The notes under the pieces: generated by a model
The model's database searches: none
The model's input: the letters and a program-made list of their open reading frames with translations, nothing else
Told to the model about the DNA's origin: nothing
Program-made: the position numbers and the translations under genes
In this document: piece by piece, positions 1 to 64,000 of the stretch
Layout: every line of letters starts with the position of its first letter
Position numbering within the stretch: position 1 is the first letter of the stretch
Assembly (NCBI RefSeq): GCF_018327705.1
Contig: NZ_BNEM01000001.1
Span: 4,278,001-4,342,000, forward strand
Source of the DNA: Catellatospora sp. TT07R-123
GTDB taxonomy: Bacteria > Actinomycetota > Actinomycetes > Mycobacteriales > Micromonosporaceae
Direction of reading: 5' to 3'
DNA length: 64,000 bases

Positions 1-127
1 CGAGGTCGAAGGCCAGCTCCCCGATGCGCACCGCGCAGCGCGGTCGCCCGTCGGCGGCGACGATCACGCCGTACGGGAGGTGGTTCAGGTCGAATCCGCT
101 GCCGGCGGCTCCGGGCACCCAGGTCAT
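1..127 (-). CDS. fahA: Fumarylacetoacetase, N-terminal fragment (cut by window edge)
   Basis: Only the first 42 codons are in the window; the gene runs off the left edge. The peptide begins MTWVPGAAGSGFDLNHLPYG, which matches the conserved N-terminus of fumarylacetoacetase. That enzyme hydrolyses fumarylacetoacetate to fumarate and acetoacetate, the last step of tyrosine and homogentisate breakdown in the cytosol. The ATG at 127-125 overlaps the TGA of the upstream gene (126-124) as ATGA, so the two are probably translationally coupled. The divergent homogentisate dioxygenase gene at 1069 supports the call. The catalytic domain is outside the window and cannot be checked. Confidence 0.82.
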   Translation of the reverse strand, partial: MTWVPGAAGSGFDLNHLPYGVIVAADGRPRCAVRIGELAFDL

Positions 128-957
128 GCGCTTCCGTCCAGTAGTCCGAGTTTTTGCAGGTCTGCGAGGGGTTCGGGGATGCTGCACGTGCCGAATCCGC
201 ACCACAGCGGCCGCGGCTGGGACCGGCGGGTGCGCACGGCCTCGATCAGCGTCAGCGGCTGGGTGGTGGCGAGCAGCCCGGCGACCTCGGCGACCTCCGT
301 GCCGTCCGCGGCGGCGCAGGTGGCCGCGAGCACGTTCAGGAAGCCGTGGTGGGTGAAGCCGGTCTCGGGATCGGTGTGGCGGATGGCGTGGTGCAGCCCG
401 GCGGTGAGCTTGAAGGGCAGCTGCCGCTCGTGGCACGCGATGATCACCGCGGCGAGCTCCATCGGAGTGGGGAACAGCTCGGCGGCCAGGCCGCCGGTGC
501 GGAACTTCGCCGAGACGTCCAGGCCGCCGGCGCGCGCCTGCGCGAGCTGGTCGAGCGCGGACAGCAGCCCCCAGGCGAGCGGGATCTCGGCGAAGCCGCG
601 CAGCTCGTGTTCGCGCAGCAGGGTGGTGAAGGAGGAGAGGGCGGGCAGCGGGTCCTCGCCGCGCCGGGCCATCGCGGCCTCCACCTGTACGACGCGGACG
701 CCGCGCGGGGGTGGGGCGAAGCTGTCGGCGAGCGGGCCGTCGCCGATGACGCCCACGGCGATGCTCTCGTCGGCGGCCACCAGCGAGGTGAGTTGGCCCA
801 GCTGGGAGGCGGGTACGAGCAGCGGGCCGACCAGGCCCGCGTACCAGGCGGAGCGGTGGACGCGGTGGCCGGCGACCGCGTCGGGCAGCGTGGCGCTGCC
901 GGGCGGGAAGACCGCGGCATCGTCTAGCAGCTGAGCCAGCAACGGTGGCGTTGACAT
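124..957 (-). CDS. Conserved uncharacterised protein of the homogentisate locus
   Basis: This is a 277-residue soluble protein of unknown function with no signal peptide or membrane segment. Conserved-looking blocks are a C-terminal KFRTGG segment, a FPTPMEL segment and FKLTAGLHHAIRH. Their alternation of short strands and glycine turns resembles a TIM-barrel-type enzyme, which is an inference. It sits directly upstream of and overlaps the fumarylacetoacetase gene, and it is divergent from homogentisate dioxygenase, so a role in the same pathway is likely. No maleylacetoacetate isomerase gene is visible beside the pathway genes, and this protein could be a replacement or accessory for that step. 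That function is not demonstrated. The start at 957 has no strong ribosome binding site. Confidence 0.75.
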   Translation of the reverse strand: MSTPPLLAQLLDDAAVFPPGSATLPDAVAGHRVHRSAWYAGLVGPLLVPASQLGQLTSLVAADESIAVGVIGDGPLADSFAPPPRGVRVVQVEAAMARRGEDPLPALSSFTTLLREHELRGFAEIPLAWGLLSALDQLAQARAGGLDVSAKFRTGGLAAELFPTPMELAAVIIACHERQLPFKLTAGLHHAIRHTDPETGFTHHGFLNVLAATCAAADGTEVAEVAGLLATTQPLTLIEAVRTRRSQPRPLWCGFGTCSIPEPLADLQKLGLLDGSA

Positions 958-973
958 GATCAGTCAATCTAAT

Positions 974-1015
974 GGACGCTACATAGAGCGGACAAGAGCG
1001 TCCGATTATCGGACG
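974..1015. promoter_or_regulatory. Divergent promoter region with strong operator-like palindrome
   Basis: The 111-bp gap between the two divergent genes contains a near-perfect 17-bp palindrome at 999-1015, CGTCCGAT-T-ATCGGACG, with 8-bp arms around a single central T. A second inverted repeat overlaps it: GGACGCT at 974-980 pairs with AGCGTCC at 997-1003. This arrangement is typical of a dimeric repressor binding site such as those of IclR, MarR or TetR type regulators of homogentisate genes. Which regulator binds is unknown, and no regulator gene is visible nearby. Confidence 0.6.
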
Positions 1016-1068
1016 GATCAATTCGTAAAGTGGACACACCGCTCCTAAATGCGACACAGGAGGTCGTC

Positions 1069-2235
1069 ATGCCGTACTACCGCAGCGTCGGGGAAGTACC
1101 GCGGAAACGGCACACGCAGTTCCGCACCCCGGAGGGTGGCCTCTACGCCGAGGAGCTGATGGGGCAGGAGGGCTTCTCGTCGGATTCCTCGCTGCTCTAC
1201 CACCGGTACGCGCCCACCGCGATCGTCGCCGCCGAGGAGTTCGACCCGCCCGCCTGGACCCGGCTGCCCAACCGGCCGCTCAAGCCGCGGCACCTTCAGC
1301 CGCACAAGCTCGACAGCGCCGGGGCCGACCCGGTGCTGGGGCGCCAGCACCTGCTCGCCAACGAGGACGTCCGCATCTCGTACGTGCTGGCCGACTCCCC
1401 GTCGCCGCTGTACCGCAACGCGGTCGGTGACGAGTGCCTCTACGTCGAGGAGGGCACGCTGCGGGTGGAGTCCGTGTTCGGGGTGCTCGACGCGGTCGCC
1501 GGCGACTACGTCGTCATCCCCACCTCGGTGGTGCACCGGCTGGTGCCGCAGGGCCCCGTCCGGCTGCTCGCCATCGAGGCGACCGGGCACATCGGACCGC
1601 CGAAGCGGTACCTGTCGGTGCGCGGGCAGTTCCTGGAGCACTCGCCCTACTGCGAGCGGGACCTGCGCGGGCCGGGCGGGCCGCTGCTGGTCGAGGGCAC
1701 CGACGTCGAGGTGCTGGTGCAGCACCGGCGCGGCTGGACCCGCCACGTGTACGCGCAGCACCCGTTCGACGTGGTCGGCTGGGACGGCTGCCTCTACCCG
1801 TGGGCGTTCTCGATCCACGACTTCGAGCCGATCACCGGGCGGCTGCACCAGCCGCCGCCGGTGCACCAGACGTTCCAGGGGCCGAACTTCGTGATCTGCT
1901 CGTTCGTGCCGCGAAAGGTGGATTACCACCCGTTGGCGATCCCGGTGCCGTACAACCACCACAACGTGGACTCGGACGAGGTGCTGTTCTACACCGGCGG
2001 CGACTACGAGGTGCGGCGCGGATCCGGTATCGCGCAGGGATCGCTGTCGTTGCACCCTTCGGGGTTCACCCACGGCCCGCAGCCCGGGGCGGCCGAACGG
2101 TCGATCGGGGCCGAGCGGTTCGACGAACTGGCTGTCATGGTGGACACGTTCCGCCCATTGGACCTGTGCGAGCCGGGGCTTTCCTGCGAAGATCCCGGGT
2201 ATGCCTGGACGTGGTCGGGACGACCACCCGCGTGA
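1069..2235 (+). CDS. hmgA: Homogentisate 1,2-dioxygenase
   Basis: The 388-residue product opens the aromatic ring of homogentisate to give maleylacetoacetate, an Fe(II)-dependent cytosolic step of tyrosine catabolism. The N-terminus (MPYYRSVGEVPRKRHTQF), the GLYAEELMG block and the histidine/glutamate-rich cupin-like C-terminal half match actinobacterial homogentisate dioxygenases, which are shorter than the roughly 440-residue animal and proteobacterial enzymes. The ATG at 1069 is preceded by AGGAGG at a good distance, so I prefer it to an in-frame GTG at 1030. It is divergent from the fumarylacetoacetase operon across the palindromic operator, and it is followed by two hairpins that probably end the transcript. 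Confidence 0.9.
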   Translation: MPYYRSVGEVPRKRHTQFRTPEGGLYAEELMGQEGFSSDSSLLYHRYAPTAIVAAEEFDPPAWTRLPNRPLKPRHLQPHKLDSAGADPVLGRQHLLANEDVRISYVLADSPSPLYRNAVGDECLYVEEGTLRVESVFGVLDAVAGDYVVIPTSVVHRLVPQGPVRLLAIEATGHIGPPKRYLSVRGQFLEHSPYCERDLRGPGGPLLVEGTDVEVLVQHRRGWTRHVYAQHPFDVVGWDGCLYPWAFSIHDFEPITGRLHQPPPVHQTFQGPNFVICSFVPRKVDYHPLAIPVPYNHHNVDSDEVLFYTGGDYEVRRGSGIAQGSLSLHPSGFTHGPQPGAAERSIGAERFDELAVMVDTFRPLDLCEPGLSCEDPGYAWTWSGRPPA

Positions 2236-2308
2236 CGCGCTGACAGATCGCGTCACGGACGTTTAGGGCGTTGGACGGTTCGTACTATTCGGACCCGTCT
2301 AACGCCCT
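2231..2308 (+). terminator. Tandem hairpins after hmgA
   Basis: The first hairpin is a perfect 9-bp stem, CGTGACGCG (2231-2239) with CGCGTCACG (2249-2257), and it includes the hmgA stop codon. The second is a 14-bp stem, AGGGCGTTGGACGG (2265-2278) with CCGTCTAACGCCCT (2295-2308), with one G-U pair. No U-run follows, as is common in actinobacteria. The remaining 190 bp up to 2499 are comparatively AT-rich and probably hold the promoter of the next gene. Confidence 0.6.
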
Positions 2309-2499
2309 AGTGCCATTCCACCGAAGGTACTACCCACACCCTCGGCACCGCGTCCGGTAAGTGACAAAGCCTTACTTTTAATGTTCCAGACATAGATGTT
2401 AAGTAGCATCATGTCGACTCGCAGATGAATTCGGCCGCACATGTCGCCAGTTCATAGACGTGTATCCGCAAGACCGGCACTCTCAGTGGGGAGCTGACA

Positions 2500-4005
2500 G
2501 TGACTACCGTCCAAGTCGGAGCGAATTCGCCTTCCACGGCGGCCGCGCCCGCGCGCAAGGCTGCCGTGGGGACCGCCTCGGTGAAGCCGCAGGTGAGCGT
2601 CCGCTCAGGATGGGAGTCCAGGTACGTCAAGAGCCTGGTGCTCGGCGACGGCGCGGTCGGCCTGGTCGCGGCGCTGGTGGCGCTGCGGCTCACCTTCGGC
2701 CGGACCGAGCTGGAGGAGTACCTCTACTTCAGCTTCTCCGTCCCGGTCACCTGGATCGTGACGCTGTTCTGCACGCGCGCCTATGACCGCCGCTATCTGT
2801 TCGTGGGTAACGACGAGTACCAGCGGGTGCTGCGCAGCGGGCTGATCCTGGCCGCCGCGATCGGCCTCGGCTCGTACGCGCTGCACCTGGGCGTGGCCCG
2901 GGGCTACGTCGTCATCGCGGTGCCGATCGTGACGTTCCTGGGCCTCGTCAGCCGCTACCTGCTGCGCCGCCGCCTGCACCACGCCTGGGCCGACGGCAAG
3001 TGCCTGCGCCGCGTGGTCGTGGTGGGCCACGAGAGCTCCGTCATCGAGCTGACCCGCCAGCTGCGCCACGAGCGCTACCACGGCCTCGGCGTCGTGGCCG
3101 CGTGCGTGCCGGTGCTGCGGCCGGGCACGCCGCTGGCCGACATGGGCATCCGGGTGTACAACACCATCCGCGAGGTCCCGGCCGTGGTGCGCGACGCCAA
3201 CGCCGACACCGTCGTGGTGCTGACCTGCCCCGAGCTCGCCGGCGCCGAGCTGCGCCGCCTGGCCTGGCGGCTGGAGCAGTCCAACGTGGACCTGATGGTG
3301 GCCAGCGCGCTCATCGACGTGGCCAACAGCCGTACCACCATCCGGCCCGCCGACGGCCTGCCCATGCTGCACCTGGACCACCCGCGGTTCTCCGGCTCCC
3401 GGCACTTCGTCAAGGACGTGGTCGACCGGGTCGGCGCGGCGCTGCTGCTGCTGGCCTTCTCGCCGCTGCTGCTGTTCTGCGCCCTGGCGATCCGCCTGCC
3501 GCGCGACTCCCGCGGGCCCGTCTTCTTCAAGCAGATCCGGGTGGGCCAGAACGGCAAGGAGTTCCCCATCTTCAAGCTGCGCTCGATGTACGTCGACGCG
3601 GAGCAGCGGCTGTCGCAGCTGACGCACCTCAACGAGAGCAGCGACGGCGTGCTGTTCAAGATGCGCAACGACCCGCGCGTCACCCCGATCGGCCGGTTCC
3701 TGCGCCGCTACTCCGTCGACGAGCTGCCGCAGCTCATCAACGTGCTGCGCGGTGAGATGTCGCTGGTCGGGCCGCGCCCGCCGCTGCCGAGCGAGGTGGC
3801 CAGCTACCCCGCCGACATGCACCGGCGGCTGGTGGTCAAGCCGGGCCTGACCGGCCTGTGGCAGGTGTCCGGCCGCGCCGACCTGTCCTGGGACGAGTCG
3901 ATGCGCCTGGACCTGCGCTACGTGGAGAACTGGTCGCTGACGCTGGACCTGGTGATCCTGCTGCGTACCTGCACCGCGGTGCTGCGCTCGTCCGGCGCGT
4001 ACTGA
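2500..4005 (+). CDS. Polyprenyl glycosylphosphotransferase (EPS priming sugar transferase)
   Basis: The 501-residue integral membrane protein is predicted to transfer a hexose-1-phosphate from UDP-sugar to undecaprenyl phosphate, the first step in building an exopolysaccharide repeat unit. The N-terminal half carries about four membrane segments and a Rossmann-like CoA-binding-type domain (LRRVVVVGHESS). A further membrane helix lies near residues 308-330. The C-terminal third is the bacterial sugar transferase domain, with KLRSM, RRYSVDELPQLINVL, GEMSLVGPRP and KPGLTGLWQVSGR. The start is a GTG at 2500 after AGTGGGGA. It faces the operon that holds the flippase and polymerase, and a strong bidirectional hairpin separates the two. 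The sugar specificity cannot be read from sequence. Confidence 0.9.
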   Translation: MTTVQVGANSPSTAAAPARKAAVGTASVKPQVSVRSGWESRYVKSLVLGDGAVGLVAALVALRLTFGRTELEEYLYFSFSVPVTWIVTLFCTRAYDRRYLFVGNDEYQRVLRSGLILAAAIGLGSYALHLGVARGYVVIAVPIVTFLGLVSRYLLRRRLHHAWADGKCLRRVVVVGHESSVIELTRQLRHERYHGLGVVAACVPVLRPGTPLADMGIRVYNTIREVPAVVRDANADTVVVLTCPELAGAELRRLAWRLEQSNVDLMVASALIDVANSRTTIRPADGLPMLHLDHPRFSGSRHFVKDVVDRVGAALLLLAFSPLLLFCALAIRLPRDSRGPVFFKQIRVGQNGKEFPIFKLRSMYVDAEQRLSQLTHLNESSDGVLFKMRNDPRVTPIGRFLRRYSVDELPQLINVLRGEMSLVGPRPPLPSEVASYPADMHRRLVVKPGLTGLWQVSGRADLSWDESMRLDLRYVENWSLTLDLVILLRTCTAVLRSSGAY

Positions 4006-4017
4006 ACCGAAGCGAAG

Positions 4018-4056
4018 CGAGAGGGGCGTCCGGGCCTGGCCCGGACGCCCCTCTCG
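4018..4056. terminator. Bidirectional terminator hairpin
   Basis: A 19-nt arm at 4018-4036 is exactly complementary to 4038-4056 around a single central base, giving a very strong GC-rich hairpin followed by TTGT. It lies between the convergent sugar transferase and GH26-like genes and can serve both. Confidence 0.85.
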
Positions 4057-4068
4057 TTGTCTGCCGGC

Positions 4069-5082
4069 TCAGCCGAACGGGGCGGTGAGCACGTAGGCGC
4101 TGCTGGCGAGCTGGCGGAACGCCTCCGCCGCGGACGGCTCGCCGTCGAGGGTGGTGTCGTAGAAGGGCTTCTTGTCGGTCTTGCCGCTGAAGTAGACGAC
4201 CGCCTTGATCTGCGGCTGGGTATCGAGCACCTGGCGCATCTCGTCGAACCAGGCCGCCCGCTGCCCCTCGCCCTCCTTCTCCACCCCGAACTCGCCGATG
4301 ATCAGCGGCCGCGGGTGCTGGCGGGCGAACTCCATCACCGGCGCCATCATCTGCGTGAAGCTGGCCATCTGCTCGTCGGGGTAGACGTCGGCGCAGATCC
4401 AGTCGACCTGGTCGTCGCCCGGGTAGTACGGCTGGGCGCGGCCGTCGACGAAGCCGTCGGCGTGCGGGCACCAGACGAAGCCCGCGTTGGTGGCGCCGAC
4501 GTCGGTGAAGATCTTCCGGACGTGCTTCCAGGCCGCCACGAAGTCCTCGGGCGAGTGCACCACCGTCTGGAGGTTCGGCCGGTCCATCTCCCAGCGGTAG
4601 CGCAGCAGGATCGGCGCCCGGAACGCGAGCACCGCCTCGGCGCGGCGGCGGATCTCGTCGTCGTACACCCCGGTCAGCAGGGACCGGGTGTCGGTGCCGG
4701 CCCACGACAGCAGCAGCAGCTTGCCGCGGTGCGCCAGCTCGTAGTCGTACGTCGACGGGAAGTCCTCGCGCCACGGGTGGAACGAGTGGGCGATGGCGAG
4801 CTCTCGCCCGATCGCCTGCTCGAACGCGCCGATCGCGTCGAGCCGGTCGCCGGTGCGCTGCGGCGCGTCGACGTACGCGCCGAACCAGGCGCCGTCGGCG
4901 GGCACCTGCGGGCCGCGCCCGGTGGTGGTGAACGGTCCCGCCGAGGGCGGCGGCAGCGCGTTGAGCGTGCTGCGCGGGCGGGCCGTCCTGGACGGGACAT
5001 CGTTGTCAGGCGCCGGCGTGCACGCGCCGACGCCGACGGTCAGAGCCAGGATCAGCCCGACCGCCGGAATTGCTCTCCTCAT
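4069..5082 (-). CDS. GH26-like glycoside hydrolase lipoprotein
   Basis: The 337-residue protein begins with a lipoprotein signal (MRRAIPAVGLILALTVGVGAC, Cys21) and is predicted to be anchored outside the membrane. The catalytic region resembles GH26-type (beta/alpha)8 hydrolases, with a candidate acid/base Glu165 in RYRWEMD and a candidate nucleophile Glu264 in LIIGEFGVE, a spacing usual for this clan. Such enzymes cut beta-mannan or related glycans. At the end of the EPS operon it may trim or release the polymer. Its ATG overlaps the flippase stop (ATGA), and a strong terminator lies just downstream. It has a paralogous active-site arrangement in the protein at 16327-17967. The substrate is unknown. 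Confidence 0.78.
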   Translation of the reverse strand: MRRAIPAVGLILALTVGVGACTPAPDNDVPSRTARPRSTLNALPPPSAGPFTTTGRGPQVPADGAWFGAYVDAPQRTGDRLDAIGAFEQAIGRELAIAHSFHPWREDFPSTYDYELAHRGKLLLLSWAGTDTRSLLTGVYDDEIRRRAEAVLAFRAPILLRYRWEMDRPNLQTVVHSPEDFVAAWKHVRKIFTDVGATNAGFVWCPHADGFVDGRAQPYYPGDDQVDWICADVYPDEQMASFTQMMAPVMEFARQHPRPLIIGEFGVEKEGEGQRAAWFDEMRQVLDTQPQIKAVVYFSGKTDKKPFYDTTLDGEPSAAEAFRQLASSAYVLTAPFG

Positions 5083-6713
5083 CGCAGTGTCTTCTCCCCG
5101 GAGACTGCTCTTTCCCCCGACAACAGACTCTCCGGCTGCGGCTCGGGTTCCGTCGCCGCGCGCGCCTTCGCGCCACGGCGGCGCAGCCCGCGCAGCCCGG
5201 CCAGCTGGAGTGTCTGCCGGTTGTACCAGACGAGTGCCGCGTACGCGACCACGGCGACGAGCACCGCGGCCACGTCCACCAGCACATGGGCGCCGAGCAC
5301 CGCGCGGGCCGCCAGCGGGATGCCCGCGAAGCAGCCCACGGCCGAGCCCATGGCGATGAACCCGGCCCGGCACAGCGGTGACAGCTGGTGCCGCACCTGC
5401 AACTGCACCAGCGGCAGCAGGTTCTTCAGCAGCAGCGCCGCGGCCCAGCCGAGCGCGGCGCCGAGGATGCCCAGGCGCGGGATCAGGATCAGGTCCAGCA
5501 CCACGTTGACGGCCAGGGCCAGCATGGTCTGGAAGAACGCGACCCCGGTGTTGCCCGCCATCTCCTGCACCGTGGAGACCATGCCGCACGCGGTGGCCAC
5601 CAGCATCGCCAGCGACAGCACCACGCCGACCCGGCCGGCGGTGGCCCCGGCGGCGTAGCCGTCGCCGAAGACCGCCATCAGCTGGGCGCCGAAGATGGCC
5701 CACAGCAGGTAGAACGGCCACATCAGCGTGATCAGCCAGGTGGTCGTCATCTTGTACATCTGGTTGGCCTCGTCGTGGCGGTCCTGCGCGAGCAGCCCCG
5801 AGAACCGGTGCTGCACCGCCGTCGCCAGCGACTGGCCGCCGAGCTGCCCGATCACCAGGAAGCGCGTCGCCGCCGTGTACAGGGCGGCGTCGACCGGGCC
5901 GCGCAGCGCGGCGATGAGGACCACGTCCAGCCGCTGTAACGCGAGCTGGGCCAGGCCGGTGCCGGCCCGCGGGGTGCTGTAGCGCCAGAACCGGCTCCAG
6001 TCGGCCCGGTCCGGCGGCTGCGGCCGCGCGCCGCCGCGTTCGGCGGACCGGCGCAGGCGCAGCGCCCACACCAGCGCGATGGCGACCCCGAGGGCGTACG
6101 GCAGGACCCAGGACAGGGCCAGGGCCACCGATCCGCTCAGCCCCGCCGCGAGCACCGCGCCCGCGCCGACCAGCTGCAACCCGGGGCGCAGCACCCGGTC
6201 CACCAGCACGTGCGGGCGGGTGGTGCCCAGGCCCCGGCCCACGGCCAGGAAGACCGAGGTCAGTGCGGAGGCGGGCAGGAACACCGCGAACACCCGCACC
6301 GCCGCGACCGTCCCGGACGGGGCGTCGGGCAGCGTCGTCTCGACGAACCAGGGCGCGGCGAACCACAGGCCCACGGCCAGCACGAGGCTGGCCGCGGCGA
6401 CGGGGGCGGCGGCCACGCGCACCGTGGCCCCGATCCGGTCGGTCGCGCCGGTCACCCGCTGCTGGGCGAGCAGGTACACCACGCCCGTCTCCGCGCCGAG
6501 GACGGCGGCGGCGGACAGGATCAGGAAGACCGAGGTGAGGCTGAACAGCACCCCGGCGACGTCGGCGGCGAAGCCGCGGGTCACCACGACCGTCAGCGCC
6601 AGCCCGGCGACCGCGGAGACGCCCGCGCCGACCAGGTTGAAGATGCCGGTGCGCATGATGCGGCCGCGGTCGACGCCGTACGTCCCCTGGTGTGCGGGAG
6701 CCTCGGTGCTCAT
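5079..6713 (-). CDS. Wzx-type polysaccharide flippase
   Basis: The 544-residue protein has about 14 hydrophobic segments and the general pattern of the MOP/Wzx family, for example NLVGAGVSAVAGLALTVVVTR near the N-terminus and conserved ALSW and TRFLVIGQ regions. It should carry undecaprenyl-linked repeat units across the membrane to the outside, where the polymerase joins them. The C-terminal 50 residues are an arginine-rich cytoplasmic tail. The start ATG overlaps the sulfotransferase stop and the stop overlaps the GH26-like start, so it is tightly coupled in the operon. Confidence 0.85.
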   Translation of the reverse strand: MSTEAPAHQGTYGVDRGRIMRTGIFNLVGAGVSAVAGLALTVVVTRGFAADVAGVLFSLTSVFLILSAAAVLGAETGVVYLLAQQRVTGATDRIGATVRVAAAPVAAASLVLAVGLWFAAPWFVETTLPDAPSGTVAAVRVFAVFLPASALTSVFLAVGRGLGTTRPHVLVDRVLRPGLQLVGAGAVLAAGLSGSVALALSWVLPYALGVAIALVWALRLRRSAERGGARPQPPDRADWSRFWRYSTPRAGTGLAQLALQRLDVVLIAALRGPVDAALYTAATRFLVIGQLGGQSLATAVQHRFSGLLAQDRHDEANQMYKMTTTWLITLMWPFYLLWAIFGAQLMAVFGDGYAAGATAGRVGVVLSLAMLVATACGMVSTVQEMAGNTGVAFFQTMLALAVNVVLDLILIPRLGILGAALGWAAALLLKNLLPLVQLQVRHQLSPLCRAGFIAMGSAVGCFAGIPLAARAVLGAHVLVDVAAVLVAVVAYAALVWYNRQTLQLAGLRGLRRRGAKARAATEPEPQPESLLSGERAVSGEKTLR

Positions 6714-7576
6714 CGGCGCCAGCTGGGCGTACGCCCGAGCCAGGCGGCCAGCCGCTCGTCGTACGGCCGGAAGTGCTCCTCCAGCCGCTGCTTCAGCTCG
6801 TCCGACATCGGGGTGCGCGAGCGGGCGTTGTGCTGGTCGTGCACGATGCCGGCCACGTCCGGGATGTCGAGGAACCGGCAGACCTCGGCGAACGCCGGCT
6901 GCGGCTCGGCGAAGTAGTCCTCGCTGTCGATCACGAGCAGCCGCTCGCGGCCGACCAGCGACTCCAGGTGCAGCAGCTGGTCGATGTACTCGCCCCGGCC
7001 GAGGTGGGCCAGGTGCCGTACCGCGTGGCTGTGGTAGCTCGGGTCGGCCTTCATCCGCTCCCGCTCACCGGCCATGCGCTGCGGCTCCAGCTCGACGGCG
7101 CGCTCGAAGGTCTCAGTCTCGAAGCCGCGGGCGTACTCGTGCGACCAGCCCGAGTAGGCACGGCCGACCGGGTCGCGCAGCAGCACGATGAGCTTCACGC
7201 CGGGCAGGTCCCGGGCGATGCGCTCCGGCGCCAGCGGGTGCCACATGTAGTAGGGGCTGGCCTCGCCGGTGATGACCCGGTGCCCGGAGGCCTGCTCCAG
7301 CCGGGCCGCCTTCGACCGGCTCGGGAAGTGGCCCTGGAACCAGCGGTGCCCGCGCTGGTAGTCCATGTCGAAGTAGTGCACGCCCTTGCGGAAGCGCGCC
7401 GGCAGGAACGACGGGTGCTGCACCAGCGCCTTGTGCAGCGACGTGGTGCCGCCCCGCTGGGTGCCCACGATCAGGAACGACGGGGTCATCCGCCGGTCCG
7501 CCGTCAACCGCCCCGCCGAGCGGGCCAGCACGCCCGCCTGATGCGACAGGATCTTCCGTACGCGGCTAGTCGCCAT
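6710..7576 (-). CDS. PAPS-dependent sulfotransferase
   Basis: The 288-residue protein shows the two cofactor-binding signatures of the sulfotransferase fold: a 5'-phosphosulfate loop GTQRGGTTSL at residues 38-47 and a 3'-phosphate motif VLLRDPVGRAYSGW at 131-144. It should move sulfate from PAPS to an acceptor hydroxyl. Because it lies inside an EPS operon between a kinase-like gene and the flippase, the acceptor is probably the lipid-linked oligosaccharide. I chose the ATG at 7576, which has GGAGG nearby and overlaps the previous gene by 11 bp; an in-frame start farther upstream at 7702 would bury it in that gene. A second sulfotransferase domain occurs at 13805-15361. Confidence 0.87.
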   Translation of the reverse strand: MATSRVRKILSHQAGVLARSAGRLTADRRMTPSFLIVGTQRGGTTSLHKALVQHPSFLPARFRKGVHYFDMDYQRGHRWFQGHFPSRSKAARLEQASGHRVITGEASPYYMWHPLAPERIARDLPGVKLIVLLRDPVGRAYSGWSHEYARGFETETFERAVELEPQRMAGERERMKADPSYHSHAVRHLAHLGRGEYIDQLLHLESLVGRERLLVIDSEDYFAEPQPAFAEVCRFLDIPDVAGIVHDQHNARSRTPMSDELKQRLEEHFRPYDERLAAWLGRTPSWRR

Positions 7577-8795
7577 CGTTTTCCTCCCCCACCTGGCTCT
7601 GCCCCGCCAGAGCCGCCCAGTCTTCTCCCAGTCCGGCCAGCGCCGGCCTGATCCACTCGTCCACCCGGCCCATCGGCGTGCCGAAGCCGTCCTGCCGGTC
7701 ACCGAGATAGCGGCTGCCGATCTCGGTGAAGTACAGCGCCGCCACCGCGGGGGCGACGTCGGCGTCGACCCCGAACGGCGCCAGCAGCGCGCCCGCGCGG
7801 GCGGCCACGTCGGCCGCGGCGACCGCCGGGACCGCGCCGTGCACGGTGACCGCCTCGTGCAGCTCGAAGTGCAGCACGTCGTAGCCGACCGGCACGTCGG
7901 CGGTGAACCGCTCGAAGTCCCACAGCAGCACCTCGCCGCCGCGGATCGACATGTTGCCGCCGTTCCAGTCGCCGTGCCAGCAGCCGTACGACAGCTCGGC
8001 GCCGGCGCAGGCGGCCAGCACGGCCCGCATCAGGTGCGCGGCGGGACGCTCGCCCAGCGCGTCGACCTGCGCGGCCAGCCGGGCGGCGTACGAGCCGCCG
8101 CCGAAGCGGCCGGTGGTCACGCCGTGCACCCGCGCCAGCGAGCGCATCGCGGCGACGGTGCCCTCGGCCGGGTCGAGCTGCGCGCCCGCCCCGCGGCCCC
8201 AGACCGGCAGCGCCTTCATGACCAGCAGCTGGGCATCGCCCCAGGTGCCGAAGTGCAGCAGCTCGGGGATGCGCGCGGGGGCGAGGTCGCGGCCGGACAG
8301 CGCGGCCAGGGCGGCGTGCTCGTCGCGGATCAGCCTGGTGGTCAGCTCGTTCACGCCGACCTTGGCGTACGCGACGGTGTGCGCCTGCGCGTCGATGAGC
8401 TGGAGCACCGGCTTGCGGTTGGCGCGGGGCGGCCCGAACCGCACGCTCATGCGCACCGGCGTGCCGACCACCTCGCTCAGGTGCTCGGCCAGCGTGCCGC
8501 CGCGGCGGACCGCGACCTGGTCCCGGAAGACCAGGCCGCCGACGCCCGTGGCGAAGACACCGGAGAGCACGCGCTGGCGCAGCCGGTCCTTGGCCGAGCG
8601 GGGCGCGCTGGTGTGGCTGATCGCCGCGCTCGCGGCGCGCCGGTCGCCGTGCGGCACCAGCAGCCGGGGCGATCCCGCGTTGGGGACCACGGTGTAGGTC
8701 TCGGCCGCACCGGGCGCGCCGCGGCCGACGAAGACGTCGCCGGAGGAGTCGCCGCCCAGCAGGCGGCCTAGTTCGTGCAGGTAGCTGCTGCTCAC
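7566..8795 (-). CDS. APH/choline-kinase-like phosphotransferase of the EPS operon
   Basis: The 409-residue protein belongs to the aminoglycoside phosphotransferase-like kinase fold. The catalytic loop HGDWNGGN is at residues 274-281 (Asp276, Asn281) and the metal-binding LLWDFERF follows at 289-296 (Asp293), so the active-site residues are present. The N-terminal lobe is divergent but has AYAKVGVNE, a possible lysine-bearing strand. No membrane segment is seen. The likely role is to phosphorylate a small molecule or glycan precursor for the polymer; antibiotic resistance is less likely in this setting. The start is a GTG at 8795 that overlaps the polymerase stop as GTGA. Confidence 0.75.
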   Translation of the reverse strand: MSSSYLHELGRLLGGDSSGDVFVGRGAPGAAETYTVVPNAGSPRLLVPHGDRRAASAAISHTSAPRSAKDRLRQRVLSGVFATGVGGLVFRDQVAVRRGGTLAEHLSEVVGTPVRMSVRFGPPRANRKPVLQLIDAQAHTVAYAKVGVNELTTRLIRDEHAALAALSGRDLAPARIPELLHFGTWGDAQLLVMKALPVWGRGAGAQLDPAEGTVAAMRSLARVHGVTTGRFGGGSYAARLAAQVDALGERPAAHLMRAVLAACAGAELSYGCWHGDWNGGNMSIRGGEVLLWDFERFTADVPVGYDVLHFELHEAVTVHGAVPAVAAADVAARAGALLAPFGVDADVAPAVAALYFTEIGSRYLGDRQDGFGTPMGRVDEWIRPALAGLGEDWAALAGQSQVGEENDGD

Positions 8796-10225
8796 CGATA
8801 CGCCTTCGTCGTCTCGTTGCGCCACATCAGGCCCAGTCCGGCCATCATGATCACCAGGGTCATGCCGCCGGAGTTGTAGATCGTCATGAACCACAGCGCC
8901 AGCGGGGCGACCAGCCCGCCTGCGATGCCGATCCAGGAGTGCTCGCGCCGGAACCGCCAGCCCATCCACGCGAAGAACAGGATGTACAGGCCGGCGCCGA
9001 CGAACCCCTGCGTGACCAGCAGCGACCAGAGCTGGCCGTCGCTGCCGATGTCGCGGTTGCCGCACTGCTCGCAGCTCGCGCTCTGGCCGATCGCGATCGA
9101 GCGCTCACTGCCGATGGTCTCCGCCTGCCCGCCGTACCCGATGATCGGCGAGCCCCAGGCGGCGGTGACCGCCGCGCCGTTGAGCGAGGCCCGGCCCTCG
9201 TTGGAGTGCGGGGTGTTGATGCGCTCCATCACCGTGGTGCCCAGCGGGGTGGTCAGCGTGACGATGCCGACCAGGGCGACGCCGACCATGACGCCGACGA
9301 CCGGCAGGATGCTGCCGCGGATCGCCAGCCGCACGGTCAGGTACGCCACCGCCAGCCCCAGCCCGAGCCACATGCCCCGGTTGAGCGAGAACACCGTCGG
9401 CACCATCGACAGCACCAGCACGCCGATCGCCCAGAACCGCCGCCACAGCGACTTGGTGCGGTGCAGCGCGGCGATGAGGAACCAGGGCAGCAGCAGCACC
9501 AGGCACTGGCCCCAGGTGTTCGTGTACTGGAACGGCGCGGCCGGACGCGGCCGGGGCGCCTCCTCCAGGATGCTCTGCCACTGCGACAGCTCGATCTTGA
9601 CCGACGAGCGGACGAAGCCGTTGTTGATCAGGAACTTCGGCAGCACCTCGGCCAGCGGCGTGGTGATCGCGAAGCGCGGCAGCACCATGCCGGCCAGGCC
9701 GCCGATGACCAGCACCACGAACAGCGTGGCCAGCATCTTCACGACGCGCTTGGTGGGCAGCTCCCGCTCGGTGAGGTTGCCGATGTACAGCAGCACCACC
9801 CCGGCCGCGGCCAGGTCGGACATGCGCTGCGCGTACGCCAGGAACCGGCCGAGGCCCATCTCCGGCGCCAGCGCGTGCGGCGGCGTGGCACCGAGCATGG
9901 TGGCGCTGACCAGCCCGAGGAACAGCAGCAGCGCCCACAGCGCGAACGGGCCGGGCATCTTGACCCGGCCGCGCCGCAGCAGCTCCAGCGCCATCGGGAC
10001 CGCCAGCAGCGGGATCCAGACCAGCGTCAGGCCGAGCAGCCAGCCGACCGGGTACAGCACGATCATGGCGAACAGCGCCCACTCACGCAGCGGCATCGGA
10101 TCGCGCTGCCGGCGGCGGTAGCCGAGCAGCGGCGGCGGGGCCAGCGCGCGCGGCGGCGCCGCCGCCACCCCGCGGATCGACGACGGCTCCGACTCGGGCG
10201 TGCGCAGGGGTGAAGCAGTGGTCAC
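8792..10225 (-). CDS. O-antigen ligase/polymerase-like membrane protein (Wzy-type)
   Basis: The 477-residue protein has about 11-12 membrane segments and a large extracytoplasmic loop between roughly residues 175 and 230, the usual topology of O-antigen ligase/Wzy polymerases. FSLNRGMWLG at mid-length resembles the conserved arginine-containing segment of the PF04932-type domain. It should polymerise lipid-linked repeat units outside the membrane. It overlaps both operon neighbours by 4 bp. Since the locus also holds a flippase and a chain-length-type protein, a polymerase role is favoured over ligase. Confidence 0.83.
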   Translation of the reverse strand: MTTASPLRTPESEPSSIRGVAAAPPRALAPPPLLGYRRRQRDPMPLREWALFAMIVLYPVGWLLGLTLVWIPLLAVPMALELLRRGRVKMPGPFALWALLLFLGLVSATMLGATPPHALAPEMGLGRFLAYAQRMSDLAAAGVVLLYIGNLTERELPTKRVVKMLATLFVVLVIGGLAGMVLPRFAITTPLAEVLPKFLINNGFVRSSVKIELSQWQSILEEAPRPRPAAPFQYTNTWGQCLVLLLPWFLIAALHRTKSLWRRFWAIGVLVLSMVPTVFSLNRGMWLGLGLAVAYLTVRLAIRGSILPVVGVMVGVALVGIVTLTTPLGTTVMERINTPHSNEGRASLNGAAVTAAWGSPIIGYGGQAETIGSERSIAIGQSASCEQCGNRDIGSDGQLWSLLVTQGFVGAGLYILFFAWMGWRFRREHSWIGIAGGLVAPLALWFMTIYNSGGMTLVIMMAGLGLMWRNETTKAYR

Positions 10226-11229
10226 GACACGGTCACCTTCGCGGCGGCAGGCAGCAGCAGCACCCAGGTCGGTCCGGTGGCCAGCCGCACCAGCGACTCC
10301 GCCGGGCCCAGCAGGTTGAGCGCCGAGTCCAGGCCGCCGACCTTGCTCCAGGTGCCGGTGACGGACTGCCCGGCGCCGAAGACGCGCACCGCGCCGGTCC
10401 CGGCCGGATCGGGCAGCGACACGGTCCGGTGCAGGGCGTTGACCGCCTTCTGCTTGTACGGCACGGTCAGCAGCACCAGGTTGGCCGCCGCGACCGGCAC
10501 CCCGCCGACGGTGGTCTGCCAGCGCCTGGTGGTCTGGTCGAAGCGCCAGGTCAGGGCCGCGTGCCCGGCCACCTGCACGGTGACCGACGCGGCCGGTTCG
10601 AGCCCGGTCGCCGACAGCGACTCGCCCCGCTGGGCGTACTGGAACAGCGGGGCGGGCAGTGCGGCCGCCGAGGGGGCGGGCGCCTGAAGGCTCGCGGCGT
10701 TCGCGTACGTACGGCCGGAGGCGGTGGTGAACGCCGCCTTGCGGCTGGCGGGGGTGCCCGAGGCCAGGTTCGTGGACTTCAGCGTGTCCAGCCAGCCCTG
10801 CGCCACCGTGTGGTCGTGGGCGACGAACGGGCGCAGCTGGTTGAACAGCTTCAGATCACCCGGGCGCACCGCCGCGACCGGGCCGACCTTGGTGGCGGCC
10901 TGCGACTGGTACACCCCGACCGCGCGCAGCAGGCTGCCCTCGGCGAAGTCCAGCCCGACCAGGTCGGCCAGGTCCAGCCCGACCGGCGCGGCGGCGCCGG
11001 TGCCGACCTCGATCGGCACCAGCACCGAGGTCTTGGCCGCCGTCGCCTCATCGGTCTCGGCCCCGGTCAGCGGGGCCCTGGGCAGCAGCGGCGAGGGGGA
11101 GGGCAGGCTGAAGGAGGGCCGGGCGCTGGGGGCGTCGCCGGCCTTGGTCGGGTCGTCGATCGAGCAGCCTGAGGCCAGGAACGCGACGGCGGCCAAGGCG
11201 CCGGCGTACGCCCGCAGCGTCCGGCTCAT
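10222..11229 (-). CDS. DUF3048/YerB-like lipoprotein of the EPS operon
   Basis: The 335-residue protein carries a lipobox (FLASGC, Cys22) and should be anchored on the outer face of the membrane. The N-terminal domain (VLVPIEVGTG, GPVAAVRPGDLKL) and the C-terminal domain (NLVLLTVPYK, VTGTWSKVG, WVLLLP) resemble the two-part DUF3048/YerB architecture; the match is moderate. Function in that family is unknown. Its position between the Wzz-like protein and the polymerase suggests a part in polymer export or length control. The start ATG overlaps the Wzz-like stop, and its stop overlaps the polymerase start. Confidence 0.65.
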   Translation of the reverse strand: MSRTLRAYAGALAAVAFLASGCSIDDPTKAGDAPSARPSFSLPSPSPLLPRAPLTGAETDEATAAKTSVLVPIEVGTGAAAPVGLDLADLVGLDFAEGSLLRAVGVYQSQAATKVGPVAAVRPGDLKLFNQLRPFVAHDHTVAQGWLDTLKSTNLASGTPASRKAAFTTASGRTYANAASLQAPAPSAAALPAPLFQYAQRGESLSATGLEPAASVTVQVAGHAALTWRFDQTTRRWQTTVGGVPVAAANLVLLTVPYKQKAVNALHRTVSLPDPAGTGAVRVFGAGQSVTGTWSKVGGLDSALNLLGPAESLVRLATGPTWVLLLPAAAKVTVS

Positions 11230-12971
11230 CGCGCGTCGGCCGAGGACTGGCCCGAGCCGCCGCGGCGCTTGGTGCCGGTGGGCTGCGTGCCGATGGGCTG
11301 GGTGTCGTTCTCGTCCGCGCCGGGCTGCCAGAAGGCGATCGGCTCGAACTCCTCCGACGCGGCCGGGACCCGGTCCATCACCATCGTCATGTCGTGGTCG
11401 CGTGCCGGGGGCAGCTGGACCGGCTGCGGTGCGGTCAGCTGCGGTGCCGCGGCCGGAGCCTGGCGGAACTTGCGGCTGTTGCGGGCCGAGCGCGGATTGC
11501 GCACCACCAGCAGGCCCGCCAGCGGGCCCTGGACCCGGGCGATCTGCTCGATCGAGGCCTCGACGTCACCGATGCGGGCGGCGCGGGTCTCGACGACCAG
11601 CAGCACCGCCGCGGCGATCTCGCTGAGCGCCTGCGCGTCGACGGCGTGGCTCGGCGGCGCCGTGGCCACCAGCACCCGGTCGGCCCGCTCCTGGATCTCG
11701 CCGAGCAGCTGGGAGACCACGGCGACGGGCAGCTCGACGCGCGGGTCGAGGTGGCCCGGGGTGAGCAGCGAGACGTTGTGGATCGTCGAGACCTTGGTCA
11801 GCGCCCGGTCCAGGTCGGCGGTGCCGGCGATGACGTCGCCGAGGCCGACGGACGGGTTGACGCCGAGCAGGCCCGGCAGGAACGACTGCGGGTCGGTGCA
11901 GACCACGACCACGCGCTCGCCGGAGCGGGCGAACGCGGCGGCCAGGTTCGCCACGACGAACTCGACCGCGCCGCCGCGGGCGGCGCCGCAGATGAGCAGC
12001 GCGTCGGTCGGCGAGGGGCGGCCGCCGCGGACCGTGCCCGCCGCGACGCGCAGCGTGTTGCGCAGCAGGCTGAACTCGCGGCCCAGATGGCTGGCCGCGT
12101 CGGCGACCGTCACCTTGTCCCGGTTGCGCTGCAGCTCCAGCAGGATCGGCACGTCGACGAGGTACGGCAGCTGGCGGCTGTTGTAGATGCGGCTGTCCAG
12201 GCGGTCGAGCACGAGCGCGCCGGCCAGGCCGAGCAGCAGGCCGATGGCGACACCGCTGATCAGGTACAGCTTGAGGTCCGGTTTGGCCGGGGAGTCGGGC
12301 CTGTTGGCAGCAGAAAGGATATTGCCCGGTTTGACCACCGAAGCCAGCAGCGGGATCATGCGGGTGTTCATGGTGTTGATCTGCTGCGTGAGGATCTGCT
12401 GCTGCTGCACCGCCTGCTGGCGGTCGACCGAGTTGTTCGGCAGGGCGGCGATGCGGCCCGCGACGTCGTTCAGCTGCTTGGTCAGGCCGGAGATGTCGTC
12501 CTTGAGCGAGGCGGTCTGCTGCTCGATGCTCTTGGTCGCGTCGGCCGCGCGCTGGTCCAGGTATGCCTGCGCGAACGCCTGCGAGCCCGCCTGGGCCTCG
12601 CTCGCCGTCGGCGCCTCGAACGCGATCGCCAGCACCGAGGTGTTGGCGGGCACGGTGACCGTGGTCCGCTCGACCAGCTGGTCTACCGGCGTCGAACTGC
12701 CGAGCAGGTGCTGCGCGGCCTCGCCGACGGTGGTGGAGCGCACGACCTGGGACTCGGTGTCGAGGTTCACCTTGACGGAGGTGTCGAGGCCGACCTGGAG
12801 CACCAGCACCTTGGTCTCGGAGACGTAGACCTTCTCCTGGGTGGCGGCGACCACGAGGCCGCCCACGCCGCCCACGAACACGGTGAACGCGACCAGCCAC
12901 CACCGGCGCACCAGCCAGCCGACGTAGTCACCGATGGATGCCGACTGCACCGAGGGTGAATTACTTGCCAT
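11226..12971 (-). CDS. Wzz-type chain-length protein with degenerate BY-kinase domain
   Basis: The 581-residue protein has the polysaccharide co-polymerase layout: membrane helix 24-44, an extracytoplasmic Wzz domain with a coiled-coil stretch near 140-205, a second helix 233-255, and a cytoplasmic CpsD-like domain from about 290. The nucleotide site is degenerate. The Walker A position reads CGAARGGAVE (328-337) with no Lys-Ser/Thr, the Walker B-like position reads RVLVATAPP without the usual Asp, and the C-terminal tail has no tyrosine. It is therefore predicted to be a pseudokinase. The ATG at 12971 follows GGGGAG. It is the first gene of the seven-gene operon and probably sets chain length. 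Confidence 0.85.
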   Translation of the reverse strand: MASNSPSVQSASIGDYVGWLVRRWWLVAFTVFVGGVGGLVVAATQEKVYVSETKVLVLQVGLDTSVKVNLDTESQVVRSTTVGEAAQHLLGSSTPVDQLVERTTVTVPANTSVLAIAFEAPTASEAQAGSQAFAQAYLDQRAADATKSIEQQTASLKDDISGLTKQLNDVAGRIAALPNNSVDRQQAVQQQQILTQQINTMNTRMIPLLASVVKPGNILSAANRPDSPAKPDLKLYLISGVAIGLLLGLAGALVLDRLDSRIYNSRQLPYLVDVPILLELQRNRDKVTVADAASHLGREFSLLRNTLRVAAGTVRGGRPSPTDALLICGAARGGAVEFVVANLAAAFARSGERVVVVCTDPQSFLPGLLGVNPSVGLGDVIAGTADLDRALTKVSTIHNVSLLTPGHLDPRVELPVAVVSQLLGEIQERADRVLVATAPPSHAVDAQALSEIAAAVLLVVETRAARIGDVEASIEQIARVQGPLAGLLVVRNPRSARNSRKFRQAPAAAPQLTAPQPVQLPPARDHDMTMVMDRVPAASEEFEPIAFWQPGADENDTQPIGTQPTGTKRRGGSGQSSADAR

Positions 12972-13337
12972 GTGCTCCCCTTGTTCACAACCTGTTGACA
13001 CTCGGCCGTCGATGTCCGGCGCGGCTGCGAGTGGCCACACGCAGGCGGTCATCCTAGGTAGACAGGGTTTCACGCTAGTCACCGGCTTGCATCACCCGGT
13101 CAGCCAAACGGCCACTTCTGTTCAGACCGGAGTTATTGGACGCGGCAGTGGCGGTTGACACGGTCGATTCCGCCATCATCCGAACAGATCGCCCGCCGGT
13201 TAAACCGCAGGTCATGCCCTGGTGACCGAAATACGTACTGGCAGAAGGTGTTCGATGTCGGTCTACCGACAGTACACCGAGGCGAAATGTTAAAAGGTGC
13301 CGTTAAGCTGCGGTCGTCTCTGGGAGAGGAAACTGGG
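12972..13337. promoter_or_regulatory. Divergent EPS promoter region
   Basis: This 366-bp gap separates the minus-strand and plus-strand EPS operons and holds no convincing gene. It is less GC-rich than its surroundings, especially at 13100-13310. An operator-like inverted repeat, TGTCGGT-CT-ACCGACA, lies at 13256-13271, upstream of the Alg14-like gene. An in-frame ATG at 13287 would lengthen that protein by 17 residues but lacks family support. Confidence 0.5.
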
Positions 13338-13808
13338 ATGGCCGAACGAAAACACGCCCGACACGTCCTTCTGGTCGGTTCGTCCGGTGGCCACCTCGCG
13401 CAGCTGTACGCGTTGCAGCCGTGGTGGACCGACCGGGCCCGCACCTGGGTCACCTTCCCCACACCCGACGCGCACAGCCTGCTGGCTGAGGAGAATGTCG
13501 TCTACGCCCACTATCCGACGACTCGCAACATTCCCAACCTCCTGCGCAACTTCCTGCTGGCGTTCGGCGTGATGCGGCGCACCCGGCCCGACGCGGTCAT
13601 CACGACCGGCGCCGGGGTCGCGCTGCCCTTCTTCGTGCTGGCCAAGCTGCGGCGCATCCCCACGGTGTACATCGAGGTGTACGACCGGCTGGAGACCCGC
13701 ACGCTGACCGCGCGGCTGTGCCGCCCCTTCACCTCGCGCATGCTGGTGCAGTTCACCCAGCAGCTGTCCCTCTACAAGGGATCGACGCTGGTGGGGCCGC
13801 TGCTGTGA
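13338..13808 (+). CDS. Alg14/PssD-like glycosyltransferase subunit
   Basis: The 156-residue protein matches the membrane-associated Alg14-type half of split GT28-family transferases. It has the N-terminal VLLVGSSGGHLAQLYAL motif, TTGAGVALPF and a conserved IEVYDR segment. In rhizobial PssD/PssE and eukaryotic Alg14/Alg13, this subunit recruits the catalytic partner to the membrane and binds the lipid acceptor. The catalytic partner is the next gene, which starts at a GTG overlapping this stop (GTGA). The ATG at 13338 follows GAGAGGA. The likely product is a lipid-linked disaccharide in the EPS pathway. Confidence 0.82.
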   Translation: MAERKHARHVLLVGSSGGHLAQLYALQPWWTDRARTWVTFPTPDAHSLLAEENVVYAHYPTTRNIPNLLRNFLLAFGVMRRTRPDAVITTGAGVALPFFVLAKLRRIPTVYIEVYDRLETRTLTARLCRPFTSRMLVQFTQQLSLYKGSTLVGPLL

Positions 13809-15361
13809 CCGCGCCCGACATCCGCACCCAGCACCTGACCGTCCCGGCGCCCCGGCGGCACGAAAGCACCCAGACCGGACGCGCACCGCTGCTCGTCGTG
13901 GTCGGCACCGACGTGCACCCGTTCGACCGGCTGCTGAACTGGACCGCCCGCTGGGCCGAGGAGAACGGCGTGCCCTGCGTCATGCAGTACGGCTCGTCCA
14001 CTCCGCGTGATCTGCCCGGCTCGTCCGCCTTCTTCGACCACGCCACGCTCGGTACGCGGCTGCGCGAGGCCGGGCTCGTGGTCTGCCACGGCGGCCCGGC
14101 GACCATCACCGAGGCCCGCCGCGCCGGGCACATCCCGGTCGTGGTGCCGCGCGACCCGACCCTCGGCGAGCACGTCGACGACCACCAGCAGCGCTTCGCC
14201 GCCCACATGGGCGAGGCGGGCATGGTCCGGCTGTGCCGCACCGAGGAGTCGCTGCGCGCGGTGCTCGACGCCGCCCTGGTCGAGCCCGAGGCGCTGCGGC
14301 TGGACACCGCCGAGGCCGGTGCCGAGTCGGCCGCCGCCGTGCGGCGCGTGGGCGACATCATCGACTCGCTGGCGGCCCGCCTGCCCAGCCGGCACTCGGC
14401 CGACGACGTGCGGGTGCTGTTCATCGGCGGCTGGGGGCGCAGCGGCTCCACGCTGACCGACCGGCTGCTCGGGCAGGCGCCCGACGTGTGCGCGGTCGGC
14501 GAGGTGACCCACACCTGGGAGCGGGCGCTGCGCGACAACGAGCGCTGCGGCTGCGGCGTGCGGTTCCGCGACTGCGACTTCTGGGGCAAGGTGGGCGAGG
14601 TCGCGTACGGCGGCTGGGACACCCTCGACGTGGAGCAGGTGCTCGCGCTCAAGCACCGGGTCGACCGGATGCGGTTCGTGGCGCGGCTGGCGCTGCCGTT
14701 CTGGGCCACCCGCCGCAAGAACGACCTGCGCACGTACGGCGAACTGCACCGCAAGCTGTACCGGGCGGTGGCCGAGGTGTCCGGCACCTCGGTGGTGGTC
14801 GACTCCAGCAAGCACGCCTCGCTGGCGTTCGCGCTGCGCCACGCCCGCGGCATCGACTTCCGGGTGCTGCACCTGGTGCGCGACGGCCGCGCGGTGGCGT
14901 ACTCGTGGAGCCGCGAGGTGCTGCGGCCGGAGATCGTCGACGCCGAGGTGTACATGCCGACGTACTCGACGGTCAGCTCGGGCCTGCACTGGCTGGTGCA
15001 CAACGCGCTGTTCCACCTGCTCGACTGGGTGGGCACCCCCGTGCTGCGGATGAGGTACGAGGACTTCATCGCCTCCCCGGCCGACAGCCTGCGCCGCATC
15101 CGCGGCTTCGCCGACCTGCCCACCGGGAAGATGGACCTGCTCGACCGCCCCGCCGCCACCGCCGAGGGGCTGCCCACGGCGCAGCTGGCCGCGACGCACA
15201 CCGTCGCGGGCAACCCGATGCGCTTCACCACGGGTTCGGTGACGCTGCGGCTCGACGCCGCCTGGCGGGCCAAGCTCGCCGCCCGCAAGCGCCGCGTGCT
15301 CAGCCTGATCACCTGGCCGCTCCGCGCCCGCTACGGCTACCTGGACTGGAGAAAGAAATGA
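13805..15361 (+). CDS. Alg13/PssE-like glycosyltransferase fused to a sulfotransferase
   Basis: This 518-residue protein joins two enzymes. Residues 28-190 form a GT28 C-terminal, Alg13-like catalytic domain with the nucleotide-sugar motif VVCHGGPATITEA (92-104). Residues 203-440 form a sulfotransferase domain with a phosphosulfate loop GGWGRSGST (208-216), VVDSSKH (331-337) and the 3'-phosphate motif HLVRDGRAVAYSWSR (356-370). The reading frame is continuous with uniform high-GC codon use, so this is a real fusion and not a frameshift artefact. It probably adds a sugar to the lipid carrier with the Alg14-like partner and sulfates the product. It overlaps the GT2 gene by 4 bp. Confidence 0.85.
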   Translation: MTAPDIRTQHLTVPAPRRHESTQTGRAPLLVVVGTDVHPFDRLLNWTARWAEENGVPCVMQYGSSTPRDLPGSSAFFDHATLGTRLREAGLVVCHGGPATITEARRAGHIPVVVPRDPTLGEHVDDHQQRFAAHMGEAGMVRLCRTEESLRAVLDAALVEPEALRLDTAEAGAESAAAVRRVGDIIDSLAARLPSRHSADDVRVLFIGGWGRSGSTLTDRLLGQAPDVCAVGEVTHTWERALRDNERCGCGVRFRDCDFWGKVGEVAYGGWDTLDVEQVLALKHRVDRMRFVARLALPFWATRRKNDLRTYGELHRKLYRAVAEVSGTSVVVDSSKHASLAFALRHARGIDFRVLHLVRDGRAVAYSWSREVLRPEIVDAEVYMPTYSTVSSGLHWLVHNALFHLLDWVGTPVLRMRYEDFIASPADSLRRIRGFADLPTGKMDLLDRPAATAEGLPTAQLAATHTVAGNPMRFTTGSVTLRLDAAWRAKLAARKRRVLSLITWPLRARYGYLDWRKK

Positions 15362-16269
15362 CCGCCAAGGTCTCGGTGGTGGTGCCCACCCGCAACCGGC
15401 CCGAGCTGCTGGCCAAGGCCCTCGACGCCATCCTCGGGCAGGAGTACCCCGGCCCGATCGAGGTGATCGTGGTCTTCGACCAGAGCGAGCCCGACCTGTC
15501 GCTGCGCCGTGACGACCCGCACCGCGAGGTGCGCGTCATCACCAACGCGCGCACCCAGGGCCTGGCCGGCGGTCGCAACACCGGCATCGGCGCGGCCACC
15601 GGCGAGCTGGTGGCGTTCTGCGACGACGACGACGAGTGGCTGCCCGGCAAGCTCGCCGCGCAGGTGGCGCTGCTGGACGCCCGGCCGGAGTCGGAGCTGT
15701 GCTGCATCGGCGTGGTCATCGACTACGACGGCCGCGACGTGGAGCGGACCCTCGGCAAGGACAGCATCACGCTGCCGGACCTGCTGCGCGACCGGCTGAC
15801 CGAGCTGCACCCGTCGACGTTCCTGTTCCGGCGCGCCGCGCTGGTCGACGGGATCGGCCTGGTCGACGAGAACATCCCGGGCAGCTACGCCGAGGATTAC
15901 GAGCTGCTGCTGCGCGCGGCGCGGCGGGCCCCGATCGCCAACGCGCCGGGCGCGCTGGTGCGGGTGCGCTGGCACCGGCAGTCGTACTTCACCGCGCGCT
16001 GGGCGACGATCGCCGAGGCGCTGCAGTGGCTGCTGGAGCGGTACCCGGAGTTCGACAGCGCGCCGCGCGGGCACGCCCGCATCACCGGGCAGATCGCGTT
16101 CGCGCAGGCCGCGGGTGGGCACCGCAAGGACGCCATCCGGTGGGTACGCAAGACGATCCGGCACAGCCCGCGCGAGGCGCGCTCGTACCTGGCGCTCGCG
16201 GTGGCCACGCGGCTGGTCTCGGCCGATTCGGTGCTGCGCAAGCTGCACAAGCGCGGCCGCGGCATCTGA
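15358..16269 (+). CDS. GT2 family glycosyltransferase
   Basis: The 303-residue protein is a GT-A fold family 2 transferase. It begins VSVVVPTRNRPELL, has GLAGGRNTGI and a CDDDDEWLPGK metal-binding block near residues 88-98, and a later GSYAEDYELLLRA segment that matches the acceptor/base region. It likely adds a sugar during assembly of the lipid-linked EPS unit on the cytoplasmic side. The ATG at 15358 overlaps the fusion protein's stop. It is the last gene of the plus-strand EPS operon, and a strong hairpin follows. Confidence 0.88.
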   Translation: MTAKVSVVVPTRNRPELLAKALDAILGQEYPGPIEVIVVFDQSEPDLSLRRDDPHREVRVITNARTQGLAGGRNTGIGAATGELVAFCDDDDEWLPGKLAAQVALLDARPESELCCIGVVIDYDGRDVERTLGKDSITLPDLLRDRLTELHPSTFLFRRAALVDGIGLVDENIPGSYAEDYELLLRAARRAPIANAPGALVRVRWHRQSYFTARWATIAEALQWLLERYPEFDSAPRGHARITGQIAFAQAAGGHRKDAIRWVRKTIRHSPREARSYLALAVATRLVSADSVLRKLHKRGRGI

Positions 16270-16277
16270 GCGGTGAC

Positions 16278-16320
16278 AGACGGGCGGGGCCGGGGATCAG
16301 ATCCCCGGCCCCGCCCGTCT
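16278..16320. terminator. Bidirectional terminator hairpin
   Basis: A perfect 20-bp GC-rich stem pairs 16278-16297 with 16301-16320 around a CAG loop. It lies between the convergent GT2 and DNRLRE/GH26-like genes and ends with TCTC on the plus side. Confidence 0.85.
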
Positions 16321-16326
16321 CTCAGG

Positions 16327-17967
16327 TCACCGGTCGCAGAAGTCGCGCCACGCCCGCTGCGAGACCGCGTCCCGCAGGCGGAAGTCCGCCGTCGACCAGT
16401 TGATGTCGAAATACGTGATCCATAGGGCCTTGCCAGCGATCGCCTTGCTCGCCATCGAGGTGAGCCAGGCCGCCCGGCCGCTGCCGGAGTCGCCGGTGAT
16501 CTTCGCGCTGCCCATCTCGGCGATGCCCCACGGCTTCTTCTCCCCGTCGGAGATCGCCTGCACCCGGCCGACCAGGTCGTCGGCGCTGGTGTACTTCTTC
16601 TTGTCCCAGTTGTAGACGTCCCAGCCGAGCACGTCGATGACGTCGCCGCCCGCGTAGTAGTCGCGCCACTTGCGGCCCGACTGCGACATCAGGGTCCAGT
16701 CCATCAGGACCAGCGTGGCGTGCAGCTTCGGGTTGCCCGCCTGGTCGGCCAGGCCCGCCAGGCGGCGCCAGGCCGCCCGGTAGTCGGCCGCGGTGAAGAC
16801 GCCGGACTCGATGTTGTCCTCGGGCTCGTGGTAGTAGACCCAGTACACGTCGCGGTCGCGCGGCGCGTTGGCGAACCAGCTGCGCAGGTACGAGTCGCGC
16901 GAGCCGTTCAGGATGTCCTTGGGCGAGTACTTGAACGACACGATGACGGTGCGCTTGGCGTTGCCGGCGCTGCCCGGCCAGTTGGCCGGCGCACCGGGGT
17001 AGAACACCCGGGCCGCCTCCATACCGCCGAAGTAGCCGTCCTCGCGCGCCAGCGCCTGCGTGTACGACTCGCCGTTCTCCTGGTAGAAGGAGGCGCCGCA
17101 CAGGGTGCTGCCGGTCGGCAGGTCGGGCGGCGTCCCGCTGCCCGCCGACGGGGTGGCCCCGGGCGAGGCGGACGGGTCGAGCGACGCCCCGGGCGACGGG
17201 GTGCCCGACGGCTTGCCGCTGGGCCCCGGGCTCTCGCGGCCCTGGACGGCCTCGCGCATCTCCCGCTCGGTCGCGGTCGACTCGATGTACGTCACCTCCA
17301 GCACCGCCCGGCCCTCACCGTGCTCCCCGGCGTAGAGGGTGAGCGGCTTGCTGTCGCTGGCGTTGGTGACCGCGAAGGAGTACTGCGTCGCGGTCGGGAC
17401 CGGCTGGGCCAGCGGCCCGATCGCGCCGTCGACGTTGAAGGTGAGCAGGTTGGCCTCGGAGACGGCCGGGTTCTCGTTGAGCACCTGGCCCAGACCGGGG
17501 CGGTGCGCGTAGGCGAGGTCCTTCTCGGTCCAGTCGCTGGACAGCACGGTGCGCACCTTCACGTGGCCCGGCGGCTTGCCCTCGGCCTGCACCAGCAGCG
17601 ACATGGCGGCGATGCGGTAGCCGGCCGGGATGGGCACGTCGAACTTGAGGTACGACACGGCGTAGTAGTCGGGCTTGGAGACGGCGACCAGCTTGTCCTC
17701 GGCACCGAAGACGTTGTCCGGCTGCTCGCGTACGACGTACGTGTCCTCACTGACCTTGATCTTCAAGGTCGTCGTCGCGGGCGGGTCGTCCCCGCCTGTC
17801 ACGAGCACCACCACCGCGGTGCCGATGAGCGCCACGCCGACGACGGTCGCCGCGATCGCCGCCACGAGCATCCGGCCGCGCGGCAGTCGCGCGGGCCGGC
17901 GTCGCTGCGGCCGACGTAAGCTCCGCGGCGGGGGCGCGTTTCGAAGGGTCCGGTCTGTATAGGCCAC
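16327..17967 (-). CDS. Membrane-anchored DNRLRE + GH26-like glycoside hydrolase
   Basis: The 546-residue protein has an arginine-rich cytoplasmic N-terminus and one membrane helix (about 33-56). A DNRLRE/CBM96-like beta-sandwich follows (about 68-230; SEDTYVVREQPDNVFG, YLKFDV), then a Pro/Ser/Gly linker (245-285) and a catalytic domain (290-546). Candidate catalytic residues are Glu381 in WVYYHEPED and Glu484 in WGIAEMGS, the GH26-like arrangement. It probably acts on the cell's own exopolysaccharide. I chose the GTG at 17967 because GGAG lies 7 bp upstream. It borders the EPS locus opposite the related lipoprotein at 4069-5082. The substrate is unknown. Confidence 0.78.
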   Translation of the reverse strand: MAYTDRTLRNAPPPRSLRRPQRRRPARLPRGRMLVAAIAATVVGVALIGTAVVVLVTGGDDPPATTTLKIKVSEDTYVVREQPDNVFGAEDKLVAVSKPDYYAVSYLKFDVPIPAGYRIAAMSLLVQAEGKPPGHVKVRTVLSSDWTEKDLAYAHRPGLGQVLNENPAVSEANLLTFNVDGAIGPLAQPVPTATQYSFAVTNASDSKPLTLYAGEHGEGRAVLEVTYIESTATEREMREAVQGRESPGPSGKPSGTPSPGASLDPSASPGATPSAGSGTPPDLPTGSTLCGASFYQENGESYTQALAREDGYFGGMEAARVFYPGAPANWPGSAGNAKRTVIVSFKYSPKDILNGSRDSYLRSWFANAPRDRDVYWVYYHEPEDNIESGVFTAADYRAAWRRLAGLADQAGNPKLHATLVLMDWTLMSQSGRKWRDYYAGGDVIDVLGWDVYNWDKKKYTSADDLVGRVQAISDGEKKPWGIAEMGSAKITGDSGSGRAAWLTSMASKAIAGKALWITYFDINWSTADFRLRDAVSQRAWRDFCDR

Positions 17968-18133
17968 GGTCAGACTCCGAGCATTTCCAGCGGCAGGCGC
18001 CGCGTTGAGGGATGGTGCACGGCAGCCTTGTGCGGCGCCACCGCGGATGAGCACCCGCAGCGCGCCGCACAGTTCACCACCGATTGTCGATCACGCATTC
18101 GTGACCGTTGATCGAAATCGCTTCCGATCAGTG

Positions 18134-19453
18134 CTACGGCAATGGGAAGAAGGCGATCCTTCCATGGAACTCGCCATGAACTGTATCGGTGTCGCTGGCT
18201 ATCCACAGTCCGGACGCCGTCGCGTAGATGTCCTCGGTGCCCACACCCCGGTCCTTGCCCGGGTTCCAGGCCAGGGCCTTGCCGGTCGCCGGGTTGATCG
18301 CGCCGACACCCTCGGCGGGGACGGCCCCCGGACCCGCGTCGTTGTGCCCCTGCGGGTTGTCCAGCCAGCGCTGGTGGCCGCCCACGTAGACGGCGGCGCC
18401 GGCCACCGCGACCGACAGCAGCGTGTCGCGGCCGGTGTAGTTGACCCAGGTCGGCTGCTTGCCCGAGGTCGCGGTGCCGAAGTCCCAGCGGGCCGCGGTG
18501 TCGCACAGCGCGCCGGTGCGCCCGCCGCCGCTGGTCACCACGGCGAACCAGGTGCCGTCGGCGGAGATGTCGACGCCCCGCAGGTACGTCGGGAACGTGT
18601 CCAGGCACTGCTCGCGGTAGCGGATGGTGGTCCACGGCGACAGCGTCGCGGCCGCGCCGGTGAGGTTGACCACGGCGATCTGCTCGCGCAGCTGGCCCGC
18701 GACCCGGCTGAAGTTGCCGATGATCACCAGGCGGGTGCCGTCGGGCGTCACGTCCAGGCCGGTCACCTTGATCGCCGAGGTGACCCCGGCGGTGGTGACC
18801 CGGGCGACGTCCACGTTGACGTTCAGGAAGTCGTCGCGGGCGCCGGTGGCGGCGTTCAGCGCGGCCAGGGCGCGCCGGGTGGCCCCGCCGACGGTCTGGA
18901 ACCTGCCGCCGATGATGAGCCGGTTGCCCGACAGCTTCATGTCGTCGACGCCGCCCGCGATGTCCGGGACGGTGAAGCCCGCCCAGGAGGCGCCGGTGGC
19001 CGCGTTGACGCGTTCCACGCCGCGCGAGCGCACGCCGTTGACGTTGGTGAAGTCGCCCGCGATGTAGAGCGACTGCCCGTCCGGCGCCGCGGCCAGCGCG
19101 CGCACCGCACCGTCGACCACCGGCTTGAAGGTGGTGTCGAGGGCGCCCGTGGTGGCGTTGAAGGCGAACAGGCGGCGCTGCGTGGTCACGGTGCCCGAGT
19201 TGGACGGCCGGACCGAGTTGAACGAGCCGCCGACGTAGACGCGGTTGCCGATGGCGAGGATCTTGTAGGCCGTGCCGTCGAGGGCGTGCGGCGTCCAGTT
19301 GACCGGGTCCTGCCCGACCAGCCTGGTGTGTTGCGCCGACACGGCCGAGGCGGAGGCGCCCAGGGCGACCGCGACCAGCGTCGTCACCGAGGTGAGCGCG
19401 GCGAGCGCGAGGCGCCGCCGACGCCCGTGGCGTACCAGTGAGAACCCAGACAT
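18134..19453 (-). CDS. Secreted delta-60-type beta-propeller protein
   Basis: The 439-residue protein has an Arg-rich N-terminus and a signal peptide (hydrophobic 14-35, likely cut near SAVSA). The rest is a chain of strand-rich repeats of the delta-60/PQQ-like kind, for example VYVGGSFNSV, LYIAGDFTNV, LIIGGRFQTV, LVIIGNFSRV and VYVGGHQRW. Such proteins form beta-propellers at the cell surface and are thought to bind ligands. Function is unknown. It is clearly paralogous to the N-terminal half of the next protein (19695-22259). The gene lies downstream of that one on the same strand, separated by a terminator. Confidence 0.75.
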   Translation of the reverse strand: MSGFSLVRHGRRRRLALAALTSVTTLVAVALGASASAVSAQHTRLVGQDPVNWTPHALDGTAYKILAIGNRVYVGGSFNSVRPSNSGTVTTQRRLFAFNATTGALDTTFKPVVDGAVRALAAAPDGQSLYIAGDFTNVNGVRSRGVERVNAATGASWAGFTVPDIAGGVDDMKLSGNRLIIGGRFQTVGGATRRALAALNAATGARDDFLNVNVDVARVTTAGVTSAIKVTGLDVTPDGTRLVIIGNFSRVAGQLREQIAVVNLTGAAATLSPWTTIRYREQCLDTFPTYLRGVDISADGTWFAVVTSGGGRTGALCDTAARWDFGTATSGKQPTWVNYTGRDTLLSVAVAGAAVYVGGHQRWLDNPQGHNDAGPGAVPAEGVGAINPATGKALAWNPGKDRGVGTEDIYATASGLWIASDTDTVHGEFHGRIAFFPLP

Positions 19454-19642
19454 GGTTCGGATGCTGCCAGTTCACAGATGTTAAGGCTGTCGCCGAACCG
19501 ACCCGGGAGCTGCCGTAACCATTGCCGCAAAAAGGGACTAGCTGCACAAACTGGGACACCAAATAGGACTATAAGCCGCACACTGCGCCGAAAGTCGGCC
19601 GGATGGACCGGTTCCGGCGGCCCGGTCGGGTCCGGAAACGTG

Positions 19643-19674
19643 CCGGACCGGCCACCAGGTGGTGGCCGGTCCGG
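19643..19674 (-). terminator. Terminator hairpin after the malectin protein gene
   Basis: A perfect 14-bp stem pairs CCGGACCGGCCACC (19643-19656) with GGTGGCCGGTCCGG (19661-19674) around AGGT. It lies 20 bp past the stop of the large propeller protein on the minus strand. Confidence 0.75.
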
Positions 19675-19694
19675 TTACTACGTCAGGTGCTGCG

Positions 19695-22259
19695 TCAGCC
19701 GCGGATGAACGCGCCCGGCGAACGCCAGTCGACCCCGTCGATCGCCGGGCCGCTGACCGCGACCGCGGAACCGCTGAAGGCCGTACCGTCGAACGCCCGC
19801 TTGATCAGGCGGCTGTCCGGCGCGCTGCGCGACCAGTACGCGTACCCGCCGGAGATGAACAGCACCCCGGAGGTGTTGGTCAGGTTCTCCAGCGCGCTGG
19901 TCGTGCCGCTGCCCGCGATCGAGAAGCGCTGCGACCCGGCGATGCCGCTGTCCGGGCTGAACCAGCGCCAGAACAGGTTGTTCGACCCGGCGATGGTGTA
20001 GAAGAGCTTCCCGTTCAGGAAGAACATGCTGCGCACGTTCGGCAGCTCGGTGTAGAGGTTGGTCTTCACCCCGGCGTACGTGACGCTGGTGGTGTCCTTC
20101 TCGTCCACCGGCACCGTGTCCCAGTACGGGTTCGAGTGCGGGTTGAGCAGCGTCGCCGGACCGAAGTTGGTGCCGTCGAACGTCCGGACGTACATGTTGC
20201 TGTCGGACATGCCGTAGAACAGCTTGTTGCCGACCAGGAACGCGCCACGCAGGTTCGCCCACACCGTGCCGTCGGCGCCGCCGACCGCGGTGAGCGCACC
20301 GGCCACGGTGCCGTTGTACGACCGCTTCGCCACACCGCTGCCGGTGCCGGCGCTGGTACGGATGATCTCGATCGCCTCGACGCCCGGGTTCTGCACCACG
20401 TGCGTGAAGTCGATGTTGACCGTGCCGTCGCTGGTCACCGGGAAGGCCAGCTTGTGGCCCACCTTGTAACCGACCTGCGCCACCGTGTCGTAGTCGTCGG
20501 CGACCAGGGTGCCGTCGATGCTGATGTCGAAGGTCCGGTCACCGGGCAGGTGGTAGAGCCAGTCCCGCGCGACGAAGTAGAGGCGGACCTCCACCTGCGT
20601 CCCGGCGGTGACCGGGAACGACCAGCTCATCTCCGGTGCGGCCGCGGCGTCGTACCGCTGGTCGTTGAAGACCTCCAGCGGGGTGCTGGCCGCCACGGAG
20701 CCGTCCAGCGAGATCGCGTTCGACGTGATCGAGTTAACCGAGCTGCCCGTGTTGTGGTACGTGCTCGGCGCCGCAGCGGTGTCCGCGGACCAGGGCAGCA
20801 GCCCGTCGTTGGCAGCCACCTCGGGACCGCCGGCGTTGACGCGGAACAGCACGTCGTTGGCCGGGATGCTCACCGTGTTGTTCGGGAAGAACACGTCGGT
20901 CGGCAGGTCGCCCACCGTCCAGGACGGCGGCGTGTAGCCACCGGCCAGCGGGAAGTACGCGATCCGGCCCCGCTTGTACTCGAAGTTGCCGATGTACTCG
21001 GTGTCGGAGCCGACGTAGAGGCCGTCCTCGGTGGCGTACAGCGCCGAGGCGCCGATGCCGCGCGGGTGGCGGCCGGGGTTCCACGCCTGCGGAACGCCGT
21101 TGACCGGCTCCAGCGCGGCCAGGCCGGGACGGGCCACGGCACCCTGGCGGGCCCGGTCGGCACCGTCGCTGTTGTTCATCCAGCGCTCGTGGCCGCCGAC
21201 GTACACCGAGGCGCCGGTGATCGCCACCGACAGCAGGGTGTCGCCACCGGTCCAGTCGACCCAGGTCGGCTGGAGGTTGGTGCCGGTCGCCGACGTCTCC
21301 CAGCGGGAGGCGCTGTCGCACAGCACCGTGTTGCCGTACGGCCCACCGGTGTTGACGACGACGAAGTAGGTGCCGTCCGGCGAGATGTCGACGTCGCGGA
21401 CCCACTTGTCGAACGCGTTGCGGCTGCACACGTCGTCGAACCGGTTGGTGTGCCAGTTGGCGATGGTGGCGGTCGGCCCGGTCAGGTCGAGCATGACGAC
21501 CTGGTCGTAGTCGCCGCCGTTGGCCGTCTTGAAGTTGCCGATGACGACGGCCTTGGTGCCGTCCGGGGTGATGTCCAGGTCGGTCGCGCCGACCGCGGAG
21601 TTGGCCCCGGTGCCGTTGTAGTTGTGGTGCCCGGTCAGCGAGATGTTCGCGTACGGGTCGTAGGCGCCCGTGGCCGCGTCCAGCGTCACCAGGCCGTTGC
21701 GGGTGATGACCTCAGTGGCGGTCGTCACGGTCGTGAAGAAGCCACCGACCAGCAGCCGGTTGCCGAACTGCTTGACCGTGTTCACCGCGCCGTTCAGCGA
21801 CGGCGCCTTGAACGAGTTCACCACCGAGCCGTCGGTCGTGTTGAGCAGCACCAGCCGGCTCCAGCCACCCGCCTGGACACCGGTGAACCGGCCGCCCACG
21901 TAGATGGTGTTCGGGGCCGGGCCCGGCATCACCTGAACGACCTCGTCGTTGATGTTCGGGCTAAACGCCGGATCCACCAGACCGGTGGTGGCGTCGAACG
22001 CGAACAGCCACGGCTTGGCGTACACCGTTCCGGTGCCGCGGTCGGTCACGCCCGTGAACGTGCCACCGGCGAACACCTTGTTGCCCACCTTGAGGATGGT
22101 GTTGACGGTGCCGTCGTTGATGTTCGGGGTCGCCGTCGACGGCACCGCCGACGGCAGGCCGGTGTGCACCGGCTGGACCGCCTGCGCTGGACCGATGCCA
22201 AGTAGCGTGATGGCCAGGGCGGACAGCCCTGCCACCGAGGTGCGACTAAGCCTTCGCAC
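19695..22259 (-). CDS. Secreted delta-60 propeller protein with malectin domain
   Basis: The 854-residue protein starts with a signal peptide (MRRLSRTSVAGLSALAITLL, likely cut after AQA near residue 27). Residues 30-460 are delta-60-type propeller repeats (VFAGGTFTGV, IYVGGRFTGV, LLVGGFFTTV). Residues about 470-625 match a malectin domain (FRVNAGGPEV, VRLYFVARDW, FDISIDGTLV), a fold that binds carbohydrate. The C-terminal 220 residues form another strand-rich region with FDGT repeats. A surface carbohydrate-binding role linked to the neighbouring EPS genes is likely. The GTG at 22259 follows GGGAG and gives an exact signal peptide. The N-terminal half is paralogous to 18134-19453. Confidence 0.8.
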   Translation of the reverse strand: MRRLSRTSVAGLSALAITLLGIGPAQAVQPVHTGLPSAVPSTATPNINDGTVNTILKVGNKVFAGGTFTGVTDRGTGTVYAKPWLFAFDATTGLVDPAFSPNINDEVVQVMPGPAPNTIYVGGRFTGVQAGGWSRLVLLNTTDGSVVNSFKAPSLNGAVNTVKQFGNRLLVGGFFTTVTTATEVITRNGLVTLDAATGAYDPYANISLTGHHNYNGTGANSAVGATDLDITPDGTKAVVIGNFKTANGGDYDQVVMLDLTGPTATIANWHTNRFDDVCSRNAFDKWVRDVDISPDGTYFVVVNTGGPYGNTVLCDSASRWETSATGTNLQPTWVDWTGGDTLLSVAITGASVYVGGHERWMNNSDGADRARQGAVARPGLAALEPVNGVPQAWNPGRHPRGIGASALYATEDGLYVGSDTEYIGNFEYKRGRIAYFPLAGGYTPPSWTVGDLPTDVFFPNNTVSIPANDVLFRVNAGGPEVAANDGLLPWSADTAAAPSTYHNTGSSVNSITSNAISLDGSVAASTPLEVFNDQRYDAAAAPEMSWSFPVTAGTQVEVRLYFVARDWLYHLPGDRTFDISIDGTLVADDYDTVAQVGYKVGHKLAFPVTSDGTVNIDFTHVVQNPGVEAIEIIRTSAGTGSGVAKRSYNGTVAGALTAVGGADGTVWANLRGAFLVGNKLFYGMSDSNMYVRTFDGTNFGPATLLNPHSNPYWDTVPVDEKDTTSVTYAGVKTNLYTELPNVRSMFFLNGKLFYTIAGSNNLFWRWFSPDSGIAGSQRFSIAGSGTTSALENLTNTSGVLFISGGYAYWSRSAPDSRLIKRAFDGTAFSGSAVAVSGPAIDGVDWRSPGAFIRG

Positions 22260-22684
22260 AGTTTTCTCCCACCCAGCACATAGAAAGGGGTCGGCGTCGG
22301 CCGACCAACGCCCAAACGCGACCAGGCTCGCGGGGCGGCAAACGCTAAACCTGAAGCTTCCGTTAGCACGCTGCGGCAGGCAAGAGGGAGTGCGGCAATG
22401 TGACTGTTCGGCCGAGCCGCGCACACCACCCCGGTCTGCCTGGCCATATGATCGCCATCTTGCGACAGGCCGCCGGTCGTCCGAGGTCAGGCACCTGTCG
22501 TCGTGACGCGCACAACAGCCATTCCCGCTATCGACTCCACGACAGTGAACCGTCGTGCGAGCCGTCTCGAAAGGGCTGTCAGCATAGCGCCGACCCCGCC
22601 TCTATCGTCTAATTCGGAATCGCGTGGGCGCAGACTTGCGAAAACGCGGCAGAAATCGATTTACGGGAGGGCTTTGCGACCGTA
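22260..22684. other. 425-bp intergenic region
   Basis: The gap between the malectin protein start and the ispF stop holds no open reading frame with actinobacterial codon bias. It should contain the promoter of the malectin protein gene near 22260-22400 and the 3' end of the ispF transcript. The 22580-22680 stretch is relatively AT-rich. I see no clear terminator hairpin. Confidence 0.4.
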
Positions 22685-23149
22685 TCAGGCCGGCAGCACC
22701 AGCGCCACCGCGATCGCGGCGAGGCCCTCGCCCCGGCCGGTCAGGCCCAAACCGTCGGTGGTCGTGCCGGAGACGGTGACCGGTGCCCCGGCCGCCTCCG
22801 ACAGCACCTGCTGCGCCTCGTCGCGGCGCTTGCCGATCTTGGGAGCCACCCCGATCACCTGGATCGAGACGTTCCCGATGGTGAAACCGGCCGCGCGCAC
22901 CCGGCGGGCCGCCTCGGCGAGCAGGACCACCCCGGCCGCGCCGGACCACTCGGGGCGGTCGGTGCCGAAGTTGGCGCCGAGGTCGCCCAGGCCCGCCGCG
23001 CTGAACAGCGCGTCGCAGGCGGCGTGGGCGGCGACGTCGGCGTCGGAGTGCCCGGCCAGGCCGGGCGTGTCCGGCCAGTGCAGCCCGGCCACCCAGCAGG
23101 GGCGCTGGGGGTCGAAGGCGTGCACGTCCGTACCGATACCGACTCTCAC
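22685..23149 (-). CDS. ispF: 2-C-methyl-D-erythritol 2,4-cyclodiphosphate synthase
   Basis: The 154-residue enzyme closes CDP-ME-2-phosphate into the cyclic diphosphate in the MEP isoprenoid pathway. The N-terminal [11 protein letters not shown] with the zinc ligand Asp-x-His, [11 protein letters not shown], the DLGANFGTD loop and [12 protein letters not shown] near the C-terminus are all present, and the length is normal. I chose the GTG at 23149, which starts the conserved [10 protein letters not shown]; the longer frame start has no homology. It lies downstream of ispD on the same strand, with a palindromic repeat in the 191-bp gap. Confidence 0.95.
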
Positions 23150-23231
23150 TGCTGTTCCCGTTCCTTGACGATCACGGTGCCAGGGGCACGGCACCCGCTC
23201 CGAACCCTAGAACACCCCGCCCTCGATCATC

Positions 23232-23292
23232 CAAGTTGCCGGGCAATCGGGCGTATCTTGACCCCGCTTTCGCCCGGTTGCCCGGCAACTTG
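23232..23292. repeat. Long palindromic intergenic repeat, copy 1
   Basis: The left arm (23232-23253) and right arm (23271-23292) form a 22-bp inverted repeat with one mismatch around a 17-nt loop; each arm contains AAGTTGCCGGGCAA. Nearly the same arms recur at 47777-47837. It lies between ispD and ispF and could act as a terminator or processing hairpin, or be a REP/MITE-like dispersed element. Confidence 0.85.
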
Positions 23293-23340
23293 CGCGATCT
23301 TGGGGGCCCGGCGCCCGGTGCGCTCCCCGCGGCCCGGTGC

Positions 23341-24081
23341 TCAGGCCGGGGTGGTGGATGCGGTGTCGGAGTGGGAGAGGAGGGCCGCGGCGATGGCGAG
23401 GTCGAGGGGGCGGGTGATTTTGAGGGCGTGCTCGGAGCCGGGGACGCAGTGGACGGGCAGGCCGAGGCGCTCGACCATGCCGGCGTCGTCGGTGTGCTCC
23501 GAGGCGGCCTCGGCATGGGCCTTGGCCAGCACCGCGCGGCGGAAGCCCTGTGGGGTCTGCACCACGCGCAGGGCGGCGCGGTCGACCGTCTCCAACACGG
23601 TGTCGGTGCTGTCGACGCGCTTGACGGTGTCGACCACGGGCAGCACCGGGATGACCGCGTCGTGGCCCGCGCGCACCGCGGCGGCGACCGCCTCCACCAG
23701 CTCCGGCGGGGTGAGGGCGCGGGCGGCGTCGTGGACGAGCACGATGTCGAGCCCGGCGGGCACCGCCGCCAGGGCGTTGGCCACGGACTGCTGCCGGGTG
23801 GCGCCGCCGGCCACCACGGTCGCGGCGGGGACCAGCTCTCTGACGGCGTCGACCTGGTCGGCCGGAGCCGCGATGACGACCAGCGCGACCGACGGCGCCT
23901 GGGCCAGCCGCGCACACGCGTGCGCCAGCAGCGGGCGGCCGCCCAGCTCGCGCAGCGCCTTGGGGATGCCGCCGCCGAGGCGCAGGCCCTGGCCGGCGGC
24001 GGGAACGAGAACCGCGACGTCCCGATGCTGCGGGACGTCGCGGTCTTCGATGTGTGAGGACATTGCCGGTGGAACGGTCAC
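23341..24081 (-). CDS. ispD: 2-C-methyl-D-erythritol 4-phosphate cytidylyltransferase
   Basis: The 246-residue enzyme couples MEP to CTP in the MEP isoprenoid pathway. The N-terminal nucleotide-binding loop is [20 protein letters not shown], followed by [22 protein letters not shown] and [13 protein letters not shown], all IspD signatures, and the length is normal. The GTG at 24081 overlaps the carD stop as GTGA, so the gene is probably coupled to carD; an in-frame ATG at 24063 is an alternative start. The order carD-ispD-ispF is common in actinobacteria. Confidence 0.93.
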
Positions 24082-24563
24082 GCTTCGGCGAGCACCTTGT
24101 CCAGGAGAACTTCAGCCCCGTCCTTGGTGCTCTTCTCAGCGAGCGCGACCTCGCCGACAAGGATGTCCCGGGCCTTGGCGAGCATCCGCTTCTCCCCCGC
24201 AGACAGACCGCGCTCCCGCTCGCGGCGCCAGAGGTCACGCACCACCTCAGCCACCTTGAGCGGGTTACCCGAGGCGAGCTTCTCGAGATTCGCCTTGTAA
24301 CGCCGCGACCAGTTGGTCGGCTCCTCGGTGTGCGGAGCGCGGAGGACGTCGAAAACCTTGGACAGGCCCTCTTCGCCAACCACCTCTCGCACGCCGACGA
24401 TCTCGGCGTTCTCGGCGGGCACCCGCACCGTCAGGTCACCCTGAGCAACCCGAAGGACGAGGTAAAGCTTTTCCTCGCCCTTGATGGTGCGGGTCTCGAT
24501 AGCCTCGATGAGTGCGGCCCCGTGGTGGGGGTAGACAACGGTCTCGCCGACACTGAAATCCAT
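24078..24563 (-). CDS. carD: CarD family RNA polymerase-binding transcription factor
   Basis: The 161-residue protein begins [20 protein letters not shown], the Tudor-like RNA polymerase-interaction domain. A helical C-terminal DNA-binding domain follows, with [15 protein letters not shown] and [22 protein letters not shown]. In mycobacteria CarD binds the RNA polymerase beta subunit and stabilises open promoter complexes, notably at rRNA promoters. Length and motifs match closely. It heads the carD-ispD-ispF group and overlaps ispD by 4 bp. The 296-bp upstream gap holds its promoter and that of the divergent small membrane protein. Confidence 0.95.
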
Positions 24564-24859
24564 AGGTACGAAACCCCTTTCGCTGTGTCTAGGGTAACAC
24601 GGACGTGCCGTGCAGTCCCAGCCCGTCTTGCACAGTTAGCGCAGCTCACCCCTGTTGTGAGCCGTATTTCTTCTGCTTGACACAGCGGGCGCGACTTCGG
24701 TGCACTACGCTGAGTGACCGTTTATCCACTCATTGGCGCGACTGATGTCCGTTGTCCGTCTCGTCAACGAGACTCGATCTCCTCCGATGTTGCCACTGGC
24801 GTGATCGGTTTCGAAGCGCGACAGTAGAGGGACGCGGTGTTGCACGCGAGGAGCCGGCG

Positions 24860-25270
24860 ATGGGCACGCTGGGAAACGGACTGCCCGACCTCCCGCCCGA
24901 GTGGGGTGAGGTCGTCATTCCGGATGATCCCGCGGAGCTGGCCGAAGAGGCCGTGAAGGTCCGCGCGGAACTCAAGCGGGAGGCACGGGCCCGGCGTCGG
25001 GCCGTACGCCGCGCCCGCTGGCGAAAGCGCCTGCACCTGCCCGAACGCATCGACGACCCCGAGGCGCCCTCGCTGGCGCTGCCGCTGCTGGTGCTGGCCG
25101 TCGCGGTCGTGATCACCCTGCTCAGCCTGGTGCTCATCGCCTGGCCGGGGCTGACCCGGCCGATCCCGCGGCAGCCCAACCCGGGCCCGCCGGTCGTGCC
25201 GGGCCCGTCCGTCTCCGCCCCGGCCTCGACCCCGCCGGGGACCCCGCCCGCCAGCCCCGCCGCAGGCTGA
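24860..25270 (+). CDS. Small single-pass membrane protein, unknown function
   Basis: The 136-residue protein has a cytoplasmic, charged N-terminal part (residues 1-67) that includes an Arg-rich helix (RARRRAVRRARWRKRL). One membrane helix follows (about 72-95, LALPLLVLAVAVVITLL), then a Pro/Ser-rich external tail. The ATG at 24860 follows GAGGAG at a good distance, which supports a real gene over a longer frame start. It is convergent with the next gene, leaving a 4-bp gap. I do not recognise a family. Confidence 0.65.
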   Translation: MGTLGNGLPDLPPEWGEVVIPDDPAELAEEAVKVRAELKREARARRRAVRRARWRKRLHLPERIDDPEAPSLALPLLVLAVAVVITLLSLVLIAWPGLTRPIPRQPNPGPPVVPGPSVSAPASTPPGTPPASPAAG

Positions 25271-25274
25271 GCCC

Positions 25275-26141
25275 TCAGTACGTGGCGATCGGGTCGCCGA
25301 CGACGGCGCGCACGTACGCCGAGCCGGAGTCGCCCAGCGCCTCGAAGACCACGGTCCCGCCGGTCGCGCCGCCGACGAACTCCAGCATGTACTGCTCGGC
25401 GGCGTCGCAGAACATCTCGAGCTGCTGCTGGTTCTCCCCGGTCACGGTCACCCGCACCACCGTGTTCCCGGCACAGACGATGCGCAGCCCCTGCCTGGTC
25501 GCGGGCGTCTCGAACCGGTGCCGCACCTGCTCGCCGGCCGTCAGCCGGAAATCGGCCGACGGCCGGCCCTTCTGGCCCGGCAGCTGGCTCAGGACCCGGT
25601 CGTGCCAGGTCTCGGGCGCGGCGGTCAGCACGCGCGGGATGATCGCCCAGCCGACGACCGCGGCGGCGACACCGTGCACCGTCGTGGTGACCTCCAGGGG
25701 GCGCTGGAGGTCCGGCACCAGCAGCGTCTGCTGCTGCCAGCCGAGACCGTCGGCGCAGGGCACCACCGCCTCCGGCAGCTGCACTCCCGGCCCGGCGAAC
25801 GCCACGTGCACCGTGCCCTGGGCCGCTTCCGCCACGCAGCTCAGCCGCAGCTCGTGCGGGCCGCCGTTCAGGACGAGATCGCGCTGGAAGGGCACGTCGA
25901 CGTCGAGCACCGACGGCTGGAAGACCTCGGCCGAGCCCATGCTGGGGCCCTGCACGATCAGGTCGGGCAGGCTGCGCAGCGCCTCCTCCAACTGCGGCGC
26001 CAGCGGCGAGGATGAGGATGAGGGTGCCGCGACCGGGGCCACTTCCGCCGGGGCGCTGCGGTGCCACCAGAAGGCTCCCGCCGCCAGCAGGATCGCCGTC
26101 ACCACGACATAGGCGACGGTCGGTGCGCGACGAGGCTCCAT
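25275..26141 (-). CDS. Membrane-anchored exported protein, unknown function
   Basis: The 288-residue protein has an N-terminal membrane anchor (about residues 9-26, YVVVTAILLAAGAFWW), a Ser/Pro linker, and a strand-rich external region with two similar halves (VPFQRDLVLNGGPHELRLSC and TAGEQVRHRFETPA...LRIVC). Each half has paired cysteines (SCVAEA/PCADG and VCAG/FCDAA), so disulfides are likely. I do not recognise a family. The ATG at 26141 is chosen over the in-frame start at 26186, which would overlap the divergent prenyltransferase. Confidence 0.6.
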   Translation of the reverse strand: MEPRRAPTVAYVVVTAILLAAGAFWWHRSAPAEVAPVAAPSSSSSPLAPQLEEALRSLPDLIVQGPSMGSAEVFQPSVLDVDVPFQRDLVLNGGPHELRLSCVAEAAQGTVHVAFAGPGVQLPEAVVPCADGLGWQQQTLLVPDLQRPLEVTTTVHGVAAAVVGWAIIPRVLTAAPETWHDRVLSQLPGQKGRPSADFRLTAGEQVRHRFETPATRQGLRIVCAGNTVVRVTVTGENQQQLEMFCDAAEQYMLEFVGGATGGTVVFEALGDSGSAYVRAVVGDPIATY

Positions 26142-26158
26142 ATGCGGCGAGATTACCG

Positions 26159-26980
26159 ATGACGCGCCACACTGGCCAGATGTCACCGCTGCGGCTGCTG
26201 CGCGCCTGCCACCCGCTGCCCGCCCTCGCCGTCACCGCGGTCAGCGGACTGCTGGCCGCCGGACTGGGTCACGACGCGCGCTCTGCCCTCCTGGTCGCGG
26301 GCACGGTCGGGCTGAGCCAGCTCGCCGTGGGCTGGACCAACGACGCCGTCGACGCCGGGCGCGACCTGGCCGTGGGACGGGCCGACAAGCCGCTGGCGGC
26401 GGAGCCGGGCGGGCGCCGTACCGTCGCGGCCGCCGCCGGGCTGGCCTCGGCCGCGACCGTCGCCGCCGCCCTGGCCTGGGGCTGGCCCGCCTCGGGCTGG
26501 TTCCTGCTGGCGTTCGCCTCGGCGCAGCTGTACAACTGGCCGCTCAAGGCGACCCCGGCCTCGATCGTGCCGTACCTGGTCTCGTTCGCGGCGCTGATCG
26601 AGTTCATCGGGACGGCCCGGCCCGGATCGGCGCCCGCGCCCGGCTGGCTGGTGCTCGCGGCCGCGCTGCTCACCGGCGCGGCGCACCTGCTCAACGCGGT
26701 CCCCGACCTGGCCGACGACGCCGCCACCGGCGTACGCGGCCTGCCCCAGCGGCTCGGCGCCCGGCGCAGCCTGCTGCTGGCCACGGCGCTGCTGATCGCC
26801 ACCATGGTCGTGCTGATCGCCGGGGCGCGGCCGCCGCTGTGGGCCGGGCTGGTGGTTTCGGTCACGGCGATCGCGATGGTCCCGATCGGCCGGTACGCCA
26901 CCCCGCGCACCGCCTTCCGCGCGCTGCTCGGCCTCGCCCTGGTGGACGTGCTGGTGCTGGTCGCCGCCGGGGTGCTGTGA
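26159..26980 (+). CDS. UbiA family prenyltransferase
   Basis: The roughly 273-residue integral membrane protein has eight or nine hydrophobic segments. Both aspartate-rich motifs of the family are present: NDAVDAGRD near residues 61-69, and DLADDAATG after the fourth or fifth helix. It should transfer a prenyl chain to an aromatic or other acceptor. The substrate is not evident; menaquinone, cytochrome or lipid roles are all possible. Two in-frame starts, 26159 and 26180, are plausible; neither has a strong ribosome binding site. The first lies only 17 bp from the divergent gene. Confidence 0.83.
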   Translation: MTRHTGQMSPLRLLRACHPLPALAVTAVSGLLAAGLGHDARSALLVAGTVGLSQLAVGWTNDAVDAGRDLAVGRADKPLAAEPGGRRTVAAAAGLASAATVAAALAWGWPASGWFLLAFASAQLYNWPLKATPASIVPYLVSFAALIEFIGTARPGSAPAPGWLVLAAALLTGAAHLLNAVPDLADDAATGVRGLPQRLGARRSLLLATALLIATMVVLIAGARPPLWAGLVVSVTAIAMVPIGRYATPRTAFRALLGLALVDVLVLVAAGVL

Positions 26981-27033
26981 ACAGCGGCGGGTCGGCGAGG
27001 GGCCGCTGATCGGCGGAGATTACGCTGACCCCC

Positions 27034-27768
27034 GTGACGCGCTCGATCACCATGCTCATCGCCGGCGGCGCGACCGCCGCCGCCCTGGCCCTGTCCGGTT
27101 GCAGTGCCGGTATGCACTCGCAGACCGCCAACCAGGTCGCGGCCGTGCCCGGCGCGGCCGGCGGCACCATCCAGCTGTCACCCGGCGCGGGCACCATCGT
27201 GGTGCGCGACGTGATGGTCGCCTACCCCGGCCTGCAGGGCTACAAGGTCGGCGAGGACGCGCCGCTCCAGCTGCGCATCTTCAACAACACCAAGGACACG
27301 GTCACGGTCACCGGTCTGACGTCGGCCGCCGCGGGCAGCGTCGAGCTGACCTCGGCCGGTGCCGTCAAGGCCAGCCCGACCGCCGAGCCCTCGGCGTCCG
27401 CCTCGGCTGCTGCCTCCGCGTCGGCCAAGCCGTCGGCCTCTGCCTCGGCCGCCGCCTCGGCCGCCGCCTCGGCGTCCGCCTCGCCGAGCCCCAGCCCGGC
27501 CGCCCCGGCGGCGGAGAAGATCACCATCGCGCCGTTCAGCTACGTCGAGCTGCTGCCCACCAGCAAGCAGTTCTACGTCCTCAAGGGGCTCAAGGCCGCG
27601 CTGGCCAACGGCGCGTCGGTGCCGCTGACGGTCAACGTCTCCAACGGCAAGACCGAGCAGGCCATCGTGATCCCGGCCGTGCCGGTCGCGATCCCGCTGT
27701 CGCCGCTGCCGCGCAGCCCGCTGACCCTGCCCGAGGGCGAGGGCGCCGCGGTCGGCGAGGGTCACTGA
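27034..27768 (+). CDS. Lipoprotein with Ser/Ala-rich insertion
   Basis: The 244-residue protein starts at a GTG and has a lipobox (LALSGC, Cys23). The N-terminal strand region (IVVRDVMVAYPG, LQLRIFNNTKDTVTVTGL) and the C-terminal one (ITIAPFSYVELLP, VPLTVNV) together resemble a cupredoxin-like/PCu(A)C-type domain. A Ser/Ala/Pro low-complexity stretch of about 55 residues (roughly 110-165) interrupts it. The His/Met copper motif of PCu(A)C is not apparent, so copper binding is not supported. It sits just upstream of radA on the same strand, a common actinobacterial arrangement. Function is unknown. Confidence 0.7.
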   Translation: MTRSITMLIAGGATAAALALSGCSAGMHSQTANQVAAVPGAAGGTIQLSPGAGTIVVRDVMVAYPGLQGYKVGEDAPLQLRIFNNTKDTVTVTGLTSAAAGSVELTSAGAVKASPTAEPSASASAAASASAKPSASASAAASAAASASASPSPSPAAPAAEKITIAPFSYVELLPTSKQFYVLKGLKAALANGASVPLTVNVSNGKTEQAIVIPAVPVAIPLSPLPRSPLTLPEGEGAAVGEGH

Positions 27769-27807
27769 CGGCACGCTCTGTCGCAGCCACCCGGTAGGTT
27801 CATCGGC

Positions 27808-29229
27808 GTGACTGCGCGCAGCACTACGACCAAGACGGCGAAGCCCGCACGCCCTGCGTACGAATGCGACGCGTGCGGGCATCAGCCTCCCAAGTGGGTG
27901 GGGCGCTGCCCCGAGTGCGGCGAGTGGGGCTCCGTGGTGGAGTCGTCCCTCGGCCCGGCGCTGGGCGCCATGCGCACCGTCGCTCCCCGTGCCCCGGGTG
28001 AGCCCGCCCGCCCCATCGCCACCATCAGCGCCGAACCGGCCCGCGCCGTCGCCACGGGCGTGAGCGAACTCGACCGGGTGCTCGGCGGCGGCCTGGTCCC
28101 CGGCGCGGTGGTGCTGCTGGCCGGCGAGCCCGGCGTGGGCAAGTCGACCCTGCTGCTCGACGTGGCCCAGCAGTGGGCCGCCGGTGCGGGCAGCAACTCC
28201 CTGATCGTCAGCGGCGAGGAGTCCGTCTCCCAGGTCCGGCTGCGCGCCGAGCGCATGAACACCCTGCACGAGCGGCTCTACCTGGCCGCCGAGACCGACC
28301 TCGGCGCGGTGCTGGGGCACGTGGACGCGGTGAAGCCCGGCCTGCTGGTGCTCGACTCGGTGCAGACCATCGCGATGCCGGGCAGCGACGGCGTGCCCGG
28401 CGGCGTCACCCAGGTGCGCGCGGTCACCGCGGCGGTCATCGCGGTCGCCAAGGAGCGCAACATCGCCACCGTCCTGGTGGGGCACGTCACCAAGGACGGC
28501 AACGTCGCGGGTCCGCGCGTCCTTGAGCACCTGGTCGACGTGGTGCTGCACTTCGAGGGCGACAAGCACTCCTCGCTGCGGCTGGTGCGCGGCCTGAAGA
28601 ACCGGTTCGGCGCCGCCGACGAGGTCGGCTGCTTCGAGATGACCGAGAGCGGCATCTCGTCCCTGCCCGACCCGTCCGGCCTGTTCCTGACCAGGTATGC
28701 CGAGCCCGTCCCCGGCACCTGCGTCACGGTCGCCATGGAGGGCCGCCGCGCCCTGGTCACCGAGGTGCAGGCGCTGATCGGGGCGACCGTGGCCGGTTCG
28801 CCCCGGCGCACCGTGTCCGGCCTCGACTCGGCCCGGCTGGCGATGGTGCTGGCGGTGCTGGAGCGGCGCACCGAGCGGATGTCGCTGCACGACAAGGAGG
28901 TCTTCGCGGCCACGGTGGGCGGCATTCGGGTGATCGAGCCCGCGGCCGACCTCGCGGTGGCGCTGGCGGTGGCCTCGGCCGGGCTGAACCTGGCACTGGC
29001 GCCCCGGCTGGTCGCGATCGGCGAGGTGGGCCTGACCGGCGAGGTGCGCCGGATCGGCACGGTGCCCCGGCGGCTGGCCGAGGCGGCCCGGCTGGGCTTC
29101 AAGTACGCGCTAGTGCCGCCCGGCTGCGGGCCCGCCTCGACGGGGGTGGCGGCGCCGGGCATCCGGGTGGAGGAAGTGTCCGATCTGCGTACGGCACTGC
29201 ATTGGGCTGCCCGGATGTCCGCTGAGTGA
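27808..29229 (+). CDS. radA: DNA repair protein RadA (Sms)
   Basis: The 473-residue RecA-like ATPase helps process recombination intermediates and is normally cytosolic. An N-terminal zinc finger uses Cys20, Cys23, Cys34 and Cys37. Walker A is GEPGVGKST (106-114), and the RadA-specific KNRFG motif occurs in the second half (KNRFGAADEVGCFEM). A Lon-protease-like C-terminal domain without protease residues follows. The GTG at 27808 gives the standard N-terminus. It precedes disA by 48 bp, a conserved actinobacterial pair, so repair and c-di-AMP signalling are probably co-expressed. Confidence 0.95.
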   Translation: MTARSTTTKTAKPARPAYECDACGHQPPKWVGRCPECGEWGSVVESSLGPALGAMRTVAPRAPGEPARPIATISAEPARAVATGVSELDRVLGGGLVPGAVVLLAGEPGVGKSTLLLDVAQQWAAGAGSNSLIVSGEESVSQVRLRAERMNTLHERLYLAAETDLGAVLGHVDAVKPGLLVLDSVQTIAMPGSDGVPGGVTQVRAVTAAVIAVAKERNIATVLVGHVTKDGNVAGPRVLEHLVDVVLHFEGDKHSSLRLVRGLKNRFGAADEVGCFEMTESGISSLPDPSGLFLTRYAEPVPGTCVTVAMEGRRALVTEVQALIGATVAGSPRRTVSGLDSARLAMVLAVLERRTERMSLHDKEVFAATVGGIRVIEPAADLAVALAVASAGLNLALAPRLVAIGEVGLTGEVRRIGTVPRRLAEAARLGFKYALVPPGCGPASTGVAAPGIRVEEVSDLRTALHWAARMSAE

Positions 29230-29277
29230 CGGCGGCGCCACGGGGCGCCAAGCGTTCGCGCAGGACCCCACTAGACT

Positions 29278-30390
29278 GTGCCCGTGCCGATCGATCGCGA
29301 CAACACCTGGAACGCCGCCGCCGTCGGCGGTGATCCATTGCGCGCCACCCTGGCACGGGTCGCTCCCGGCACGCCGCTGCGCGACAGCCTGGAGCGCATC
29401 CTGCGGGGCCGCACCGGAGCTCTCATCGTCCTCGGGTACGACAAGGTCGTGGAGACCGTGTGCACCGGCGGGTTCCCGCTCGACGTCGAGTTCTCCGCGA
29501 CGCGCCTGCGCGAGCTGTGCAAGATGGACGGGGCGGTCGTGCTGTCGGCCGACGGCGCCCGCATCCTGCGCGCCGCCGTCCACCTGATGCCGGACGCGTC
29601 CATCCCGACCGAGGAGTCGGGCACGCGCCACCGCACCGCCGAGCGGGTCTCCAAGCAGACCGGCTACCCGGTCATCTCGGTCAGCCAGTCCATGCACATC
29701 ATCGGGGTGTACGTCGCGGGTCAGCGGCACGCGCTGGACGACTCCGGCCAGATACTGTCCCGGGCCAACCAGGCCCTGGCCACGCTGGAGCGGTACAAGC
29801 TGCGCCTGGACGAGGTCAGCGGCACCCTGTCCGCGCTGGAGATCGAGGACCTGGTCACCGTGCGCGACGCGCTGGCGGTCGTGCAGCGGCTGGAGATGGT
29901 CCGCCGCATCTCCGACGAGATCGCCGGATACGTGGTCGAGCTGGGCACCGACGGCCGCCTGCTGTCGCTCCAGCTCGACGAGATGATGGCCGGGGTCGAC
30001 GCCGACCGGACCCTGGTCATCCGCGACTACCTGCCGCAGGCGCGCAAGGCCCGTACCGTCGACGAGGCCCTGGTCGAGCTGGACATGCTCTCGCCCAGCG
30101 AGCTGATCGACCTGGTGTCGGTGGCCAAGGCGATGGGCTACCCGGCGACCACCGAGGCGCTGGACGCCGCGGTCAGCCCGCGCGGGTTCCGGCTGCTGGC
30201 CCGGGTGCCGCGGCTGCCCGGGGCGATCGTGGACCGGCTGGTCGACCACTTCGGCAGCCTCCAGCGGCTGCTGGGCGCGACCGTGGAGGACCTGCAGGCC
30301 GTGGACGGTGTCGGCGATGCCCGCGCCCGCGGCGTACGCGAGGGGCTGTCCCGGCTGGCCGAGACCTCGATCCTGGAACGCTACGTCTGA
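29278..30390 (+). CDS. disA: DNA integrity scanning diadenylate cyclase DisA
   Basis: The 370-residue protein makes the second messenger c-di-AMP from two ATP and scans DNA for branched structures. The DAC domain has the catalytic DGA (84-86, [12 protein letters not shown]) and RHR (117-119, [11 protein letters not shown]) motifs. A helical linker and a C-terminal helix-hairpin-helix DNA-binding domain follow ([18 protein letters not shown]). Length is typical. Two GTG codons at 29278 and 29284 are possible starts. It follows radA, which in Bacillus and mycobacteria interacts with DisA and restrains its activity. Confidence 0.95.
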
Positions 30391-30411
30391 GCTGCCGCGC
30401 GACCCGGCAGC
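30391..30411. terminator. Short hairpin between convergent genes
   Basis: GCTGCCG (30391-30397) pairs with CGGCAGC (30405-30411) immediately after the disA stop and just before the stop of the opposing gene at 30416. The 7-bp stem is weak, so terminator function is only plausible. Confidence 0.4.
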
Positions 30412-30415
30412 ACCC

Positions 30416-31093
30416 TCAGGTCAGTTTCAGGGTGACCGCGTGGCCGATCGCGGTGCCGACCCGGCCGAACAGCTGGTAGTCGCCGGCGTCGGGGACCGGG
30501 CCGTCCGGGGTGCGCTTCATGGTCTTGGCGCAGGCGGAGCTCGCGTGCCCGTTCCAGATCACCGTGTAGGCGCGCTCGTGGCCAGGCGGGAACTGGCGCA
30601 CCTCGTGGCCGCGCGGGCCGCCGCAGTCGTCGGAGGACCAGACCTTGGTCGTGCCGTCGACGATACGCAGCTCTTGCAGGTCGGCGCCGACGTCGCGGGC
30701 ACAGGTGCGCTTGCCGACGTTCTTGATCAGCAGGGTGATGTAGAGCTCGGCGCCGCGCTTGATCGCGTTCTGCGCGGGCTTGGCGGTCACCTTGATCTCG
30801 GTGTCGGTGCACTCGCCCGGGTCGGCGGCCGACGACGGCTCCGGGCTGGGCGACACGTCCGAGGCGGGCACGATGGTGCTGTCGCTGGGGCTGGGCGACG
30901 GCTCCGGGCTCGGCTCCGCGGCGTCGGTCGGCTCCGGCGAGGAGGTCGCGGCGGTGTTCGTCTTCGCGCCGTCGCTGCTGGTGCCGCGCACGACCAGCGA
31001 GATCATGAGCACGGCGAGAAGCACCGCGCCGAGCACCATGGCTCGGCGACGCCAATAGACGGCGGCGGGCAGCGGACCCACTATCAGTCTCAT
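30416..31093 (-). CDS. Membrane-anchored exported protein, unknown function
   Basis: The 225-residue protein has a short basic N-terminus, one membrane helix (about 19-36, MVLGAVLLAVLMISLVV) and a Ser/Pro/Glu-rich linker. An external beta-rich domain from about residue 93 carries four cysteines (PGECTD, KRTCARD, DDCGG, SSACAK) and a CARDVGADLQELRI block. The external domain looks like an immunoglobulin-like fold of the DUF4232 kind, a tentative comparison. It is convergent with disA. Function is unknown. Confidence 0.65.
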   Translation of the reverse strand: MRLIVGPLPAAVYWRRRAMVLGAVLLAVLMISLVVRGTSSDGAKTNTAATSSPEPTDAAEPSPEPSPSPSDSTIVPASDVSPSPEPSSAADPGECTDTEIKVTAKPAQNAIKRGAELYITLLIKNVGKRTCARDVGADLQELRIVDGTTKVWSSDDCGGPRGHEVRQFPPGHERAYTVIWNGHASSACAKTMKRTPDGPVPDAGDYQLFGRVGTAIGHAVTLKLT

Positions 31094-31152
31094 GATGTGC
31101 TCACGCTAGCGCCCTCGATCACGACACGCCCTGCGCGACACGCCTGGCCACA

Positions 31153-31722
31153 TCACAGATAGGTTTTGCGCTGGTAGATCGCGTGCGCGCCACTCACCTT
31201 GTCCAAAAACAGCAGTCCGTTGCAGTGGTCGATCTCGTGCTGCAGCGCCCGCGCCTCGAAGGCGTCGGTGGTGACGGTGACCTTGCGGCCGGTGCCCGGC
31301 AGCTCGCCGGTGACCACGATCCGCCCGGCGCGTTTGACGTCGCCGGTCAGGTCCGGCACGGACATGCAGCCCTCCCGGCCCGGCCGCCACCGGCTCGCCT
31401 CCACGACCACGGCGTTGGCCAGCACGAAGATGCCGTGCGTGGTGACCGTCTTCGGATGCTCGGTGACGTCGACGGCGAACAGCTGCGCGCTCACGCCGAC
31501 CTGCGGCGCGGCCAGTCCGACGCAGCCCGGCGAGACCCGCATGGTGGCGACCAGGTCGGCCGCCAGCGCGACGATGTCCGGCGCGGTCGGGTCGACCGCC
31601 GGCCCGGGGCGGCTGAGCACGTGCGCCGGGGCGGTGACCACGGGCAGCACCCGGCCCTCACCCAGGCAGGCCAGGTCCCAGCCCTCGATGACGGCGCTGA
31701 CGCGCTCGCTCTGCTCGCTCAT
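31153..31722 (-). CDS. def: Peptide deformylase
   Basis: The 189-residue metalloenzyme removes the N-formyl group from nascent proteins. All three motifs are present: GLAAPQVG (69-76), EGCMS (117-121, metal ligand Cys119) and HEIDH (162-166). The N-terminal 40 residues are longer than in the shortest deformylases. The ATG at 31722 overlaps the stop of the ACT-domain gene (ATGA). The first 20 nt of the gene are identical to a segment upstream of that ACT gene (see the repeat entry at 32246-32329), so the extreme N-terminus may come from a repeat element. Confidence 0.93.
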   Translation of the reverse strand: MSEQSERVSAVIEGWDLACLGEGRVLPVVTAPAHVLSRPGPAVDPTAPDIVALAADLVATMRVSPGCVGLAAPQVGVSAQLFAVDVTEHPKTVTTHGIFVLANAVVVEASRWRPGREGCMSVPDLTGDVKRAGRIVVTGELPGTGRKVTVTTDAFEARALQHEIDHCNGLLFLDKVSGAHAIYQRKTYL

Positions 31723-32249
31723 AAGACGTCCGCCCCGGCCGGGCGGAGGCTGACCTCGACCCCGAGCTCGTCGGCGACCTGCGCCAGCTGCTCGGTCAGC
31801 GGGCCCGGCACGCCCTCGGGCAGGTCCACCTCGGCCACCAGCAGGTAGAGCGGGCCGACCAGGCGGGTGGACAGGTCGGTGACGTTGCCGCCCGCGTTCG
31901 CGACGACCCGGGTCACCGCGGCGACGATGCCGAGCCGGTCGGCGCCGTGGACGCTGAGCAGGTACGGCAGGCCGCCGTTGGCCGCGGACTCGTCCGGCCC
32001 GACGCCTCTGACCGTGACCAGCAGCTGGCCGTCGGCGGACAGGTGGCTCAGCGCGGCCTCGACCTGCTCGGCCGGGGCGGACGCGGTGCAGATCAGGGTC
32101 ATCGCGAAGTGCCCGCGCAGCCGGGTCATCGTCGAGTCGGTCAGGTTGGCCCCGAGCCCGGCCAGCGCCTCGGCGACGTCGGCGACGATCCCGGTCCGGT
32201 CCGGCCCGATCACGGTGACGGCCAGCTCGGCACTGCCAGGGGCGCTCAT
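31719..32249 (-). CDS. Tandem ACT-domain protein (GcvR-like)
   Basis: The 176-residue protein consists of two ACT domains, residues about 5-80 (AVTVIGPDRTGIVADVAEAL) and 90-170 (LLSVHGADRLGIVAAVTRVV). ACT domains bind amino acids or other small ligands. Stand-alone double-ACT proteins of this kind resemble the glycine-cleavage regulator GcvR, but no DNA-binding domain is present. The actual ligand is unknown. The ATG at 32249 overlaps the end of a repeat-derived mini-frame, and its own stop overlaps def. Confidence 0.83.
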   Translation of the reverse strand: MSAPGSAELAVTVIGPDRTGIVADVAEALAGLGANLTDSTMTRLRGHFAMTLICTASAPAEQVEAALSHLSADGQLLVTVRGVGPDESAANGGLPYLLSVHGADRLGIVAAVTRVVANAGGNVTDLSTRLVGPLYLLVAEVDLPEGVPGPLTEQLAQVADELGVEVSLRPAGADVL

Positions 32250-32329
32250 GCCGCCGCCCCGCTCCGCGAGCAGGCGCGCTGAGGCACCGGATTTCCCTGC
32301 AACATGATTCGCTCGCTCTGCTCGCTCAT
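32246..32329 (-). repeat. GAGCGAG-type repeat forming a 27-codon leader frame
   Basis: The segment reads as a 27-residue open frame (start 32329, peptide MSEQSERIMLQGNPVPQRAC then SRSGAAA). Its TGA overlaps the ATG of the ACT gene. Its first 20 nt, ATGAGCGAGCAGAGCGAGCG, are identical to the start of def at 31722. A shorter relative sits in front of DUF3180 (52585-52614). This looks like a dispersed repeat placed at gene starts; whether it is translated is unknown. Confidence 0.55.
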
Positions 32330-32360
32330 GGGCAGATTGTGCCGCAGTAGGGTGTGCGTC

Positions 32361-33248
32361 ATGTCCGAAGTCGCCGCGCTGACCACAGCTTGGTACGACG
32401 CCAACGCGCGCGATCTGCCGTGGCGGGTGCCCGGCGTCGGCGCCTGGCCCATCCTGGTGAGCGAGGTCATGCTCCAGCAGACGCCGGTGGTGCGGGTGCT
32501 GCCGGTGTGGCACGAGTGGACGGCGCGCTGGCCCGCCCCGGCCGATCTGGCCGCCGACGAGGTCGGCGAGGCGATCCGCGCCTGGGGGCGGCTGGGCTAC
32601 CCGCGCCGGGCGATGCGGCTGCACGCCTGTGCCGTGGCGCTGGTGCAGCGGCACGGCGGGGTCGTGCCGCGGCGGCTGGACCAGATGCTCGCCCTGCCCG
32701 GGGTCGGCGACTACACCGCGCGGGCGGTGCTGGCTTTCGCGTACGGGCAGCGCCATCCGGTGGTCGACACCAACGTGCGCCGGGTCGCCGCGCGGGCGGT
32801 CACCGGCGCGGCCGACGCGGGAGCCGCCACCACTCCGGCCGACCTGGCGCTGGTGGAGACGCTGCTGCCGCCAGATCCGGCGACCGCGGCGCGGGCCAGC
32901 GCGGCGCTGATGGAGCTGGGGGCGGTGCTGTGCACGGCCCGTACGCCCCGCTGCGGCGACTGCCCGCTGCACGCCGCGTGCAAGTGGCGGCTGACCGGCC
33001 TGCCGCTGCCGGAAGGCCCCTCACGCAAGCCGCAGCGCTACGCGGGCACCGACCGCCAGGTGCGCGGGCTGCTGCTGGCCGTGCTGCGCGGCAGCGACGG
33101 CGCGGTGCCCCGGCAGGACCTCGACGCGGTATGGCCCGACGCCACGCAGCGTGAACGTGCCCTGGCCAGCCTGCTCGCCGACGGCCTGGTGGTGCGGCAG
33201 CGCGAGCGCTTCGCCCTGCCCGCCGGTCCGGTCGACTCCCCTATCTGA
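32361..33248 (+). CDS. mutY: A/G-specific adenine glycosylase MutY
   Basis: The 295-residue repair enzyme removes adenine paired with 8-oxoguanine. It shows LPWR near the N-terminus, VMLQQTPVVRVLPVW, the helix-hairpin-helix LALPGVGDYTARAVLAFA with VVDTNVRRVAAR after it, and the iron-sulfur ligands C-x6-C-x2-C-x5-C (CTARTPRCGDCPLHAAC). The C-terminal NUDIX-like domain of E. coli MutY is missing and replaced by about 60 residues, as in other actinobacteria. The ATG at 32361 is the natural start. It is divergent from the ACT/def pair. Confidence 0.92.
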   Translation: MSEVAALTTAWYDANARDLPWRVPGVGAWPILVSEVMLQQTPVVRVLPVWHEWTARWPAPADLAADEVGEAIRAWGRLGYPRRAMRLHACAVALVQRHGGVVPRRLDQMLALPGVGDYTARAVLAFAYGQRHPVVDTNVRRVAARAVTGAADAGAATTPADLALVETLLPPDPATAARASAALMELGAVLCTARTPRCGDCPLHAACKWRLTGLPLPEGPSRKPQRYAGTDRQVRGLLLAVLRGSDGAVPRQDLDAVWPDATQRERALASLLADGLVVRQRERFALPAGPVDSPI

Positions 33249-33306
33249 CGAGATCCCGCCACCTGCGGGGGGTTGTTTCTCGGCGCCGCCTGGATAGAGT
33301 CCGGGC

Positions 33307-34170
33307 GTGGCATCCACCCCCTCTCGCCGCGTCCTTGCCGTGTGCTCCCTGCTGGCTGTGCTCTCGCTGAACGCCTGTGACAAGTCGGATCCCCCGGTCT
33401 TCTCGGCCCCGGCCTCGCCCATCGTCAGCCCCTCCGCGTCCGGCAGCCCCGCGCCGGACCCGTCGGCCAGCCCGTCGTCGGTGCCGGTCGGTGACCTGGT
33501 GCCCAAGTCGCTGGAGTGGTATCTGGCCCGGGTGCCGGACTTCCCGGACGCACCCGAACCGCAGCGCGTGCACGTGCCGGAGAGCACGTCGTCGGTGTTC
33601 TGGTTCCGGGTGCCGACCGACCAGAAGGTCGCGTTCATCACGATCGACGACGGGGCGCTGTCGCGCCCGGCGATGGTGCCCGAGTTCATCCGGCAGGCGC
33701 ACATCCCGGTCACGCTGTTCCTGAACTCGCCCGCCGCGTCGAGGTACACCGACTACTTCAAGGCGATCGAGGCGGCCGGCGGGGTGGTGGAGAACCACAC
33801 GATCAGCCACGACTCGCTCAAGGGCAAGTCGTACGACTTCCAGCGGCACGAGATCTGCGGGGCCGCCGACAAGCTGGAGGACCTGTTCGGCAAGCGCCCG
33901 ACGCTGTTCCGCCCGCCGTACGGCAACCGCGACGCCACGACGCTGCGCGCCGCGCGCGACTGCGGCATGAAGGCGTCGTTCTACTGGACCCAGACCGTCG
34001 ACAAGGGCGTCGTGCGCTACCAGAGCGCCCAGCACGTGGTGAAGCCCGGCGACGTGCTGCTCATGCACTTCCGCCCGGCGCTGATGGACGACCTGGTGGC
34101 GGCCCTGCGGGCGATCTACCGGTCCGGCCTGACCCCGGCTCTGCTGGAGGACTACGTCGTCTTCGACTGA
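33307..34170 (+). CDS. Polysaccharide deacetylase (CE4) lipoprotein
   Basis: The 287-residue protein starts at GTG 33307 and has a lipobox (VLSLNAC, Cys24), then a Ser/Pro-rich linker to about residue 62. A NodB-type CE4 domain follows with AFITIDDGAL (catalytic/metal Asp-Asp), the metal-binding HTISHDS and LFRPPYGNRD. A later LLMHFRP segment gives the final histidine. It should remove acetyl groups from a surface polysaccharide or peptidoglycan. It follows mutY by 58 bp and could share its transcript. The substrate is unknown. Confidence 0.86.
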   Translation: MASTPSRRVLAVCSLLAVLSLNACDKSDPPVFSAPASPIVSPSASGSPAPDPSASPSSVPVGDLVPKSLEWYLARVPDFPDAPEPQRVHVPESTSSVFWFRVPTDQKVAFITIDDGALSRPAMVPEFIRQAHIPVTLFLNSPAASRYTDYFKAIEAAGGVVENHTISHDSLKGKSYDFQRHEICGAADKLEDLFGKRPTLFRPPYGNRDATTLRAARDCGMKASFYWTQTVDKGVVRYQSAQHVVKPGDVLLMHFRPALMDDLVAALRAIYRSGLTPALLEDYVVFD

Positions 34171-34185
34171 CCGGTCCCGGATACG

Positions 34186-34219
34186 GAAGAGGGGCACCGC
34201 TCGCGCGGTGCCCCTCTTC
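34186..34219. terminator. Bidirectional terminator hairpin
   Basis: GAAGAGGGGCACCGC (34186-34200) pairs perfectly with GCGGTGCCCCTCTTC (34205-34219) around TCGC, between the convergent deacetylase and clpC genes. Confidence 0.88.
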
Positions 34220-34232
34220 TCGTTGCCGTGTG

Positions 34233-36752
<2,520 letters not shown>

Positions 36753-37195
36753 TCCCGCTCCTCACCTACGCCTCAGTTCCTCGGACCTCCACCTCTGGAG
36801 GTGCGGGGCGGCGAAGCTGTTTCACTCACTCTAACGCCAGACCCCGACGCTGTCGGCCCACCGAAAACGGTCGCCCGGTCACCGTTGGGTAACCGTAACG
36901 TCGCTTACCGTCGGTCGAAATTCGGATATTCGCGGGCAAACTGCCCGCGAATCCTCGGTCAGGAAAGGCATCTGAGCCAACGATGCCCGCCCTCGGGCTG
37001 TTCCGCATCCACGGGCGCTACGCGCACAGCGAAATATCCGGATCGGGTGCCGGACCCCCCGGCGACCGTGCCGGGGGCAGACAGCACGAAGCGGTACAAC
37101 ACGAAAGGTCCTCGGAAACTTCCGTGCTGTACCGCTCAGTCAGTCCGGACGGTGCTGGAAACCCCCAGGTCGTCCCGGGTCCGCACCGGCGCGGG
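36753..37195. promoter_or_regulatory. 443-bp gap with clpC promoter and palindromes
   Basis: No gene is seen here. A perfect 11-bp inverted repeat, ATTCGCGGGCA-aac-TGCCCGCGAAT, lies at 36928-36952 in an AT-richer part and could be a regulator site upstream of clpC. A second, imperfect 18-bp inverted repeat pairs 37090-37107 with 37119-37136 (16 of 18 matches) and may end the lsr2 transcript. The known ClgR operator spacing is not matched. Confidence 0.5.
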
Positions 37196-37546
37196 TCAGC
37201 GCAGGCCCGCCGCGTAGTACGCCTCGATCACCTTGGCGGGGACGCGGCCCCGGTCGTTGACCTCCTTGCCCTGCCCCTTCGCCCACTCGCGCACGCGCTG
37301 GTTGAAGGCGCGCTGCTCGGCGGCGGTCGGCGCCTTCGCCTTGGCGGCGACGGCCGGGCCCCGGCGGCTCGACTCCTTGCGCGCGGCGGCCACGAACGGC
37401 GCCAGCGCCAGCGCCAGCTTGTCGTGGTTCCCCGGGCCCAGGTCGATCTCGTAGTTGTTGCCCTCGAACCCGAACTTCACGCTGCGGACGTCACCCTCAG
37501 AACCATCGAGGTCGTCTGCCAGCACCACAATCTCGCGCCTGGCCAT
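37196..37546 (-). CDS. lsr2: Lsr2 nucleoid-associated protein
   Basis: The 116-residue protein is an Lsr2-type xenogeneic silencer. The N-terminal dimerisation domain (MARREIVVLADDLDGSEGD, VKFGFEGNNYEIDL) is followed by an Ala/Lys-rich linker and a C-terminal DNA-binding domain with the AT-hook-like RGR in NDRGRVPAKVIEAYYAAG. It bridges AT-rich DNA and represses horizontally acquired genes. I chose the ATG at 37546, preceded by AAGGAAG, over a longer frame start. It is flanked by two gene-free stretches. Confidence 0.94.
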   Translation of the reverse strand: MARREIVVLADDLDGSEGDVRSVKFGFEGNNYEIDLGPGNHDKLALALAPFVAAARKESSRRGPAVAAKAKAPTAAEQRAFNQRVREWAKGQGKEVNDRGRVPAKVIEAYYAAGLR

Positions 37547-38311
37547 GCTCGGCTTCCTTTCTCGTCGCCCCTGGCCTCCCCGTCCCAGTCGAGGCGCCGA
37601 ATTCAACTATGGGGAACGCCGACAGGATAGCTTGGACAACGCGCGCGAATCAATTCTGCGGCACCATTGTCGCGCCACCGACGAAATGCGATCGGCACCA
37701 TCCCGGCGGTCGCGCGGGACAAAGCCGAAGGCCCGCGCCCCTGACATGGGGAAATGGAATGCCCTGTCAATTGGCCGCGCTCCCGACCGCCAAGCCCCAC
37801 CGCCGAGCCGAGCGCCCGCACAGCGCCCCGCGCACGCCCACATTCTGAACAGCGGGACACGGCCTAAACATCGCGCGGATGCTTCCGGCGACGTTTCCGC
37901 AAAAGCTCCGTGACAGCGGGTGAGCCGGTCGGCCACCGGGCCCGTGCGCCGCCGCCGCGCAGACCAGGCCGACCGCGAGGCTGCCACATAAGCAGCACCG
38001 GACGCCATTATCAGGCCTCCGGCAATGGGCGGCGCGGTGCCGAGACCGGCCGGTACCGAGGCGCGAACGCCGGGCGCGAGTCGGCACGAGCAGGGCACCG
38101 CCAGTGCGTACGCTCTGCGTGCCGGACGCGGTGGACGGCCGCCGACTCCCGGGCACGATTCGACGCACTCGATTGCATTACTGCGGGCAGTCGTCCAATC
38201 GCGGTGCGCAGTGATCCGCGCCCGCCTATCCGCCGCCGCCGCCCGGTCGGGCACATCGCCATCCGCGGCGCTACAGTGTTCGACCAAGATCGCTTGAATC
38301 GGGGGTACGAC
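37547..38311. other. 765-bp gene-poor region
   Basis: The longest non-coding stretch in the window lies between lsr2 and a divergent methyltransferase. Open frames occur on both strands, but none has the strong third-position GC bias, a good ribosome binding site or a recognisable domain. Composition is clearly more mixed than in the flanking genes. The right end contains the methyltransferase promoter and GGGGGT ribosome binding site, and the left end the lsr2 promoter. It could hold an unrecognised non-coding RNA or a decayed gene. Confidence 0.45.
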
Positions 38312-39049
38312 ATGGAACGACTCGAACAGCATCGCCTTTCCTTCGGGGCCGCCGCGCAGACCTATGCCCGCGCACGGCCCACTTATCCCCGCGCGGCGCT
38401 GGCATGGGCGCTGGGCGACACGCCGCGGCGCGTGGTCGACCTCGGGGCCGGCACCGGCCAGCTCACCCGGGTCGCGCTGGCCGCCGGGCACGAGGTGACG
38501 GCGGTCGAGCCCGATCCGGACATGCGGGCCGAGTTCACCCGCACGACCCCGGGCGCGGCGTGCCTGGCCGGGTCGGCCGAGGCGATCCCGCTGCCCGACG
38601 GCGGTGCCGACGCGGTGGTGGCCGGCACCGCCTTCCACTGGTTCGACCCGGCCACGGCGTACCCGGAGATCGCGCGGGTGCTGCGGCCCGGCGGCGTGCT
38701 GGCGCCCATGTGGAACGACCGCGATACCACGCTGGACTGGACGAGGCGCCTGGACGAGCTCATCAAGACGGCGCCCTTCCACCGCGCGGCCCTGGACTCG
38801 TTCGCCGTCAGCCCGCGGTTCAGCTTCGCCCAGCGGGCCGAGTTCCGGCACAGCGTGCGGCAGACCCCGCAGGGGCTGCTCAACCTGGTCAGCTCACGCT
38901 CGTGGTACCTGACCGCGGCGCCCGACGAGCAGCAGCGGCTGCTGGCCGAGGTGCGCGAGCTGTGCGCCACGCATCCCGAGCTCGCCGGGCGGGACGAGTT
39001 CGAGCTGCCGTACACGACGGTGGTCTACCGCATGCACCGGCTGCCCTAG
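38312..39049 (+). CDS. Class I SAM-dependent methyltransferase
   Basis: The 245-residue protein has the class I methyltransferase SAM-binding motif VVDLGAGTGQLT (about residues 45-56), the acidic loop AVEPDPDM and the later VVAGTAFHWFD, which is typical of a widespread small-molecule methyltransferase subgroup. The substrate is unknown. The ATG at 38312 follows GGGGGT; the frame open farther upstream is non-coding. It is convergent with coaX and ends 3 bp into it. Confidence 0.82.
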   Translation: MERLEQHRLSFGAAAQTYARARPTYPRAALAWALGDTPRRVVDLGAGTGQLTRVALAAGHEVTAVEPDPDMRAEFTRTTPGAACLAGSAEAIPLPDGGADAVVAGTAFHWFDPATAYPEIARVLRPGGVLAPMWNDRDTTLDWTRRLDELIKTAPFHRAALDSFAVSPRFSFAQRAEFRHSVRQTPQGLLNLVSSRSWYLTAAPDEQQRLLAEVRELCATHPELAGRDEFELPYTTVVYRMHRLP

Positions 39050-39804
39050 ACGTTGCGCTCGTAGACCATGCGCAGGCCGATGAGGGTGATCATCGGCTCG
39101 TGGTGGGTGATGGTGCGGCACTCGCCGATCACCACGGGCGCCAGCCCGCCGGTGCCGATCACCGCCGTCACCCCGCCCAGCTCCTCGATCATGCGGTTGA
39201 CCACGCCGTCGACCTGCCCGGCGAAGCCGAACACCACGCCCGACTGAAGGCACTCGACCGTGTTCTTGCCGATCACCCGCGCGGGCTTGACCAGCTCGAC
39301 CTTGCGCAGCTGCGCCGCGCGGGCCGCCAGCGCCTCGACCGAGATCTCGATCCCGGGTGCCAGCACCCCGCCGAGGAACTCGCCCCGGGCGCTGATCGCG
39401 TCGAAGTTGGTGGAGGTGCCGAAGTCGACCACGATCGCCGGGCCGCCGTACAGGGTGTGCGCGGCCAGGGTGTTGACGACGCGGTCGGCGCCGACCTCCT
39501 TCGGGTTGTCGATGGCCAGCTGCACGCCGGTCTTGACCCCGGGCTCGACGATCACCGCGGGCACGCCCGGGTAGTACCGGCCGAGCATGGTGCGCAGCGA
39601 GCGCAGCGCCGCCGGGACGGTCGAGCAGGCGGCCACGCCGCTGATCTCCACGTTGTCGCCGGCGAGCAGTCCGCGGAACATCAGGCCCAGCTCGTCGGCG
39701 GTGTTGCGGGCATCGGTCTTGACCCGCCACGAGTGGACGATCTTGTCGCCCTCGAACGTGGCCAGCACCGTGTTGGTGTTACCGATGTCGATGCAGAGCA
39801 GCAT
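39046..39804 (-). CDS. coaX: Type III pantothenate kinase
   Basis: The 252-residue enzyme phosphorylates pantothenate, the first step of coenzyme A synthesis. It shows the ASKHA-fold phosphate loop LLCIDIGNTNTVLA at the N-terminus, the VDFGTSTNFDAI motif with catalytic Asp, and the GTGGLAPVV nucleotide segment. Type III kinases resist feedback by CoA. It follows nadC with a 6-bp gap in a nadB-nadC-coaX operon that is common in actinobacteria. The pantothenate-synthesis genes lie 5 kb upstream. Confidence 0.94.
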   Translation of the reverse strand: MLLCIDIGNTNTVLATFEGDKIVHSWRVKTDARNTADELGLMFRGLLAGDNVEISGVAACSTVPAALRSLRTMLGRYYPGVPAVIVEPGVKTGVQLAIDNPKEVGADRVVNTLAAHTLYGGPAIVVDFGTSTNFDAISARGEFLGGVLAPGIEISVEALAARAAQLRKVELVKPARVIGKNTVECLQSGVVFGFAGQVDGVVNRMIEELGGVTAVIGTGGLAPVVIGECRTITHHEPMITLIGLRMVYERNV

Positions 39805-39810
39805 GTGCCG

Positions 39811-40692
39811 TCACTTCCGCGGTCGGAGGTCCAAGGCGATGTCCACGATAGGGGACGAGTGGGTCAGCGCCCCCACCGACAGATAGTCGACCCCGGTGGC
39901 GGCGTACTCGGCGGCGACCGCGAGGGTGAGGCCGCCGGTGGCCTCCAGTTCGGCCCGGTCGCCGACCGCCGCGACGACCTCGCGCAGCAGCTGCGGGGAC
40001 ATGTTGTCGCAGAGCAGGAACCCGGCCCCGGCGTCGACCGCCTCCCGCGCCTCGGCCAGCGTGGTGACCTCGACCTGCACCAGCACGTCCGGGAACGTCG
40101 CGCGGACCAGCTCGTACGCGGCGGTGATGGAGCCCGCGGCGAGCTTGTGGTTGTCCTTGATCATGGCCACGTCGTAGAGGCCCATGCGCTTGTTGGTGCC
40201 GCCCGCGGCGCGCACCGCGTACTTCTCCAGCGGGCGCAGCCCCGGGGTGGTCTTGCGGGTGTCCAGCACCAGCGCCTTCGTCCCGGCCAGCTGCTCGACC
40301 CAGCGGCGGGTGTGGGTGGCCACGCCCGACATGCGGCACAGCAGGTTCAGCGCGGTCCGCTCGGCCGACAGCAGCGTGCGGGTCGGGCCCGTGACGGTGG
40401 CGAGCACGTCGCCCCGGGCCACGGTGTCGCCGTCGGCGGCGTGCACGGTCACCTCGGCACCCGGCCCGGCCAGCTCGAAGACCAGCTCGGCCACGGCCAG
40501 CCCGGCGACCACGCCCGCCTCGCGCGCGATCAGCTCGGCGGTGTCGACCTGGTCGGCCGGGATCGTCGCCACGCTGGTGACGTCGAGCCCCTGCGGGCCG
40601 AGGTCCTCGCGCAGCGCGTTCTCGACGATCCGCCGCACCTCGTCGGGGTCCAGGCCCGCCTTGTCCAGGCGCTGCCGCGTCGACTCCTTCAC
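39811..40692 (-). CDS. nadC: Nicotinate-nucleotide diphosphorylase (quinolinate PRTase)
   Basis: The 293-residue enzyme converts quinolinate and PRPP to nicotinate mononucleotide in de novo NAD synthesis. Motifs include ALREDLGPQGLDVTS, LNLLCRMSGVATHTR, LDTRKTTPGLRPLEKYAVRAGG-type residues (KYAVRAAGGTNKRMGL), MIKDNHK and LSVGALTHS. The GTG at 40692 overlaps the nadB stop as GTGA and gives the normal length. The longer frame start lies within nadB and has no homology. Confidence 0.95.
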   Translation of the reverse strand: MKESTRQRLDKAGLDPDEVRRIVENALREDLGPQGLDVTSVATIPADQVDTAELIAREAGVVAGLAVAELVFELAGPGAEVTVHAADGDTVARGDVLATVTGPTRTLLSAERTALNLLCRMSGVATHTRRWVEQLAGTKALVLDTRKTTPGLRPLEKYAVRAAGGTNKRMGLYDVAMIKDNHKLAAGSITAAYELVRATFPDVLVQVEVTTLAEAREAVDAGAGFLLCDNMSPQLLREVVAAVGDRAELEATGGLTLAVAAEYAATGVDYLSVGALTHSSPIVDIALDLRPRK

Positions 40693-42395
40693 GCCATCTC
40701 CTCCCACTTCGCCGTGAGCCTGCCCGCGGCGTCCGGCTGCGGGAACAGGTGCCCGCGCCAGGCCGCGCTCGCCTCCGGATGATCCTCGCGCCAGTGGCAG
40801 CCGCGCGTCTCGGCGCGCAGCGAGGCCGCGGCGACCAGCGCCGAGGCCACCGTCAGCAGGTTCGCGAACTCCCACCCGGCGGTGCGGCCCGGCAGCGGCG
40901 GCACGCCGACCTCGGCCAGCACCCGGGCCGCCCCGGCCAGCGTCTCGGCGCTGCGCAGCACGCCCGCACCCCGGGTCATCGCCCGCTGGAGCCGGGCCCG
41001 GCGCTCGGCGGTCTCCGCCACGACCAGGTCGGCGGACCCGGTCACCGCGTCGGTCGCGGCCAGGCCGCCGATGACGGCGACCTTGTCGAGCCCTATCGGG
41101 CCCTGCGCGGGCAGCTCGCGGGCGATGTCCACCGCGATGCGGCGGGCGAAGACCAGGCCCTCCAGCAGCGAGTTCGAGGCCAGGCGGTTGGCGCCGTGCA
41201 CGCCGGTGCAGGCGACCTCGCCGCAGGCGTACAGGCCGGGGATGCTGGTGCGGCCGAACAGGTCGGTGCGGACGCCGCCGGAGGCGAAGTGCGCCGCCGG
41301 GGCGACCGGGATCAGGTCCCGCGACGGGTCCACCCCGGCCGCCAGGCAGTATGCCGTGATGGTCGGGAACCGGTGGGTGACGTCCTCGACGTGCCGGGCG
41401 TCGAGGTAGACGTGGTCGGTGCCGGAGGCCAGCAGTTGGCGGTGGATGCCCTTGGCCACCACGTCGCGCGGCGCCAGCTCGGCCAGCTCGTGCTGCCCGA
41501 CCATGAACCGCTTGCCGTCCCCGTCGACCAGGTACGCCCCCTCACCGCGCAGCGCCTCGCTGACCAGCGGCTGCTGCGCGGTCTTGTTGCCGGGCAGGAA
41601 CAATGCGGTGGGGTGGAACTGCACGAACTCCAGGTCGGTCACTGCCGCGCCCGCGCGCAGCGCCAGGGCCACGCCGTCGCCGGTGGACACGACCGGGTTC
41701 GTGGTCGAGGCGAAGACCTGGCCCATGCCGCCGGTGGCCAGCACCACCGCGCGGGCCATGACCGCGCCGACGCCGTCCTCGCTGCCCTCCCCGAGCACGT
41801 GCAGGGTCACTCCGCAGGCGCGGCCGTCGGCGTCGCGCAGCAGGTCCAGCACGAGCGCGTGCTCGACCAGCCGGATCCACGGGTCGCGGCGCACCGCCTC
41901 GTGCAGGGCGCGCTGCACCTCGGCACCGGTGGCGTCGCCGCCCGCGTGCACGATCCGGCGGGCGTGGTGGCCGCCCTCGCGGGTCAGCATCAGCGAGCCG
42001 TCGGGGTGGCGGTCGAACTCGGCGCCCATCTTGATCAGCTCGCGCACCCGGGCCGGGCCCTCGGTGACCAGCACGTCCACCGCGTCCACGGCGCACAGGC
42101 CGACCCCGGCGATCAGGGTGTCCTCGGCGTGGGCGGCCGGGGTGTCCAGCGGATCGAGCACGGCGGCGATGCCGCCCTGGGCCCACCGGGTGGACCCGTC
42201 GTCGATGTTGACTTTGGTGACCACCGTGACGTGCAGACCCGCCTCGCGCAGGTGCAGGGCGGCGGTCAGGCCGGCCACGCCGGACCCGATCACCACCACG
42301 TCGGTGGGCTCGGCCCACGACGCCGCCCGCGCGGGCAGCGCCCGGGGCAGCACCGGAAGTTCGACCGGAACGTTCAACGCCTCGCGCACACGCAC
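40689..42395 (-). CDS. nadB: L-aspartate oxidase
   Basis: The roughly 568-residue flavoenzyme oxidises L-aspartate to iminoaspartate for quinolinate synthesis. It has the FAD-binding VVVIGSGVAGLTAALHL, STRWAQGGIAAVL, HARRIVHAGGDATG, the VSEALRGEGAYLVDGDGKRF block and YACGEVACTGVHGANRLASNSLLEG. The start is uncertain: a GTG at 42395 (VRVREALNVPV) is my choice, and a TTG at 42401 or a frame to 42518 are alternatives. The partner gene nadA is not in the window. It is first of the nadB-nadC-coaX operon, downstream of a U-rich terminator. Confidence 0.92.
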   Translation of the reverse strand: MRVREALNVPVELPVLPRALPARAASWAEPTDVVVIGSGVAGLTAALHLREAGLHVTVVTKVNIDDGSTRWAQGGIAAVLDPLDTPAAHAEDTLIAGVGLCAVDAVDVLVTEGPARVRELIKMGAEFDRHPDGSLMLTREGGHHARRIVHAGGDATGAEVQRALHEAVRRDPWIRLVEHALVLDLLRDADGRACGVTLHVLGEGSEDGVGAVMARAVVLATGGMGQVFASTTNPVVSTGDGVALALRAGAAVTDLEFVQFHPTALFLPGNKTAQQPLVSEALRGEGAYLVDGDGKRFMVGQHELAELAPRDVVAKGIHRQLLASGTDHVYLDARHVEDVTHRFPTITAYCLAAGVDPSRDLIPVAPAAHFASGGVRTDLFGRTSIPGLYACGEVACTGVHGANRLASNSLLEGLVFARRIAVDIARELPAQGPIGLDKVAVIGGLAATDAVTGSADLVVAETAERRARLQRAMTRGAGVLRSAETLAGAARVLAEVGVPPLPGRTAGWEFANLLTVASALVAAASLRAETRGCHWREDHPEASAAWRGHLFPQPDAAGRLTAKWEEMA

Positions 42396-42477
42396 AGTCA
42401 ACCGCGCCGCAGCCGCCCATTCACCCCCAACGGCGCGTGACGCCTGACACTCGCCCCCGAAACGGCGCAAAAAGAAG

Positions 42478-42513
42478 ATCGCCGCCCCGGGCCGAACGGC
42501 CCGAGACGGCGAT
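42478..42513 (-). terminator. Intrinsic terminator after the septum-formation lipoprotein
   Basis: On the minus strand a hairpin with outer arms ATCGCCG/CGGCGAT (42478-42484 and 42507-42513) and inner arms CGGGCC/GGCCCG is followed by CTTCTTTTT. This is the clearest rho-independent terminator in the window. Confidence 0.88.
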
Positions 42514-42527
42514 CCCAACGATCATGA

Positions 42528-43424
42528 TCACGCGTAGTTGATCGGCAGACCGGAGTTGCCGGTGCCCTTCAGCGAGCGGGTGACCTTCTTCTTGTCCAGC
42601 CAGATGTGGCAGCGCACGCCGTGGTCGCCCGCGTCCCAGTCCGCCTCGGACGGCCAGTCCCAGGCGACGCCGGTGCGGTACTTCATGTTGCCGTCGGCCG
42701 GCACCTTGACGTACTTGGCGATCACCTTGCGGCACTCGCCCGCGATGGTGTCGTCGGCCTTCGGCAGGCGCGCGTAGGTCATGTTCGCCGGCGCGTTCCA
42801 GATGCCCGCGTACTCCGAGTTGTGCGCCTTCTTGCAGTCGATCGCGACCATGCTGCTGCCGTACTGGTAGCAGCCGTACTTCAGCGGCGAGTTCTTGGTG
42901 AGCTCGTCCTTGAGCGAGATGCTGCGCAGGCTCGGGTCGCCGTACGACCGGTCCAGGGCGGCGATCTGGCAGAGGTACCAGCGCGAGCCGCTGGTCCAGC
43001 TGACCGAGCCCGGCACCGAGACGCCCATCCACAGCATGCCGCCGCGCCAGTCGGCGCCGACGAACGCGGTGGCCTTCTTGTCGCAGTCGCTCCAGGCCGC
43101 CTTCAGCGCGGCCGAACCGGCCGCCGGGGCCTTCTCCGCGTTCGCTGCCTCGCCGGTGAACTCGCCGATGCCCACCGTCTCGTAGCTGTGTCCGCGGTCA
43201 CACTCCACCGGCTCGTACATGCTGCGCGAGAGCGAGTCGTGGAAGGCCTTCATGCACATGTCCGCCTTGGGCTCCCAGCCCTTCGGCTCGGCCATGGCGG
43301 GCCAGCCGTTCGTCAGGTTCCCGTCGATGTGCTTGGGCAGCTCCGGCGTACACGCCGAGGCGGCGAGCAGCGTCACCGCACCAAGCAGGATTCCGGCGAC
43401 AACCCGGCTCATCCCACGTCGCAT
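42528..43424 (-). CDS. Septum-formation-family lipoprotein (copy 1)
   Basis: The 298-residue protein has a lipobox (LLAASAC, Cys25). The external domain contains the Cys pairs of the septum-formation (PF13845-like) family: VECDRGHSYETVG, SDCDKKA, WYLCQIAALD, CYQYGSSMVAIDCKKAHNSEYAG and ECRKVI. Domain function is poorly known; the family is named for a mycobacterial septation-associated protein. It is paralogous to the next gene (43523-44416), sharing the C..HNSEYVG block and the terminal GVRCHIWLDKKK motif. It ends at a strong intrinsic terminator. Confidence 0.8.
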   Translation of the reverse strand: MRRGMSRVVAGILLGAVTLLAASACTPELPKHIDGNLTNGWPAMAEPKGWEPKADMCMKAFHDSLSRSMYEPVECDRGHSYETVGIGEFTGEAANAEKAPAAGSAALKAAWSDCDKKATAFVGADWRGGMLWMGVSVPGSVSWTSGSRWYLCQIAALDRSYGDPSLRSISLKDELTKNSPLKYGCYQYGSSMVAIDCKKAHNSEYAGIWNAPANMTYARLPKADDTIAGECRKVIAKYVKVPADGNMKYRTGVAWDWPSEADWDAGDHGVRCHIWLDKKKVTRSLKGTGNSGLPINYA

Positions 43425-43522
43425 GGGATGCCCTCCCCCGATCTAGGCCAACGTGAATCGCGAGCATAGTTCATGGGCGCCACTCGCCGCTCCCCACCTG
43501 GGGGCCGATCTATTCCATCTGG

Positions 43523-44416
43523 TCAGGTAGGGATGCCCTTGCCCTTGGTGTCCTTGGCCGAACCCGTCATCTTCTTCTGCTCCAGCCACAGGTAGCAGCG
43601 CACGCCCCGGTCGCCGCCGGTCCAGGTCGCGCGGCTGTACGGCCACGAGATGACCCCGTACCGGGTGGTCGCGCTCTGGGCGATGCCGACGTACGCGGCG
43701 ATCACCTTGCGGCAGTTGTCGTGGAAGTAGTCCCAGTCCTTGTCATTGGCCGGGTAGGCGCGGTTGCGGGCGGCGGCGAACGTGCCGACGTACTCGGCGT
43801 TGTGCGACTTGGCGCAGTCGACCTCGTCCATCTTGTCGACGTCGTCGGCGCCGCTCTCGCTGAAGCAGCCGAGCAGCAGCGGCGCGGCCAGGTCGCCGCG
43901 CAGGCTCCCCTTGCGCTGCACCCAGTCGGCGTTCTCGGTGACGGTGGTCAGCTCGTTCAGCTCGCACCGGTACCAGCGGGCACCGCCCTGCCAGGCCGCC
44001 GTCGAGGGCAGCGTGAGGTCGAGGGTGAGCCGGGCGTCGCGCCACTGGCGTCCCGCGTACGCCGTGGCCCGCTCGTCGCACTCGGCGAACGCGTCGGCCG
44101 TCGCGGCCGTGTTCGGCTCCGGCGGGGCGGCCAGCGCGGCGGCGGCGCCGGTCAGCGTGCCGACGTACACCGTCTCGCCGTAGTGGGTCTGGGCGCAGTC
44201 CACCGGCTCGTAGGCGGTGGCCCGGCCGGTCTGCTCGTATGTCTTGGGGTGGCAGACCTCGGCCCCGGGCGTGAACACCTGGGCCTGCGGCAGCGCCGAC
44301 CAGTCGTCGACGAGGTCGCCGTCCGCGCCGGCCATCGTCTGCGTACATCCGGCCAGCGCCGGGGCCAGCAGCGCGCACATGGCGGTGCCGGCCGCGATCC
44401 ACCGCCTCATCGACAT
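43523..44416 (-). CDS. Septum-formation-family lipoprotein (copy 2)
   Basis: The 297-residue protein has a lipobox (LAPALAGC, Cys23) and the same external domain as its downstream neighbour: VDCAQTHYGETVYVG, ECDERATAYAG, WYRCELNEL, VDCAKSHNAEYVG, CRKVIAAYVG and GVRCYLWLEQKKM. The tandem copies are separated by about 98 bp, consistent with a gene duplication followed by divergence. An ATG at 44416 follows GGGAGGGG; a second ATG at 44410 is possible. It lies downstream of panD on the same strand. Confidence 0.8.
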   Translation of the reverse strand: MSMRRWIAAGTAMCALLAPALAGCTQTMAGADGDLVDDWSALPQAQVFTPGAEVCHPKTYEQTGRATAYEPVDCAQTHYGETVYVGTLTGAAAALAAPPEPNTAATADAFAECDERATAYAGRQWRDARLTLDLTLPSTAAWQGGARWYRCELNELTTVTENADWVQRKGSLRGDLAAPLLLGCFSESGADDVDKMDEVDCAKSHNAEYVGTFAAARNRAYPANDKDWDYFHDNCRKVIAAYVGIAQSATTRYGVISWPYSRATWTGGDRGVRCYLWLEQKKMTGSAKDTKGKGIPT

Positions 44417-44485
44417 CGCCCCTCCCGAGCCCGGTCCGCCCGGAGCCTAACGGACCGGCGGGCGCCGCAAAACCGGCCGAGGGTG

Positions 44486-44914
44486 CTAGCGCACCACCGC
44501 GTACGGGCTCGGCACCGGGTCGCCGGCCATGCCCGCCACCGCCTCGGCGGGGTCCCCGCCCAGCGAGATGACCCGGTTGGCGGCGTCGACATGCACCACC
44601 TTCGGGGTGTACGCCCGCGAGACGGCTTCATCCATCTGGGCGTACGAGATCAGGATGACCAGGTCCCCCGGCTTGACCAGATGCGCCGCCGCGCCGTTGA
44701 TGCCGATGACGCCGGTGCCCCGCTCGCCGGGGATCACGTACGTCTCCAGCCGGGCGCCGTTGGTGACGTCCACGATCGCCACCTGCTCGCCCGGCAGCAG
44801 GTCCGCGGCGTCCATCAGGTCCTCGTCGATCGTCACCGACCCCACGTAGTGCAGGTCGGCCTGGGTCACCACGGCCCGGTGGATCTTCGACTTGAACATG
44901 GTGCGCAGGAACAT
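44486..44914 (-). CDS. panD: Aspartate 1-decarboxylase (pyruvoyl enzyme)
   Basis: The 142-residue proenzyme makes beta-alanine for pantothenate. It cleaves itself between Gly25 and Ser26 in [10 protein letters not shown] to create the pyruvoyl group. The N-terminus [24 protein letters not shown] and [10 protein letters not shown] are conserved. Its ATG follows the panC stop directly (TGAATG), so the two are co-translated. The last 15 residues extend a little past the usual end. Confidence 0.96.
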
Positions 44915-45760
44915 TCAGCTCTCCCGGGGGTGCGGCGCGTCGAGGTGCACCGGCATGTTGTCGATCAACCGGGTCGGGCCGACCCGGGCCGCGACCAGCA
45001 GCCGCGCCGGCCCGGCACCCGGGTCCTCGCTCAGGTCGGCGCCGCGCAGCGCCAGGTAGTCCACGTCCAGCCCGGCCAGCTCAGCCCGGGCCGCGGCCAG
45101 CACCTCGGGCGCCGAGCGCCGCGCGGCACCGGCGCGCAGCGCGCGCGACAGGGCCAGCGACGCCTCGTGCTGCTCGTCGCTGAGGTAGCGGTTGCGGCTG
45201 GACAGGGCCAGGCCGTCGGGCTCGCGGACCGTCGGCACGCCGACGATCTCCACGCCCAGCTCCAGGTCGCGGACCATCGCCCGGATCAGCGTCAGCTGCT
45301 GGTAGTCCTTCTCCCCGAAGAACGCCAGGTCGGCGCCGGTGAGCCGGAGCAGCTTGCAGACCACGGTCAGCACGCCCGCGAAGTGGCCGGGGCGCACCGC
45401 GCCCTCCAGCACGTCGCCCAGCGGGCCCGGATGCATGGTGACCTCGGGCTGGCCGTACGGGTACATGACCTCCGGCGTCGGCGCGAAGACCACGTCGACG
45501 CCCTCGCGCGCGCAGATCTCCAGGTCGGCGTCGAACGTGCGCGGGTAGCGGGAGAAGTCCTCGTTCGGCCCGAACTGGAGCGGGTTGACGAAGATCGTCG
45601 CGAGCAGGTGGTCGGCGCTCTTGCGGGCCTCGCGCAGCAGCGTGGCATGCCCCTCGTGCAGGGCGCCCATCGTCATCACCACGGCCACCGAGCCGGTCAG
45701 CCCGGCGCGGGCGGCGGCCAGCTCGGCGCGGCTGCCCGCGACCTCGATGCCCTCGTTCAC
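44915..45760 (-). CDS. panC: Pantothenate synthetase
   Basis: The 281-residue enzyme joins pantoate and beta-alanine using ATP. It shows [10 protein letters not shown] (HEGH at 35-38), [19 protein letters not shown], the HFAGVLTVV segment, [10 protein letters not shown] and [11 protein letters not shown], all PanC signatures of the nucleotidyltransferase family. The GTG at 45760 overlaps the upstream DUF2520 gene (GTGA). Length is normal. It forms a DUF2520-panC-panD operon. Confidence 0.96.
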
Positions 45761-46680
45761 TTCGCGGCCTCTCCGATCTCGGAATACCCGGCCCCCGTGG
45801 CCGAGCCGGCGAGCACGCCCAGCAGCGGCTCCGCGTCGCGCGGGCGCAGCCGTCCGCCCGCGATGGCGCGGTCGGCGGTGCGGCGGGCCAGTGCGACGTA
45901 CGCGGGCAGCGAGTCGGGCGCCGTCTCGCGCATCACCTGTACGTGGCGCGCCACCGTGCCCGCGTCGCCGCGCGACACCGGGCCGGTCAGCGCCGCGTCG
46001 CCCATCCGCAGCGCGTTGTCCAGCGCGGCGGTCAGCAGCGGCCCGAGCACCTTGGCCGGGTCGAACACGCCCGCGTCCCGCAGCCGGTCGGCCGCCTCGT
46101 TCACGAGCGTCACCAGGTGGTTCGCCCCGTGCGCCAGGCCCGCGTGGTAGAGGGCGCGCTGCTGCTCGCCGATCCACTCGGGGGTGCCGCCGAGGTCGGC
46201 CACCAGATCGGCGGCCAGCTCGCGCAGGGTGGCGTCGGGGGCGGTCACGCCGTACGAGATGCCGCGCAGGCGGCGCAGGTCACCGGCGCCGCCGGTGAAC
46301 GTCATGGCCGGGTGCAGCGCCAGCGGCCGGGCGCCGACCGCGGCGGCCGGGGCCAGCACGGCCAGCCCGTGCGCGCCCGAGGTGTGCGCCACGATCTGGC
46401 CGGGGCGCAGCGCGCCGGTGGCGGCCAGCCCGGTCACCACGCCCGCGAGGGCGTCGTCCGGCACGGCCACGAGCAGCAGATCGGTGGCGGCGCGGGCCAC
46501 CTCGTCGGCGGGAAGATTGCGGGCACCGGGGAGCAGGGTGCCGATGCGGTGCTTGGCCGCGGCGGATACGCCGGAGGCGGCTACGACGTGGTGTCCGGCG
46601 GCCCGCAGGGCGGCCGCGAGGACCGCGCCGACCCGGCCGGCGCCGATCACGCCCACGGTGAGCTCACGCGTTGCGCTCAT
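45757..46680 (-). CDS. Rossmann/DUF2520 NAD(P)-binding protein of the pantothenate operon
   Basis: The 307-residue protein has an N-terminal NAD(P)-binding site [37 protein letters not shown], and [28 protein letters not shown]-terminal all-helical DUF2520 domain follows, resembling ketopantoate reductase and 6-phosphogluconate dehydrogenase-like enzymes. Its position ahead of panC, with overlapping stop and start, suggests a role in pantoate supply, possibly ketopantoate reduction. That activity is inferred and not proven. The ATG at 46680 is preferred to a longer frame start at 46770. Confidence 0.8.
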
Positions 46681-46814
46681 GTTCGATCCAGTCCTCTGCG
46701 TCGGGGTACCGGTCGAGGCAAGTATGCGTCCGCGTCCCAGTTGCCCGACAGCAAGTGTGCGAAACCGCACTGACCCCCAGACTTAACAAACCGGGCGTAC
46801 GGCATGATCGGCTG

Positions 46815-47759
46815 ATGCGGTGGCGCGACGCGATGGCGCAGGCCCTGTACGGGCCGGACGGCTTCTTCGTACGCGAGCGGCCGGCCGACCACTTCCGCAC
46901 CAGCGCCCACGCCTCCCCGCTGTTCGCGGGCGCGCTGGCCCGGCTGGTCTGCCAGGTCGACGCGGCGCTGGGCGAACCCGCCGCCCTGGACCTCGTCGAC
47001 GTCGGCGCGGGCCGGGGCGAACTGCTGGAAGCACTGCTGGCGGCGCTGCCCGCGCCCGTCCGCGCCCGGGTCCGGCCGGTGGGCGTGGAGGCCGCGGCAC
47101 GGACGGGCGCCGGGATCTCCTGGCGTACCGACATCCCGCGCGGCCTGACCGGCGTCCTGCTCGCCACCGAGTGGCTGGACAACGTCCCCCTCGACCTCGC
47201 CCGCGACGGCCGCTACCTCGACCCCGGGCTGGAACCCGGCGACCCGCTGTCGCCCGCCGACGCCGCCTGGGCCGCCCGCTGGTGGCCCGCCGGGCCCGAC
47301 GACGTCGTCGAGATCGGCCGCGCCCGCGACGAGGCCTGGGCCGACGCCGTCGCCGCCGTGTCGGCCGGGCTCGCGCTCACCGTCGACTACGGACACCTGC
47401 GCGGCGACCGGCCGTCCCTGCCGACCGCGACCGGCTTCCGCCACGGCCGCGAGGTCCTGCCCGCCTTCGACGGCAGCACCGACATAACCTGCCACGTCGC
47501 CGTCGACTCCGCCGCCGACGCCGCCGGGCCGCACGTCCTGCTGCGCCAGCGCGACGCCCTGCACCGCCTCGGCGTCGACGGCCGCCGCCCGCCCCTGTCC
47601 CTGGCGGCCACCGACCCCACCGCGTACGTCCGCGCCCTGGCCACCGCCGGCGAGTCCGCCGAGCTGACCACCCCCACCGGCCTAGGCGCCCACTGGTGGC
47701 TAGCCCATCCCGTCAACCTCGACCCCGGCGGGTTGCCCTTCCTCACCGACCTGCGGTAA
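46815..47759 (+). CDS. MidA/NDUFAF7-type SAM-dependent methyltransferase
   Basis: The 314-residue protein resembles the MidA/NDUFAF7 (DUF185) methyltransferases: DGFFVRERPADHFRTSAHAS near the N-terminus, the SAM loop LDLVDVGAGRGELLEALL, LLATEWLDNVPLDL and LTVDYGHLRGDRP. In mitochondria NDUFAF7 methylates an arginine of the complex I subunit NDUFS2. The next gene on this strand is a NuoD (NDUFS2) homologue, which strengthens the assignment. The start is probably the ATG at 46815. The palindromic repeat copy 2 follows its stop. Confidence 0.8.
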   Translation: MRWRDAMAQALYGPDGFFVRERPADHFRTSAHASPLFAGALARLVCQVDAALGEPAALDLVDVGAGRGELLEALLAALPAPVRARVRPVGVEAAARTGAGISWRTDIPRGLTGVLLATEWLDNVPLDLARDGRYLDPGLEPGDPLSPADAAWAARWWPAGPDDVVEIGRARDEAWADAVAAVSAGLALTVDYGHLRGDRPSLPTATGFRHGREVLPAFDGSTDITCHVAVDSAADAAGPHVLLRQRDALHRLGVDGRRPPLSLAATDPTAYVRALATAGESAELTTPTGLGAHWWLAHPVNLDPGGLPFLTDLR

Positions 47760-47776
47760 AGACGTCCAAGATCAGT

Positions 47777-47837
47777 CAAGTTGCCGGGCAATCGGGCGTA
47801 TCTTGCGCCCGCATACGCCCGATTGCCCGGCAACTTG
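47777..47837. repeat. Long palindromic intergenic repeat, copy 2
   Basis: A perfect 25-bp inverted repeat pairs 47777-47801 with 47813-47837 around an 11-nt loop. Each arm contains AAGTTGCCGGGCAATCGGGC, as in copy 1 at 23232-23292. It sits between the methyltransferase stop and the NuoD gene and may end or process the first transcript. Confidence 0.88.
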
Positions 47838-47950
47838 GCGCGAAGGGCGGGGCGCGGGGCGGAGCTGGCCGACGGGGCCGTCTTCTGCGCCGTAGGCGAT
47901 TTGAAGCTGCCCTTCCTTAACGGGGTGGGGAGGCCTGGAGCTGGCTTACG

Positions 47951-49117
47951 ATGGCGGCCATGGCGGATGCGGGCGGCACTCGGGAACTGACGGTCGGTGC
48001 GGGCGCGGGAGCGCAGCAGCTCGGCACCGACATGGTCCTCAACATCGGGCCGCAGCACCCCTCCACGCACGGCGTGCTGCGGCTCAAGCTGGTGCTCGAC
48101 GGCGAGAAGGTGCTGTCGGCCGAGCCGGTGGTCGGATACATGCACCGGGGCGCGGAGAAGCTGTTCGAGGTGCGCGACTACCGGCAGATCCTGGTGCTGG
48201 CCAACCGGCACGACTGGCTGAGCGCGTTCAGCAACGAGCTGGGCGCGGCGATGGCGGTCGAGCGCCTGATGGGCCTGGAGGTGCCCGAGCGGGCGGTCTG
48301 GCTGCGCACCGCGATGGCCGAGCTGAACCGGGTGCTCAACCACCTGATGTTCCTCGGGTCGTACCCGCTGGAGATCGGGGCGATCACGCCGATGTTCTTC
48401 GCGTTCCGCGAGCGCGAGGTGCTCCAGGCCGTGATGGAGGAGGCCACGGGCGGGCGCATGCACTACATGTTCAACCGCGTCGGCGGCCTCAAGGAGGAGG
48501 TCCCGGCGGGCTGGACCCGGCGCGCCCGGGAGGCCGTCGACCTCGTCGAGTCGCGCATGCCCGCGCTCGACGACCTGATCCGGCGCAACGACATCTTCCT
48601 GGCCCGCACGGTCGGGGTCGGCGTGCTGAGCGCCGCCGCCGCCGCCGCGTACGGCGCCTCCGGGCCCGTCGCGCGGGCCAGCGGGCTCGACTTCGACCTG
48701 CGCCGCGACGAGCCGTACCTGGCGTACGGCGAGCTGGACGTGCCGGTGGTGACCCGTACGACCGGGGACTGCCACGCGCGCTTCGAGGTGCTGCTGGACC
48801 AGGTGTACGCGTCACTGGGGCTCGTCCGCGCCTGCCTGGACCGGGTCGACCGGATCAGCGGGCCGGTGAACGTACGCCTGCCGAAGGTGGTCAAGGCGCC
48901 CGAGGGCCACACCTACGCGTGGACCGAGAACCCGCTCGGCGTGAACGGCTACTACCTGGTGTCGCGGGGCGACAAGACGCCGTGGCGGATGAAGCTGCGC
49001 ACCGCTTCGTACGCCAACGTCCAGGCGCTGTCCACCCTGCTGCCCGGCACCCTCGTCCCCGACCTCATCGCCATCCTCGGCTCGATGTTCTTCGTCGTCG
49101 GCGACATCGACAAATGA
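47951..49117 (+). CDS. nuoD: NADH-quinone oxidoreductase subunit D homologue (stand-alone)
   Basis: The 388-residue protein is a complex I 49-kDa subunit homologue: [59 protein letters not shown] and a C-terminal [25 protein letters not shown], of which the final segment is the quinone/iron-sulfur region. No other nuo gene is adjacent, so it is either a second copy outside the main nuo operon or an alternative complex subunit. Two ATGs (47951, 47960) are possible. The stop lies in a 17-bp hairpin shared with the convergent gene. Confidence 0.88.
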
Positions 49118-49152
49118 GAACGGCGCCCGCGGTCGGCGGGCGCCGTTCTCAT
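49114..49152. terminator. Bidirectional terminator hairpin
   Basis: A perfect 17-bp stem (49114-49130 with 49136-49152) around GGTCG includes the nuoD stop codon and separates it from the convergent gene at 49167. Confidence 0.87.
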
Positions 49153-49166
49153 CTATCGATGATCTC

Positions 49167-50399
49167 TCAGCGGTAGCGGTCTCGATCCCGGTCGCGGTCC
49201 CGGTCGCGTTCGCGTTCGGGGCGGGACTCGTAGTCGGACCAGCGCTCCTCGCGGTCGGAGGCGGACGACAGGGCGCGCGGGTTGTCGCCGCGGCGCTCCT
49301 GGTCGCGCCTGGAGAAGCCGCTGCTCGGCTCGTCGGACTGGTCGTCGTCGAAGAAGCTGCTGGGCTTGTCGGCCTCGCGGCGGACGGCGGCCCAGCGGTC
49401 CTCGATGCGCAGCTCGGTGCCGCCGGAGCCGTCGCTGCGCAGGTCGGCGCGACGCTCGCCCATGCGCAGCTCGCGGCCGCGGTCGTCGCTGCGGATGCTG
49501 GCCCAGCGGTCCCCGGCGCTGAGGTCGGGGCGGCGGTCGTCCTCTTCGTCGGCGTAGCGGCGGCCGCGGCGGTCGTCGTCGCGGTCCTCACGGCCGCTGC
49601 GGCGCTCGGCCGCGGCGGGCTCGGCCGCGTCGCGGCGCCGGTCGAGCTGCTCGCGCAGGCGCTGCTCGGTCCAGGACTCCTCGCGATCGCGCTCGCGGTG
49701 CCGCTCGGAGCGCGGCCGCTGCACCTCGATGCGGGGCGCCGCGTAGTCGCCGTCGCCGCGGCTGCGGTCGCGATCGCGGTCTCGGTCGTAGCCGCCGTAT
49801 ACGGTGCCGCGCTGGGCGTCCTCGGCGTGCGGGTCGACGATGGTCTGGCGGGTGGTCACCTGGACGGTCTCGGTGTGCCGGACGACGCCGCCGGGCGCCA
49901 TGCCCTGCCGGCCCCCGCCGGGGCCCGGCTGGTGCGGCGCGGGAGCGGCGTTGGGGCGGGCGGCGGCCGGGGCGGGGGCACCGGCGCGGGCCAGGTCGGC
50001 GCGCATCGCCTCCATCTGCGCCCGGGTGGCGTCGAGCTCGTGCCGGGTGGCTTCCAGCTGGTCCACCAGGTACTGGAACTTCTCGCCGAACGCCCGGTGG
50101 GTCGCGTGGGCGGCGGTGGCGATGTCGTCGCGCACGTCGGCGCGCAGAGTGTCCACCTCGTCCATCATCATGTCTTCAAGCTCTATGCGTACCGTTTCGG
50201 TATCGCGACGCAGAGTGATGGACAGGCCAATCAAGATCACCGATAGGATGATGATCCCGATGGCGGCGCGCAGCGCCATGCTTCCATCGGCTGCGAACAG
50301 GAACAACGCTGCGATCGGGGCCAGACCGACGCCGGCCCAGAAGAGCACTGGCAGCAGTCGTCCGCTCCGCTGATCATCTCGCGTTTCGGAATCCGGCAT
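49167..50399 (-). CDS. Membrane coiled-coil protein with Arg/Asp-rich tail
   Basis: The 410-residue protein has two membrane helices near the N-terminus (about 18-62). A coiled-coil segment follows (about 68-150, with EKFQYLVDQLEATRHELDA), then a Pro/Ala/Gly hinge, and from about residue 200 a very hydrophilic tail. The tail is rich in Arg and Asp and ends in a run of RD repeats. The tail is low complexity and probably disordered. I do not recognise a family. The ATG at 50399 is chosen because upstream codons lose coding bias. Confidence 0.6.
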   Translation of the reverse strand: MPDSETRDDQRSGRLLPVLFWAGVGLAPIAALFLFAADGSMALRAAIGIIILSVILIGLSITLRRDTETVRIELEDMMMDEVDTLRADVRDDIATAAHATHRAFGEKFQYLVDQLEATRHELDATRAQMEAMRADLARAGAPAPAAARPNAAPAPHQPGPGGGRQGMAPGGVVRHTETVQVTTRQTIVDPHAEDAQRGTVYGGYDRDRDRDRSRGDGDYAAPRIEVQRPRSERHRERDREESWTEQRLREQLDRRRDAAEPAAAERRSGREDRDDDRRGRRYADEEDDRRPDLSAGDRWASIRSDDRGRELRMGERRADLRSDGSGGTELRIEDRWAAVRREADKPSSFFDDDQSDEPSSGFSRRDQERRGDNPRALSSASDREERWSDYESRPERERDRDRDRDRDRYR

Positions 50400-50633
50400 G
50401 GTGCTAGAGGCTACCGACAGTTGCCGCCCAGGGGAATGCTCCACGGCCGGTGAATGCGAGAGCCTTTTGCCGGAGGACCTGCGCCGCCCGGTCCGGAACA
50501 GCCCCTGGAACCAGGAGAACGACGCCCGTCGCGCCGGTAACCGCCGCACATTCGTCACATCGTCTTAACGATCGGTGACGTGCCGGGAACGGGTTGCCGC
50601 GGCCGTGCGCGGCAACCCCCCGAAAGTGTGAGC

Positions 50634-51932
50634 TCAGCGCAGCGACGACCAGCGGTCGTCGTCGCCCCACTGGTCGGTACGCGGCGGCGCCGGCTGCGCG
50701 GGCAGGTTCGCCCAGGTGTCGCCGCTGCCGGTGGACCACGACGCGGTCCCGGGCACACCCACGTCGGACCAGTCGTCGGGGTCGTCGGCGGGCAGCGGGC
50801 GCCCGAACGTCTCGACCAGGCGGGTGACCACCAGGCCGACCGCGAGCGCCCCGGCGGCCAGCGCGAACTGCGACATCTTCCAGTCGGCGGCGATCGAATA
50901 CCACATCACCAGTCCGAGCAGGATCGTGGCGAGCACGGTGCCGAAGACGCCGCCGCGGCGGCCGTACGCGCTGACGCCGCCGATCAGCGCCGCCCCGACC
51001 GCCAGCCCGGTCAGTTCGAACCCGAGAGTGGGCAGGACGACCTGCTGCTGGGCGCCGTACAGCGCCGCGAGCAGCACACCGGCGATCGCGGCCAGCACGG
51101 TCGAGCCGACGATGCCCAGCGCCGCGATCGTCGCGGCGAGGGCGCCTCGGCGCTCGGCCGGGTCGCCGACGGGCCGGAAGCGGCCGATCCCGCGCCGGAT
51201 CGAGCGGATCGCGCCGAGCAGGCCGCCGACCAGGCTCAGCGCGGCGAAGGCGCCGAGCAGGTAGTACGCGTGGGGCACCGGGTTGTACTCGCCCGCGACG
51301 GTCAGCGCGGTGGTGGGCTGCTTCTGGATCCAGACCACGGCCAGCAGCGCCCCGGCGAGGCTGCCCGCCCAGCCGGGCACCTGGAAGCCGACCACCAGGA
51401 TCGCGATCGCCACGCCGAGCGCGGCCGCGAGCGCGACCGCCACCCCGGCGGTGGGGACGATCCCGTCGTTGCCGTGCTGGGCGTAGAAGACCGCCGCACC
51501 GGCGGCGACCGGGCCGAGCGCGAGGTTGACGGCGCCGACCCGCAGCGTCATGGACGCGCCGAGGGCGAGCATGCCCAGCACCGAGACGAAGACCAGCAGC
51601 TCCTTGAACGAGGTGCCGTGCAGGCGGTCCTCATAGCCGCGGAACAGCAGGTATCCGATGGTCACGATGCCGAGCGCGAGCACGCCCTCCCACGCGAAGT
51701 GGACGCCGAGCCGGTCCCGGCCGACCGCGCCGTGCGCCGGGTCGTCGAAGACGTCGTCGAGGTTGCCGCCCGCGGCGGGACGGCCGCGGTGGAACCCGGC
51801 CTCCCGGCTCGGCACGGCCGCATGCTGCCCGGTGCTGCCGCCCTCGCGGAAGTCCGGCTCCTCCCGGAACCCGGGCTCGTCGCGAAAACGCCGCTGCCCG
51901 GTCGTTTCGGTCGCGTCATTGTCGTAGGCCAT
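50634..51932 (-). CDS. RbsC-type ABC transporter permease-like protein, orphan
   Basis: The 432-residue integral membrane protein has about nine or ten helices and resembles the sugar/branched-chain amino acid permease family BPD_transp_2, for example LGASMTLRVGAVNLALGPVAAGAAV near the middle. A hydrophilic N-terminus (1-75) and a C-terminal Asp/Pro/Trp-rich tail extend past the family core. No ATPase or substrate-binding gene is adjacent, so transport is uncertain. The ATG at 51932 follows GGAGG. Function is unknown. Confidence 0.65.
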   Translation of the reverse strand: MAYDNDATETTGQRRFRDEPGFREEPDFREGGSTGQHAAVPSREAGFHRGRPAAGGNLDDVFDDPAHGAVGRDRLGVHFAWEGVLALGIVTIGYLLFRGYEDRLHGTSFKELLVFVSVLGMLALGASMTLRVGAVNLALGPVAAGAAVFYAQHGNDGIVPTAGVAVALAAALGVAIAILVVGFQVPGWAGSLAGALLAVVWIQKQPTTALTVAGEYNPVPHAYYLLGAFAALSLVGGLLGAIRSIRRGIGRFRPVGDPAERRGALAATIAALGIVGSTVLAAIAGVLLAALYGAQQQVVLPTLGFELTGLAVGAALIGGVSAYGRRGGVFGTVLATILLGLVMWYSIAADWKMSQFALAAGALAVGLVVTRLVETFGRPLPADDPDDWSDVGVPGTASWSTGSGDTWANLPAQPAPPRTDQWGDDDRWSSLR

Positions 51933-52093
51933 GACTCGCGCCTCCCGAGTCGGCTCCCCACCGGTCGCGGGGTACGACCGGGTTACCCGACGCACCGTAC
52001 CGGCTGAAACGTGAATGCGACAGAGTCTTGCCCGAGTGTTCGGACGGCGTCCGACCGGCCCCTTCCGGAGGGTCGGGCCGCCGTTGCGCAGCG

Positions 52094-52588
52094 TCAGGGT
52101 TGCTCGGACTTGTCCTCGTCCGGCCGCTTGGGCACGCGGCAGGCCCGTTCGAGCCACAGAGCGGCCGCCACCAGCGCCGCCGAGCAGGCCGCCAGCACGA
52201 TCGAGGGCGGCACGTCGCGCTGGACGGCGGCGAGCTGCCGGTCGTCGACGAGCAGCCACACCGCGATGCCCGACGAGAAGCCGAGGAAGATCGAACCGGC
52301 CAGTGAGGACGCCTTGGCCAGCACGACGTACCGGGCGACGGCGAGCGGCTCGACCGGCAGACGGCCGGGGCGGCGCTCGATCCGGGCGCGGGTCTGCTGG
52401 GCCAGGGTGAACTCGACGATCGCCAGCGCGAGCAGCGTGAACGCGGGCAGCCACGGCACCGGCGGCATCTTGATGTACCAGTTGCTGATGACCAGCCAGG
52501 CCACCGCCGCCGACGCGAGCGCCGCGACGACCAGGGTGGACGCACTGGTGGGTTGCAGCCGAGGCTCCTGCGCGGGTTGCCGGCTCAT
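52094..52588 (-). CDS. DUF3180 membrane protein
   Basis: The 164-residue protein has four membrane helices (about 18-38, 44-62, 88-108 and 122-145) and matches the actinobacterial DUF3180 family, whose function is unknown and whose genes usually lie next to folK. The ATG at 52588 overlaps the end of a GAGCGAG-type repeat mini-frame (ATGA). The neighbouring gene folK ends 84 bp upstream and probably shares the transcript. Confidence 0.8.
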   Translation of the reverse strand: MSRQPAQEPRLQPTSASTLVVAALASAAVAWLVISNWYIKMPPVPWLPAFTLLALAIVEFTLAQQTRARIERRPGRLPVEPLAVARYVVLAKASSLAGSIFLGFSSGIAVWLLVDDRQLAAVQRDVPPSIVLAACSAALVAAALWLERACRVPKRPDEDKSEQP

Positions 52589-52614
52589 GCCGCCGCCTCG
52601 CTCCGCACGCTCAT
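52585..52614 (-). repeat. GAGCGAG-type repeat at the DUF3180 start
   Basis: ATGAGCGTGCGGAGCGAGGC begins at 52614 and reads as MSVRSEAAA then a stop that overlaps the DUF3180 ATG. It is related to the repeat at 32246-32329, whose end also contains CGGAGCG-GGCGGCATGA directly before a gene start. Confidence 0.5.
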
Positions 52615-52671
52615 GCGGCGTTCCCCTTCCGGTCGCGACACACACCCGTGACAAGAATGCGGCCGATCGGA

Positions 52672-53202
52672 TTACGACTCTACTTCGAGCCGGACCTCGG
52701 GTAGAGCGGTCATCGCGGCCACCTCCGCCGCCATCGGATCGGCCAGCACGAGGTCGTTGACCCAGCCGTGCCCCGGGAGCTGGGCGTACGGCTGGACCTC
52801 CAGCCACGGGCGCAGGACGAAGGCCCGCTGGTGCGCGTGCGGGTGCGGCAGGGTCAGCTCCGGCGTCGTACGCAGGACCGGGGTGCCCTCGCCGGTCCAG
52901 GCCGCGACGAGGTCCACGTCCAGGGTGCGCGGGCTGTAGCGGCGGGCCTGGTGGCGGACCCGGCCCGCCTCGTGCTCGATGCGCTGCGCGTGCAGCAGCC
53001 ACTCCTCGACCGAGTGCTCCCCGGTCATCAGCACCACGGCGTTGTAGTACGCCGGCTGCTCGGTGTCGCCCCACGGCGGGGTCTCGTACACCCCGCTCAC
53101 CGCCGCCACCTCGCCGAGTTCGGCCAGGCGCCGGACGGCGAAGCGCAGGTGGTCGGCGCGGTCGCCGAGGTTGCTGCCGATCGAGAAGACCACGGAAGTC
53201 AC
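52672..53202 (-). CDS. folK: HPPK, 6-hydroxymethyl-7,8-dihydropterin pyrophosphokinase
   Basis: The 176-residue enzyme activates the dihydropterin with ATP for folate synthesis. It shows FSIGSNLGDRADHLR, VYETPPWGDTEQPAYYNAVV, the catalytic YSPRTLDVDLVA and LPHPHAHQRAFVLRPW. The GTG at 53202 gives the usual N-terminus. It faces away from folP, with 18 bp between the two starts, so the promoters must overlap. Confidence 0.95.
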   Translation of the reverse strand: MTSVVFSIGSNLGDRADHLRFAVRRLAELGEVAAVSGVYETPPWGDTEQPAYYNAVVLMTGEHSVEEWLLHAQRIEHEAGRVRHQARRYSPRTLDVDLVAAWTGEGTPVLRTTPELTLPHPHAHQRAFVLRPWLEVQPYAQLPGHGWVNDLVLADPMAAEVAAMTALPEVRLEVES

Positions 53203-53220
53203 GCCCGATATTCTCGCAGC
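53203..53220. promoter_or_regulatory. 18-bp bidirectional folK/folP promoter core
   Basis: Only 18 bp separate the folK and folP start codons. The plus strand contains TATTCT at 53209-53214, 6 bp before the folP GTG at 53221. The minus strand has AGAATATC over the same bases before the folK start. Both genes are therefore probably leaderless, with overlapping -10 elements in a near-palindrome (GATATTC). No Shine-Dalgarno fits in the gap. Confidence 0.5.
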
Positions 53221-54051
53221 GTGGTGCTCGACCTGATGCGCGCGACGCCGCCGGTGGTGATGGGCGTTCTCAACGTGACCCCGGATTCGTTCTCCGACGG
53301 CGGCCTCTACACGGACCTCGACAGCGCGGTGCGCCACGGGGTCCAGCTGCGCGACCAGGGCGCGCACCTGGTGGACGTGGGCGGTGAGTCGACCCGGCCG
53401 GGCGCGCTGCGCGTGGACGCGGCGACCGAGGCCGCCCGCGTGGTGCCGGTCATCCGGGCGCTCGCGCGGGCGGGGGTGGCGACCAGCGTGGACACCACCC
53501 GCGCCGCCGTCGCGGCCGCCGCCCTGGAGGCCGGGGCGGTGCTGGTCAACGACGTCTCCGGCGGGCTGGCCGACCCCGGCATCCGGCGGGTGGTGGCCGA
53601 GGCGGGCTGCCCCTACGTGATCATGCATTGGCGCGGGCACTCGGACCGGATGCAGGACCTCGCGACCTATCACGACGTGGTGGGCCAGGTGCGGGCCGAG
53701 CTGTCCGAGCGCGTCGACGAGGCGCTGGCCGCCGGGGTGCGCCCCGACCAGCTGATCCTCGACCCGGGTCTGGGCTTCGCCAAGACGGCCGAGCACAACT
53801 GGGCCCTGTCGCGGCGGCTGGACGAGCTGGTCGGGCTCGGTTTCCCCGTGCTGTTCGCGGCCAGCCGCAAGTCGTACCTGGGGCTGCTGCTGGACGGGCG
53901 GCCCGCCGCCGACCGCGACGCGGCCACCACCGCGACGAGCCTGCTCGCGGTGGCCGCGGGCGCCTGGGGGGTACGGGTGCACGACGTGCTCGGCACGGCC
54001 GACGCGATCGCGGTGTGGCGGGCCACGGGCAGTCCCCGCCTACGCTGGTGA
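53221..54051 (+). CDS. folP: Dihydropteroate synthase
   Basis: The 276-residue enzyme joins the activated pterin to p-aminobenzoate, the step blocked by sulfonamides. It shows MGVLNVTPDSFSDGG near residues 14-28, VDVGGESTRPGA, SVDTTRAAV, LVNDVSGG, LDPGLGFAKTAEHN and AASRKSYLG. Possible starts are GTG 53221, GTG 53224 and ATG 53236; the first suits a leaderless transcript. The stop overlaps a possible GTG start of folB. Confidence 0.95.
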   Translation: MVLDLMRATPPVVMGVLNVTPDSFSDGGLYTDLDSAVRHGVQLRDQGAHLVDVGGESTRPGALRVDAATEAARVVPVIRALARAGVATSVDTTRAAVAAAALEAGAVLVNDVSGGLADPGIRRVVAEAGCPYVIMHWRGHSDRMQDLATYHDVVGQVRAELSERVDEALAAGVRPDQLILDPGLGFAKTAEHNWALSRRLDELVGLGFPVLFAASRKSYLGLLLDGRPAADRDAATTATSLLAVAAGAWGVRVHDVLGTADAIAVWRATGSPRLRW

Positions 54052-54053
54052 CC

Positions 54054-54410
54054 ATGGGTCTGATCCGGTTGACCGGCCTGCGGGTACGCGGCCACCACGG
54101 CGTCTTCGACTTCGAGCGGCGCGACGGGCAGGACTTCGTCGTGGACGTGGAGCTGGAGCTGGACCTGGCTCCGGCCGCCGCCAGCGACGACGTCGCCGAC
54201 ACCGTCCACTACGGCGAGCTGGCCTCACGTCTGGCCGTGATCGTGGCGGGCCCCGCGGTGAACCTGCTGGAGACGCTGGCCGACCGCCTGGTCGCGGCCT
54301 GCATGGAGGACGACCGGGTGGCGCGGGCGACGGTCACCGTCCACAAGCCACAGGCGCCGATCCCGCTGTCCTTCGGTGACGTGAGCGTCACGGCCACCGG
54401 GCGCAGGTGA
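54054..54410 (+). CDS. folB: Dihydroneopterin aldolase
   Basis: The roughly 118-residue enzyme cleaves dihydroneopterin to the 6-hydroxymethyl pterin in folate synthesis. It shows IRLTGLRVRGHHGVFDFERRDGQDFVVD, the DTVHYGELASRL active-site block and LLETLADRLVAAC. An in-frame GTG at 54048 overlaps the folP stop and is a possible earlier start. The order folP-folB is usual, but folK here points the other way. Confidence 0.93.
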   Translation: MGLIRLTGLRVRGHHGVFDFERRDGQDFVVDVELELDLAPAAASDDVADTVHYGELASRLAVIVAGPAVNLLETLADRLVAACMEDDRVARATVTVHKPQAPIPLSFGDVSVTATGRR

Positions 54411-54643
54411 CGCGCGGACATCTGACACCTGCCGCATGCTGCGCGGCTTGTCGGGCCGCAGGGGGCACCGTACTCTCTGCTATGGATCCGACACCGGACC
54501 AAGACATGGAAATATCCCGGCGCTAACCACTGACAGTACTCGACACGAAGCAGGGTGTTACTCGGCGCATCCCACCGATGAGCACCCCCATCGGTAAGGC
54601 TTAAGCGATTATGCAGCGCCGGGTCGCGGCGGGGAGGTAACAA
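54411..54643. promoter_or_regulatory. 233-bp leader/promoter of the secretion-like cluster
   Basis: This gap is less GC-rich than the flanking genes. It contains a short frame of 14 codons (54482-54526, MDPTPDQDMEISRR) just after a possible -10 TACTCT, and a small inverted repeat CCGATG/CATCGG near 54575-54595. It ends with GGGGAGGT before the ATG at 54644. No known riboswitch is recognised. Confidence 0.4.
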
Positions 54644-54964
54644 ATGATCGCCATGGAGCTCGCCCAGGCGGCGTGGACGCACGCCACAGCGACGCTGAGC
54701 CCGCTCGCCGACGCCGTCCTGGCCGCACCCGGGGACCCCAAGGGCGAGATCGCCACCACGAACATCCTGACCTTCTTCGCGACCAAGATCTCCCCGATCC
54801 TGCTCGCGATCCTGGGCGTGATCTTCATCGGGCGCGCCAGCAAGGGCGAGGTCTCGAAGGTGCTCACCAGTTCCGCGATCGCCATCATCGGCATCGCCTT
54901 CATCGTCGGCGCCGGTGCGCTGCTGCTGGTCGGGGAAAACCTCGTCAAGATCATGTTCGAGTAG
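54644..54964 (+). CDS. Small two-helix membrane protein, VirB2/pilin-like
   Basis: The 106-residue protein has an N-terminal amphipathic part and two membrane helices (about 43-65 and 76-98). A short charged loop (GRASKGEVSKVL) lies between them, the layout of type IV secretion pilin-like VirB2/TrbC proteins. Sequence similarity alone is not enough for a firm name. GGGGAGGT precedes the ATG at 54644. It is the first gene of a tightly packed cluster whose third gene is a VirB4-like ATPase, which supports a secretion-apparatus role. Confidence 0.65.
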   Translation: MIAMELAQAAWTHATATLSPLADAVLAAPGDPKGEIATTNILTFFATKISPILLAILGVIFIGRASKGEVSKVLTSSAIAIIGIAFIVGAGALLLVGENLVKIMFE

Positions 54965-54972
54965 GCGGAACC

Positions 54973-55335
54973 ATGCGGCTGCGCACGGACGACGACATCT
55001 ACCGGGCTCGCCTGGTCTATCTCGGGCCGCCCGGCTACACCCTCCCGGTGCAGCTGCCCTACGCGCAGTACGGCCTGTTCGTGCTGCTCGTGCCGCTCTA
55101 CATGGGCATCCACTGGATCTTCAGCCAGCGCTTCGAGATCTTCCCGACCTGGGAGATCGCGCTGGCTATCGTCTCGACGTCGTACGTGTTCCGCCACGTC
55201 GACCCCGACCGCCCCGCCCGCATGGTGATCCGCACCGCGCTCACCGACTGGCGGCGCGACCGTGAGGCCGGCGCCGAGCATCACGACCCGCGCCTGGTCG
55301 CGCGCCGCGTCGTCGTGCGGCGGGCGATCACATGA
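54973..55335 (+). CDS. TcpE-like conjugation/secretion membrane protein
   Basis: The 120-residue protein has two central membrane helices (about 34-52 and 60-78) flanked by charged cytoplasmic ends. LRTDDDIYRARLVYLG and the C-terminal DWRRDREAGAEH region fit the size and topology of TcpE/PrgI-type proteins that precede a VirB4 ATPase in Gram-positive conjugation loci. The match is by architecture and context. The ATG at 54973 lies 8 bp after the previous stop; its own stop overlaps the next ATG (ATGA). Confidence 0.65.
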   Translation: MRLRTDDDIYRARLVYLGPPGYTLPVQLPYAQYGLFVLLVPLYMGIHWIFSQRFEIFPTWEIALAIVSTSYVFRHVDPDRPARMVIRTALTDWRRDREAGAEHHDPRLVARRVVVRRAIT

Positions 55336-58300
55336 CCGGGCACGATACCGAGTACGACCTGGACGACACCGTCTCCGACGTCGTCCCCTCCGTCGAAGGC
55401 TCTGCCGCGCAGGGCCCCGTCGCCGTGTTCCAGCCGCCCCGGCGCCGCGAACCGGCCGCGCCCGAGCAGGCCCCCGTCGCCGGTGACGGCCGCCCCGAGG
55501 CCCGCATCGACGGCACCCGGCCCGACAGCGGCCGCGACCTGCGCAGCGACCTGCAGACCACGGCCGACCGCCGCGCCGCCGAGCTGCGCGCCGCCGCCGA
55601 CCGCGCCACCCAGGCGCAGCGGGAACGGCTCGCCAGCGCCCGCCGCGAGAACGAGCCGCCACCGCCTCCCCCGCCGCCAACCGCACCGGTCGGCCCGGAC
55701 ATCGAGTCGCCGTTCCTGGAGCTGTTCGACGCCGAGGCGGCCGACCCGGGTTCGGTCACCCGCGGTGGCGGCGTGCCCCGCACGGCGCCGACCCGGGCCG
55801 CGCAGCCGCCCGTCCCGCCGCCGCCGGCCGGCCCGGCCCCGAACTTCGTCCCGCTGCCGCCCGACCCGACCCGCGCCGCCGCCCACCCGGGCGCCGCGGC
55901 ACCGGGCCGCGCCCCGAGCCAGCCCGCCGCCCCGAGCCGCGCGCAGCAGCCGTCGGGACGTACCCCCGAGGCGCCTGCCGCCGGACCCGCCGCGACCGGC
56001 CGACCGGCCGCATCCGGCCTGGCCGGCCAGCGCCCCGGTGGGCCCGCCGGACCGGCCCGCCCGGCCGGGCCGCCCCCGGCCGCCCCGGTCAGCGGCGTGC
56101 CCGTCAGCGGCATCCCCATGCGCCCGCCGCCGGACCTGCGCCAGCGTCCCGTCAGCTCGGTCCCGGTGAGCTCCGTGCCGGTCAGCACCGTGCCGCTGAG
56201 CAGCCGACCCCTCGCGCCGCAGGGCGCCCCGGCGCAGCATCCCGGCCGCCACGCGGCCCCGGCCGCGCCGCGCGCACCCCAGCGCGCGAGCACCAAGCCG
56301 GTCAAGGCGGCGACGCCGCCCAGGCAGAAGCGCGACCGCGACGCCGCGCAGGAGATCGCGATCACCGAGATCGCCGGGCACCTCACGTTCACCCCGCACG
56401 CGGTGACGGCCTGGTACCTGCTGCCCGAGGTCCGCTGGGCGTTCCGCCCCGACGCCGACCGCGAGGCGCTCCTGTCCGCCATCAGCGAGCAGTACGCGGG
56501 CCTGGCCGGATTCCGGCTGCACCTGCGGCGCACCACCAGGCCGTTCCCGGCCGACCAGTGGGCGCAGCAGCTCGACCAGCTCACGACCCGCCCGCTGCCC
56601 GCGGTGCCCGGCGCCCCCGGCTGGGGCGACCACCTGGTCAACGCCCAGCGGCACCTACTCGACATCAACCACAGCGAGGGCCAGACCTTCCTGGGCGTCA
56701 CCTTCGCCCGCCGGGCGCTGGGCGACTCGTTCAGCGAGAAGCTGCTGCGCGCCTTCGGCAAGGGCACCGCCGACTCCGAACGCCGCAAACTCGGCAAGCA
56801 GGTCGAGCAGTTCGACGAGGTGCTCGCCGCGTTCGGCATGCGCGGCCAGCGCGCCGCCTCCGGTGAGCTGGAATGGCTGCTCTACCGCTCCGTCGCGCTC
56901 GGCATGAGCCCGCCCGCCACGATGGGCTCGGTCGGCCACGGCCGCTGGGAGGAGGGCGACCTGCTCGCCCTCACCGAGCAGATCGAGCGCTACCGCGCGC
57001 CGTACGGCAGCACGGTCAAGCTCGTCAACCGGATGACCGGCGAGGAACGGCACGTCGCCGTGCTCACCGTCGGCCGCATGGAGCCGCTGGACATCCCCGA
57101 GCGGCACGAGCCCTGGTTGCACTTCCACGAGCGGCTGCCCTGGCCGATGGAGCTGTCGTCGCGGGTGGACATCCTCGGCCCGCAGGACAGCTTCCGCAAC
57201 CTCGAACACCGGCTGCGCATGATCCGCTCGCAACAGCTGGACTACCTCGAGCACGGCATGGACGCCCCGCCCGAGCTGGAGCGCCTGGCCAGCCGCGCCC
57301 TGGTCATGGGCGACGAGATGACCACCGGCCTGCCCGTCGACTCCGCCCGCGCGCACGGCTGGCACCGCGTCGCCGTCAGCGGCGCCACCCGCGACGAGTG
57401 CCTGGAACGGGCCCGCTCGGTCATCTCGGCATACAGCCGCGACCTGCGCGTGTCCCTGCAGCACCCCAAGCAGCAGGACCAGCTCGCCCGCGAGTTCATC
57501 CCCGGCGAGCCCATCGCCAACACCGGCTACCTGCGCCGTATGCCGGTGCGGCTGCTCGCCGCCGCGCTGCCCCAGGCCGCGTCGACCGTCGGCGACCGCC
57601 GCGGCGACCTGCTCGGCCGTACGGCGGGCACCTGCCGCCGCCCCGTCTTCCTCGACCCGCACTTCCCGATGGAGGTGCGCGAGCGCTCCGGCCTGTCCGT
57701 CATGGTCGCCGAGCCCGGTGGTGGCAAGTCGACCCTGCTCGGCGCCATGGGCTACCTCAACGCCCGCCGCGGCGTCCAGGTCACCCTGCTCGACCCGAGC
57801 GGCCCGCTGGCCCGGCTCGCGAGCATGCCCGAGCTGCGGCCGTACTCCCGCGTGCTCAACCTGACCGGCGGGGAGCAGGGCACGCTCGCGCCGTACTCCC
57901 TGATCCCGACCCCGCAGCGCACCGAGTTCCCGACCGGGCCCAACGGCGACCGCGAGTATGAGATCGCCGTCAGCAACGCCCGCGCCGAACGCCGCATGCT
58001 CGTGCAGGACATCTGCGCCATGCTCGTGCCGCCGCAGGTCGCCCGCGAGGCGTCCACCGCCACGCTGCTGCGCCACGCCGTCCGCACCGTCCCCGCCGAG
58101 GAGACCGCGACCCTCGACGACGTCGTACGCTGCCTCGCCGGCATCGACGACACCGGCCGCGAACTGGCCAACCTGCTGCTCGACACCGCCGAGATGCCGC
58201 TGGCGCTGCTGTTCTTCGGCAGCCCGCCCGGCGACCTGCTCAGCACCGACGCGGCGCTCACCGTCATCACCATGTCCGGCCTGCGCCTGCCCGACCTCAA

Positions 58301-58865
58301 GATCGAGCGCGAGTACTGGTCGGCCGAAGAGGCCCTGGCCCTGCCGATGCTGCACACCGCGCACCGGCTCGCCGTGCGCCGCTGCTACTCCGGCGACATG
58401 CACCAGCGCAAACTCGTCGGCCTCGACGAGGCCCACTTCATGGAGGGGTGGCGGTCCGGGCGCTCGTTCCTGGTCCGGCTCGCCCGCGACAGCCGCAAGT
58501 GGAACCTCGCCGCGCTCGTCGCCTCCCAGAACCCGAAGGACATCCTCGGGCTCGACGTGCAGAACCTCGTCTCGACCGTGTTCGTGGGGCGTATCGCGCA
58601 GGACCCGGAGATCGCCTCCGAGGCGCTGCGGCTGCTGCGCGTGCCGACGGATGTGGGGTACGAGGAAGTGCTGGCCTCGCTGTCGGCGCCCGACGCCAAC
58701 AGCGCGGGGCGGCTGGGATACCGCGAGTTCGTGCTGCGGGACGTGGACAGCCGCGTGCAGCGGGTGCGAGTCGACGTGTCGTACGTGCCGGGGCTGCTCG
58801 AAACCCTCGACACGACGCCCACCGGACAGGCTGAGACACGGAGCGCGCAGGGGGGCGGGCGGTGA
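55332..58865 (+). CDS. VirB4/TraC-like ATPase with proline-rich N-terminus
   Basis: The 1177-residue protein has a low-complexity Pro/Ala/Arg-rich region (1 to about 335) with tandem VSSVPVSSVPVSTVP repeats near 254-290. A middle domain then leads to a RecA-like VirB4/AAA_10 ATPase. Walker A is EPGGGKST (794-801, Lys799) and Walker B is LVGLDEAHF (Asp1032, Glu1033). A conserved VASQNPKDILG segment follows. VirB4 proteins power assembly and substrate passage in type IV secretion and conjugation. The long disordered N-terminus is unusual. The ATG overlaps the TcpE-like gene and the stop overlaps the next start. Confidence 0.85.
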   Translation: MTGHDTEYDLDDTVSDVVPSVEGSAAQGPVAVFQPPRRREPAAPEQAPVAGDGRPEARIDGTRPDSGRDLRSDLQTTADRRAAELRAAADRATQAQRERLASARRENEPPPPPPPPTAPVGPDIESPFLELFDAEAADPGSVTRGGGVPRTAPTRAAQPPVPPPPAGPAPNFVPLPPDPTRAAAHPGAAAPGRAPSQPAAPSRAQQPSGRTPEAPAAGPAATGRPAASGLAGQRPGGPAGPARPAGPPPAAPVSGVPVSGIPMRPPPDLRQRPVSSVPVSSVPVSTVPLSSRPLAPQGAPAQHPGRHAAPAAPRAPQRASTKPVKAATPPRQKRDRDAAQEIAITEIAGHLTFTPHAVTAWYLLPEVRWAFRPDADREALLSAISEQYAGLAGFRLHLRRTTRPFPADQWAQQLDQLTTRPLPAVPGAPGWGDHLVNAQRHLLDINHSEGQTFLGVTFARRALGDSFSEKLLRAFGKGTADSERRKLGKQVEQFDEVLAAFGMRGQRAASGELEWLLYRSVALGMSPPATMGSVGHGRWEEGDLLALTEQIERYRAPYGSTVKLVNRMTGEERHVAVLTVGRMEPLDIPERHEPWLHFHERLPWPMELSSRVDILGPQDSFRNLEHRLRMIRSQQLDYLEHGMDAPPELERLASRALVMGDEMTTGLPVDSARAHGWHRVAVSGATRDECLERARSVISAYSRDLRVSLQHPKQQDQLAREFIPGEPIANTGYLRRMPVRLLAAALPQAASTVGDRRGDLLGRTAGTCRRPVFLDPHFPMEVRERSGLSVMVAEPGGGKSTLLGAMGYLNARRGVQVTLLDPSGPLARLASMPELRPYSRVLNLTGGEQGTLAPYSLIPTPQRTEFPTGPNGDREYEIAVSNARAERRMLVQDICAMLVPPQVAREASTATLLRHAVRTVPAEETATLDDVVRCLAGIDDTGRELANLLLDTAEMPLALLFFGSPPGDLLSTDAALTVITMSGLRLPDLKIEREYWSAEEALALPMLHTAHRLAVRRCYSGDMHQRKLVGLDEAHFMEGWRSGRSFLVRLARDSRKWNLAALVASQNPKDILGLDVQNLVSTVFVGRIAQDPEIASEALRLLRVPTDVGYEEVLASLSAPDANSAGRLGYREFVLRDVDSRVQRVRVDVSYVPGLLETLDTTPTGQAETRSAQGGGR

Positions 58866-60739
58866 AGCGGCTGGGAGCTGCGGCGGTTGCTTCGGTCGTA
58901 CTGGCACTGGGGACACTGTTCGGGGCTCCGGTGCAGGCGGCTGCGGACACTGCTGCCGCGGCGAAGACTGCGCCCGGGGACAAGCTGTGCTCCCTGGAGG
59001 AGTGGACCAAGCGCGGGCTCGACGAGTGCATCTCACGGCTGCAAGAGGTCAGCGCGGCGCGGGCCCAGTGCCTCGCGGCGCCGAATCCTGCCGCGCCCGA
59101 CTCCGGCCTCGCCGGCTGGTTCGTCTCCAAGCCCACCTGGGACACCCGGGGGCCGGCGGGTAAGTACGCCCGCTACGGCTACGCGGGTTATGACTACACC
59201 ACGTATGACATCAACTGCGTGCAGACCGTCATGCACCCTGACTACAAGCTTGAGAACACGATCGCGAACGGCGAGTTCATGCTCGCCAGCGGCATCGTCG
59301 GGGTGTCCAACGCGCTCCGGGAGCGTGCCTGGGAGCCCAGCGAGATGTGGGGCTGGGCCGACCCGCTCGTCGAGAAGGCCACCCAGGCCCTCTACACGCA
59401 GGTGTTCACAGTCTTCGGCGTGATCACGCTTGCTGTCATCGGCGTGTACCTGCTGTGGCGATCCCGGCAGGCGCAGATGTCCATGGCCCTCACGACCGTC
59501 GGCTGGGCGATTCTCGTCATGGTCGGGGTTACTGCTCTAGCAAGCTGGCCTGTCCAGTCCGCGAAGGCAGCCGATGGAACTTTGGTTGGAGTGCTCAGCG
59601 TCGTACACGATGCGGTCGGTCCTCGGTCCGCGCCGACCACTACCTGTAGCGACCCGGCACCCGGTGCCTGCGACGACCATCGGCCCCCGGCGGTCCGCGC
59701 CGGGGACACTGCAGTTGAGGCGCTCCTGTACCGCAATTGGCTGCGAGGCGAACTCGGATCTGCAGACAGCGAGACGGCGAAGAAGTACGGACCCGCTCTC
59801 CTCCGAGCGAAGTCGCTGAGCTGGCAGGAAGTCGAACAGATCAACGACACGCCGAACGCGGATGCTCGACAGCAGTTACGAGACGGGCTGATTCGTCAGA
59901 AGCAGAGCGATTGGATGAAGGTCTCGGAGCAGATCCGCACCGAAGACCCGCAGGCATACCAGTACCTACAGGGCACTAAGGGTATGGAGCGGATCGGCGC
60001 GGGATTCGTTGCGATCCTGTCGGCCATCTCCTTCGCCGCGTTTGACGTCATCGCTTCGGTACTGGTCCTGCTCGGCTTCCTCATCATCAGATGGGCTGTA
60101 ATCGCTGCTCCGGCGCTCGGCACCGTCGGATTGCTACGCCCGGCCAGCGCTGGGCTTCGACGCCTGGTCAACTCGGTGCTGGCAGCACTCTTCAACATCG
60201 CGATTTTCGGCACAGGCGCCGCGATCTACTTGTTCGCAGTTGATTTGATCATGAGTACGTCGTCGCTGGCAGGCTGGCTCCAGGTCACCTTGGTGCTCCT
60301 GTGCGGCATAGTCGGATGGATTCTGCTTCGGCCATACAGCCGAATCACTCAGTTGGCTGGAGGCAGCAGCGGCACCTCCCTGATTACCGCACGGCCGTCA
60401 GCGGCCACGAGCATCCAGCCAGGCGACCGTACCCCCGCTGGCATCGTGGTAGCTCCTGGTAGCACTACCGCCACATCTGTCCCCGAGGCGAGGCCTGAGC
60501 TAGCAGTAGCCGCCGAGGAGTCCGCAGCATCGGTTCGCGCCGAAGCACGGGGCGGCAATGACCCTGTGCGGACAGAGGCATGGCGTTCGGCGGACGTGCC
60601 CGATCTCGAGCCGAGCTACTCGGTCTACCGGCCGGCGAACGTGCCCCAGCAGGCCACGACCAGATCCGAGGCCCGAACCGAGCCGTCCAGCGAGCCCGCT
60701 CGGCCGAGCAGGGCCGAGACCAGGTCCGAGTCGAGGTAG
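58862..60739 (+). CDS. Polytopic membrane protein, VirB6/TrbL-like
   Basis: The 625-residue protein has a signal peptide (to about 28, AQAAA-type site) and an external Cys-containing domain (residues 30-175). A helix pair follows (about 180-230), then an external segment, a cluster of four or five helices (about 375-500) and a hydrophilic, Arg/Glu/Ser-rich C-terminal tail. This resembles the VirB6/TrbL/TcpH-type channel component. The GTG at 58862 overlaps the VirB4 stop. From roughly 59.2 kb the GC content drops clearly, and codon 339 (59876-59878) is the rare Leu codon TTA. Confidence 0.7.
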   Translation: MKRLGAAAVASVVLALGTLFGAPVQAAADTAAAAKTAPGDKLCSLEEWTKRGLDECISRLQEVSAARAQCLAAPNPAAPDSGLAGWFVSKPTWDTRGPAGKYARYGYAGYDYTTYDINCVQTVMHPDYKLENTIANGEFMLASGIVGVSNALRERAWEPSEMWGWADPLVEKATQALYTQVFTVFGVITLAVIGVYLLWRSRQAQMSMALTTVGWAILVMVGVTALASWPVQSAKAADGTLVGVLSVVHDAVGPRSAPTTTCSDPAPGACDDHRPPAVRAGDTAVEALLYRNWLRGELGSADSETAKKYGPALLRAKSLSWQEVEQINDTPNADARQQLRDGLIRQKQSDWMKVSEQIRTEDPQAYQYLQGTKGMERIGAGFVAILSAISFAAFDVIASVLVLLGFLIIRWAVIAAPALGTVGLLRPASAGLRRLVNSVLAALFNIAIFGTGAAIYLFAVDLIMSTSSLAGWLQVTLVLLCGIVGWILLRPYSRITQLAGGSSGTSLITARPSAATSIQPGDRTPAGIVVAPGSTTATSVPEARPELAVAAEESAASVRAEARGGNDPVRTEAWRSADVPDLEPSYSVYRPANVPQQATTRSEARTEPSSEPARPSRAETRSESR

Positions 60740-60741
60740 TG

Positions 60742-61260
60742 ATGTCCCGAATCCCTCTACGGCCCCGAACCGTGGTGGCGCTCGGGCTGGCGGTATTCGT
60801 CGTCTTCATCGTGGCAATCGGCAAGCTGGTCGGCGGCGGAAGCGTACTGCCAGCCGATGAGCCGCCGCCGACTACACAGCACACGGTGGACGCGGACGCC
60901 GACGATGACGGGGTCGTAACGGTCGACACCACGCCGAGCGCGGTGACGCCGACCAACGGGCCTGAGGCTTTGGCACTAGCCACCTCTTTCGCAAAGAACT
61001 GGATCCGGCACGACCGTAATGCGAAGGAATGGCTGGACGCTCTCAGGCCGATGTGCACCGATGCGCTCGTCACCGAACTCGACGGGGTGGATCCGGTAAG
61101 CGTGCCCGCCAATCGCATTACCGGGACGGCACATGTCGAGGCTCTTGCGGACACTTACGTCGAGGTCGCCATTCCTATCGATGCCGGTACACTTCGGCTA
61201 CGTTTGGTCGCGCCCCAGGGCAAATGGATGGTGGACGGCATCGACTGGGAGCGCGTATGA
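60742..61260 (+). CDS. Single-pass VirB8/TcpC-like NTF2-fold protein
   Basis: The 172-residue protein has one membrane helix (about 10-30, VVALGLAVFVVFIVAIGKLV), a charged Asp-rich linker and an external domain (residues 70-172). The external domain resembles the NTF2-like fold of VirB8/TcpC (FAKNWIRHDRNAKEWLDALRP, GKWMVDGIDWERV). Such proteins link the inner-membrane parts of type IV systems. The ATG at 60742 is 2 bp after the previous stop. Its own stop overlaps the hydrolase gene. GC content is lower than in the proximal cluster. Confidence 0.7.
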   Translation: MSRIPLRPRTVVALGLAVFVVFIVAIGKLVGGGSVLPADEPPPTTQHTVDADADDDGVVTVDTTPSAVTPTNGPEALALATSFAKNWIRHDRNAKEWLDALRPMCTDALVTELDGVDPVSVPANRITGTAHVEALADTYVEVAIPIDAGTLRLRLVAPQGKWMVDGIDWERV

Positions 61261-62405
61261 GCGTCCCTCCTATCATCACGAGCCCTATCCGCGAGGGCAG
61301 CCGTCGATTACTCCGCCCTGGAGTCATAGTTGCCGTCACTTCGGTTCTGGCGCTGCTGTGCTGCGGTGGAGCCGTTACAGCCGTGATCTTCGGAGATCTG
61401 GCTACGAATCAATCACCACTGACGAATACACTCAACTGCGGCAGCACCAAGACCGTGAGCGCCACAGGTCAGTTTCCGCGCATCGGTCCTTATGGCGAGG
61501 ACAAGGTTCGAAATGCCGCCATCATCATCAAGACCGGCCAGCAGCTGAAGGTGCCACCGCGCGGCTGGGTGATCGCAGTGGCAACTGCGATGCAGGAAAG
61601 CAGCCTGACTAATCACGGATTTCTCGGCGAGCGCAACGACCATGACTCCCTTGGGCTGTTCCAACAACGTCCAAGTCAGGGTTGGGGCACCCCGGAACAG
61701 ATCATGGATCCTGTGTACGCGGCGACGAAGTTCTACCAGAAGCTCCTGAAGATAAAGAACTGGGATACCCTTCCGCTCACTGTCGCCGCACAGCGGGTCC
61801 AGATCAGCGCTTATCCGAACGCCTACGCAAAACATGAGCCCTTGGCGACACGCATCGTCAACGAGTTGACCGACGGTGCTGCCCGCGCGGTACTCGTCGG
61901 CAACCAACTGCGTTGCGCGGCGTTCGGCCAGATCGCGGCATCGGGATGGACGGCCCCCGTCAAGGCCTCGATCAATTCGCGTTTTCGAACTGCAGATCGG
62001 CCGGCCCACAATGGCGTCGACCTTGGTGCCGCCCGCCACACCCCCATTCGAGCCGCCGCAGCCGGCGTGGTGATCATAAGCAAGTGCGACCTCGGGAATT
62101 GCGACCGAGACGGCAACCTCAACACCCCAGGATGCGGCTGGTACGTAGACATCCTTCATGCCGACCAGGTCATAACCAGGTACTGCCATATGCAAAGCCG
62201 CCCCCTTGTACGTGTCGGCGATCGAATCTCGCCCGGGCAGGTGATCGGGTACGTCGGCAACAGTGGCCATTCCACCGGACCGCACCTTCACTTCGAAGTC
62301 CATCTCGATGGTGACCGCTCGCATGGCGGCGCCGTGGATCCGATTCCCTTCATGGCAGGAAAGGGCGCCGCTCTCGGCAACGGCGATGGGGGGAAGGACG
62401 CATGA
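61257..62405 (+). CDS. Bifunctional lysozyme-like / M23 peptidase
   Basis: The 382-residue protein has one membrane anchor (about 22-46) and a lytic-transglycosylase-like domain (about 75-200; candidate catalytic Glu114 in ATAMQESSLTNHG; SLGLFQQRPSQGWG). A LytM/M23 metallopeptidase domain follows (about 230-365; His251 and Asp255 in HNGVDLG, HLHFEV at 343-348). Both activities cut peptidoglycan, as VirB1/TcpG-type enzymes do to make room for a secretion apparatus. Codon 18 is TTA (61308-61310). The ATG overlaps the previous stop. Confidence 0.86.
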   Translation: MSVPPIITSPIREGSRRLLRPGVIVAVTSVLALLCCGGAVTAVIFGDLATNQSPLTNTLNCGSTKTVSATGQFPRIGPYGEDKVRNAAIIIKTGQQLKVPPRGWVIAVATAMQESSLTNHGFLGERNDHDSLGLFQQRPSQGWGTPEQIMDPVYAATKFYQKLLKIKNWDTLPLTVAAQRVQISAYPNAYAKHEPLATRIVNELTDGAARAVLVGNQLRCAAFGQIAASGWTAPVKASINSRFRTADRPAHNGVDLGAARHTPIRAAAAGVVIISKCDLGNCDRDGNLNTPGCGWYVDILHADQVITRYCHMQSRPLVRVGDRISPGQVIGYVGNSGHSTGPHLHFEVHLDGDRSHGGAVDPIPFMAGKGAALGNGDGGKDA

Positions 62406-63019
62406 CTGAAGCGGACTTTGCGGCCTGGGCCGCCGAATGGCGTACTCCGCCTGCCCCGGTAGTTCCTGTTCCTGCCATGACACTTGTCGGCAGTGGCGGA
62501 TCGCTTCGTGGAGCCCGCGTGATGATCGGGTTGCCGGGGCACGGATGGCGTACCGAGCTGCGTGGTGATGCGATCATCCGGCAGGGCGCGCGAAGTCTGG
62601 TCCCAGTTCTGGCGGAGGCAGAGTGGTACCGCGCTGAGAGGGAACGCGTCGAGGTCTTCGCGGCGCTGGTACCAGTCGAGCGAGTCTGGGTCGAGACCAT
62701 CAGTACTGCCGCCGAAAGAGCCGCCGGACCTGTGGACAGTCTCGTGCTGGTATCGCTGGACGCCCCGCCGACTCGGGGGGCCCTGCCAGCCGAGATCCTG
62801 GCGTCACAGGCCACTGGACAGCTGACGGGCCGCCGGCTCGTCCAGACTGGCAACGACGGTGAGCAGCGCGGTCTACGGGCCGTCACGGAGGCGCACCTGG
62901 GAACGGCTGGTTCGCCGCAGGTCAGGGTCGCCCAGGAAAGTGAGTGGTATCGCTGGGCTGCTACCGGTCAGGCACCAGCCACTCGCGCCGTCCCGCTAGC
63001 AGAACTCTGGCTTGAGTAG
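62402..63019 (+). CDS. Unknown soluble protein at end of secretion-like cluster
   Basis: The 205-residue protein has no signal peptide or membrane segment. It has a LVGSGGSLRGARVMIGLPGHGWRTEL-like block and WYRAERERVEVFAALVPVERVWVE, with a similar WYRWAATGQ near the C-terminus. I do not recognise a family. It overlaps the hydrolase gene by 4 bp and ends 10 bp before the opposing gene, so it is the last gene of the cluster. It might be a substrate adaptor or regulator of the apparatus, which is a guess. Confidence 0.6.
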   Translation: MTEADFAAWAAEWRTPPAPVVPVPAMTLVGSGGSLRGARVMIGLPGHGWRTELRGDAIIRQGARSLVPVLAEAEWYRAERERVEVFAALVPVERVWVETISTAAERAAGPVDSLVLVSLDAPPTRGALPAEILASQATGQLTGRRLVQTGNDGEQRGLRAVTEAHLGTAGSPQVRVAQESEWYRWAATGQAPATRAVPLAELWLE

Positions 63020-63029
63020 TCGTGGCCGA

Positions 63030-63539
63030 TCACGCTGCGATGCTTGGCGAAGGCGTCGGTGAGGCACTTGGCATCGGGCCTTGCTCCGCAGCACAGACAC
63101 GCCAACCGTCCTCCTCTACCAGACCGAATTGCCAGCGCTGCTGACTACTGCTCTCCTCGGCGCCGTCCTTGATCGCGGTGACGGTCAGATCGGTCTGAAT
63201 CCGCACCTGGCCGCTTTGGTCAGCACGGTTGAGAGCACCCCAGCTGATGATGACCTGAACGCCGAAGTCGTGTTCCCGTTTCGCCAGCTCATCGATAAGA
63301 GCTGACATCGGTGCCAGCGCGCTCGGATCCTGGCAGGTGTAGAGATCAACACCGACTTCATCCTTGTTCTGGAGCGCTGCCCGCAGATACTCGGCGACGA
63401 CCACCTCCGGAACGGATCGGTCGATCTTGGTTGCCTCGTGGTATGCCGTCAACGTGGCGACGGCGGCGCCGATGCCCCCCACCGCCAACACGATCACCAG
63501 TCCCAGCAGGACCTTGCGCCAAACCGACCGCCGCTCCAT
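63030..63539 (-). CDS. Single-pass NTF2-like external protein, unknown function
   Basis: The 169-residue protein has one membrane helix (about 10-32, VLLGLVIVLAVGGIGAAVATL) and an external NTF2-like domain (VVVAEYLRAALQNKDEVGVDLYTC, WQFGLVEEDGWRVC), ending in a Pro/Ser tail. Its layout parallels the VirB8-like protein at 60742-61260. It is convergent with the preceding cluster and of similar lower GC content. I chose the ATG at 63539; an in-frame ATG at 63569 is possible. Confidence 0.65.
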   Translation of the reverse strand: MERRSVWRKVLLGLVIVLAVGGIGAAVATLTAYHEATKIDRSVPEVVVAEYLRAALQNKDEVGVDLYTCQDPSALAPMSALIDELAKREHDFGVQVIISWGALNRADQSGQVRIQTDLTVTAIKDGAEESSSQQRWQFGLVEEDGWRVCAAEQGPMPSASPTPSPSIAA

Positions 63540-63662
63540 CGCACCATTCTCGCTCAGACATCCGCTCATGTGAGTGCATGCCAGCGTGGCACACCGCCGC
63601 ACCCGCCCGCCATCACTTCACCGACAGGCGGCGCCCCCGGCCCGAAGGCCCCCCGCAGCAGC

Positions 63663-63821
63663 TCAGACAGACCCGCGGTTCAGCGTTCCGGCAGCCCACA
63701 GCCCGCAGCAACACATGATCACCAGGATCAGCGCGATCGCGACCGCCGCGAGCACGAGCCCGACCGGCTTCTTCAGATACCCCAGCAGTCGCGACGGCGG
63801 CTTGGGCGGCTCAGGCTGCAT
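63663..63821 (-). CDS. 52-residue membrane protein with Cys triplet
   Basis: A short gene on the minus strand encodes 52 residues: a Pro-rich start (MQPEPPKPPSRLLGYLKKPV), one membrane helix (LVLAAVAIALILVI) followed by MCCCGLW, and a short end. The codon bias fits the genome. It is followed by a TGA inside a GC-rich stretch. The family is unknown. Short single-pass proteins with a Cys triplet at the helix end are compatible with lipidation. Confidence 0.5.
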   Translation of the reverse strand: MQPEPPKPPSRLLGYLKKPVGLVLAAVAIALILVIMCCCGLWAAGTLNRGSV

Positions 63822-63908
63822 GCCGACACCCTATGGCCTGGACGCCCCGGCGCCTAGTGATCTCCCACCGTGCCGGGCCCGATCCAGGCCCCCCGGTACG
63901 CTGGCCAG

Positions 63909-64000
63909 GTGACCGATTTCGCCGAACTGGACGCCATGTCGACCGAGCAGCTGCGCGAGCGCGCGTTCGCGAAGGCGCGCGACGAGCGCGACCTGGGCTT
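63909..64000 (+). CDS. Unknown protein, N-terminal fragment
   Basis: A GTG at 63909 opens a frame that reads MTDFAELDAMSTEQLRERAF and then AKARDERDLG to the window edge. It is helical and charged, with normal high-GC codon use. The gene continues beyond the window and cannot be identified from 30 residues. Confidence 0.55.
   Translation, partial: MTDFAELDAMSTEQLRERAFAKARDERDLG

Follow-up and report, generated by a model that had tools for sequence, protein, structure and literature searches.

The fusion gene and its gene cluster

The window, a stretch of 64,000 nucleotides (4278001-4342000 of contig 1) from the 9.17 Mb genome of Catellatospora sp. TT07R-123, carries on its forward strand a gene at 13805-15361 that forms a single open frame of 518 residues with zero internal stops and joins a PssE/Alg13-like glycosyltransferase domain to a sulfotransferase domain. 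The first part (residues 28-192, 13886-14380) is a GT-B donor-binding, or GT28 C-terminal, domain with its C-terminal helix; it scores 45.8 bits against Glyco_tran_28_C of Pfam (cut-off 22), with the best stretch at residues 81-171, and contains the motifs HGGPATITEARRAG (14087-14128) and GEHVDDHQQRF (14165-14197). The second part (residues 199-518, 14399-15358) passes the Pfam gathering score of Sulfotransfer_3 from residue 205 (42.4 bits, cut-off 27) and falls narrowly under that of Sulfotransfer_1 (21.4 bits, cut-off 22). The motifs read from the forward-strand sequence of this part are a 5'-PSB-like GGWGRSGST (14426-14452), a GE after the P-loop (14498-14503), a CGCG...C module (14546-14575), DSSK (within DSSKH, 14801-14812) and a 3'-PSB-like HLVRDGRAVAYSW (14870-14908), which includes VRDGRAVAYSW. 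The roles given here to the 5'-PSB, 3'-PSB and transferase motifs are those we presume from family knowledge. In the family profile the GE aligns with the GE of the tyrosylprotein sulfotransferases (TPST), the Glu of which we take to be the TPST catalytic base.

The preliminary description of this DNA had placed both domains in one continuous frame, next to an Alg14/PssD-like membrane partner. Both observations were confirmed, since the frame runs from one domain to the other without a stop or frameshift, both Pfam matches exceed their cut-offs, and the adjoining gene at 13338-13808 (forward strand, 156 residues) matches Alg14 (35.4 bits, Pfam cut-off 27) as the membrane-side, acceptor-binding half of such a glycosyltransferase. 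The pair is best called PssD/PssE-like and not the equivalog, because the scores in NCBIfam are 104.4 bits for PssD (cut-off 110) and 54.5 bits for PssE (equivalog cut-off 120); the WelK model gives 64.3 bits on the fusion (cut-off 400). The GTG start of the fusion at 13805 overlaps the stop of the PssD-like gene by four bases (GTGA, 13805-13808), and its stop overlaps by four bases (ATGA, 15358-15361) the ATG at 15358 of a GT2 glycosyltransferase gene (15358-16269, forward strand, Glycos_transf_2 95.3 bits). As read from the DNA, the overlaps at both ends are in the manner of translational coupling. Residues 181-206 include three in-frame GTG codons (182, 202 and 204), and no purine-rich site was found in the 18 bases 5' of them, so a separate second start for the sulfotransferase domain is predicted to be unlikely.

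The AlphaFold model of the fusion (mean pLDDT 87.5, pTM 0.64) has two well-folded domains, with a long helix at residues 168-192 directly before the sulfotransferase and a weak stretch near residues 193-201; given this pTM and the weak linker, the model does not fix how the two active sites are positioned to each other. Foldseek matched the first domain to UGT51 (E 7.9e-5), YjiC (6.5e-4) and MurG (2.0e-3). For the second, the best match was TPST1 (5wrj, E 1.5e-7), and heparan 3-OST-3 (6xkg, E 2.9e-5), TPST2 and bacterial sulfotransferases were also matched; as modelled, the C-terminal domain of the fusion has a sulfotransferase fold. Alg13 is reported to contact Alg14 through its C-terminal helix (PMC8993221).

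Together with the fusion, the surrounding genes form a Wzx/Wzy cluster for a surface polysaccharide that is probably sulfated. A priming sugar-1-phosphate transferase is encoded on the forward strand at 2500-4005 (Bac_transf 224.2 bits). It is followed on the reverse strand by a GH26-like glycoside hydrolase (4069-5082; Glyco_hydro_26 21.0 bits, cut-off 20.2, for 4072-5076, the start being set by eye at an ATG just beyond the scanned stretch), a Wzx-like flippase (5079-6713; MatE 31.9 bits, cut-off 24.9), a second, WpsH-like sulfotransferase (6710-7702; Sulfotransfer_1 56.2 bits, cut-off 22), a kinase-like, WpsI-like protein (7566-8795, GTG 8795 being the likely start; 38% identity to the homologue in this genome's wps-1-type cluster, Pfam match under the cut-off), a Wzy-like polymerase (8792-10225; Wzy_C 27.7 bits, under the cut-off of 31.7), a DUF3048 protein (10222-11229; 45.2 bits, cut-off 25) and a Wzz-like chain-length protein (11226-13082; Wzz 23.5 bits, under the cut-off of 25.5). 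The DUF3048 gene, flanked by those for Wzy and Wzz, is kept in eight clusters of the genus. Downstream, at 16327-22424, one encoded protein matches CBM96 and two large ones are related to each other, one of these matching a Rax2-like beta-propeller; the group stays with the cluster across the genus. The genome also has a predicted source of PAPS, a bifunctional ATP sulfurylase-APS kinase whose gene lies roughly 3 kb ahead of wzz in its wps-1-type cluster.

Fused and split forms in Actinomycetota

Eight of the 11 Catellatospora genomes carry the fusion at full length, with an intact frame in each and 71-100% identity when the own genome is included (71-94% across the others). Gene order is identical in all eight; the Wzx, second sulfotransferase, kinase-like, Wzy, DUF3048 and Wzz genes lie on one strand and PssD, the fusion and GT2 on the opposite one. 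The PssD-like gene was sought in the three genomes of the genus that lack the fusion (G002, G005 and G006) and gave no match, and the control genome (G001) was matched. Because the fused frame is kept across the genus and recurs elsewhere, we rejected a sequencing or assembly error or a chance frame as unlikely. That the fusion is special to Catellatospora was likewise ruled out, by fused loci in other lineages.

Altogether, 184 sequences, the window included, yielded at least 24 distinct fused loci of Actinomycetota; the counts are lower bounds because scoring in the class, phylum and family genome searches covered the top 3 to 5 candidates of each genome, and reading covered the loci delivered. 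The same 184 sequences hold 35 split rows (L055 giving two of them) and 57 PssE-like rows without an adjoining sulfotransferase of the fusion's type. In the class search, 8 of 394 genomes, counting the own genome, had a single place that matched almost the entire query; G329, one of the eight, has an N run. The phylum search (396 genomes) found the fusion in the own genome, G814, G922 and partly G932. In the named genomes, 12 of 79 loci are fused: six in Catellatospora, one in an Actinomycetota MAG and five of an Arthrobacter type, which include an Acidobacteria-labelled MAG. Nineteen of the 24 fused loci, that of the window among them, retain the RSG[ST]T motif; DSSK is present in 18 of these 19 and the 3' motif pattern fits 17, the exceptions being L136, one residue off, and L175, with no fit.

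The split counterpart was read in the best 22 loci outside the genus from a search of 300 genomes of the family, all 22 belonging to one other genus (g4), which is probably Micromonospora because named Micromonospora loci have the same gene order. Each of them has the order PssD, PssE, sulfotransferase, GT2, with PssE and sulfotransferase in different frames and a four-base stop/start overlap, ATGA or GTGA. The long open frames around these sulfotransferases could have been taken for another fusion, a possibility that was ruled out as the genes are separate. The preliminary description had looked to genomes with the two halves as separate genes of unrelated expression as evidence against its proposal. 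The halves do occur as separate genes, but in 22 of 22 loci these genes are neighbours with a four-base overlap. The constant overlap supports coupling, and a functional link between the PssE half and the sulfotransferase is well supported by these sequence comparisons.

The fused and split states were also placed on trees of each half. By parsimony, the fused label changes six times on the sulfotransferase tree, and well-supported branches make three of these changes unavoidable; the transferase tree also requires six, one of them forced. Both are quick trees with SH-aLRT support only and several long branches meeting, in which the clade with degenerate sulfotransferase domains (see below) was labelled apart. 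The transferase tree was reduced from 116 to 108 rows by taking out L055, which has an interrupted PssE frame, and fragments shorter than 110 residues, including L065. The sulfotransferase tree leaves out one of its two L055 rows, and its lone sulfotransferases were thinned to 50 of 53. On this evidence joining or splitting probably happened repeatedly, in a direction, gain or loss, that the trees do not tell.

Relation to known systems

The pair in the window resembles PssD/PssE, Cps14F/Cps14G, EpsE/EpsF, Alg14/Alg13 and the fused WelK/GelK-type enzymes in being a two-part GT-B enzyme with a membrane or acceptor half and a donor half. To our knowledge, no sulfotransferase is present on any known enzyme of these types. 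A sulfotransferase joined to a second polysaccharide enzyme is likewise found in the heparan N-deacetylase/N-sulfotransferase NDST (PMC10864358); the partner in NDST is a deacetylase, whereas that of our fusion is a glycosyltransferase subunit that, by kinship, would act on a lipid-linked sugar. No PssE-type glycosyltransferase-sulfotransferase fusion was found in the accessible portions of the open-access literature, including PMC4483657. As far as that search goes, the fusion brings known enzymes together in a combination that is new and that recurs.

Among the closest described systems is the wps-1 cluster (WpsA-K) of Actinoplanes missouriensis, whose authors propose that it makes a sulfated polysaccharide for the matrix of the sporangium (PMC13390465). 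Compared by these descriptions, wps-1 and the window have in common GT2, a sulfotransferase, GH26, Wzx, a second sulfotransferase, the kinase-like protein, Wzy and Wzz. Of this set, the window's Wzy and Wzz are under their cut-offs and its kinase-like member is assigned by homology to the wps-1-type locus of the same genome alone. The two clusters differ in that wps-1 has a GT26 (WpsC) where the window has PssD/PssE, and in that the window's sulfotransferase is fused to PssE. In the part of the frames that was scanned, the products of the window cluster include neither a GT26 nor a methyltransferase. By gene position and description, WpsB, which in wps-1 neighbours the GT26 enzyme, would correspond to the sulfotransferase of the fusion. 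Deletion of wpsA, wpsC or wpsH is reported to give squashed sporangia, and deletion of wpsB sporangia that are normal by SEM and a tenfold reduction in released spores; the authors count wpsB among the genes needed for normal sporangium formation (PMC13390465).

The genome studied here has a second, related cluster with two sulfotransferases, which by description is a close match to wps-1, at about 3.866-3.884 Mb of contig 1 (L014 and L164; ~3.87 Mb). Its order is Wzz, Wzy, kinase-like, second sulfotransferase, Wzx, methyltransferase-like (under Pfam cut-offs), GH26-like (frame set by eye), DUF402, GT26 (8095-8916 of L014), sulfotransferase and GT2; the DUF402 protein stands where, by description, wps-1 has WpsD, a DUF4262 protein. 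The sulfotransferase that adjoins GT26 is homologous to that of the fusion, with 48.9% identity over the matched part, and no PssD/PssE match was found in the 20 kb read. Because this homologue sits beside GT26, in a locus with no PssD/PssE match, its acceptor need not be a PssE-added sugar.

Sulfated polysaccharides have been reported from cyanobacteria (PMC8205485), Vibrio (PMC11641403) and Cobetia (PMC11766843), and a review refers to six bacterial genera (PMC11625862). The synechan (xss) cluster of Synechocystis and the Vibrio and Cobetia capsule clusters contain sulfotransferases, and PAPS genes lie in the latter two (PMC11641403, PMC11766843); the available parts of the three papers mention no sulfotransferase-glycosyltransferase fusion (PMC8205485, PMC11641403, PMC11766843).

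Proposed sulfation of a lipid-linked intermediate and its alternatives

We consider it somewhat probable that a sulfotransferase tethered to PssD/PssE sulfates a lipid-linked intermediate before flipping. The N-terminal domain of the fusion would pair with PssD as a two-subunit glycosyltransferase that adds a second sugar, at the cytoplasmic face, to a first sugar linked to lipid pyrophosphate. The C-terminal domain, as a putative PAPS-dependent carbohydrate sulfotransferase, would be held at the membrane via the contact of PssE with PssD and would act there on the lipid-linked oligosaccharide, most probably sulfating the newly made disaccharide. GT2 would then complete the unit, and Wzx would flip it. 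We infer the donor sugar, the acceptor, the order of steps, the membrane tethering and any kinetic coupling in this best explanation, and the sulfated sugar may be the priming, the PssE-added or the GT2-added one. The pairing of fused and split forms, the recurrence of the joined state, the motifs, the presence of a PAPS source and a joint placed directly after a helix of the Alg13-contact type all point to tethered sulfation.

It is possible, though unlikely, that tethering is the only consequence of the joint, the sulfotransferase being kept at the membrane complex to sulfate the priming sugar, a GT2-added sugar or the finished unit, uncoupled from PssE. The link could equally be to GT2, because 58 of the 67 PssE-adjoining sulfotransferase places, refetched duplicates included, also adjoin GT2, and the wps-1-type homologue works beside GT26 and GT2, not PssDE. 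Clusters of PssDE and GT2 also exist without this sulfotransferase, as in many Micromonospora loci (L068 type) with PssD, PssE and GT2 and no such sulfotransferase between. However, the fused loci L141, L142 and L165 keep the join to PssE though their GT2 gene lies on the other strand, and the joined state recurs. In the class and phylum loci, PssE adjoins 14 of 51 sulfotransferase places, and 34 of the 51 have no PssE match within the sequence retrieved, which mostly reached 1.5 kb to either side; in some of these genomes PssE is 2-4 kb off on the other strand. Together with the homologue beside GT26 and the many places that also adjoin GT2, such PssE-less places and the milder kind of the wpsB knockout weigh against a strict reading in which one and the same sugar is added and sulfated. 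The earlier proposal that a sugar is added and sulfated by the same enzyme claims more than these data support, given the homologue beside GT26 and the clade without PAPS motifs described next.

Five fused loci of one clade have a C-terminal part without the P-loop and the 3' motif, that is, without PAPS motifs, and with no Pfam sulfotransferase match at E 0.1. They come from Arthrobacter H14-L1, Arthrobacter Soil763, Paenarthrobacter DKR-5, an Arthrobacter MAG and an Acidobacteria-labelled MAG, and among five genomes of the H14-L1 genus two gave a match, H14-L1 included, which adds one more relative. These loci are a reason to weigh a non-catalytic role, in which the sulfotransferase domain mainly docks a partner or the acceptor for the transferase and sulfation is secondary or lost; we regard such a role as improbable for the fusion. 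It is consistent with the CxCG...C..FW..G...F.GW module, which the remnant shares with live enzymes, and with dN/dS values (NG86) that are lower in the remnant core than in the tail for L062-L185 (0.21 vs 0.46), L062-L083 (0.22 vs 0.67) and L083-L185 (0.25 vs 0.68). Because the core lies under the tail in these three of four pairs, the remnant looks constrained at the sequence level, more weakly than the transferase part, for which the computable values are 0.11 and 0.26. On the other side, core and tail are alike in L065-L078 (0.57 vs 0.56), dS is near or above 1 in this method, the AlphaFold model of the Arthrobacter-type protein (mean pLDDT 73) has zero sulfotransferases among the 50 PDB matches listed by Foldseek, and RSG[ST]T is intact in 19 fused loci, that of the window included. 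L062, L065, L066, L078, L083 and L185 each have PssE fused to a degenerate sulfotransferase domain that keeps the Cys-rich module without PAPS motifs. L066 is the Acidobacteria-labelled MAG, and its Arthrobacter-type cluster reflects either transfer or mis-binning.

The least probable account is a neutral one, in which two overlapping neighbour genes were fused without functional consequence: both forms are common and the four-base overlap of the split form means that a small frame change would join the halves, but the joined state recurs and is kept across 71-94% identity in Catellatospora.

Returning to tethered sulfation of the lipid-linked unit, a bolder version, which we regard as speculative and rather unlikely, is that the C-terminal domain acts as a built-in checkpoint, in which the unit is sulfated just as the sugar is added and no unsulfated intermediate proceeds, and that the Arthrobacter type is a pseudo-sulfotransferase still docking the acceptor or a partner. 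If true, the latter would represent a novel type of accessory domain in Alg13/PssE enzymes. How and when bacteria sulfate polysaccharides is poorly known, and in the Actinoplanes report the sulfated polysaccharides of actinomycetes are proposed only (PMC13390465). The natural fused, split and dead-domain versions provide a testable handle on sulfation of the lipid-linked unit before export, and the fusion is a possible tool toward defined sulfated glycans.

The number of sulfotransferases of the fusion's family varies between loci. In L168, L169 and L171, PssE is followed by two of them in tandem and then by GT2, and an extra one lies on the opposite strand just before PssD in L054 (6378-7292), L056 (6342-7280) and L057 (6340-7278).
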